Part shown: one piece after another, positions 1-36,527 of the stretch
Layout: each line of letters begins with the position of its first letter
How positions within the stretch are numbered: the stretch's first letter is position 1
Source: a virus
Reading direction: 5' to 3' (one strand)
IMG/VR virus record: IMGVR_UViG_3300017967_000081
Span: 1-36,527 of that record
DNA: 36,527 bases
The notes under the pieces: generated by a model
Database searches by the model: none
Told to the model about the DNA's origin: nothing
The model's input: the letters and a program-made list of their open reading frames with translations, nothing else
Made by a program: the position numbers and the translations under genes

Positions 1-1665
1 GAAAACGTTTTTATCACGTTCTCTGCCCATTTTCTTTAGAACACCTAGTGAATTTTCAACACCAGCAGTATCCATACCACTATCAATCAACTCATCAATG
101 AATAACAAGTTAATGTTCTGATACAAACTCTCCCAAACATCGCGGAATGCAAAGCTCATACCAAGTATTAAACGGTTACGCTCTCCTCGACTCAAGTTAT
201 CAAAGTCTAAGTCCTGTCCAAGTTGTGTAATTTCAACGTTTAGATCATTTAGGAATAATACTTGATGGGGTAATCCTAATTTGTCAAGGTAATATGTAAG
301 TCTATTGTTCAAATATGCAAGATTTTGATCAATAATCTTCTTGCGAATAAAACTATCTTTGTTTGTAAGCAGTTTTAACAAAAATTCTTGATGGTCTTTT
401 AAGTTAGTAAGATCATTAACAGGAGTCCAATCAATTTCTTGTAAAGCCTCTTGTGTTAGTTCTTCAATTTGCGAACTGTAAGGATCAGTTTCTTGTCTTT
501 TGTTAGTTAATGTTTGCTTTAGATTATCTACATTTTGACGATGCTCGTACGCTTCTTTAGCAGTTTCATAAAACGTATTAGGACGACCATTAATATCTCC
601 TATTTCTTTTAGTTCTTTCATTGCTGATTCTAGCTTGTCGGCAACTTCTGTTTGATATGCTAAAGCATCTGTAAGCTCTTTAGCCTTGCGTGTCTCAAGT
701 TCTTCTTTTTTATCGTCGTGTAGTGCTTGTCCGCATGTATAACAAGTAGCATCGTCAAGATTTGCGATGTCTTTTTCAGCCTTTTCAACAGATTTAGTGG
801 CACGCAGTAATGCACTCTCTAATGTGCTTTTTTCTTTATTAAGAGCCGTAATTGCATTATTAAGTTCATTCCAATTTTGCAATTTTTCGTGTGCATCTAA
901 TTCTGCATCAATGTCTAAGTGTTCAAGATTAGTTATTGATTGTTGTAGTTTATCAACATCTTGAGCTTTTTTAGAAAGCCATGCACGTTGATTGGCTTTT
1001 AGACTGTTAATAGTTTTTTCAATTTTCTCATTAGCAGATTGAATAGCAGTTATTTTTGCTGTTTCTTCTGTAATGTTATCTCTAGTTGATCTTATTTGCT
1101 CTTTTAAGGTTTCTGCCTTTTCAGACAAAATAGTAATGCCTAACAACTGCTCAATAATAGCACGTTGATCGTTTTGTCGCATTGACAAAAATGGCTCGGT
1201 GTATGTGTTTAGTGCAACAACATGCTTGAACATATCATGGCTCATACCAAGTAAGTCATTAATAGATTCTTGTGTTTTACGACTGTCGCCTTGCGACTCG
1301 TCTAGCAGTTCTTGCTCTTGTTCATTGATATAGAACTTTAAAACATTAGGAGAACGTCCTCGCTCAATCCTATAGTCTTGTCCATCCTTCTCAAAGTGTA
1401 GGGTGACCAACATTCCTTTGGAATTAGTCTTGTTAATAAGATTATTCCGCTTGATGTTGGTCAGTGCTTGGCCGTACAGTGCATATGACAACGCATTAAT
1501 AATTGTTGTTTTGCCTGTACCGTTACGTGATCCGGTGTCGTCACCTCCTTGGTCTAAGTTTTCACCAAGCACAAGAGTGAGCTGTTGTTTATTAAAATCA
1601 ACAGCCTGAGTCTGGTTGCCCACACTCATAAAGTTTTTTACAGTTAAATCTTTAATCTTAATCAT
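1..1665 (-). CDS. 46: Recombination endonuclease subunit gp46 (SbcC/Rad50-like), 3' end cut by window edge
   Basis: ABC-type ATPase subunit of the phage Rad50/Mre11-like complex, which resects DNA ends for recombination-dependent replication. The reading frame is open from the ATG at 1665 to the left edge (555 codons, no stop). T4 gp46 is about 560 residues, so only the extreme C-terminus should be missing. Visible motifs: Walker A GSRNGTGKTT (about residues 45-54), a CxxC zinc hook in DATCYTCGQ (Cys308 and Cys311) flanked by long polar, coiled-coil-like stretches, the ABC signature NLSRGERNR (about 489-497) and Walker B LLFIDEL (about 519-525). The start follows the gp47 stop with no gap (TAAATG), so the two subunits are probably translationally coupled. 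Function is known from the family; the motifs are read directly. Confidence 0.95.
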   Translation of the reverse strand, partial: MIKIKDLTVKNFMSVGNQTQAVDFNKQQLTLVLGENLDQGGDDTGSRNGTGKTTIINALSYALYGQALTNIKRNNLINKTNSKGMLVTLHFEKDGQDYRIERGRSPNVLKFYINEQEQELLDESQGDSRKTQESINDLLGMSHDMFKHVVALNTYTEPFLSMRQNDQRAIIEQLLGITILSEKAETLKEQIRSTRDNITEETAKITAIQSANEKIEKTINSLKANQRAWLSKKAQDVDKLQQSITNLEHLDIDAELDAHEKLQNWNELNNAITALNKEKSTLESALLRATKSVEKAEKDIANLDDATCYTCGQALHDDKKEELETRKAKELTDALAYQTEVADKLESAMKELKEIGDINGRPNTFYETAKEAYEHRQNVDNLKQTLTNKRQETDPYSSQIEELTQEALQEIDWTPVNDLTNLKDHQEFLLKLLTNKDSFIRKKIIDQNLAYLNNRLTYYLDKLGLPHQVLFLNDLNVEITQLGQDLDFDNLSRGERNRLILGMSFAFRDVWESLYQNINLLFIDELIDSGMDTAGVENSLGVLKKMGRERDKNVF

Positions 1666-2676
1666 TTATAGCTCGTTATAGATGTCTAGCAACAGTTTCT
1701 TATTAAAGTTATCAGAATCTATTGCGCTAATTTCGTTTGACACAATTTGATCTACACTTTCAAATTGTGCAATATCAAGTTCGGTTGTAATTTCTTCTAT
1801 TTGCTTTTGTGGAATAAGAGTAATTTCTCTACAGCCGTGTTGCGAAATGTAAGTTTCTTTAATAAACTGTGCTTCTTCATAACTAATAGGCAAGTCAATA
1901 GTAACACGCAAATACATTTTAGGTTTAATAATATCTGCATCAGGTTCTAACAATTTGCTTAGTGTTGTTGTACGATACTTAGGACAGTTCCACCAGTTGA
2001 TGTACTCAGGTTCTGCACCATTTTCTTTGTCAAGGATCATCATACCACGTTCGTCATCCCATGCATCTGCATAGTTGTGTGGAAACGCATTACCGATGTA
2101 ATGAATTTTACCTTGTACTTGGCGTTTATGGAAATGCCCTGAAAACACATAATCTTGATGTTTAAAGTGTTGCGGGCGTAAATCACCGTGATCGGGCATT
2201 TGCACCATTGCATTCATATAAAAACTTGGAAGTTCAAAATGACCAAACAAATACTTGGCTTCAATATTTTCTATCTTCTTCCACTCATCGCCTACTAACC
2301 ACGGTACAAGTGCAACATCTTCTTCTTGATATATTTCATCAACAAGTGTAACACCTGGAATATGCTTCCCAAATATAGTTGAACTTACATCACGCTTATC
2401 TTTGTAGTACAAGTCATGATTGCCAACAAACATATAGAATTTGTCAAACGCTTTGCCTAGCTTTTCAAGACTGCGAATAGTAGCATCCATAGTAGTAAGG
2501 TTAAGACTATTCCTATTATGGTGCCAATCTCCGCAAAAGATTGCAGTTTCGCAATGGTTTTCTTTTGCTTGCTCAATAAACCAATCTACGAATTCTTCAC
2601 AATCGTCGTTGTGAATTCTGCTGTTGCCTTTAAGTCCGAAGTGTATGTCTGTAAATACTGCTGCCTTTTTAAACAA
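1666..2676 (-). CDS. 47: Recombination endonuclease subunit gp47 (SbcD/Mre11-like)
   Basis: Metallophosphoesterase nuclease that partners gp46. All the metal-binding motifs of the Mre11 family are present: FTDIHFG (residues 8-14), CGDWHHNR (48-55), VGNHD (84-88) and SGHFHKR (179-185). Length is 336 residues; T4 gp47 is about 339. The start is a TTG codon (2674-2676), not ATG. An in-frame TAG stop lies 8 codons upstream, a good Shine-Dalgarno (AAGAGGA, around 2683-2689) sits 6 nt before the TTG, and the catalytic Asp/His motif begins at residue 8, so a later Met cannot be used. It lies behind its own sigma70-type promoter and is joined directly to gp46 downstream. Confidence 0.95.
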   Translation of the reverse strand: MFKKAAVFTDIHFGLKGNSRIHNDDCEEFVDWFIEQAKENHCETAIFCGDWHHNRNSLNLTTMDATIRSLEKLGKAFDKFYMFVGNHDLYYKDKRDVSSTIFGKHIPGVTLVDEIYQEEDVALVPWLVGDEWKKIENIEAKYLFGHFELPSFYMNAMVQMPDHGDLRPQHFKHQDYVFSGHFHKRQVQGKIHYIGNAFPHNYADAWDDERGMMILDKENGAEPEYINWWNCPKYRTTTLSKLLEPDADIIKPKMYLRVTIDLPISYEEAQFIKETYISQHGCREITLIPQKQIEEITTELDIAQFESVDQIVSNEISAIDSDNFNKKLLLDIYNEL

Positions 2677-2703
2677 ACTGAATCCTCTTTTATAGTTCTA
2701 TGT

Positions 2704-2732
2704 ATTATATGGTAAAACATGTTTAAAGTCAA
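2704..2732 (-). promoter_or_regulatory. Sigma70-type promoter for gp47-gp46
   Basis: Reading the minus strand: -35 TTGACT (2727-2732), a 17-bp spacer, then -10 TATAAT (2704-2709), followed by a short leader and the gp47 Shine-Dalgarno. Only one of twelve consensus positions differs. It occupies nearly the whole 65-nt gap between the gp55 stop and the gp47 start, so gp47/46 can be transcribed independently of gp55. Likely an early promoter read by host RNA polymerase. Confidence 0.85.
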
Positions 2733-2741
2733 TGGGTTAAT

Positions 2742-3569
2742 TTAACCATTTCCAAGCTCTTTTTCTCTTTTGACTGCTGCTTCCCATTCGCCTTGGTGTT
2801 GTCTTGTATATGAAGGGTTCATATCGTTCATTTCCAGTATGTCATCTCGTATGTTTTGGTTGCGTTTTTCAATATTGATAACACGTACAAATGAGTTAGT
2901 AACGGCTGCTGTGTAGTATGCAAACGGATTATTAGATTTGCTTTCGTCAAATTGCAAACCAATCTGTGCCAATTGGAGGATTGCTTGTCCTCGCATTTCG
3001 TCATTGTAGGTATATCCTCTTACATTGCCACGGGTAGCATAGCGATCACATAATTTCATCCACATGCGAGCAAGTTTTTCAGTGGCCTGTCCTTTTTTAA
3101 GAACAAAATGTCCATTTTCCATTCCTCCATGCCAGTGGCTTTTGCCTACGCATACTAGTTCGTCATTGTCATTAAACTTGTAGTGCTGGAATGGAGGAAA
3201 GTTTAGTTTAACTTTTGTATCTGCTACTGTTTTAGGATTCTTTTTGCGTCCAGGCTCGTCCGGAATGTGATCAAATGTCATGATACGAAAAATTAGTTCT
3301 GTTTTTTCTATTTTTCTGTAATCTACTTCGCAATCTGCTTGTTTTACTTTTTCGCCAGCAAGTTTTCTTGTTTCATAATCTGCCTGACTCAGTCTTTTTG
3401 CTTTGTTTCGTTTTGCTTCTGCTATTGTTCGAATATTGATTTTTTCTATATCTGGCAGAATAATATCAAACTGATTATAGCTGTCTTCAGTAAAACTGCA
3501 AAAGCTACTCTTAGATTTGTGTATTTCTGCTAGAATGTCTTTGTTGTTTAAGTAGTTAGTTTTCCTCAT
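2742..3569 (-). CDS. 55: Late-transcription sigma factor gp55
   Basis: Phage sigma factor that redirects host RNA polymerase to TAAATA-type late promoters. The 275-residue protein has a C-terminal-half segment NPFAYYTAAVTNSFVRVIN (residues 214-232) followed by IEKRNQ. This is the sigma region-2-like core typical of T4 gp55 relatives. It is longer than T4 gp55 (about 185 residues); the extra part is a lysine-rich, polar N-terminal region (1-120). The start chosen is the ATG at 3567-3569, 8 nt after a GGAG Shine-Dalgarno. A longer frame back to 3620 would run through the promoter's -10 and -35 boxes and is not used. It faces away from the late genes it should activate, with a divergent promoter region between. 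The family call rests on the region-2 motif and on context. Confidence 0.85.
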   Translation of the reverse strand: MRKTNYLNNKDILAEIHKSKSSFCSFTEDSYNQFDIILPDIEKINIRTIAEAKRNKAKRLSQADYETRKLAGEKVKQADCEVDYRKIEKTELIFRIMTFDHIPDEPGRKKNPKTVADTKVKLNFPPFQHYKFNDNDELVCVGKSHWHGGMENGHFVLKKGQATEKLARMWMKLCDRYATRGNVRGYTYNDEMRGQAILQLAQIGLQFDESKSNNPFAYYTAAVTNSFVRVINIEKRNQNIRDDILEMNDMNPSYTRQHQGEWEAAVKREKELGNG

Positions 3570-3591
3570 AGGTTCTCCAATAATTAACACT

Positions 3592-3620
3592 ATTATAATA
3601 TACGCACATAATTTTGTCAA
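3592..3620 (-). promoter_or_regulatory. Perfect-consensus sigma70 promoter for gp55
   Basis: On the minus strand TTGACA (3615-3620) is followed by a 17-bp spacer and TATAAT (3592-3597): all twelve consensus bases with the optimal spacing. The -10 ends 22 bp before the gp55 ATG, with a GGAG Shine-Dalgarno in between. This is expected for strong early expression by the host enzyme. The -35 hexamer directly abuts the oppositely oriented late element at 3620-3627. Confidence 0.9.
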
Positions 3621-3627
3621 CTAAATA
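3620..3627 (+). promoter_or_regulatory. Late promoter element ACTAAATA, upstream of the first baseplate gene
   Basis: ACTAAATA matches the T4-type late -10 element (TATAAATA) at six of eight positions and ends 22 nt before the ATG at 3650. It shares its first base with the -35 box of the leftward gp55 promoter. It belongs to a set of six similarly placed elements in this window. Confidence 0.65.
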
Positions 3628-3649
3628 ATGTATAAGGAGACAAAAAGAA

Positions 3650-4555
3650 ATGGCAGTTACAGACAGATTTGGTAATCCAGTTAGGGATAGTAGCGGTAAC
3701 CCAGTTACATCAGGTAACGTGCGAGTGCCGACACCTGGCCAATCTAGCGGCACAGTTGCATCTGCTTCTGTTGAGAATATGGTAGGATCTGCTGCATTAA
3801 AAGTTGGCGAAGGATTAAAAAATGCTGTTGTAGGTACTGCTAAACAAGCAGTAACAGATTTTGTCTCTGACACAGGATTTGGAAAAGCACTAAGAGCACT
3901 AAATTTGTTGCCTGGTGCTATGCCCACAGGGATTTCTTTCACAGACGGAAGCTGGGGCTCAAACAATGAACTTGATTGGCGAGTTCGATTAAGTGTTCCT
4001 TCCACTTTTGCAGGTAGTCCTTTATTAAAACCGTTAGCCGAAACAGGCGGTATGATATTTCCTTATACACCACAGGTTTTGATTAATCATAGGGCAAATT
4101 ATAACGCGATTTCTCCCATACATAGTAATTATTCATATTTTGCTTACCAGAACAGTGAAGTGAGCGAAATGACAATTACAGGTGATTTTTTAATAGAAAA
4201 TGCACTAGAAGGAGAATATTGGATTGGTGTTGTACATTATTTAAGAAGTGCTACAAAAATGGCATACGGAAATACCAGTAACCAAGGTGCTCCGCCACCG
4301 GTTGTAAGACTAAATGGTTACGGCGACTATGTTTTCAAAAATGTGCCTGTTATTATTACCAACTTTACAGTTCAACTAGATCCAAATGTTGATTATATCC
4401 AAATTGGTATGGGAGCAAACGGAAGTTGGGTTCCAACCAGTAGCACAGTTTCAGTAACAGTACAACCTATCTACAGCAGACGACAAGTTACACAGTTTAG
4501 TTTGGATGGATTTGTTAGGGGTGATTATGTTCTAGGCGGTAAAGGATTTATCTAA
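3650..4555 (+). CDS. Baseplate tail-tube initiator/cap protein, gp48/gp54-like
   Basis: A 301-residue protein, similar in size to T4 gp54 (about 320) and gp48 (about 364), which form the ring on which the tail tube starts to polymerise. The N-terminus (1-25) carries a VTDxxGNPVRxSSGxPVT motif shared with the gene at 4856. Residues 35-90 are Ala/Gly-rich and helical. The rest looks like a tube-type beta protein (for example YFAYQNSEVSEMTITGDF and, near the C-terminus, YSRRQVTQFSLDGFVRGDY), a pattern I associate with gp48/54 relatives in marine T4-like phages. The Shine-Dalgarno AAGGAGA lies at 3634-3640. The stop overlaps the next ATG (TAATG). I cannot separate gp48 from gp54 by eye. Confidence 0.65.
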   Translation: MAVTDRFGNPVRDSSGNPVTSGNVRVPTPGQSSGTVASASVENMVGSAALKVGEGLKNAVVGTAKQAVTDFVSDTGFGKALRALNLLPGAMPTGISFTDGSWGSNNELDWRVRLSVPSTFAGSPLLKPLAETGGMIFPYTPQVLINHRANYNAISPIHSNYSYFAYQNSEVSEMTITGDFLIENALEGEYWIGVVHYLRSATKMAYGNTSNQGAPPPVVRLNGYGDYVFKNVPVIITNFTVQLDPNVDYIQIGMGANGSWVPTSSTVSVTVQPIYSRRQVTQFSLDGFVRGDYVLGGKGFI

Positions 4556-4854
4556 TGGCAAACTATGATAATTCAAGTCCTTGGTTTAATACAAAAACAA
4601 ATGGCGAATATTTAGATGTTTTAAAAATTCGTCCTGTACCAGCCGAAAGCGATGACATACTATATACTATAGAACCACAATACACTTACCGTCCAGATCT
4701 TCTTGCTTATGATTTATACGGCGATAGAAAATTATGGTGGGTATTTGCACAAAGGAATATGAACACTATAAAAGATCCTGTGTATGATATAATAGCAGGA
4801 ACACAAATTTATCTTCCTAAGGGCGATAGTTTAGAACGTTTGCTAGGAACTTAA
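4555..4854 (+). CDS. 53: Baseplate wedge protein gp53-like
   Basis: A 99-residue protein with the gp53-family signature LYGDRKLWWVFAQRN (residues 54-68), followed by IKDPVYDI and IYLPKGDSL (85-93). This is a LysM-like fold that, in T4, clamps baseplate wedges together. T4 gp53 is about 196 residues, so this is a compact version reduced to the core domain. Its start overlaps the previous stop by one base, which implies coupled translation, and the following gene begins one base after its stop. Confidence 0.8.
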   Translation: MANYDNSSPWFNTKTNGEYLDVLKIRPVPAESDDILYTIEPQYTYRPDLLAYDLYGDRKLWWVFAQRNMNTIKDPVYDIIAGTQIYLPKGDSLERLLGT

Positions 4855-4855
4855 T

Positions 4856-7342
4856 ATGGCAGCAGTAACAGATAGCAATGGCAATCCTGTCAGAACATCA
4901 TCGGGCCAGCCTGTAACAACAAAACCTAATTCGGGAGCAAACTCCGGAACGCAAAGGACTGCTGCTTCCTTGCAAACATCTGGTAACATTTCTATAAACG
5001 GTGTGGCTAGTGCAGTTGAAGGTGCTGTTGCAGAAGTTGCAGGTGCTGTTGCTGCGCCTGTAGTGCAAGCAGCCGGACAAGTTACACAGTTTGCAAGTGC
5101 ATTGGGCGGAGCATTTTCAGGCGCAGGGTTCGGAGGACTGAGTGGATTGTTGAACGGTTTGTTTGCAGGATTCCCACCATGGCCAAACGACTTAGAACAA
5201 TACGCAAGTTACAACTATATTTTTACATTATCATGTTTAACAAACTTTGAACTTAATCTTCCTGATTTTACTTATAGACTATTTGGTCCAAGAATTGTTG
5301 TTTTACGCAGTGGCGGCGCCTCTGATAAAATTCCTACCTTAACAGAATTAGGCGGTAAGATGGAATTTTATATTGACGATGTTGAAATTACTTCTTTGAT
5401 TACACAAACTCCAAAAACTAAAAATAGTTTTGCAGCTCAGTTTGAATTTAAAGTCTTTGAACCATATAGCATGGGACAATTTTTAGAAAATTTACAAGTA
5501 GCAGCACTTGCAGCAGGACACAAAAACTATATTGATGCTCCTTTCTGTTTAAGTTTAGATTTTATAGGTTATGACGATGGCGGCAACGTTGTAAAATCAA
5601 GAAAAAGCACAAGACATTTTCCTATAAAACTAGGACAAGTAACTTTTAATGTTGCAGAAGAAGGTTCGACATATTCTTGTACTGCTATTCCTTGGGTAGA
5701 AACAGGAATGTCAGACGAAGTGCAAAAAGGCAAAACTGATATGACCATTACTGGTAGAACAGTTGAAGAAGCATTGCAGTCAGGCGCCAACAGTTTAGCA
5801 ACAATTTTAAATACTAGAATGCTAAAAAATGAGCAAGCAAAGCAAGTTTCAAAAGCAGACAAGTTTGTTGTTATGTTTCCTACAAAACGATCTTCGCTTG
5901 AAGAAAGTATATTAGGAAAGAAAGAAGATAGTGAAGGTGCTACAAAAGAAGGAGAAATCCGTAAAGAACCTTTTGAAGAAGAACGTAAAAAAGAATTATA
6001 CGAAAGTATAAAAGGCATACAAAACGGAGAAGTTCCTGCAGACTTTGACAACCAACTAAAAAGTATGCTAGGTATTACTATTACTCGATCAGAAGTAGCA
6101 GAAACTATTAGAGAATATGTTGAGAAAGACGAAAATATTAACAGTATAGGAAAAGCAAAACTGGTTCCTAATGTAAATGAATCTAACAATTATCCTCCAA
6201 TTGGCGGCTTAGGTAGTACAACTGAAAAAGATAAAACGCAGTTAGATAGACAAAAATTGCAAATACCTAGAGGTGTTAAAACTTTTCAATTTAAAGTTGG
6301 CACAAAAATTAACACAATTATTGAAGAAATTGTTATTGCAAGCGATTGGGGACAGCAGTTAAAAGAAAGACTAAAACAGCCTGATCAAAACAATATGGTT
6401 GAATGGTTTAAAATTGAAACTTTGTGTTTTAATATGATGGACGGTAAAACAGTAGATGCTACTGGTACTACTCCTAAGGTCTATGTTTATAGAGTTGTTC
6501 CGTATATGGTTAATGCAAGTATCTTTGCATCTCCAAGCTCACCGCAGCCTAACCAAAAGAATTTAAATATGCAGGCTGCAAAAGAATACAATTACATTTA
6601 CTCGGGAAAAAATAAAGATATATTAGATTTTGACATAACTTTTGATAATGCATTCTTTGTAGCAATTGGAGCCAGCAGAGGTCAAAATAATGCAGGATCT
6701 AAACAAGCTGGGCAAGGCGGCACAGCAGCTACAGACGGAGAAGCACCTACAAAATTATCTGAAGGAACGCAAGGGGACGGTTCTGTAAGTGCAACTGGTC
6801 AAGCTAAAGTAAAAGAAGTTGAAGCACCAACTACAGGTAAAGTAAGTTCAGGAAGTGAAAACAATTCTACACAACTTGCTAGAATGTTTAATGACGCACT
6901 AGTAAATAGTCCTGTTGATCTACTCCAAATAGATTTAAAAATATGGGGAGACCCTTATTACTTGAGTGATAGCGGCATGGGAAACTATATTGCATCTCCT
7001 AGTTCTTTTATAAACATAACAAAAGACGGAACAATGGACTATCAGAATTCTGAAGTTGATTTACGAATGATTTTTAAAACTCCTACAGATTATGGTCCTG
7101 ATGGCTGGATGGATTTTCCTGGATTTGGATTAGCACCTGTAAAAGCATTTAATGGCTTATACAAAGTATTACAAGTTACAAGCAACTTTAATGGCGGACA
7201 ATTTACACAAAACTTAGTTTGCACTAGAAGACGCAACCAAGAGACAGATGTCAAGGCGACCGGAGTTAAGGGCGATAACGCTGTTGTTAAAGAAGGCGCA
7301 AAAGAAAATAAAATTGATTCAACAGATCCGTCCATACCATAG
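4856..7342 (+). CDS. Probable baseplate hub protein (gp27-like, enlarged)
   Basis: An 828-residue structural protein immediately before the gp5-type spike, where a hub protein (T4 gp27, about 391 residues) would be expected. It opens with the same VTDxxGNPVR tag as the 3650 gene, then an Ala/Gly-rich hydrophobic stretch (about 50-106). A hub-type domain follows, with FEFKVFEPYSMGQFL (about 197) and NYIDAPFCLSLDFIGYDD (about 224-241). A charged, low-complexity Lys/Glu region occupies about 345-395 and a Gly/Thr-rich linker about 620-670. The C-terminal domain ends with GLYKVLQVTSNFNGGQFT (about 767-784) and TRRRNQ, a hub-like closing strand set. AGGA in the gp53 tail is the ribosome site. The hub assignment is from position and weak motif resemblance, not a secure match. 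Confidence 0.55.
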   Translation: MAAVTDSNGNPVRTSSGQPVTTKPNSGANSGTQRTAASLQTSGNISINGVASAVEGAVAEVAGAVAAPVVQAAGQVTQFASALGGAFSGAGFGGLSGLLNGLFAGFPPWPNDLEQYASYNYIFTLSCLTNFELNLPDFTYRLFGPRIVVLRSGGASDKIPTLTELGGKMEFYIDDVEITSLITQTPKTKNSFAAQFEFKVFEPYSMGQFLENLQVAALAAGHKNYIDAPFCLSLDFIGYDDGGNVVKSRKSTRHFPIKLGQVTFNVAEEGSTYSCTAIPWVETGMSDEVQKGKTDMTITGRTVEEALQSGANSLATILNTRMLKNEQAKQVSKADKFVVMFPTKRSSLEESILGKKEDSEGATKEGEIRKEPFEEERKKELYESIKGIQNGEVPADFDNQLKSMLGITITRSEVAETIREYVEKDENINSIGKAKLVPNVNESNNYPPIGGLGSTTEKDKTQLDRQKLQIPRGVKTFQFKVGTKINTIIEEIVIASDWGQQLKERLKQPDQNNMVEWFKIETLCFNMMDGKTVDATGTTPKVYVYRVVPYMVNASIFASPSSPQPNQKNLNMQAAKEYNYIYSGKNKDILDFDITFDNAFFVAIGASRGQNNAGSKQAGQGGTAATDGEAPTKLSEGTQGDGSVSATGQAKVKEVEAPTTGKVSSGSENNSTQLARMFNDALVNSPVDLLQIDLKIWGDPYYLSDSGMGNYIASPSSFINITKDGTMDYQNSEVDLRMIFKTPTDYGPDGWMDFPGFGLAPVKAFNGLYKVLQVTSNFNGGQFTQNLVCTRRRNQETDVKATGVKGDNAVVKEGAKENKIDSTDPSIP

Positions 7343-7354
7343 AGAGAGAAACAA

Positions 7355-8725
7355 ATGGCCCAAGAAAAAAGAACAAGTGATTATGCTCAAAAAGGCGACC
7401 CAGGTCCGTTTTTAGCAAAAGTTATTGGACATACTGATTCTACATATATGGGTATGCTAGAAGTAGAATTGTTGTCTCTAACAGGAACTGGTAACAACTC
7501 ACAAACATCAGGCCAAACAGCATTTGTAAAATACATGAGTCCGTTTTATGGAGTAACACCATTTAAAGATTTGTCAAAAAATGCAACTTATGCAGATACT
7601 CAAAAATCTTATGGTATGTGGATGGTCCCGCCTGACGTAGGAAGTTTAGTAATGGTAATTTTTGTTGAAGGAAATTACTCTAACGGTTATTGGATCGGTT
7701 GCGTTCAAGATCAATATATGAATTTTATGCTTCCTGGAAATGCAGCAACAACTTATAACAGTACAGATAAGTCTAAAGCACTACCAGTAGGCGAGTACAA
7801 TAAGCGTTTAGAAACAGGCAAAGGCGGCGATCCTACACAGTACATTAAACCGGGTAATACTGATGCCATTGCACAGTTAAAAAACGCAGGTTTAGACGGA
7901 GATCCTATAAGAGGAACAACAACATCAAGTGCTAGACGAGAATTGCCTAGTATGGTATTTGGAATTTCTACGCCAGGTCCATCAGATAGAAGACCAGGCG
8001 CACCAAAAGGAAAATACGGTACAAATGAGGCTACTATAAATGTACCTTTTAGTAGATTAGGAGGAAGCTCTTTTGTTATGGATGACGGAGATCCTAATCT
8101 AGTTAGAAAGAAACCTGCCGGTGGTCCTGAAGCTGGACCGCCAGAGTATGCTTCTATAGAAGCAGGTGAAAAGGGAGATCCTACATTACCTGCTAATGAA
8201 TTAATTAGATTAAGAACTAGGACAGGACATCAAATTTTGATGCACAATACCGAAGATCTAATTTACATTAGTAACGCAAAGGGCACTAGCTGGATTGAAA
8301 TGACGTCTAACGGAAAAATAGACATATATGCAGCAGATAGTGTAAGCATACACACAGAAAATGATCTAAACATTACTGCTGGCAGAGACATTATAATGAA
8401 AGCAGGTAACAATATCTGCTTAACAGCTGGAAACGATGGCAGAATAACTGCTGCTGCCGGCACACACATAAATTCTAAAACCCATACAGAAACAGCACCT
8501 GACGGAATCAACATGAATGGACCAACTGCTACTCCTGCTTATCCACCGTTTAGAACACCTCAACATGAACCATGGACAGGTCATGAAAACTTAAATCCTT
8601 TAGAATTTGTACCAGAAAAAACTAGTGCAGATCCTGAGGATGAAAACGAGTTAGATGCAGAAACAGCAAATAACTTTGTTGCTGAGCCTGCGGTTATACC
8701 AGACACATTTAAGAAGGGCAAATAA
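7355..8725 (+). CDS. 5: Baseplate central spike, gp5-type, without lysozyme domain
   Basis: A 456-residue spike protein. Residues about 15-130 look like the gp5/VgrG OB-fold (MLEVELLSL, then PPDVGSLVMVIFVEGN and GYWIGCVQDQ). Residues about 285-375 form the C-terminal triple-stranded beta-helix: LIRLRTRTGHQILMHNTEDL, GTSWIEMTSNGKIDIYA, then octad-like strands such as LNITAGRDIIMKAGNN. T4 gp5 carries a lysozyme of about 165 residues between these parts. Here the linker (about 150-280) is Gly/Pro-rich with no recognisable lysozyme catalytic pattern. A soluble C-terminal tail of about 80 residues, rich in Asp/Glu, follows the helix. The stop overlaps the PAAR start (TAATG), matching the spike-tip pairing. 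Confidence 0.8.
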   Translation: MAQEKRTSDYAQKGDPGPFLAKVIGHTDSTYMGMLEVELLSLTGTGNNSQTSGQTAFVKYMSPFYGVTPFKDLSKNATYADTQKSYGMWMVPPDVGSLVMVIFVEGNYSNGYWIGCVQDQYMNFMLPGNAATTYNSTDKSKALPVGEYNKRLETGKGGDPTQYIKPGNTDAIAQLKNAGLDGDPIRGTTTSSARRELPSMVFGISTPGPSDRRPGAPKGKYGTNEATINVPFSRLGGSSFVMDDGDPNLVRKKPAGGPEAGPPEYASIEAGEKGDPTLPANELIRLRTRTGHQILMHNTEDLIYISNAKGTSWIEMTSNGKIDIYAADSVSIHTENDLNITAGRDIIMKAGNNICLTAGNDGRITAAAGTHINSKTHTETAPDGINMNGPTATPAYPPFRTPQHEPWTGHENLNPLEFVPEKTSADPEDENELDAETANNFVAEPAVIPDTFKKGK

Positions 8726-9018
8726 TGGCTGCTATACACAGAGATACAGATGCAAGAAGTTGCGGCGCAACAACAGTTGTTGCAGGACAGTCTAATGTAT
8801 ATGCTAACAATTTGTTAGTATCAGTGGATGGAGATCCCAACTCGCATGGCGGAGGCGCATTAAACGCAGGATCTAATAAAGTTTTTATTAACAATATTGC
8901 AGTGGTAAATCATACACCAGATGGAGCAGCACCAGATTCTTTGTGTGCTCCATTAGGAGGTTCTCACTGCGGTCCTGTAACTGCTCAAGGCAGTCCTGAT
9001 GTTTTTGTAGGTGATTAA
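8725..9018 (+). CDS. PAAR-domain spike tip protein (gp5.4-like)
   Basis: A 97-residue PAAR protein that should cap the gp5 beta-helix as a sharp cone. It begins AAIHRDTDARSCGATTVVAG, followed by GDPNSHGGG, NKVFINNIAVVNH and SHCGPVTAQGSPDVFVGD, the usual PAAR layout with VFxNxxxV strands and a final xGSxxVFxGD. PAAR proteins bind a metal ion with three His and one Cys; candidate ligands here are His41, His63, His81 and Cys82. Start and stop fit the family length. It is coupled to gp5 by a one-base overlap. Confidence 0.9.
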   Translation: MAAIHRDTDARSCGATTVVAGQSNVYANNLLVSVDGDPNSHGGGALNAGSNKVFINNIAVVNHTPDGAAPDSLCAPLGGSHCGPVTAQGSPDVFVGD

Positions 9019-9035
9019 TAAGGTTAAATATAGTT

Positions 9036-9488
9036 ATGAGTACAAGAGAAAAAGGATTATATAAACAAGTAGTTGTTAAGGGAAATAACAAGGCCCAAAA
9101 CACATCACCTGGCAGCAGAGCTTATAGAGGTTTAAGCACTGTAAATCCTGATAACTCCACTTATGTACTCTACGATATTGCACTTATTAAACAAGATATT
9201 ATCAATCATTTCCATATAAGGCAAGGTGAAAAGCTAAGTGATCCTGAGTTTGGAACCATTATATGGGACGTTTTGTTTGAACCTTTAACACCACCTATTC
9301 AAGATGCTATTGTTAATAATGTATCAAAAATATGTAATTACGATCCAAGGGTTCAAGTTAATAATATTACTGTAGATAGTTACGAAAGCGGCATACAAAT
9401 CGAATGTACATTAACATATCTTCCTTATAATATCTCAGAAACTATGCAATTGAAATTCGATGAAAGTGCTGGATTTTTTAATGCATAA
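9036..9488 (+). CDS. 25: Baseplate wedge subunit gp25
   Basis: A 150-residue member of the gp25/GpW family, a conserved wedge component at the sheath-baseplate junction. The hallmark segment runs IKQDIINHFHIRQGEKLSDP (residues 51-70), then EFGTIIWDVLFEPL (71-84), and later VDSYESGIQIECTLTYLP. T4 gp25 is about 132 residues; the extra length is a basic N-terminal tail (1-35). The ribosome site is weak (AAGG at 9020-9023, 12 nt upstream). It is followed by gp6, its usual partner in the wedge. Confidence 0.9.
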   Translation: MSTREKGLYKQVVVKGNNKAQNTSPGSRAYRGLSTVNPDNSTYVLYDIALIKQDIINHFHIRQGEKLSDPEFGTIIWDVLFEPLTPPIQDAIVNNVSKICNYDPRVQVNNITVDSYESGIQIECTLTYLPYNISETMQLKFDESAGFFNA

Positions 9489-9512
9489 TTAACTACGCAC
9501 TTTTCTAAATCT

Positions 9513-9520
9513 AATAAATA
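9513..9520 (+). promoter_or_regulatory. Late promoter element AATAAATA, upstream of gp6
   Basis: AATAAATA (seven of eight matches to TATAAATA) lies in the 56-nt gap between gp25 and gp6, 24 nt before the gp6 ATG, followed by an AAGGAAAG Shine-Dalgarno (9533-9540). This gap is one of the longest in the late region, which fits a transcription start here. Confidence 0.7.
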
Positions 9521-9544
9521 TCAATATAGATCAAGGAAAGCACA

Positions 9545-12500
9545 ATGTCATCTACAGATAGACAAAACAGATTACTTTTAGCAGAAGATTGGAAGCGTGT
9601 ATATCAGAGCTTCCGTAACGCAGATTTTCAAAGTTATGACTTTGATAACTTGCGTAGAACAATGATTAATTACCTCAGAGAAAACTATCCTGAGGATTTC
9701 AACGACTATGTAGAATCTAGCGAATACTTAGCACTAATAGATTTGATAGCATTTTTAGGGCAAAATATTGCTTTCCGTATTGATCTAAATGCCCGTGAAA
9801 ACTACTTAGAATTAGCAGAACGCCGCGAAAGTGTATTACGTTTAGCAAGATTGCTTTCCTATAATCCAAAGCGTAACCAAGCAGCAAATGGTCTTCTTAA
9901 AATAGAAAGTGTTTCTACGTCAGAAGATATTGTCGATTCTAACAATGTAAATTTATCAGGCCAAACAATTATTTGGAATGATCCTTCAAACCCAGATTGG
10001 TACGAGCAATTTGTCAAAATATTAAATGCTGCTCTACCAGCAAATGGAACATTTGGCCGTCCTATCAAAAAAGATATTGTAAATGGTGTTCCAACAGATC
10101 AATACAGAATGCTTAGTACAAATACTGAAATTCCTGTATATGGGTTCCAAAAAGCAATTGATGGTAGATCAGTAAGATTTGAAATTGTCAGCACTGACGT
10201 TGTTGATGGAGTAATTGAAGAAGAAGCACCGTTTCCAGGAAACAATTTTGCTTTCCTTTACAGAGATGACGGCCGCGGCCCGGCAAGCTCTAACACAGGA
10301 TTTTTCAGTCACTTCCGTCAAGGAACAATAGACGAAGGCGTATTCAATATTAATAACCCATCCACTAATCAAGTTGTAGCAATTGATGCTGTTAATATAA
10401 ACAACAAAGATGTTTGGCTTTACAAGTTAGACAGTTTTGGTAATGAAAATGAACTTTGGTCTAAAGTAGAATCTGTTGAAGGTAACAACGTAATTTACAA
10501 CAGTTTAAACAAAAATATACGCAACATTTATAGTGTTTTAACACGAGTCGATGACAGAATAAGTTTAATTTTCTCAGACGGTGTTTTTGGTAACTTACCA
10601 AAAGGAGCATTTAGAGTTTATTACAGAACAAGTAGAAACGAAACAATGGTTGCTAACCCTGATGATATGCGTGGAATAAGTGTTAATATACCTTATCTAA
10701 CTAAATCAGGAAAAGTAGAAACTCTATCAATACAATATGAATTAAAATACAGAGTAGATAATGCGTCTGTTTCTGAAACAAACGCAAGTATTAAAGCAAA
10801 TGCACCATCTACTTATTACACTCAAAATAGAATGGTAACTGCCGAAGACTACCAAATTGGTCCTTTAGGTGTTAGCCAAGAAATTATTAAGGCAAAAAGT
10901 GTTAATAGAACAGCAAGTGGAATAAGCAGATACTTTGACTTAATAGATGCAACAGGCAAATATTCTAAAACAAACTTGTTTGGCGTTGATGGAGCAATTT
11001 ATAAAGAATACTTAACACCTAAAGCATCATTTACATTTGTTACAAGAACAGATGTTGAAGGTGCTATTGTTAATACTATAGAACCTATTCTCAGCGATAA
11101 AAAAGTTAGAAATTATTATTATGATAAGTTTCCTAAAATTAGTGTAAGTGACCTGGGAGTTAAATGGACACAGTCGAGCACAGCTACTAATTTAAGCACA
11201 GGTTATTTTACAAACAGAGAAGGTCTTAAATCACAACTAGGAACATATACTTCATCTATATTAAGTTTAATTGTTCCCGGAACACTTGTAAAATTCTTAC
11301 CTCCAGAAGGAGAATATTTCTTACCAGACGGAACGTCAGCACCAGGAATACAAGGTCAAAAAAATGTTACAGAGTATAGATGGGCAAAAATTGAAAGTGT
11401 AGATGCAGATGGTACTGTAGTAGCAGATGACGGAACAGGGCCTGTGTTTTTAAACGACATAATTCCATCAAACTCTAGACTAGTAGAAATACGTCCTGCT
11501 ATTTCATATGAATTAGAATCTGATGTAATTACACAAGTTATTGATCAAATATTTGCTTATAAAACATTTGGTTTGAGATTTGATAGAAATAAACAAGCCT
11601 GGAGACTTGTAACAGAAAATAACCTAAATGTTGCAAACGATTTTAGTATTGGTAAAACAGGCGATGTAACAAACCAACAACTTGATGCAAGTTGGCTGTT
11701 ACTGTTTGAAACTGACGGTGAAAAATATACTATTACATATCGCGCCATGCGTTATATATTTGAAAGTGATAAAGAAATACGTTTCTATTTTGATAGTAGC
11801 GATAAAATTTACAATAACCTAACAGGAAAAATTATAAAAGACAAGATTAAAGTGATGAGTATTAATACTATACCTGATGATACTGTACCATTTACAGTAG
11901 ATTTTGATTGGGAAGTTACAGAAGAATATAGAGATCCTGAAGGCTATGTTGATAGTAAAAAAATACAAGTAACATTTTTTGATAATGACGATGACGGTGT
12001 TGTTGATGATCCTGAAATATTTGCGGAAATAGTTGCTGAAACAACAAATCCTTTAGAGAAATATGTCTTCCAAGAAAAATATATAACAACAGATGGTGTT
12101 GAAGATTACAACTATGTAAGTAAAGATGACATAGGTGTAATTGTTTTGCAAACAAAAGAAAATCTTGCACCGTTTAGTTCTTATGATGACGGACAACTTT
12201 TTTATTATGTAGATGAAGGTATTTTTGAAACACTTAATAAGACTTTTGGAACATTAAGTGTAACAACAAATTACCGTGCTAGGATTGGTAGAGACAATCT
12301 AAAATTCCAATATATCCATGCAGCAGATTATAGTGCAAGGATTGACCCGAGCGCAAGTAACATTATAGATACATATCTATTAACGAAAACATACGACACT
12401 GCATTTAGATTATGGTTAAGTGGCCAGGGTACTAAACCTTTACCACCTAGTACAGATAGTTTGTTCTTGTCATATGGTACTGAAATAAACAAAATAAAGT

Positions 12501-12958
12501 CACTTAGTGACGAAGTAATATATCATCCGGTTAAGTATAAAATACTATTCGGAGATAAATCATCTGTGGATCTTCAAGCAACATTTAAAATTGTTAAAAA
12601 CCCTGATTTGGTTCTAAATGATAACGATGTTAAGTCGAGAGTTATTGCAGCAATAGATGAATTTTTTGCATTAGAAAATTGGGACTTTGGCGATAAATTT
12701 TATTTCTCAGAATTAAGCAATTATGTAATGAGTCAATTAGCTCCAGATCTTGTAACATTCATTATGGTGCCTGATCAAGAAACCCAATCATTTGGTAGTT
12801 TGTTTGAAATAAAATCAGAATCAGACGAAATTTTTATTAGCGGTGCAACTGTTGATAATATTGAAATTATTGATGCAATTACAGCATCAAGATTAAAAGC
12901 AAGTGGAAAAGTTGTTTCTGAATCAGAAACTACTAACACTGGAATACAAAGTATTTGA
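9545..12958 (+). CDS. 6: Baseplate wedge subunit gp6 (enlarged)
   Basis: A 1137-residue protein with gp6-like ends. N-terminal: YLRENYPEDFNDYVESSEYL (43-62), then IDLIAFLGQNIAFRIDLNAREN and RLARLLSYNPKR, the conserved start of T4-like gp6. TAEDYQIGPLG (about 432) is the central baseplate-J-like segment. The C-terminal part (about 990-1120) has YHPVKYKILFGDKS and a wedge-dimer-like end. T4 gp6 is about 660 residues, so about 450 residues are extra, mostly between 480 and 980. That insert contains a canonical EF-hand-type loop at residues 813-824. In T4, gp6 dimers form the inner ring tying the wedges together. Strong Shine-Dalgarno and its own late element upstream. Confidence 0.88.
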   Translation: MSSTDRQNRLLLAEDWKRVYQSFRNADFQSYDFDNLRRTMINYLRENYPEDFNDYVESSEYLALIDLIAFLGQNIAFRIDLNARENYLELAERRESVLRLARLLSYNPKRNQAANGLLKIESVSTSEDIVDSNNVNLSGQTIIWNDPSNPDWYEQFVKILNAALPANGTFGRPIKKDIVNGVPTDQYRMLSTNTEIPVYGFQKAIDGRSVRFEIVSTDVVDGVIEEEAPFPGNNFAFLYRDDGRGPASSNTGFFSHFRQGTIDEGVFNINNPSTNQVVAIDAVNINNKDVWLYKLDSFGNENELWSKVESVEGNNVIYNSLNKNIRNIYSVLTRVDDRISLIFSDGVFGNLPKGAFRVYYRTSRNETMVANPDDMRGISVNIPYLTKSGKVETLSIQYELKYRVDNASVSETNASIKANAPSTYYTQNRMVTAEDYQIGPLGVSQEIIKAKSVNRTASGISRYFDLIDATGKYSKTNLFGVDGAIYKEYLTPKASFTFVTRTDVEGAIVNTIEPILSDKKVRNYYYDKFPKISVSDLGVKWTQSSTATNLSTGYFTNREGLKSQLGTYTSSILSLIVPGTLVKFLPPEGEYFLPDGTSAPGIQGQKNVTEYRWAKIESVDADGTVVADDGTGPVFLNDIIPSNSRLVEIRPAISYELESDVITQVIDQIFAYKTFGLRFDRNKQAWRLVTENNLNVANDFSIGKTGDVTNQQLDASWLLLFETDGEKYTITYRAMRYIFESDKEIRFYFDSSDKIYNNLTGKIIKDKIKVMSINTIPDDTVPFTVDFDWEVTEEYRDPEGYVDSKKIQVTFFDNDDDGVVDDPEIFAEIVAETTNPLEKYVFQEKYITTDGVEDYNYVSKDDIGVIVLQTKENLAPFSSYDDGQLFYYVDEGIFETLNKTFGTLSVTTNYRARIGRDNLKFQYIHAADYSARIDPSASNIIDTYLLTKTYDTAFRLWLSGQGTKPLPPSTDSLFLSYGTEINKIKSLSDEVIYHPVKYKILFGDKSSVDLQATFKIVKNPDLVLNDNDVKSRVIAAIDEFFALENWDFGDKFYFSELSNYVMSQLAPDLVTFIMVPDQETQSFGSLFEIKSESDEIFISGATVDNIEIIDAITASRLKASGKVVSESETTNTGIQSI
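11981..12016 (+). other. EF-hand-type calcium-binding loop within gp6
   Basis: Codons 813-824 encode DNDDDGVVDDPE. Acidic residues stand at loop positions 1, 3, 5 and 9, Gly at 6, a hydrophobic residue at 8 and Glu at 12, the full 12-residue EF-hand pattern. It is preceded by a beta-like KIQVTFF segment, so it may be a lone calcium-stabilised turn and not a helix-loop-helix pair. Confidence 0.6.
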
Positions 12959-12977
12959 TTAAAGGAAGCGGCTAGAC

Positions 12978-15900
12978 ATGGCAAGTAATAATGATCAGAA
13001 CGAATTTCCTGTACCAGCAGCCGGAGGTTCGGATACTAAAAGAACAAGTGCGCAGCACTTGCCGCGTTATTTTAGGACTGAGACAAATAAGAAATTTTTA
13101 TCTAGCACATTAGATCAGTTAATCCAACCTGGCGTCGCAGAAAAACTAAACGGATACTTTGGAAGACAAACTGCAAAATCATTTACAGCAGCTGATAACT
13201 ATGTTGGAGATATTTCAACAAAAAGATCAGATTACCAATTTGAGCCTGCAACTGTAATTAAAGATGACTTAGATAATGTTCTTTTTTACAAAGATTATAA
13301 TGACTTTGTAAATCAATTAACTAGTTTTGGTGCTGATACTTCAGACCACAGTAGATTTAATAGCCAAGAATATTATGCTTGGAACCCGCATATTGATTGG
13401 GATAAATTTACTAACTTCCGTGAATACTATTGGCTTCCAAACGGTCCGCAAACTATACCTGTTAAAGGACAGACGATAGATATTGTATCTACATACACAG
13501 TAGAACTTGCAGACAACTTAGATAATAATGCATATCTTTTTACGCCAGATGGTGCAACACAAAATCCTAGTTTAAAATTGTATAGAGGTATAACATATCG
13601 ATTTGAAATAAACACAGAAGGCCTACCATTTACTATAAGAACCAAGCGCACTCTTGATAGTGCTTTTGATTTAGATTCTGGAATTTCAGCACAAAATGTA
13701 GAACTTGGTGTTATTGAATTAAGATTAACATCAGAAACACCTGACGTACTTTATTATGTTGCAGATAATGATATAAATGTTGCAGGACTAATCAAAGTTG
13801 CAAACATCGAAGAAGCTAGTTTTATTGATGTAGAGACTGAAATAGTAGGTAAAAAAACTTATACAACAAGTGACGGATTTGCTCTTTCTAATGGAATGAA
13901 AGTTAAATTTATAGGAGAAGTAACTCCGGCAACATATGCTGAAGGAGAATTCTACGTTGATGGCGTCGGTGATGAAATTAGATTAATTGCAGAAGCAGAC
14001 TTAAACGTTGCTAGTTCATTTACAGATGACTTATTAATCCCCTTTGACGGAGACGGTTTTGATAGAAGCCCATTTGATGAAGCAATTGGTTATCCTGCTG
14101 TAAAAGATTACTTTGTAATAAACAGAGGCAGTGCTGATGGAAACTTGTGGAGCAGATACAATAGATGGTTCCATAGAAGTGTAATAGAAAAAGCAGCTGA
14201 AATAAATGGGGTTCCGGTAGATGTAGATCAATCGCAAAGAGCAAAACGCCCAATTATAGAGTTTGATGCAGGTATAAAGTTACAAAATTTTGGAACTAAG
14301 ATCAAAAAAGATGTCGATTTAGTTGATACATATACACTTGATGTATTTTCAGATATAGAAGGAAGTCAAGGATATAATATTGATGGTATAGACATTACTG
14401 ACGGTATGCGCATTTTGTTTTTAGCAGATACTGATATATTAGTTAAAGGAAAAATTTACCAAGTTAATTTCATAACATTTGCCGATGGAACTGGTAGAGC
14501 CTCTAATAGACAAATTTCTTTAGTTGAAGTAGATGACTCAGAACCTTTAGAAAATGAAGTTGTACTAGTTAAAGACGGTACAGATTCAAAAGGTTTGATG
14601 TACTACTACAATGGTACAGAATGGAAATTGTGTCAAACTAAAACTAGTGTGAATCAGGCTCCTTTATTTGAAATGTTTGACGAAGCTGGTAACAGCTTTA
14701 ATGACTTAACTATTTTTGAAGCAAGCACATTTAAAGGTAACAAAATTTTTAGTTATGCAGTTGGCGCAGGTCAAAACGATACAGAACTAGGTTTTCCAAT
14801 AACATACAGAAATATTGAAAACGTAGGCGATATAACATTTAACTTTGATTTGTTAAAAGATTCTTTTAACTACCAAGTTGGAAATGATTTATTTTATAAA
14901 AACACTGATATTGGTTATCTCAGGAAATATAAAACTAGAACGCAATTTGCTTACGAAAACGGCTGGAAAAAATCTCCAAAAATTAGCGAACAGGTTGTGA
15001 TTAGGCAGTACGTTAATGATAATACGCTAACAGCATACGACATAGATGTTTATGAAAACAGTGCTAGTTTAACTGATTTATGGTATCGAGTATATTTAAA
15101 CAACAAGTTACAAGTTGAAGGTACAGATTTTACAACTTCAGTTTCGCCTAATAATTTACTACAGATAATTTTTGTAAATGACTTGGCAATTGATGATGTA
15201 ATTTTATTTAAAACAAAGTCAAGAGCTGCAAAAACTGAAATAGGACATTATGAAATAAGTGCAAATCTTGAGCGCAATCCTTTAAACAATAATCTTACGC
15301 AATTTACACTTGGCGAAGTTAATGATCACGTTGCTTCTATAGTAGAAAGTCTTGATAATTTTGTCGGAAAGTTCCCAGGTGCAGGAAACTTAAGAGATGT
15401 AGGTCCTGTAAGCATTTACGGTAAAAGATTTTTAAAACACAGTTCTCCATTTAATTTAGCAAGTTACAGTTTGTTAGACAAAGATAGTAATATGCTAAAG
15501 TCTATAAGATATGCTAGAAGAGAATACGGCAAGTTTAAAAGATTATTTTTACAAACAGCAAATGATTTAGGATATGAAGGTCCTGTCAAAGAACATGTTG
15601 ATAGAATATTAGCTAGTATTAATAAAGATAAAATTAGCAGTATGCCATTTTATTTTAGTGATATGTTTGCAATTGGTGCATCAGTTAGAACAGATTACGA
15701 AATATATGATGAACAACAGCAGTTTTTTGCATTGTCTCAACCTTTTACATTAGACGAACCAAGCAGAAGAGCAGTACAAATATACATAAATGGCTTGCAA
15801 TTAATACATGGCAAGGATTACACTTTTAATAGTGAAGGATTTGCTATTATTACAGCTACTAAAGAAATAGATGATGTTGTTACAATTTATGAATATGAAT

Positions 15901-18900
15901 CAACAAACGGAACATATGTACCGCCTACTCCTACAAAATTAGGATTATATCCTGCTTACGAACCCGTTAAGTATTTGGATGACACATATCTTGAACCTAC
16001 AGAAATTATTCAAGGCCATGACGGAAGTAAATTTGTTGCCTATAACGATTTTAGAGATGATCTTATTCTTGAATTAGAAAAAAGAATTTATAACAACATT
16101 AAAGTAAAGTATGATCCTACTATCTTTGACATTGAATCTTATGTAGGTGGTACTTTTAGAGATACTACATTTACAAAAGAGCAAATAGATAATGCAATGC
16201 TTCCTGATTTTGTTCAGTGGTTACAATTAGTCGATGACGATTATACAGACAATCAGTTTTTTCAAAGGACAAACAGTTTTACATTTAACTATGCATCTAT
16301 GACAGATCCAAATGGTAATGCATTGCCGGGATTTTGGCGCGGAGTTTATAAACAAGCCTTTGATACAGACAGACCTCATACCCATCCATGGGAAATGCTA
16401 GGATTTAAAATTAAACCTACATGGTGGGAAGAACAATATGGTCCTGCTCCTTACACCAAAGATAACATTGTTATGTGGGAAGATTTGCAAAACGGTGTAA
16501 TAAGGATACCGGGACAAAAATTTTCTATTAATAAGAAATACAAAAGACCTGGATTAGTTAATTTTATCCCTGTTGATGAATCAGGAAACTTATTAAGTCC
16601 GAATGATTGTGGATATGCAGGAAACTTTGTTTCTAGTACTATTAAGGATATTTTTAAATACGGTGACGAAGCACCAGTTGAATCTGCCTGGAGACGAAGC
16701 GGAGAGTTTCCTTTTGCACTAATTGCTAGTTGGTTACTAAATCAGCCACATAAAGTATTTGCAACAGGCTTTGATAGAATTAGACAGAAAAAAAATCTTG
16801 CCGGGCAAATAATTTATACTGAAACAAACAATCATATTAGATTACAAGATTTAGTTTTTCCTAACACTGTAGAAGATACCGCTCAAATATTTACAGCTGG
16901 GTTGATAAATTACGTTGCAGGATATATGGCAGCAAGTGTTACAAGACCATACGGAACTTATAAAGACCATATAGTTGCGATTACTAACCAAATGGGCTTT
17001 AAAGTTGGTGGTTTCACTGAAAAGAATAAATTTAGACTAATTTTAGATAGTAGAACACCTCTAAATCAAGGTAATGTTTTTGTTCCAGATGAAAACTATA
17101 AAATTTTCCTAAATACAAGTTCTCCTGTAGAAACACTTTCTTATAGTGGCGTATTGATTGAGCGTAGAACTAACGGATTTAAAATTAGCGGTTATGATAA
17201 TACAAAACCTTATTTTGATTACTATAAACCAATTGCCTTAGAAAATGATCCTACAATTAATGTAGGTGGTATTACAGAAAAGTATGTTACCTGGGGACCA
17301 GGCCAAACTTATGTTAAAGGTCAAAATATCGAAAATGCCGGGGCATATTATAGAGCAAAAAATAATTTTACAAGTGGGGCAAGTTTTGATACAGATAATG
17401 TAGAAAGAATGCCGTCTTTACCTTTAATAGGAGGTAGAGATGCTACTTTTAGAAGAACATTTTTTACAAAAATAACTGAAAAAATGCCGTACGGAACAGT
17501 TTTAAAAACTGTGCAAGAAGTAGTAGATTTCTTATTAGGATATCAAAAGTTTTTAGAAACAAAAGGATTTGTGTTTGATTATTATGACAGTGATAATGCA
17601 GTTGTAGCAAATTGGAGAACATCTTGTAAAGAATTCCTTTTCTGGACCACACAAAACTGGGCAGCAGGTACAGTAATTACATTAAGTCCAGCAGCGTTCC
17701 AGTTGAAGTTACAAACAGAATATTCTATTGTTGATAATATATTTGACAACTTTTATGGTTATACGCTATTAAAAGCTGACGGTAAAAAGTTAGTAGAAGA
17801 ATTTACAACATTAGGCAGACAAAATAGTAATGAATTTGTTCTACGTCCAAAAACTACCGCAGACGGTATTTACAGTCTAAAACTACCGTTAGTACAAAAA
17901 GAACATGTAGTATTACTTGACAACAGAACTGTGTTTGGAGATGTGATCTTTGACCCAGAACCTGGATATAGACAAGAGCGCATAAAGATATTAGGTTATA
18001 GAACCACTGATTGGGACGGAAGTCTAAATATACCAGGATTTGTTTATGACGATGCAAAAGTTACAGATTGGGAATCTTGGAAAGACTATTCAATAGGTGA
18101 CACTGTTAAGTATAAAGAATTTTATTATACTGCAACAAATAAAATACCGGGTACAGAAACATTTGAGTCAGAAGATTGGAACAGACTTGACGAAAAACCT
18201 AGTCCTGTATTGTTACCTAACTTTGAATATAAAACTAATCAATTTGCAGATTTCTATGATTTAGATAGTGATAACTTTGACACAGAGCAACAGCGTCTTG
18301 CACAGCATTTAATTGGATATCAAAAGCGCACATATTTAGAAAATATTATTAATGATGACGTTAGCCAGTATAAATTCTATCAAGGATTCATCGCTGACAA
18401 AGGTTCAAAGAATGCTTTGACTAAATTGTTTGATGCACTAGCAAGTGACGACAAAGATAGTTTAGAATTCTATGAAGAATGGGCAATTAAACAAGGCCAA
18501 TATGGTGCATCAGAAGGTTTTGACGAAGTTGAATTTTTATTAGACGAAAAACAATTTAGACTAGCACCACAACCTATCGAATTAGTACAACGAGTGCAGG
18601 GTGACGAAAAGGATTTAATTTATAGAATACAACCTTACCAGGTTTATTTAAAACCTGAAAACTACGATCATAAACCGTTTCCTAGCAAATATATTACAAA
18701 CGGTTATACAAAAGATAGTGGTTATGTAAATCCGGAAGATGTAGATTTTATTGTTGGAACATATGATGATATTTTAACAATTAATTTTGCAGATTGTAGG
18801 AAAGATTCCTACATATGGGTAGGTAACGATAAGCAAACATGGAATGTATATCGTCATATAGATACTGATTTAGAAGTTGAAGCTGTAACTGGAGGCGATA

Positions 18901-21900
18901 CTGAATTTACAGTTGTTCTTACAACTACACCTAAGTTTATAAATCCTGGAGATATTTTAGGAGTCTTTGATTTAATTAACACAACTGTTGATCCTGCTGA
19001 TAGCACTTATGCTGCAATTAGTACAACATCTGTTGCGTTAGGAGGATTCTACAAAGTTAAAAATATTTCTTTGAATAGGATTACTTTTGAAACCTCAGAG
19101 CCTGTAGAAGATGTAGAAAATTGTGTTGGAAAAATAACCAATCTGTTAAAGGTAAGAACAGACAACTTAGAAACTCTCAACAGCCTGACACAAATTATAG
19201 CAGACAACAAGAGTAAGTTCTGGTTAGATAATGATGGTAACAGCAAATGGAAAGTAGTACAAAATTCATCAGGATTTAATCTATTACAAAGTTTTGCCAA
19301 TTCATCTACAGATACAGAAACAAACTTTGCTACTAGTATAGCTGTGAATAACAGCAATACACTTATGGCTGTAGGAGCACCAGATGATGGTAGCGGAAAG
19401 GTTTATGTTTATAGACGAGGAAGCAACAATGCTAATTGGCAGTTAAGTCAAGTACTTGAAGCTGATGATGACATTGCAGATGAATTACAGAGATTTGGTG
19501 CAAGCGTAGGTATGTCACCAGATGGAAAATACTTGATTGTAGGTTCTCCGGATGCAAGTAATGTCAAAACGAATTATAAATCAACTTATAGCGAATATGG
19601 GCCAGACGGAGACGAAATAACTCCAACTAATTATGTTGCTAATGATATTGTAAGATATGAAAATGCTCTTTGGAGATCTACTACTACAATCCAACCTAGA
19701 GTTGATAGTATTGAATTTACAAGTTTTGACAGTGTTGAACAAATTATAAATTCTATAGGAAATACTGCTGAAGACTCAGAAGAAATTCCTGTAATTTTAG
19801 CAGGCAATTATCCTATTCCAAATATAGATGCTGATCATATTTTGATTAGAGCTCCTTTAGATATGTATGATGGTTCTGCTCCTAACGACACATTGGTATT
19901 AGAATGGAATACGCTTACTATTGCAAATCAAAATCAAGAGTCTTTTGTTGCAAGAGAACCATTTGATGGAGCTTACCCTAATATAAGTGAATTCTTTTTA
20001 AGTGATAACCACACAATACAAAATAAAGTAGATGCAGTTTTATATGTTAATGTTTTCACTACTAAACCTGTATTTGGTGACAGAGTTGAAACTGCTGATG
20101 CATTTGGTTTTGTAGATTATGTGTATGAAAACGAAGGACAATTAGTTCTATACTTAAGAGATGTAAATGGTATATTTGACTTAAATGACAGCTTGTTCTT
20201 GGCTAACGGAGAATTTGTCGGAGAATATGATAGAGTTGCACCAAACGAAGAAGTTGATTCCTCAGAAGCGTTCGGCGGCTATTGGAGAATTAATCTAAAT
20301 TCTCCGGTATCTTTAACTACAAATTTAACAGATAGTGGTAGAGGATTAATTTACAAAGATGTTGTATCAGACAGTACAGTAAGTGATAGGTATTATTACA
20401 ATATTCTTGATTATGATACTGACTTAACATCTAGTGAAAATACCTTAAACAGTTATTTTAGAATACTATCGTTCCAAGGTTTCCCAGGACCTGGCGGTTC
20501 TGTAGATCCTGTACTAAGTCAAAAATATGTAATACGTGCTCCTAAAGTTTTAACAGATACTTTATCGCCTGGATCAACATTTGATTTTTATATGCCACAG
20601 CTTACTAGATTTAGTGACGGGTCTAAAAACGATCCGACACTTGTAAATCTTTCTTATGAAGTAATAAACAAAACACTTACTGTTGATGAACTATGGGACG
20701 GCTACATATTCTTCGAATTTACAAAATTCGATACAGACGGAGATCCATTCGAACCAAGAGTAGGACAAACAGTACGAGATGTAACTACTGGCGCAGAAGC
20801 AGTAGTAGAATATTATCAAAGAGACGGCCTAAATGTAACACTATTTGTTTCAGGTGTAACCGGCAACTGGTCACAAGGTGATGATTATGGTGATAATGCT
20901 GAGATTGAATTCCTAGGAGATGCAACAGATCCAGATCCAATTTATCAAGTTAATCGTGTTATGGGTCAAACACAATACAGATCCTTAGGATTAGATGCAG
21001 CAGGAATTGGAAAACTTATAGTTGTTGATGCTGGCGTTGCAATTACAAACCCAGATTTTGATGCAGGTGAAACAGACAGACTAGTAGATGTAGAATATTG
21101 GTTCTTCAACGAAAACACTGTTGCTGGTATTGCTAGAGAAGCAAATATTCCTTCAGTTGATAACAACGATTGGGAAGAAATATTTTCTTTAATTACAAGC
21201 TCAACAGGCGAGCCCAGTGGAAAAACAAAGGAGGGTATGTACTCTGTTTATGCAACAGGTAAATCAACAACATTTAGTAAAGTAAATTCATATACTATTC
21301 CAGAACGTGATGATAATCTAAGATTAGGGTATGAAGTACAAGCAACCAAATATAATGATTTATACAGGGGATTTATATCCGCAGGAGGATCCGAACGAGA
21401 TACTAGCGAAGTATTCCCAGGAAGAATTTATTTTATTAAATCTGGTACAGATACAGACGGCACAGTTTGGAATTGGGATTATGCTAAAGACAAAAAATTT
21501 AAAGGAGAATTTAGTACTTTAGTTAATTACTACTTAGATGATATAGTTTATAATGATGGTTTAGTTTATCAAGCTGATACTAATATAGCAGCAGGTACCG
21601 GATTTGTTTTATCTGATTGGAATTTAATAGAAGATCCGTTAGATTACTTAGGATATGTTCCTAACGACACATCATTAATTCCTAGTTTTGGCGAAGTTGA
21701 TATTAGTTCTATTTTAGATCAAGGCAGCTTATATCATATAGGATCTATTTTTGACACATCGGACAACGGTGAAGTTTTAATTACATCAGCACTTTATGAA
21801 AATGACAAACCAAATCTAGTAGTTGTTTATAGATCATATAATGGCAACTATCAACGTAGCCAGCAAATTGCAGCACCTAGTAATACAATCGGATTTGGTA

Positions 21901-24900
21901 AAGATATTGCAATCAGTAATGATGGCATGCTAATTGCTATTTCAGCACCATACGATGATGATGTAAGAAACGACCAAGGTAAAGTTTTTATCTATAAGCA
22001 AGTTAATGGAATATTTGAATTAACACAAACTCTTAATTCTAGACAGAACGAAAAACAAGAGTTTTTTGGACACCAGGTACAATTTGACGGAACTACTCTA
22101 GTTGTATCTGCAAGAAGTGCAGATGGAGAATTAAGTACTACATTTGACGGAAATGAAACTGTACTAGATGCAGGCTTTACACAATTTAAGAAAGTTTTTG
22201 TAGATAGTGGCGTTGTTTATCTTTATGAAAGGATAAATGACACATTGGTTTATGGACAAACACTAGATTTTGATGATTCATCAACTAAAAACTTTGGCGA
22301 TTATATCTTAGCAAAAGATAACCACATATATGTAGGCATGCCAGGTTTATACACAACAGAATCTAATCAAGGCACTTTAATAGATTATAGAAAAGTACAA
22401 GGTACAAATATTTACAACGAATTAAGAGTACCAAAAGATACTGTAGATGTTTCTAAAATTAAAAGAATGTTCTTGTACGATACTAAGAAACAAGAGCTTT
22501 TAACTTACCTTGATTATATTGATCCTATACAAGGAAAAATTGCAGGACCAGCAGAACAAGAACTTAGATATAAGACATACTATGATCCAGCAGTTTTTAG
22601 TACTGGCCCTGAAAACTTAAAAGTAGATACATACCGAAACTGGGGCGAGGAACAAATAGGTCAGTTATGGTGGGATTTAACAAATGCAAAATTCTTAAAT
22701 CCTTATCAAGGAAATATTATTTTTAGCACAAATAATTGGAATAAATTATTTGTAGGAAATAGTATAGACGTTTATGAATGGGTAGAAAGCGATGTGCTAC
22801 CTAGTGAATGGGACGAAATAGCTGATACCGAAGAAGGAATAGCAGAAGGAATAAGCGGACAATCAAGATATGGCGACAGCGCATATGTTGAAAAAAGACG
22901 TTATGATAGTATTTCACAATCCTTTACTAACAAATATTATTTCTGGGTCAAAGGAAAAGTAACTGTTCCTGACATAGAATCTAGATCTATGAGTTCTGCA
23001 TTGGTTGCAAAATTAATAGAAGATCCTGCTAGCCAGGGATATAAGTTTGTTAATTTAATAAGTGAAAACAGCTTCGTAATTTATAACTGTGATAATCTTA
23101 TTAAAGGTGACGATGTTGCACTAAGCATACAGTATTGGACAATAGATGATCAGAATATTAATATTCACAATCAATATCAAATTTTAACAGAAGGATTAGA
23201 GTCTAGTGTTCCAAGCAGAGACATCGAGCGTAAATGGTTTGACAGTCTTATAGGTAAAGATGACGCCGGACGTCCAGTTCCAGCCGAAGACTTATCACCT
23301 AAAGAAAAATATGGTATTCTAAATAAACCAAGACAGGGTTGGTTTGTTAATAATGCCGAGGCTCTAAAACAGGTTATAACAAGAGTTAATAGAGTTTTAA
23401 AAGAAAACTTAATTATAGATGATAAAGATATAACAGCCTTGCAAAAAGCAGCCCCTGCTCCAGTAGCATCAACTAGAATATATGACACTGCTGTAGATAG
23501 TTTAGCTGATTTAGAATTTGTAGGTGTTGCTAAAGCTGAACAAGCAGTAATTACACCTGTAATAACAGACGGTAAAATTACTAGGGTCACTATAGATAGT
23601 CCGGGACGCGGCTATCTAGTTGTTCCTACAATTACTATTGAAGGCCAAGGAAGTGGTGCAGAAATAGAATTAGAAATTAATTCAGTTGGAGCTGTAGTTA
23701 ATGCAACAGTAGTTAATCAAGGTAACAACTATACAAGTAATACTAGGATTACAATTCGAAGATTTGCTGTCTTAGTTAATAGTGATGAAACAATACAAGG
23801 CAAATGGGCGTTGTATGAAAGAATTTCTGAAACTAGACAATGGAGTAGGATTGAGAGCCAGGCATATGATGTATCTCTATACTGGGATTATATAGATTGG
23901 TACGATACTGGATACAGTGAATTTACAGAAGTAAATTATTTGATTGACAATAGTTATGAGTTGCTTTCTCTAGATGATACAACTGGTGATATTGTTAAAA
24001 TTAAAACGATTGGAACCGGTGGATGGCTATTATTAGAAAAAATAGACGATGCTGATAATATTGACTATACTGTAAATTATAAAACTATTGGTAGAGAAAA
24101 CGGAACTATACAGTTTAAAAACACATTGTATGATACTACTGCAAATGCTGTGGGCTTTGATACTGTAAGTTATGATATTAAATTCTTTGATAGCCAGCCT
24201 ACTACAGAAATGCGTATAATTTTAGAAGCAATTAGAGATGATTTACTTGTAGATGAATTGGCAATCGAATATAATGCATTGTTCTTTAGCAGTTTAAGAT
24301 ATGTACTTTCAGAACAAAACTATGTTGATTGGGCATTTAAGACAAGTTTTGTTAAAGCAAAACACAACGTGGGTACGCTACGTGAAGATATTACATTTAA
24401 TAATGATAACCTACCAAGTTATGAAGAATATCTAAATGAAGTAAAACCATACAAAACAAAACTTAGAGAGTATCTAAGTAGCTACGAAGGACTAGACAAT
24501 AGTTCTAGTGTAATAACTGATTTTGATTTGCCACCTGCTTATAGTAACAGATACGGAAAAATTATTCCTCAATCTGTAAAAGTTGTCGATGGTACGTTGA
24601 TAGGCGAAAATACAGATCTCCAAACTTATCCTAATAAAAATTGGTTAGATAACTTTGGTTATGGAATTGCATCAATTGATGTTGCCGACGGAGGAAAAGG
24701 ATATACATTCCCTCCTGTTATTGAAATCACAGGCGGCGGCGGCTCTGGTGCTGAAGCAATAGCATTTTTAGGAAATGAAGGAAAAATTTCTTATGTAAAA
24801 ATAGTTAAACCAGGTAGCGGATATTTAAGCCAGCCAACAGTTACTATAAACGGGTCATTAGCTGAAGACGGCGAGCCTGCTACATTAAGTGCAAAACTTG

Positions 24901-27900
24901 GTGATGGTCTTGTAAGAAGTATGAATACTTCTATTAAGTTTGATAGAATAACAGGTGTCTTTGAGATTACAAAACTATTAGAAACAGAATCTTTTGCTGG
25001 AACAGGAAACAAATACGTTTATAACTTAAGATATCCTATGGAACTTAATATCTCTAATATAGAAGTATTTGTAAATAATAACCTAGCACTGCGTAGTGAA
25101 TTTACATATTCTAACCAAAAAGATACAAGCAAAGGATATGATAGATATTACGGTCAAATAGTATTTACTACACCTCCTATTGATGGAGCAAGTATAGTAA
25201 TCAACTATAAAAAGCCTGTCGAATTATTACATGCAGCAGACAGAGTAAATTTATTCTATAACCCAACTACCGGTCAGTTTGGTAACGACCTTGGTCAAGT
25301 AATGGACGGAATAGATTACGGTGGTGTTGAAGTAAAAAGTTTTGAATTTGGAGGACCAGCTGGTTGGGATAGCCAAGATTGGTATTCAGATTCTTGGGAT
25401 ACATACGATGTAAGTTATGAAGATTTATTATTCCAAACAAAGCGTGTAGATATTACATTACCTTCAAACGTTATAGTATCTGAGAACACAACTGTTGTGC
25501 AAGAAAATACTACAGCGTCCGGCCGTGTAGTTGCAGATAGTTCAGGTAATGTTGTTACAGTTGAATCTCCGTTTAACCAAGAGTTTGATACTGTAAATAA
25601 TTTAAGAAAATATGTTACATTAAAAGTTCCTCCTACTGATCTTCCAATATCAACAGGAACTGTTCTAGTACAAGAAGGAACAAATGCACAAGGCCGTGCA
25701 ATACAAAACAATCTAGGAACACAAGTAATAGTAGAAACTGATATTACTTCTCAGTTCTCTGCTTCAGAAGATTTTACATATTATACAGATAGTACAGATA
25801 TAGGAGGTAGTAACCCTATTATTCCTACAGATATAACTGACTATCTAAAATTGGATGAAGCATTAGAAACTGGATTACAGTATAATGTATATAAAGTTGC
25901 ATATGATATTGACGGTAAAGAACTAAAAAATGTAAGAATTGATGATCCAAACTACGGAACAGGAGATCCTGTTACTAATGCAAATGCAGTTATGCAAAGT
26001 ATTACTGGGGATGGCACGAGTCTAATTCTACCGTTTGATTCTTGGGGAGTATCTACTTCAGCAAATGATGAAATTATTATAAGAAAATCTACTAGCGACG
26101 GGTCATTTATTGCAGATCCAGAGAGCTACGATACCCAATACCAAGGTGGTAATTTAGCATATACAAGTGCAACTGGTTTAAATGCAGAAGATATAAATGT
26201 TGATGGTGACGGATTTGTAACACCGACAACATCTAAAGGTCCAGAAGAAGTTATACCAGGGCAACTTTTAGATACTGTTGATATAACAGTGTATGAACGC
26301 CCAGTTGCAGGTGGCTCGAAAATTTATTCAAGAAATTATGTAGGTGACGGAGTTACAACAACGTTTAAGATTGATCAAAGACCTCAAACACAAAGTCAAA
26401 TAATTGTTAAACTTGACACAAGTATTAAAAACGTAGATGAAGATTTTACTGTAGATTACGATAACGAAACTGTAGTTTTTGATACAGCACCTACAGCAGG
26501 ACAGCGTGTAAGTATTATTAATATTGAAATTGGTGGTAGTGATATACTAGATGTTCAATCTTTTGAAAGTGACGGTAGTACAAACACTATTGTAACTGAT
26601 GTCCGTTATAGCGAAAACGTCAATTTTATTGTTTCGTCAAACGGTATAGAAATACCCAGTGTTATTAGAGAATCTACAGAAGAAGATGGCATTGCAGGAA
26701 ACATACTGCTAGATATGTCAGAGCCTGTGAAGGTAGGAGACTTTGTAAGCTATGCCCTTTACAAAGGACAATCAATTACTGATCAAAACTTTAGTCAAGT
26801 TACTATAGATACGTTTGACGGCGACGGCAGTACTGTAGCATTTGAACTAAGTAAAGCTCCTTTCTCTCAAGAACCTAGTGCATATTATACTATAGTTAGG
26901 ATAAATGATTATATATTAAATGCAGGATATACTAAGCGTTTTACTGTAACAAGTAATAATCAGTATATCTTAGATATATGGCAAACTCCTGTAGGTACAT
27001 TAAACAATCAAGATGTAGAAGTTTATCTAAACGGACGCAAATTAACATTTAACGATGAATGGACATTTATAGGCGGTGCAGCGTTTGAGCCTGATTTACC
27101 ACCAGATGAGCAAAAAGGTAGCATCATTCAAATATCACCAGGTGTATCAACAGCAGGAGATGATTTGCGTATATATGTTATCTCTGACGGTGAGTACAGA
27201 TTTGGATATTATGAAACAGCTGACGATTCGTCTAACTCTTTTGTATCTACACCTGGCACAGTTTATTTAGATCAGGTAGCTGAAGAAGGAGATGTTATCA
27301 CAGTTTATCAATTTAGTAATAATGCTCCTTTAGAGATGGAAAGATTAAGTTATGATATTGTTGAAAGAACAAAACTAACTCAAAGTACTGAAGCATGGTA
27401 TAAACTAAGACAACTTAGAAACGGTTTAATTGGTTTAGCGTCACCTGCTACTGACTCTAAATATGTTTGGGTAATAAAAAACAATGCATTACTAACACCT
27501 GATTCTGATTATACAGTTTTAGACAATAAGCGTTACATACGATTAGTTGAAACACTAGAAGAAGATGATACTATAGAAGTCATACACTTTGCAGCAGCGC
27601 CATACCAGAACAAGTTTGGCTGGAGGCAATTTAAAGATATGATTAATAGAACTCATTATAAGCGCCTAGACGGTGAGAAAAATTATGTTCTTAAAGAAGA
27701 CCTAAATTGGTATGACAGAACTATAGTACTAAATGATGCTGCTGTTGATCTGCCAGCACCGCCTCCAGGAACACGAACTCCTGGAATTATCTGGATAAAT
27801 GGAGAACGTATTGAATACTACATTAAGTCAGGTAATGAACTAAAGCAATTAAGAAGAGGCACGCTAGGAACAGGTGTTTCATCGATACATGTTGCTGGAA

Positions 27901-28370
27901 CAGAAATATACGATCAAAGCAGTGATAGTAATTTGCCATACAAAGACGAAACACTCACAACAATATTTACAGCAGACGGTACAACTAGTGTATATGAACT
28001 AGATTTCAATGTAGATGATTTTACATTTATTAAAAATTCTAGACCGCAAGACTTGTTTGAAGTGTTTGTTGCTGGTAAAAGACTAAGAAAAGACCCTGTA
28101 CAATCTTATAGATTTGAATATACAGATACAAACGGTGATATAATATCTCCAATTGCACAGGACAGCCCAGAAGGAGATATTACATTACCAGCAGAATTTA
28201 CAGTAGAAGGCAATATACTGACACTGGTAGATACTCCTATTGAAAATTCTAAAGTAATTATTATTAGAAAACAAGGAAAACGTTGGACAGACCCAGGAAC
28301 ACCACTAAGTAATGCTGATACAGACATTGGCAGATTCTTACGTGCCAAGCAAGTGGACTTACCGCGATAA
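12978..28370 (+). CDS. Giant multimodular virion structural protein (5130 residues), gp7-position
   Basis: One uninterrupted 15.4-kb frame following gp6, where T4 has gp7 (about 1032 residues); equivalence to gp7 is only positional. Shine-Dalgarno AAGGAAG at 12962-12968, no late element of its own. Modules by rough residue: 30-155 conserved N-terminal head (RYFRTETNKKFL, YYAWNPHIDWDKF); 195-280 cupredoxin-like; 998-1045 QGHDGSKFVAYNDFRDDL; 1078-1218 Trp/His-rich core with HTHPWEMLG (1134); CBM5/12-like modules near 1436, 1697 and 2844, plus one apparently split between 2222 and 2735; 2115-3145 seven FG-GAP-like propeller blades with insertions; 3528-3592 and 3895-3960 GxGYxxxPxVxI repeats; 3770-3853 VDWAFKTSFVKAKHNV; 4166-4260 and 4455-5090 further repeats. 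No signal peptide, membrane segment or lysozyme/peptidase motif was noticed. Likely a baseplate or tail appendage scaffold. Relatives seem to occur in marine T4-like phages, but function is unknown to me. Confidence 0.85.
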   Translation: MASNNDQNEFPVPAAGGSDTKRTSAQHLPRYFRTETNKKFLSSTLDQLIQPGVAEKLNGYFGRQTAKSFTAADNYVGDISTKRSDYQFEPATVIKDDLDNVLFYKDYNDFVNQLTSFGADTSDHSRFNSQEYYAWNPHIDWDKFTNFREYYWLPNGPQTIPVKGQTIDIVSTYTVELADNLDNNAYLFTPDGATQNPSLKLYRGITYRFEINTEGLPFTIRTKRTLDSAFDLDSGISAQNVELGVIELRLTSETPDVLYYVADNDINVAGLIKVANIEEASFIDVETEIVGKKTYTTSDGFALSNGMKVKFIGEVTPATYAEGEFYVDGVGDEIRLIAEADLNVASSFTDDLLIPFDGDGFDRSPFDEAIGYPAVKDYFVINRGSADGNLWSRYNRWFHRSVIEKAAEINGVPVDVDQSQRAKRPIIEFDAGIKLQNFGTKIKKDVDLVDTYTLDVFSDIEGSQGYNIDGIDITDGMRILFLADTDILVKGKIYQVNFITFADGTGRASNRQISLVEVDDSEPLENEVVLVKDGTDSKGLMYYYNGTEWKLCQTKTSVNQAPLFEMFDEAGNSFNDLTIFEASTFKGNKIFSYAVGAGQNDTELGFPITYRNIENVGDITFNFDLLKDSFNYQVGNDLFYKNTDIGYLRKYKTRTQFAYENGWKKSPKISEQVVIRQYVNDNTLTAYDIDVYENSASLTDLWYRVYLNNKLQVEGTDFTTSVSPNNLLQIIFVNDLAIDDVILFKTKSRAAKTEIGHYEISANLERNPLNNNLTQFTLGEVNDHVASIVESLDNFVGKFPGAGNLRDVGPVSIYGKRFLKHSSPFNLASYSLLDKDSNMLKSIRYARREYGKFKRLFLQTANDLGYEGPVKEHVDRILASINKDKISSMPFYFSDMFAIGASVRTDYEIYDEQQQFFALSQPFTLDEPSRRAVQIYINGLQLIHGKDYTFNSEGFAIITATKEIDDVVTIYEYESTNGTYVPPTPTKLGLYPAYEPVKYLDDTYLEPTEIIQGHDGSKFVAYNDFRDDLILELEKRIYNNIKVKYDPTIFDIESYVGGTFRDTTFTKEQIDNAMLPDFVQWLQLVDDDYTDNQFFQRTNSFTFNYASMTDPNGNALPGFWRGVYKQAFDTDRPHTHPWEMLGFKIKPTWWEEQYGPAPYTKDNIVMWEDLQNGVIRIPGQKFSINKKYKRPGLVNFIPVDESGNLLSPNDCGYAGNFVSSTIKDIFKYGDEAPVESAWRRSGEFPFALIASWLLNQPHKVFATGFDRIRQKKNLAGQIIYTETNNHIRLQDLVFPNTVEDTAQIFTAGLINYVAGYMAASVTRPYGTYKDHIVAITNQMGFKVGGFTEKNKFRLILDSRTPLNQGNVFVPDENYKIFLNTSSPVETLSYSGVLIERRTNGFKISGYDNTKPYFDYYKPIALENDPTINVGGITEKYVTWGPGQTYVKGQNIENAGAYYRAKNNFTSGASFDTDNVERMPSLPLIGGRDATFRRTFFTKITEKMPYGTVLKTVQEVVDFLLGYQKFLETKGFVFDYYDSDNAVVANWRTSCKEFLFWTTQNWAAGTVITLSPAAFQLKLQTEYSIVDNIFDNFYGYTLLKADGKKLVEEFTTLGRQNSNEFVLRPKTTADGIYSLKLPLVQKEHVVLLDNRTVFGDVIFDPEPGYRQERIKILGYRTTDWDGSLNIPGFVYDDAKVTDWESWKDYSIGDTVKYKEFYYTATNKIPGTETFESEDWNRLDEKPSPVLLPNFEYKTNQFADFYDLDSDNFDTEQQRLAQHLIGYQKRTYLENIINDDVSQYKFYQGFIADKGSKNALTKLFDALASDDKDSLEFYEEWAIKQGQYGASEGFDEVEFLLDEKQFRLAPQPIELVQRVQGDEKDLIYRIQPYQVYLKPENYDHKPFPSKYITNGYTKDSGYVNPEDVDFIVGTYDDILTINFADCRKDSYIWVGNDKQTWNVYRHIDTDLEVEAVTGGDTEFTVVLTTTPKFINPGDILGVFDLINTTVDPADSTYAAISTTSVALGGFYKVKNISLNRITFETSEPVEDVENCVGKITNLLKVRTDNLETLNSLTQIIADNKSKFWLDNDGNSKWKVVQNSSGFNLLQSFANSSTDTETNFATSIAVNNSNTLMAVGAPDDGSGKVYVYRRGSNNANWQLSQVLEADDDIADELQRFGASVGMSPDGKYLIVGSPDASNVKTNYKSTYSEYGPDGDEITPTNYVANDIVRYENALWRSTTTIQPRVDSIEFTSFDSVEQIINSIGNTAEDSEEIPVILAGNYPIPNIDADHILIRAPLDMYDGSAPNDTLVLEWNTLTIANQNQESFVAREPFDGAYPNISEFFLSDNHTIQNKVDAVLYVNVFTTKPVFGDRVETADAFGFVDYVYENEGQLVLYLRDVNGIFDLNDSLFLANGEFVGEYDRVAPNEEVDSSEAFGGYWRINLNSPVSLTTNLTDSGRGLIYKDVVSDSTVSDRYYYNILDYDTDLTSSENTLNSYFRILSFQGFPGPGGSVDPVLSQKYVIRAPKVLTDTLSPGSTFDFYMPQLTRFSDGSKNDPTLVNLSYEVINKTLTVDELWDGYIFFEFTKFDTDGDPFEPRVGQTVRDVTTGAEAVVEYYQRDGLNVTLFVSGVTGNWSQGDDYGDNAEIEFLGDATDPDPIYQVNRVMGQTQYRSLGLDAAGIGKLIVVDAGVAITNPDFDAGETDRLVDVEYWFFNENTVAGIAREANIPSVDNNDWEEIFSLITSSTGEPSGKTKEGMYSVYATGKSTTFSKVNSYTIPERDDNLRLGYEVQATKYNDLYRGFISAGGSERDTSEVFPGRIYFIKSGTDTDGTVWNWDYAKDKKFKGEFSTLVNYYLDDIVYNDGLVYQADTNIAAGTGFVLSDWNLIEDPLDYLGYVPNDTSLIPSFGEVDISSILDQGSLYHIGSIFDTSDNGEVLITSALYENDKPNLVVVYRSYNGNYQRSQQIAAPSNTIGFGKDIAISNDGMLIAISAPYDDDVRNDQGKVFIYKQVNGIFELTQTLNSRQNEKQEFFGHQVQFDGTTLVVSARSADGELSTTFDGNETVLDAGFTQFKKVFVDSGVVYLYERINDTLVYGQTLDFDDSSTKNFGDYILAKDNHIYVGMPGLYTTESNQGTLIDYRKVQGTNIYNELRVPKDTVDVSKIKRMFLYDTKKQELLTYLDYIDPIQGKIAGPAEQELRYKTYYDPAVFSTGPENLKVDTYRNWGEEQIGQLWWDLTNAKFLNPYQGNIIFSTNNWNKLFVGNSIDVYEWVESDVLPSEWDEIADTEEGIAEGISGQSRYGDSAYVEKRRYDSISQSFTNKYYFWVKGKVTVPDIESRSMSSALVAKLIEDPASQGYKFVNLISENSFVIYNCDNLIKGDDVALSIQYWTIDDQNINIHNQYQILTEGLESSVPSRDIERKWFDSLIGKDDAGRPVPAEDLSPKEKYGILNKPRQGWFVNNAEALKQVITRVNRVLKENLIIDDKDITALQKAAPAPVASTRIYDTAVDSLADLEFVGVAKAEQAVITPVITDGKITRVTIDSPGRGYLVVPTITIEGQGSGAEIELEINSVGAVVNATVVNQGNNYTSNTRITIRRFAVLVNSDETIQGKWALYERISETRQWSRIESQAYDVSLYWDYIDWYDTGYSEFTEVNYLIDNSYELLSLDDTTGDIVKIKTIGTGGWLLLEKIDDADNIDYTVNYKTIGRENGTIQFKNTLYDTTANAVGFDTVSYDIKFFDSQPTTEMRIILEAIRDDLLVDELAIEYNALFFSSLRYVLSEQNYVDWAFKTSFVKAKHNVGTLREDITFNNDNLPSYEEYLNEVKPYKTKLREYLSSYEGLDNSSSVITDFDLPPAYSNRYGKIIPQSVKVVDGTLIGENTDLQTYPNKNWLDNFGYGIASIDVADGGKGYTFPPVIEITGGGGSGAEAIAFLGNEGKISYVKIVKPGSGYLSQPTVTINGSLAEDGEPATLSAKLGDGLVRSMNTSIKFDRITGVFEITKLLETESFAGTGNKYVYNLRYPMELNISNIEVFVNNNLALRSEFTYSNQKDTSKGYDRYYGQIVFTTPPIDGASIVINYKKPVELLHAADRVNLFYNPTTGQFGNDLGQVMDGIDYGGVEVKSFEFGGPAGWDSQDWYSDSWDTYDVSYEDLLFQTKRVDITLPSNVIVSENTTVVQENTTASGRVVADSSGNVVTVESPFNQEFDTVNNLRKYVTLKVPPTDLPISTGTVLVQEGTNAQGRAIQNNLGTQVIVETDITSQFSASEDFTYYTDSTDIGGSNPIIPTDITDYLKLDEALETGLQYNVYKVAYDIDGKELKNVRIDDPNYGTGDPVTNANAVMQSITGDGTSLILPFDSWGVSTSANDEIIIRKSTSDGSFIADPESYDTQYQGGNLAYTSATGLNAEDINVDGDGFVTPTTSKGPEEVIPGQLLDTVDITVYERPVAGGSKIYSRNYVGDGVTTTFKIDQRPQTQSQIIVKLDTSIKNVDEDFTVDYDNETVVFDTAPTAGQRVSIINIEIGGSDILDVQSFESDGSTNTIVTDVRYSENVNFIVSSNGIEIPSVIRESTEEDGIAGNILLDMSEPVKVGDFVSYALYKGQSITDQNFSQVTIDTFDGDGSTVAFELSKAPFSQEPSAYYTIVRINDYILNAGYTKRFTVTSNNQYILDIWQTPVGTLNNQDVEVYLNGRKLTFNDEWTFIGGAAFEPDLPPDEQKGSIIQISPGVSTAGDDLRIYVISDGEYRFGYYETADDSSNSFVSTPGTVYLDQVAEEGDVITVYQFSNNAPLEMERLSYDIVERTKLTQSTEAWYKLRQLRNGLIGLASPATDSKYVWVIKNNALLTPDSDYTVLDNKRYIRLVETLEEDDTIEVIHFAAAPYQNKFGWRQFKDMINRTHYKRLDGEKNYVLKEDLNWYDRTIVLNDAAVDLPAPPPGTRTPGIIWINGERIEYYIKSGNELKQLRRGTLGTGVSSIHVAGTEIYDQSSDSNLPYKDETLTTIFTADGTTSVYELDFNVDDFTFIKNSRPQDLFEVFVAGKRLRKDPVQSYRFEYTDTNGDIISPIAQDSPEGDITLPAEFTVEGNILTLVDTPIENSKVIIIRKQGKRWTDPGTPLSNADTDIGRFLRAKQVDLPR
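13560..13810 (+). other. Cupredoxin-like module in the giant protein
   Basis: Residues about 195-278: LKLYRGITYRFEIN, then GLPFTIRT and LYYVADNDINVAGLIKV. The order resembles the LxRGxTYxFxxN...GHPFxI...YYxCxxHxxMxGxIxV pattern of cupredoxin-like domains. The usual Cys and His/Met ligand positions appear to be Val, Asn and Asn/Val here, so copper binding is unlikely. Fold call is by pattern only. Confidence 0.4.
17283..17430 (+). other. CBM5/12-like module 1 in the giant protein
   Basis: Residues about 1436-1485 follow the pattern WxxGQxYxxGxxIxxxGxYYxAxxxFTSGxxF. This resembles the short aromatic-rich carbohydrate-binding modules (CBM5/12, chitin-binding type 3) often embedded in phage fibres. 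It is less regular than the copies at 1697 and 2844. Confidence 0.35.
18066..18195 (+). other. CBM5/12-like module 2 in the giant protein
   Basis: Residues 1697-1740: DWESWKDYSIGDTVKYKEFY, then a YTATN strand and a loop ending SEDWNRL. The spacing W-x3-DYSIGDxVxYxxxxYxA-x(16)-W is the standard layout of CBM5/12-type modules, including the GDxV turn and the final Trp. Confidence 0.5.
19641..21182 (+). other. Apparently split CBM5/12-like module with about 480-residue insert
   Basis: The first half is at residues 2222-2238 (NDIVRYENALWRSTTTI), the second at 2722-2735 (ANIPSVDNNDWEEI). Joined, the halves give the same spacing from the GDxV-like turn to the final Trp as the intact copies at 1697 and 2844. 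The material between (about 2239-2721) includes two segments with a GDxV...GxVxxY...LYLRDVxGxF-type pattern (about 2365-2420 and 2590-2650). Splitting is inferred, not proven. Confidence 0.4.
21507..21635 (+). other. CBM5/12-like module 3 in the giant protein
   Basis: Residues 2844-2887: EFSTLVNYYLDDIVYNDGLV, then YQADTNIAAG and a closing SDWNLIED. Same layout as the module at 1697. It sits between propeller blades C and D. Confidence 0.5.
23560..24860 (+). repeat. Two GxGYxxxPxVxI repeat modules in the giant protein
   Basis: Copy 1 (residues about 3528-3592): SPGRGYLVVPTITIEGQGSG, then a second GNNYTSNTRITI strand. Copy 2 (about 3895-3960): GKGYTFPPVIEITGGGGSGA, then GSGYLSQPTVTING. Each copy has two GYxxxPxVxI strands separated by a Gly/Ala-rich turn. 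Such modules recur in phage tail proteins and adhesins. They flank the conserved segment at 3770-3853. Confidence 0.55.
25474..25760 (+). repeat. Tandem VxExTxAxGR modules in the giant protein
   Basis: Copy 1 at residues about 4166-4205 (ENTTVVQENTTASGRVV, then GNVVTVES) and copy 2 at about 4225-4260 (GTVLVQEGTNAQGRAI, then GTQVIVETD) are internal duplicates of about 40 residues with moderate identity. DNA-level identity is low, so this is not a recent duplication. Confidence 0.55.
26341..28100 (+). repeat. GDGSTxxF beta-modules at the C-terminus of the giant protein
   Basis: At least four units start with a [FY]xxDGxTxxF motif: residues 4455 (YVGDGVTTTFKI), 4528 (FESDGSTNTIV), 4612 (FDGDGSTVAFEL) and 4996 (FTADGTTSVYEL). 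Each is followed by a strand naming a 'chain position' such as VYLNGRKL or VFVAGKRL, and usually by an IxFxxAPxxGxxVxI-type strand. This is the layout of the beta-domains found in T7-type tail-fibre N-termini and many marine phage fibres. Conserved PGIIWINGERIEYY precedes the last unit. Confidence 0.55.
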
Positions 28371-28373
28371 ATA
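28366..28373 (+). promoter_or_regulatory. Late promoter element GATAAATA, overlapping the giant-gene stop codon
   Basis: GATAAATA (seven of eight to TATAAATA). The TAA stop of the giant gene (28368-28370) lies inside the element. It ends 20 nt before the ATG at 28394, with AGGA as ribosome site between. Confidence 0.7.
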
Positions 28374-28393
28374 CATTGACAGGATAAACAAAA

Positions 28394-29008
28394 ATGGCAG
28401 ATAATTTTAACGAAATGAACGGTGTGTTGCTACAAGGTCATATTAAGATACATGATCCAGCCTCTGGTGAAGTACTTATTGACAAAAGAAACGCTATTCA
28501 TTATGAAAATATGAGTATAAGTTTAGCTGAAAGTTTAGCAAACGCTGGACAAGGTTGGATTTACGAAATGAGTTTTGGAAATGGTGGAACTTCAGTAGAT
28601 CCTACAGGTATTATTACATACTTAACACCAAACAGCACTGGTACAAACGCCAGTTTATACAACCAAACATTTACAAAAGTTGTTGATGACAGAAGTGTTA
28701 ATAACTTAGATCCTGTAAGAAACAAAATAGAAACACGCCATGTTAGTGGAACAAATTATACAGATATACTTGTAACATGTTTGCTAGACTACGGTGAGCC
28801 AAGCGGGCAAGATGCGTTTGATACTGCCACAGATTCAGATAGCCTTTATGTTTTTGACGAGCTTGGACTTAAAGCATATAGTCCTTCCGGAGATGGTAGA
28901 TTGCTAACACACGTAATTTTCCACCCTGTACAGAAATCGTTAAACAGATTAATCCAAATTGATTACACTGTTAGGGTACAGAGTTTAACAGGTTTCAATG
29001 AGGGGTAA
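28394..29008 (+). CDS. Conserved virion structural protein, baseplate/fibre junction
   Basis: A 204-residue protein with no enzymatic motif. Recognisable blocks: GVLLQGHIKIHDPASGEVLI (residues 10-29), NAIHYENMSISLAESLAN, SFGNGGTSVDPTGIITYLTP, and a C-terminal LNRLIQIDYTVRVQSL strand pair. I associate this pattern with small structural proteins preceding tail-fibre genes in marine T4-like phages, but I cannot name a T4 counterpart. It starts the post-giant transcription unit behind its own late element and lies 4 nt before the first fibre gene, so a role linking fibres to the baseplate is plausible. That role is inference. Confidence 0.6.
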   Translation: MADNFNEMNGVLLQGHIKIHDPASGEVLIDKRNAIHYENMSISLAESLANAGQGWIYEMSFGNGGTSVDPTGIITYLTPNSTGTNASLYNQTFTKVVDDRSVNNLDPVRNKIETRHVSGTNYTDILVTCLLDYGEPSGQDAFDTATDSDSLYVFDELGLKAYSPSGDGRLLTHVIFHPVQKSLNRLIQIDYTVRVQSLTGFNEG

Positions 29009-29012
29009 TTAG

Positions 29013-31049
29013 ATGGCATACACGATTGCATACACAGACGAAGCCAACAAAGGTACTATTAGAATAGAAGACGGTGTTATTAATACCGAAACAAGTCTTA
29101 AAATTCCAGGTAGAAATACGACTGCTTATGGTAGTGCTATCGCTGAAAATTTTTTACATCTATTAGAAAGTTTTGCAAATAATATTGAACCAGAAAGACC
29201 TGTAGAAGGACAACTATGGTATGATACTTCTTTAGGTAACGAACAACTTAAAGTTTATGACGGAACAAATTGGGTAGCAGCAAGTGGTGTTAAACGTGCT
29301 GCATCGTCTCCAGAAGCTGCAGAAAGCCAAATTGGCGAACTTTGGGTTGATACAGATAACCAGCAATTATATTTGTTTTCGGGTTCAGGTTGGGTACTAG
29401 TAGGACCTACATTTAGTGATGGTTTATCTACAGGTGCTCTACCACAACAAGTAACAGGTATTGACAATAATACATATACTATTATACTTGTAGAAGTAGC
29501 AGCACAGCCTGTAGCAATAATTTCCTCAGATGCATTTACCCCTAAAACAGTTATTCCTGGATTTACAACAATTAGTCCTGGTGTAAATCTAAGTAATAGA
29601 AATATTACTGGTGCCGGCGTTCCTAAATATTATGGTACTTCTGAAAAAGCGGAAAGTCTTATTGTTGCCGGCCAAAATGTAGCAGCCGGAAACTTCTTAA
29701 GAGGTGATGTTACAAGTACAACAACCTTTCCGTTAAACGTACAAAACAACCAAGGTATTAACTATGGAGTTAATGCAGAATTAAACGTAGGTGTTGAAGG
29801 CAGCGCAGGTATCATACAACACCAAATTGAAGGTTCTAATATAGACATACGTGTTAGAAATAATGGTATTACTGAAACTGTATTGCGTGTTGATTCTAAT
29901 CTAAGATTAGGTATTAACAATGTTGCTCCTGACGAAGCACTTGATGTTACAGGAAACATTAAAACTAGCGGTGCTGCTTATATCAACGCAACTACACAAT
30001 CTGACACAATAGGTACAGGTGCTCTTGTAGTAAAAGGCGGTGTCGGTATTGCAAAAAATCTTAATGTTGCAGGCGATGTAGATTTTGACGGTTTAGTAAC
30101 AACACAAAATCTTGTACCAGATTCAAGTAACACTCGTAACTTAGGCAATATTAGTTTAAAATGGAAAAATGTTTATGCCACTACATTTACAGGAAATTTA
30201 GTTGGTAATGTTAGCGGTACAGTATCTGGACGTTCTGGATCAGCTGATAAATTAACATCAGCAACAACATTTAGAATTAGTGGTGACATTACAGCACCAG
30301 ACTTTGTATTTGACGGACAAACAGGTGGAAGTACAAAGATTTTTGATACAACTATATCTAATGAACTTATTGCTGGCAAAACTCCTGTGACTAACTCATT
30401 AGTTGATGACGAAATTATAATAAACAGAGTTACAGGTGCAACAGGACTTTACAAAATTTCAAGAGGTAATTTGCTAGGTGCAGTTCCAACTAACCCGCCA
30501 GGAGTTATTTTAGCATTTGGTGGAACTAGTGCGCCAAATGGTTGGCTTTTATGTGATGGTAAAGAATATAGAATTGCAGATTACCCACAACTATTTGAAG
30601 CTATAGAATACAACTTTAAAGCACGTTCAGAAATATCTACTGTAGGATATTTTGCTGTTCCTGATTTGCGTGGTAGGGTAACTATGGGCCTTGACAACAT
30701 GGGCGGCGATAGTGCAAACGTTGTAACAGCATCTTCAGCAGATCAGCTAGGAACATCAGATGGTGCTGAAACAGTTACAATTCTTACAGAGAACTTACCG
30801 GAACACAAACATAACTTGCGCGGTGACCCAAGTTTAGACCAATTTTATGCTATTAGAGATGTTACAGGAACACCAACAGACGACGGTGTATTTACTTTTG
30901 ATGCACCAACAGCAACGTCAGCAGGACAAGGTTTAACAAACAGTGGTGGCGTCTTATTATCAGACGGCCAAACATTAGGCAATGCACTTAATATTATGTC
31001 ACCGCACTTGGCCATAAACTATATCATCTACACAGGTAGGACAGTATAA
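29013..31049 (+). CDS. Tail fibre protein 1 with phage tail-collar domain
   Basis: A 678-residue fibre. Residues 1-220 form an N-terminal domain shared with the next two genes, including two tandem GQLWYDTxxxxLKVYDGxxW-type repeats. The shaft (about 220-490) has beta-repeat strings such as GNLVGNVSGTVSGR and TGALVVKGGVGIAKNLNV. Residues about 496-678 are a tail-collar domain as in T4 gp12: PGVILAFGGTSAPNGWLLCD, DLRGRVTMGLDNMGG, LPEHKHN (HxH around 599, the type of site that binds metal in gp12) and a terminal NYIIYTGR strand. GAGGGG is its ribosome site. The stop overlaps the next ATG (TAATG). Probably a host-recognition or short-tail-fibre-type protein. Confidence 0.85.
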   Translation: MAYTIAYTDEANKGTIRIEDGVINTETSLKIPGRNTTAYGSAIAENFLHLLESFANNIEPERPVEGQLWYDTSLGNEQLKVYDGTNWVAASGVKRAASSPEAAESQIGELWVDTDNQQLYLFSGSGWVLVGPTFSDGLSTGALPQQVTGIDNNTYTIILVEVAAQPVAIISSDAFTPKTVIPGFTTISPGVNLSNRNITGAGVPKYYGTSEKAESLIVAGQNVAAGNFLRGDVTSTTTFPLNVQNNQGINYGVNAELNVGVEGSAGIIQHQIEGSNIDIRVRNNGITETVLRVDSNLRLGINNVAPDEALDVTGNIKTSGAAYINATTQSDTIGTGALVVKGGVGIAKNLNVAGDVDFDGLVTTQNLVPDSSNTRNLGNISLKWKNVYATTFTGNLVGNVSGTVSGRSGSADKLTSATTFRISGDITAPDFVFDGQTGGSTKIFDTTISNELIAGKTPVTNSLVDDEIIINRVTGATGLYKISRGNLLGAVPTNPPGVILAFGGTSAPNGWLLCDGKEYRIADYPQLFEAIEYNFKARSEISTVGYFAVPDLRGRVTMGLDNMGGDSANVVTASSADQLGTSDGAETVTILTENLPEHKHNLRGDPSLDQFYAIRDVTGTPTDDGVFTFDAPTATSAGQGLTNSGGVLLSDGQTLGNALNIMSPHLAINYIIYTGRTV

Positions 31050-32974
31050 TGAGTTATAGATTAAACAAAACTAATGGAGATTTACTTGTAGATCTAGTTG
31101 ATGGTCAAATAGATGTAACATCAACCGACCTAACACTTGTAGGTAGAAACTATAAAGGGTTTGGCGAATATATAAATGAAAACTTTATTGGACTTTTAGA
31201 AAACTTTGCAAGTACATCTGCACCAGGTAATCCTATTACTGGACAGTTATGGTTTGATACATCAGAACTAAGACTAAAACTTTACGATGGTACTACATTT
31301 AAGGCTGCTGGAGGTCCGATTGTTTCTGCACAACAACCTAATATGGTAGCAGGCGATTTGTGGATTGACAATGAAAACAACCAGCTTTGGATGTTTGATG
31401 GAACGGATTTAGTTTTAGTTGGTCCTGAATATACAGCAGGACAACGCAAAACAGGTTTTGAAACACAGACAGTTATTGACACTGTAAGTGCAGAAAAAAA
31501 TCTTCTAAAGGTTTATATTTCAGGAGTGTTAGTTGGTGTATTTGCAGATAGCACATTTAGGGTAGATGCTAATAGAGCTATTCCGGGTTATCCTGCAGAT
31601 CCAAATGACACAGCAAGTCCAAAACGTCAGCTTTTTGAAAAAGGATTTAATCCTGTAAGTGCAGACTTTTGGTATAGAGGCACATCAGACGCAACTAAAG
31701 CTCTTGTAAATGATGCAGGAGAGTCATTTACAGAAGCAGACTTTATGCGTACAACAGGCGCATTAACAGAAACTACAGCAGCAATTAAGATTAAAAATAA
31801 TGCAGGACTATCAGTTGGCGTCGGCGACACAGAATATGCAATTTTAAAAGTTGATGGAGTAACATTTCAAACTATTTTAGAAACACAAAAAGATGATGCA
31901 GACTTAAATTTTAAAGTTAAAGTTGGTAACGTTTCTGTTTCTAGTATCTATATTGATAGTACAGATGCTCGTGTTGGTATTTGGAATAGTTCTCCTAGTG
32001 TAGAACTTGATGTAACTGGAAGCGGTAAATTTAGTGGCAACTTAGAAGTTGATGGAAACTTACTTGTATCAGGAGATACAACCTATCTAAATGTTGCTAC
32101 TTTAAGAGTAGAAGATAAAAATATACAACTAGGAACAGATGAAAATGGAGATCCTGCAGGCAATGATGCAGTAGCAGATTCAGGCGGCATTACATTAAGA
32201 TCAACTGACGGCGACAAAACGTTTGAATGGATAGATGCTACTCAAAGCTGGACATCTAATCAAGATATAGATCTTATAACAACACCTGAAAATGCCACAC
32301 CGGCATTAAAGATTGATGGTGCAGAAATATTAACAGAAACAACATTATCTAGTTCTGTCGATAATGCATTAGGATTAGCTAGAATAGGCACATTACAATA
32401 TTTAGATGTAGATAATACCAATATCAACGGCACAACTATTACTACTACTTCTACAGGATTAAACATTGTCAGTGCTAGTGATATTGCAGTTAATAGTCAA
32501 AAAATTACTGGAGTTGCAGATCCTACTGATGCACAAGACGTTGCAACAAAAACTTATGTAGATACAGCAATAGTTGATGAGAATATTGGTTTTGGATTAG
32601 ATATTACAGGCCTTACAACACCTTTTGCTGTAGGAGTTAATGACGGTCCTTACACTGATGTTGCAGCAATTTTAAACAGTATGTATCCTGCAAATACTAA
32701 AGTAGGCGCAAGAGCAATTATACACTGTACTTCATATACAGGTATTACAGTTAATATTAGCCAAGCAGACTTACAGACAGCAATTACTGATAACAACACA
32801 TATATTGCTGTTGATAAAGACGGTGTGTTTAGTACTGAGTCAGTAGTACAAGACGTAGCAATTAGTGCAGCAGGTGTATCTGGTGCAGCGTCTCTTTCAC
32901 CAGATAGATACACAATGATTTTTGATTCAGATGGTATTAGTTGGAATCATGTCAGCACAAGCAATTATCCGTAA
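31049..32974 (+). CDS. Tail fibre protein 2 (paralogous N-terminus)
   Basis: A 641-residue protein. The N-terminal domain (1-220) aligns with fibres 1 and 3: LVGRNYKGFGEYINENFIGL, GQLWFDTSELRLKLYDG, GDLWIDNENNQLWMFDG and LVLVGPEY. The shaft includes GNLEVDGNLLVSGDTTYLNV and VEDKNIQLGTDENGDP (about 353), a repeat common in T4-like phage fibres. At about 489 VADPTDAQDVATKTYVDTA is the standard phage-fibre coiled motif. The tip (about 510-641) is small and unlike the other two fibres; I do not recognise it. Coupled to fibre 1 by a one-base overlap. Confidence 0.8.
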   Translation: MSYRLNKTNGDLLVDLVDGQIDVTSTDLTLVGRNYKGFGEYINENFIGLLENFASTSAPGNPITGQLWFDTSELRLKLYDGTTFKAAGGPIVSAQQPNMVAGDLWIDNENNQLWMFDGTDLVLVGPEYTAGQRKTGFETQTVIDTVSAEKNLLKVYISGVLVGVFADSTFRVDANRAIPGYPADPNDTASPKRQLFEKGFNPVSADFWYRGTSDATKALVNDAGESFTEADFMRTTGALTETTAAIKIKNNAGLSVGVGDTEYAILKVDGVTFQTILETQKDDADLNFKVKVGNVSVSSIYIDSTDARVGIWNSSPSVELDVTGSGKFSGNLEVDGNLLVSGDTTYLNVATLRVEDKNIQLGTDENGDPAGNDAVADSGGITLRSTDGDKTFEWIDATQSWTSNQDIDLITTPENATPALKIDGAEILTETTLSSSVDNALGLARIGTLQYLDVDNTNINGTTITTTSTGLNIVSASDIAVNSQKITGVADPTDAQDVATKTYVDTAIVDENIGFGLDITGLTTPFAVGVNDGPYTDVAAILNSMYPANTKVGARAIIHCTSYTGITVNISQADLQTAITDNNTYIAVDKDGVFSTESVVQDVAISAAGVSGAASLSPDRYTMIFDSDGISWNHVSTSNYP

Positions 32975-32978
32975 AGCT

Positions 32979-32986
32979 GATAAATA
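32979..32986 (+). promoter_or_regulatory. Late promoter element GATAAATA, upstream of fibre 3
   Basis: GATAAATA lies 4 nt after the fibre 2 stop and 26 nt before the ATG at 33013, followed by a TTAGGGG ribosome site (32998-33004). Identical in its eight bases to the element at 28366. Confidence 0.7.
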
Positions 32987-33012
32987 CTACTAGTACGTTA
33001 GGGGTTACTTAA

Positions 33013-34533
33013 ATGGCATATACAATTGATAGATATAACAACACACAATTAACTGTTGTAGAAGATGGTACTATAGATCAGACCACAGACCTAAAACTAG
33101 TAGGTAAAAACTACGCCGGTTATGGTGAAATACAAAACGAAAATTTCGTTTTCTTATTAGAAAATTTTAGCGGAGCAAATCCTCCACCCAAAGCAATAAG
33201 CGGTCAGGTATGGTTTGATAGTTCTACTAGAAAGTTAAAATTTTATGACGGTTCTAAATTTAGAACAACAGGAGGCGCCGAAGTTAGTGCTACAGTGCCA
33301 GCAGGACTAACAGAAGGTGACTTTTGGTGGGATACCGGTAACGAACAGTTATATGCCTACAACGGAACAGATTTCATCTTAGTTGGACCCCAAGACGCAG
33401 GTGATGGTATTACCCAATGGCAATCACGTACAGTAAGAGATATTAGTGCCGCTTCGAGATCAGTTATTGCAGGTACAATTAATGACGAAGTTGTTGCAGT
33501 ATTAAGCGCACAAGAATTTACAATTGATTCGTCAGATGCAGAGAATACTATTGCTGGTTTTGATAGAATTAGAAAAGGTATAACGCTAAAAGATACTATC
33601 AATTCGACCGGCGGTGTTACATCAACAGATTTCCGTTTTTGGGGTACAGCATCTAACTCATTAAAATTAGGCGGCATTGACGCAGCTAATTATGTACAAA
33701 CAGGTGATGCTGCATTTACAACTTTAGTTACATTTGCTGACATTGGTATAGCAATTGGTGACTCTAACGATTTAAGATTAAAAATTGAAGATGACAACGT
33801 AGGTGTTATTTCAAACGATGTTGGCTTAGAAATTAAGTTTAGAGCAAAAGACACACTAGGAGTAACTAAAAATCCATTAAGAATGCTGGCAAACAGTGTT
33901 ATTCCTGGGCTACAAACAGACGGCGTAACTACTGAAACAGTTACACTAGGTAGTGTTGATCATGTATTTAACAATGTTTATGCTTCAAACTTTACAGGAC
34001 TTGCACAAAAAGCTAGTGCATTAGTTGTTTCAGGTACAAACAGAAGCGGATCAGAAACATCAACTTCTGGAACTGTTGCAGTAAGAACTAGTTCGTCTGA
34101 AGTTATTAACACACAAACCATACCAGCAGGTAGCTTAAAAGCAACTTATTTTGTAGGTACAGCAACAGCGGCACAGTACGCTGACTTAGCAGAAAAATAT
34201 ACAACAGATAAAGAATATCCAGTAGGAACTGCAATGGCAATTTGCAAAGATCCAGATCATGAAGCACATTGCGCCGGAAAATCAGATATGTGCATAGGTG
34301 TAATATCCGAAGCACCTGCATATTTGATGAATTTAGAGTGTGACGGTCAAGCAATTGGCTTAAAAGGTCGTGTTCCTGTTAGGATTAAAGGTACAGTCAA
34401 TAAAGGCGATGCAGTTTATGCTTGGGAAGATGGAGTATGTACTACACTAGAAACAAGAGCATTAGTTGGCATAGCACTAGAATCGTCGGACGTTTCTGAG
34501 GAAAAACTGATTGAGTGTGTCCTTAAAGTATAA
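33013..34533 (+). CDS. Tail fibre protein 3 with Cys/His-rich C-terminal tip
   Basis: A 506-residue fibre. The N-terminal domain (1-220) is paralogous to fibres 1 and 2 (LVGKNYAGYGEIQNENFVFL, GQVWFDSSTRKLKFYDG, GDFWWDTGNEQLYAYNG, FILVGPQD). The shaft ends in a common YADLAEKY segment (about 388-395), after which comes a C-terminal domain of about 110 residues: YPVGTAMAICKD, HEAHCAGKSDMCIGVIS, LKGRVPVRIKGTVNKGDAVY, GIALESSD and a final ECVLKV. This tip resembles the YADLAEKY-type C-terminal domains of other phage fibres but is unusually rich in cysteine (six). Own late element and a strong GGGG ribosome site upstream. Confidence 0.8.
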   Translation: MAYTIDRYNNTQLTVVEDGTIDQTTDLKLVGKNYAGYGEIQNENFVFLLENFSGANPPPKAISGQVWFDSSTRKLKFYDGSKFRTTGGAEVSATVPAGLTEGDFWWDTGNEQLYAYNGTDFILVGPQDAGDGITQWQSRTVRDISAASRSVIAGTINDEVVAVLSAQEFTIDSSDAENTIAGFDRIRKGITLKDTINSTGGVTSTDFRFWGTASNSLKLGGIDAANYVQTGDAAFTTLVTFADIGIAIGDSNDLRLKIEDDNVGVISNDVGLEIKFRAKDTLGVTKNPLRMLANSVIPGLQTDGVTTETVTLGSVDHVFNNVYASNFTGLAQKASALVVSGTNRSGSETSTSGTVAVRTSSSEVINTQTIPAGSLKATYFVGTATAAQYADLAEKYTTDKEYPVGTAMAICKDPDHEAHCAGKSDMCIGVISEAPAYLMNLECDGQAIGLKGRVPVRIKGTVNKGDAVYAWEDGVCTTLETRALVGIALESSDVSEEKLIECVLKV

Positions 34534-34536
34534 ATA
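34529..34536 (+). promoter_or_regulatory. Late promoter element TATAAATA (perfect T4 consensus)
   Basis: Exact TATAAATA, overlapping the last codon and TAA stop of fibre 3 (stop 34531-34533) and ending 25 nt before the ATG at 34562, with AGGA between. The best late-promoter match in the window. Confidence 0.8.
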
Positions 34537-34561
34537 TATTAGCAGTTAATAGGACATAACA

Positions 34562-35554
34562 ATGGCGGTCAGCAAAAACGATGTAATCACAGCAGCAACA
34601 TTTAACACGTTACAAAGTAGAATAGCAAATGTTCTTGGTAATGGATTTGCAGCTTCAGGTTACGGACAGTCACTGGCTAGCTCGACAGTGTCTGCAACTT
34701 CAGTTGTTACAGCAACTCATTTAGAAGCTCTTAGAACAGACATTAATAAAGCCAGGGTTCATCAAACTGGTTCTTTAACTTCTTTACAAGAAATAGTTAC
34801 AAAAAATATTATTGGTGCAGATGCATCTGGGTCTGGCATTACTTTTTCTTACACACCGGGTTCGAATCCTCCAAGCACCGAATATTATACAACTTCTATT
34901 AACGACCCTAATAGTTATAAAGGCGTAAATGATTACCTAAATGCTGTAGATAGTTTAGAAGCAGATCAATATCTTTGTGATGATACACAAGCATCAGTTG
35001 AAGCAGCAATTTCAAGTACAAGAACTATACAATGGAATGGTACTATAATACACACATTTACCGCTTCATTTACATCTGCAGATGCTAGACGCCACTTTTT
35101 TAATTCAGGCGGCCAAATAAGATTTCAAGCTCAGTTGTCAAATGGTTCCGGAGCAAAAGACAGCGATTGGGCAACAATGCTCTCAAATATGGGCACAATT
35201 ATTTTTGATTACAATACTACAACAGCAACTGGATCAGGTACTCCGTCAGCTATTGGTAACTATGATTTAACAACTAGTTATCAAACAGTCTATACTAAAG
35301 GTGGCAGCGGAGTTTATGCTGAAAATTCCTATGTAATTAAAGCAAAAGCACCTTCCGCAACACAAATAGAATTTAGAGTTGAATTTCAGGACAATGACGT
35401 AGGTGAAGGTTTAAACCCACCGGGTTATGTTCCTATTGATGAAAATGTTATTGCAATCAGTGGAACTATGACAAGCACAATTACACAAAGAAGAGCAACA
35501 GGCTCATACGTATCCGTTCCTAGTCCTAGTTACACAAATACCAGTACTTTATAA
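34562..35554 (+). CDS. Virion structural protein, paralogue A
   Basis: A 330-residue protein of unknown function. The N-terminus (1-75) is helical (FNTLQSRIANVLGNGF, THLEALRTDINKARVHQ). Next come NIIGADASG and KGVNDYLNAVDSLEA, then a beta-rich C-terminal domain with ARRHFFNSGGQIRFQAQLSN, DWATMLSNMG, YDLTTSYQTVYTKGGSG and QIEFRVEFQDND. The same blocks in the same order occur in the next gene. Such proteins occur as tandem families in marine T4-like phages and are usually listed as structural. The location after the fibres suggests a tail-fibre accessory or decoration role, which is inference. Own perfect late element upstream. Confidence 0.7.
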   Translation: MAVSKNDVITAATFNTLQSRIANVLGNGFAASGYGQSLASSTVSATSVVTATHLEALRTDINKARVHQTGSLTSLQEIVTKNIIGADASGSGITFSYTPGSNPPSTEYYTTSINDPNSYKGVNDYLNAVDSLEADQYLCDDTQASVEAAISSTRTIQWNGTIIHTFTASFTSADARRHFFNSGGQIRFQAQLSNGSGAKDSDWATMLSNMGTIIFDYNTTTATGSGTPSAIGNYDLTTSYQTVYTKGGSGVYAENSYVIKAKAPSATQIEFRVEFQDNDVGEGLNPPGYVPIDENVIAISGTMTSTITQRRATGSYVSVPSPSYTNTSTL

Positions 35555-35562
35555 ACTAAATA
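35555..35562 (+). promoter_or_regulatory. Late promoter element ACTAAATA, upstream of paralogue B
   Basis: ACTAAATA starts directly after the paralogue A stop (35552-35554) and ends 20 nt before the ATG at 35583. TGAGGA (35571-35576) is the ribosome site. Same eight bases as the element at 3620. Confidence 0.65.
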
Positions 35563-35582
35563 GTTTATAATGAGGATTTAGA

Positions 35583-36527
35583 ATGGCATCAGTTGGCAGC
35601 GATATACAAGCATCAGATTATAATGGTTACGTAACTAGAATAAATGATATTATGGGCATCGGTTCTGGTAATAAAGGATACGGCCAGGCCATTACTTCAT
35701 CTCACCTAGCTGGTTCTAGTGTTACTGATATTACCAATACTCAATGGAATTTATTAAAAGCTGATATTAATATAGCACACAATCATCAATTTGCAACTGA
35801 CAGTAGTGTAGGAACAATCAATACAGGTAACATTATTGGTGCAGATGCTTCTAATACAGCGTCTGGAAATAGTGTTACACGAGATAATTCAGATAACTTT
35901 ACTATTGTTACTCCGGATGCAAACAAAGGTGTTAATGACTTTGGTGCTGCAATTACAGATTTAGAAGCAGCCCCTCTAACTGTAGATAGTGGTAATTTAA
36001 GTGCAGAAAATAAATTAGCTTATACAGATACAGGAATGGCATATACCAGTAACTGGGGAAGCAGCGGTAACCTCGGTATCTACCTTGAGTTTGATGTTAC
36101 TTTTGCAGGTGGTTATAATTGCAAAAATGATGCTGGTGCAGATGTAGCTGCTACTGCTTCCGATCATAGAAGGCATTTTTTTAATGCTGGCGGCGAAATA
36201 CAAATCAAATCGGATATAACAAACGGCAACGGTGGTCAAAAAGATAATGACTGGAATACACTGGTAGGTAATACAGGAACTATATCAATGAGTTCTACAA
36301 CTACAACAAGTACAATAAGTGGAACACCTGAAGCTGTGGGATTTTGGGATTTGACTACCACCTACCAAACAATTTTTACTAAGAACGGCAGTCAAGCAGA
36401 ATATGCCGAAAACTATTATAGAATTAGAGCTAAACTACAAAGTACTAATGCTGTAAGATTTGAAGTAAGATTCCAAGACGCAGACACAGGTGACCAACGC
36501 CCAAACAGCGATCCTGGCGGCGGCGGC
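35583..36527 (+). CDS. Virion structural protein, paralogue B, cut by right edge
   Basis: The frame is open from the ATG at 35583 to the window end (315 codons, no stop). It is a paralogue of the 34562 gene: the helical N-terminus with INDIMGIGSGNKGYGQAI and LLKADINIAHNHQ, then NIIGADASN, KGVNDFGAAITDLEA, RRHFFNAGGEIQIKSDITNG, DWNTLVGNTGTI, FWDLTTTYQTIFTKNGS and VRFEVRFQDADTG all match in order. The visible part ends in a Gly run (GGGG) after NSDPGG, which is inside the corresponding C-terminal region of paralogue A. Function unknown; probably structural, by analogy. Confidence 0.7.
   Translation, partial: MASVGSDIQASDYNGYVTRINDIMGIGSGNKGYGQAITSSHLAGSSVTDITNTQWNLLKADINIAHNHQFATDSSVGTINTGNIIGADASNTASGNSVTRDNSDNFTIVTPDANKGVNDFGAAITDLEAAPLTVDSGNLSAENKLAYTDTGMAYTSNWGSSGNLGIYLEFDVTFAGGYNCKNDAGADVAATASDHRRHFFNAGGEIQIKSDITNGNGGQKDNDWNTLVGNTGTISMSSTTTTSTISGTPEAVGFWDLTTTYQTIFTKNGSQAEYAENYYRIRAKLQSTNAVRFEVRFQDADTGDQRPNSDPGGGG

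Follow-up and report, generated by a model that had tools for sequence, protein, structure and literature searches.

An uncultured phage, whose 36,527-base viral record we refer to as the window, encodes a single protein of 5,130 residues directly after the baseplate wedge protein gp6, and this giant is probably a baseplate-wedge scaffold that replaces gp7 (gpI in P2-like phages) beside gp6 and carries an enlarged arm. Several lines of evidence argue for this reading: the gene order, which puts the giant in the gp7 slot, the detection of its homologues in virions by mass spectrometry (MS), the lack of gp8 in 14 giant-family records, the constant core lengths, a KG motif in the slice that best matches gp7, the cyanophage precedent, purifying selection and a split propeller. 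Against it stand the homology to gp7, which is not firm, the SCTP-2 giant, which lies apart from gp6, and a ClpA-like gene in Rak2-like phages. In the proposed arrangement, the core blocks of constant length would form the wedge core together with gp6, probably in six copies per baseplate, and mobile beta modules (CBM5/12-like, glycine-rich, propeller) would extend this core outward as an arm that may support or position fibres. What this analysis adds is a side-by-side view of core and optional parts, a propeller in two pieces and a motif that hints at gp7.

Gene order, relatives and virion evidence

The giant frame has an ATG start, 5,130 codons and one terminal stop, and takes up 15,393 of the 36,527 bases (42.1%), with 324 stops on the reverse strand beneath it. 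It adjoins gp6, in a + strand order of gp53-like protein, 828-aa structural protein, gp5 hub, PAAR, gp25, gp6, giant, 204-aa protein and collar/fibre-like genes. Both the unbroken frame of about 42% of the window and its placement between gp6 and the fibre genes, as described in the initial annotation, were thus borne out, with the 204-aa gene intervening on the 3' side.

9036–9488, + strand: gp25-like wedge protein (profile match)
9545–12958, + strand: gp6 baseplate wedge protein, the upstream partner (PHROG 10646, E = 2e-296)
12978–28370, + strand: probable giant baseplate protein, 5,130 aa (open reading frame, PHROG 10938, dN/dS)
28394–29008, + strand: 204-aa protein (PHROG 11259)
29013–31049, + strand: collar-domain fibre gene (Pfam Collar, E = 3e-15)

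The window contains no tRNA genes or Rfam matches, and the giant frame no tandem DNA repeats. Complete homologous frames of 3,326–5,276 aa are present in independent contigs and isolates, so the frame is not an assembly artefact. Nor is it due to chance, because nine pairs of homologues gave dN/dS values of 0.03 to 0.39 in all blocks that could be measured, indicating purifying selection throughout. In two contig copies (L038, L071) the frame ends early close to the contig end, probably through errors. Three consecutive fibre-like proteins (29013–31049, 31049–32974 and 33013–34533) share, as judged by eye, a similar N-terminal stretch of ~90 residues (GRNYKGFGEYINENFIGLLENFA...GQLWFDTS), which suggests duplicated anchor domains; the C-terminus of the third matches Peptidase_G2 (E = 2e-6), an autoproteolytic intramolecular chaperone domain.

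As the initial annotation had supposed, similar giants exist in related phages: relatives are encoded by 395 stretches of viral contigs, and tblastn retrieved Rak2-like phages, CBB, PA5oct, Atu_ph07, Phosso, SCTP-2 and a Vibrio phage at ~24–29% identity. The PHROG 10938 profile ('virion structural protein') matches the giant in several stretches along the chain, with E = 0 over residues 1–4200 in four stretches, E = 1.6e-157 for residues 1–1200 and E = 4e-69 from residue 3201 onward. Like the giant, the PHROG 10938 proteins of Rak2-like phages, CBB, 121Q, PA5oct, Atu_ph07, SCTP-2 and Phosso have a homologous core along the chain and usually follow gp6. For PA5oct, the homologue gp355 is marked ESI-MS/MS in its record (virion mass spectrometry). 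CBB_236, which we checked as the giant homologue in the CBB genome, yielded 21 unique peptides from virions by MS (PMC5259590), and phAPEC6 gp245 (382 kDa), called a homologue by position and mass, yielded 17 virion peptides and adjoins the wedge protein gp244 (PMC7247149). The published accounts of CBB and phAPEC6 do not state the homologue's place in the particle. Through these MS-detected homologues, the sequence comparison supports the giant as a structural protein of a conserved virion-protein family, in agreement with its first description as a giant structural protein. The accompanying statement that no function had been assigned was too strong: in PHROG 10938 and in the public records the protein is named as structural in the virion, and cyanophage giants are annotated gp7. 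No characterised protein matched the giant strongly over its full length, the relatives being detected in virions and functionally uncharacterised.

The extreme length, modularity and mosaic architecture would also suit a polyprotein that is cleaved after synthesis into several virion proteins. We consider this highly improbable, as the public records keep one protein of the virion, the distribution of the core over the whole chain speaks against independent products, and Pfam found no protease domain in the chain. With a peptide coverage of the isolate homologues (CBB, phAPEC6) of about 7.7%, cleavage keeps a small probability.

Comparison of the T4 order 5-PAAR-6-7-8-9-10 with the window order 5-PAAR-25-6-giant places the giant in the gp7 slot, and it lies, like T4 gp7 and P2 gpI proteins, after gp6/gpJ and ahead of the fibre genes. 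The giant is also directly 3' of gp6 in PA5oct, CBB, 121Q, XbC2, Phosso, RaK2 and the Vibrio phage, with SCTP-2 as an exception in which gp6 is ~90 kb away. PA5oct, SCTP-2, Atu_ph07, Phosso and the Vibrio phage likewise have a gene for ~200 aa after the giant.

Three neighbourhoods show further particularities. In SCTP-2, a 3,096-aa frame (L003, 6630–15920) lies immediately 5' of the giant; it reaches only E = 0.08 against the giant and has no match to the window's gp6 or gp25. In Rak2-like phages (L084, L085, L087, L089), an opposite-strand gene for a ClpA-like ATPase follows the giant and replaces the 200-aa and fibre genes. The gp6-like protein of the Vibrio phage (L086, 7995–11858) is annotated with a CBM5/12 module of its own.

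Constant core blocks and optional modules

Alignment of the homologues separated the giant into two kinds of parts. Blocks 1–160, 374–1430, 1501–1950, 3151–3500 and 3621–3890 have nearly the same length (within a few residues) in the homologues from uncultured phages and are largely kept in those from jumbo phages, whereas the other parts of the giant vary. The Rak2-like forms, at ~3,330 aa versus 5,130 aa, miss residues 1951–3150 almost wholly and thus have no propeller or insert there, while the Atu_ph07 and Phosso homologues have a region of comparable length that aligns weakly. This map of constant core and optional modules likely distinguishes wedge from accessory parts, and it gives a testable prediction for the PA5oct, CBB, 121Q and RaK2 isolates.

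12978–13457, + strand: conserved N-terminal core block, residues 1–160 (139–169 aa in all aligned complete homologues; invariant columns)
13515–13853, + strand: optional module, residues 180–292 (match to PHROG 677; tblastn matches to tail-fibre proteins of cyanophages)
14097–17267, + strand: conserved core, residues 374–1430 (near-constant length; also in jumbo-phage homologues; AF2 model of residues 1000–1960)
17271–17426, + strand: CBM5/12-like module (chitin-binding type 3 fold), residues 1432–1483 (fold match; repeated module at 1432–1485)
17478–18827, + strand: conserved core, residues 1501–1950 (homologue alignment)
18045–18215, + strand: second CBM5/12-like module, residues 1690–1746 (repeat profile)
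19584–19727, + strand: third CBM5/12-like module, residues 2203–2250, at the insert start (Pfam CBM_5_12, E = 5e-4, below the cut-off)
21483–21644, + strand: fourth CBM5/12-like module, residues 2836–2889, near the insert end (repeat profile)
22428–23477, + strand: conserved core, residues 3151–3500 (homologue alignment)
23565–23765, + strand: glycine-rich GGxGYxxPPxVxI module, residues 3530–3596 (repeat; matches to PHROG 460, 708 and 1922)
23838–24647, + strand: conserved core, residues 3621–3890 (homologue alignment)
24654–24887, + strand: second glycine-rich module, residues 3893–3970 (repeat and PHROG matches)
26325–26567, + strand: module with weak similarity to the N-terminal domain of the T7 fibre (PF03906), residues 4450–4530 (Pfam E = 0.003, below the cut-off)

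The first CBM5/12-like module adopts the CBM5/12 fold in the AF2 model (Z = 7.0, 1.2 Å over 45 aa; VIA), and it was the only part to match in the fold search with residues 1000–1960. Copies 2–4 were called by profile only, some with weak scores. The same fold is present in the tail structures of Agrobacterium phages Milano and 7-7-1, in phage baseplate and fibre proteins. With a CBM score below the Pfam cut-off, sugar binding, the type given to several modules in the initial annotation, is a putative and unproven function of the giant's modules, and so is receptor binding. The module at residues 4450–4530 has a weak repeat at residues 4611–4720. The module at residues 180–292, missing in the Rak2-like forms, has relatives among the modules of tail-fibre and connector proteins from cyanophages; that it has a cupredoxin-like fold is something we only infer.

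This N-terminal region also bears on a further reading, in which the giant unites, as one fused chain, the roles of several T4 wedge proteins (gp7 together with gp8, gp9 or gp10, plus connectors). A family scan detected gp8 in T4 and P-SSM2 but not in any of the 14 giant-family records, the window frames scanned gave no gp9/gp10 match, and the gp9/gp10-related PHROG 677 matches giant residues 173–275. However, PHROG 677 is composite, such that the giant matches profile positions 306–409 and T4 gp9/gp10 share positions 3–112, and one of these functions might fall to the 204-aa protein encoded downstream. A fusion of this kind, which sequence alone cannot demonstrate, strikes us as improbable.

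A predicted seven-bladed propeller split by a large insert

Between the core blocks ending at residue 1950 and starting at residue 3151 lies the part of the chain that the Rak2-like forms miss almost wholly. The AF2 model of residues 2030–3160 has a mean pLDDT of 89.3, and both ends of this slice match one and the same seven-bladed propeller, that of integrin alpha-M (Z = 29.6, 3.0 Å, 355 aa), with the Gbeta WD40 propellers matching almost as well (Z = 27.9).

19215–19589, + strand: propeller part 1, 10 strands, residues 2080–2204 (AF2, fold match, strand count, repeats)
19590–21692, + strand: all-beta insert of ~700 residues, residues 2205–2905 (43 strands)
21693–22427, + strand: propeller part 2, 18 strands, residues 2906–3150 (AF2, fold match, strand count, repeats; Pfam FG-GAP_2, E = 1e-8)

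In the predicted model, the 28 strands outside the insert (10 before, 18 after) amount to seven four-stranded blades. We therefore confidently predict one closed seven-bladed propeller that is interrupted by an all-beta insert of ~700 residues, an unusual case of a large insert gained or lost inside a closed fold. A search of the viral fold library returned numerous FG-GAP propeller proteins from phages and giant viruses, with no good alignment over the whole slice among them. The many beta-modules, propeller type included, that had been noted from the sequence are hence matched by a predicted propeller and by modules of CBM5/12 fold.

Insert length is bimodal, with ~660–800 aa in 30 complete homologues and 17–239 aa in 15, and on the core tree, whose deep branches are unsure, it changed by gain or loss at least three times. 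Because the insert comes and goes among related phages, it should be an accessory part of the arm that is not generally needed for assembly. Its dN/dS of 0.10–0.32 argues against fast receptor adaptation.

These features are relevant to the possibility that the giant is a host-recognition appendage, namely a long baseplate-anchored adhesin outside the wedge core, whose propeller insert and CBM-like modules bind a receptor. The predicted propeller fold, the CBM5/12-like modules, the variability of the insert and the nearby fibre genes would all agree with such a role. We nevertheless regard it as unlikely, since even the insert shows no sign of the fast evolution that usually marks receptor binders, the core blocks are constant in length and conserved across very distant phages, and the gene sits in a wedge-protein position, with the fibre genes separate. 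The initial annotation had offered 'a long appendage or an enlarged wedge arm'; owing to core blocks of constant length and a gene position like that of gp7, the enlarged wedge arm fits better than the long appendage.

The propeller of integrin alpha subunits resembles that of the giant in having seven blades and, in alpha-I integrins, a large domain inserted within the propeller. The giant's insert is all-beta, in contrast to the alpha/beta I domain of alpha-I integrins, and on reading its blades we saw no DxDxDG calcium loops, unlike in integrin. The predicted resemblance is one of shared fold, not of kinship. It is conceivable, if distinctly unlikely, that an exchangeable recognition domain sits in the propeller of a wedge protein, convergent with alpha-I integrins, and that the wedge itself could sense host contact. 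In that case, contact would be sensed directly by the wedge, and fibres would no longer be the sole route.

Comparison with gp7 and with the cyanophage giants

Returning to the wedge scaffold as the preferred reading, we compared the giant with gp7 itself. A gp7-core profile of 47 filtered sequences, drawn from T4-like phages, cyanophages and a pelagiphage, was aligned by HHalign with 100 giant-family slices, 50 forward and 50 reversed. The best of the 100 slices was window residues 1776–1825 (P = 0.0013, HHalign probability 18.5%), followed by the next distinct slice at P = 0.018, and the top ten contained no reversed slice.

18303–18452, + strand: gp7-signature-like helix region, residues 1776–1825, with FIADKGSKNALTKLFDAL at 1804–1821 (best gp7-core profile slice)

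The aligned motif reads FYxSKGxxxSxxxLFKxL in gp7 and FIxDKGTxNSLxKLFDxL in the giant, and in 39 homologues F, G, K and G of this region are invariant, including the K and G of the motif. The match lies below the normal threshold and is suggestive of a gp7 signature. As the motif had been looked for first, membership in the gp7 family is not claimed. The KG motif ranked first only once cyanophages had joined the gp7-core profile; with full-length T4-like gp7 (7 sequences), HHalign gave nothing above noise in any slice. Tail_P2_I (PF09684) had no match in the window at E ≤10, such that neither a gp7 nor a Tail_P2_I profile match reached significance (HHalign probability at most 18.5%). PDB sequence searches with the giant and three slice profiles returned no relevant match, and Pfam recognised no real family in core residues 1490–1960. 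In the AF2 model of residues 1000–1960, the helices around the KG motif have low pLDDT as a monomer, as would befit a region that takes up its fold together with partners, and gp7 chains were absent among the fold matches listed.

T4 gp7 (1,032 aa; PDB 5hx2, 5iv5) shares its gene position and, suggestively, its signature motif with the giant, but it is five times shorter and has no significant profile or structure match to it. The relation is not firm, and on this sequence evidence we do not file the giant as a proven T4 gp7 family member. A wedge protein of the T4 gp7/P2 gpI kind would be expected to form a 2:1 complex with gp6.

For pelagimyophages, VrlC has been reported to substitute for gp7 (PMC7029224). 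We dropped VrlC as a gp7 replacement here: in Pelagibacter phage Mosig (L132, 17488–20112 and 24237–30374), the frame after gp6 bears the gp7 signature and VrlC is encoded elsewhere, by a gene of its own, an arrangement at odds with that report.

A parallel comes from cyanophages, in which giants of the gp7 slot carry the annotation gp7 or baseplate wedge initiator. P-SSM2 gene 7, annotated gp7, encodes 5,195 aa between gp6 and gp8, and the proteins in this slot measure 4,067 aa in Bellamy, ~6,180 in S-SM1, ~6,619 in S-SZBM1 and ~7,312 in P-SSM4. T4-GC 969, which includes the S-SM1 giant, was found experimentally as a virion protein (PMC3037559). The giant is indeed several times the size of T4 gp7, as first described, yet with cyanophage gp7 proteins of 4,067–7,312 aa its size is not unique, and a giant in the gp7 slot is of a known kind. 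The window giant and P-SSM2 gp7 show no significant similarity over their full length and have no more than modules in common, the best blastp match (E = 0.013) covering 46 aa of one module. The gp7 signature lies near residue 200 or 700 in the cyanophage proteins and near 1804 in the window giant, and a gp8 gene follows the giant gp7 of P-SSM2, whereas gp8 was not found in the window family (14 records). The cyanophage giants nonetheless resemble the window giant in their slot after gp6, their size range and their mosaic of beta modules, glycine-rich ones included, and gp7-slot giants thus occur in at least two sequence families, that of the cyanophages and that of the Rak2/PA5oct/uncultured group.
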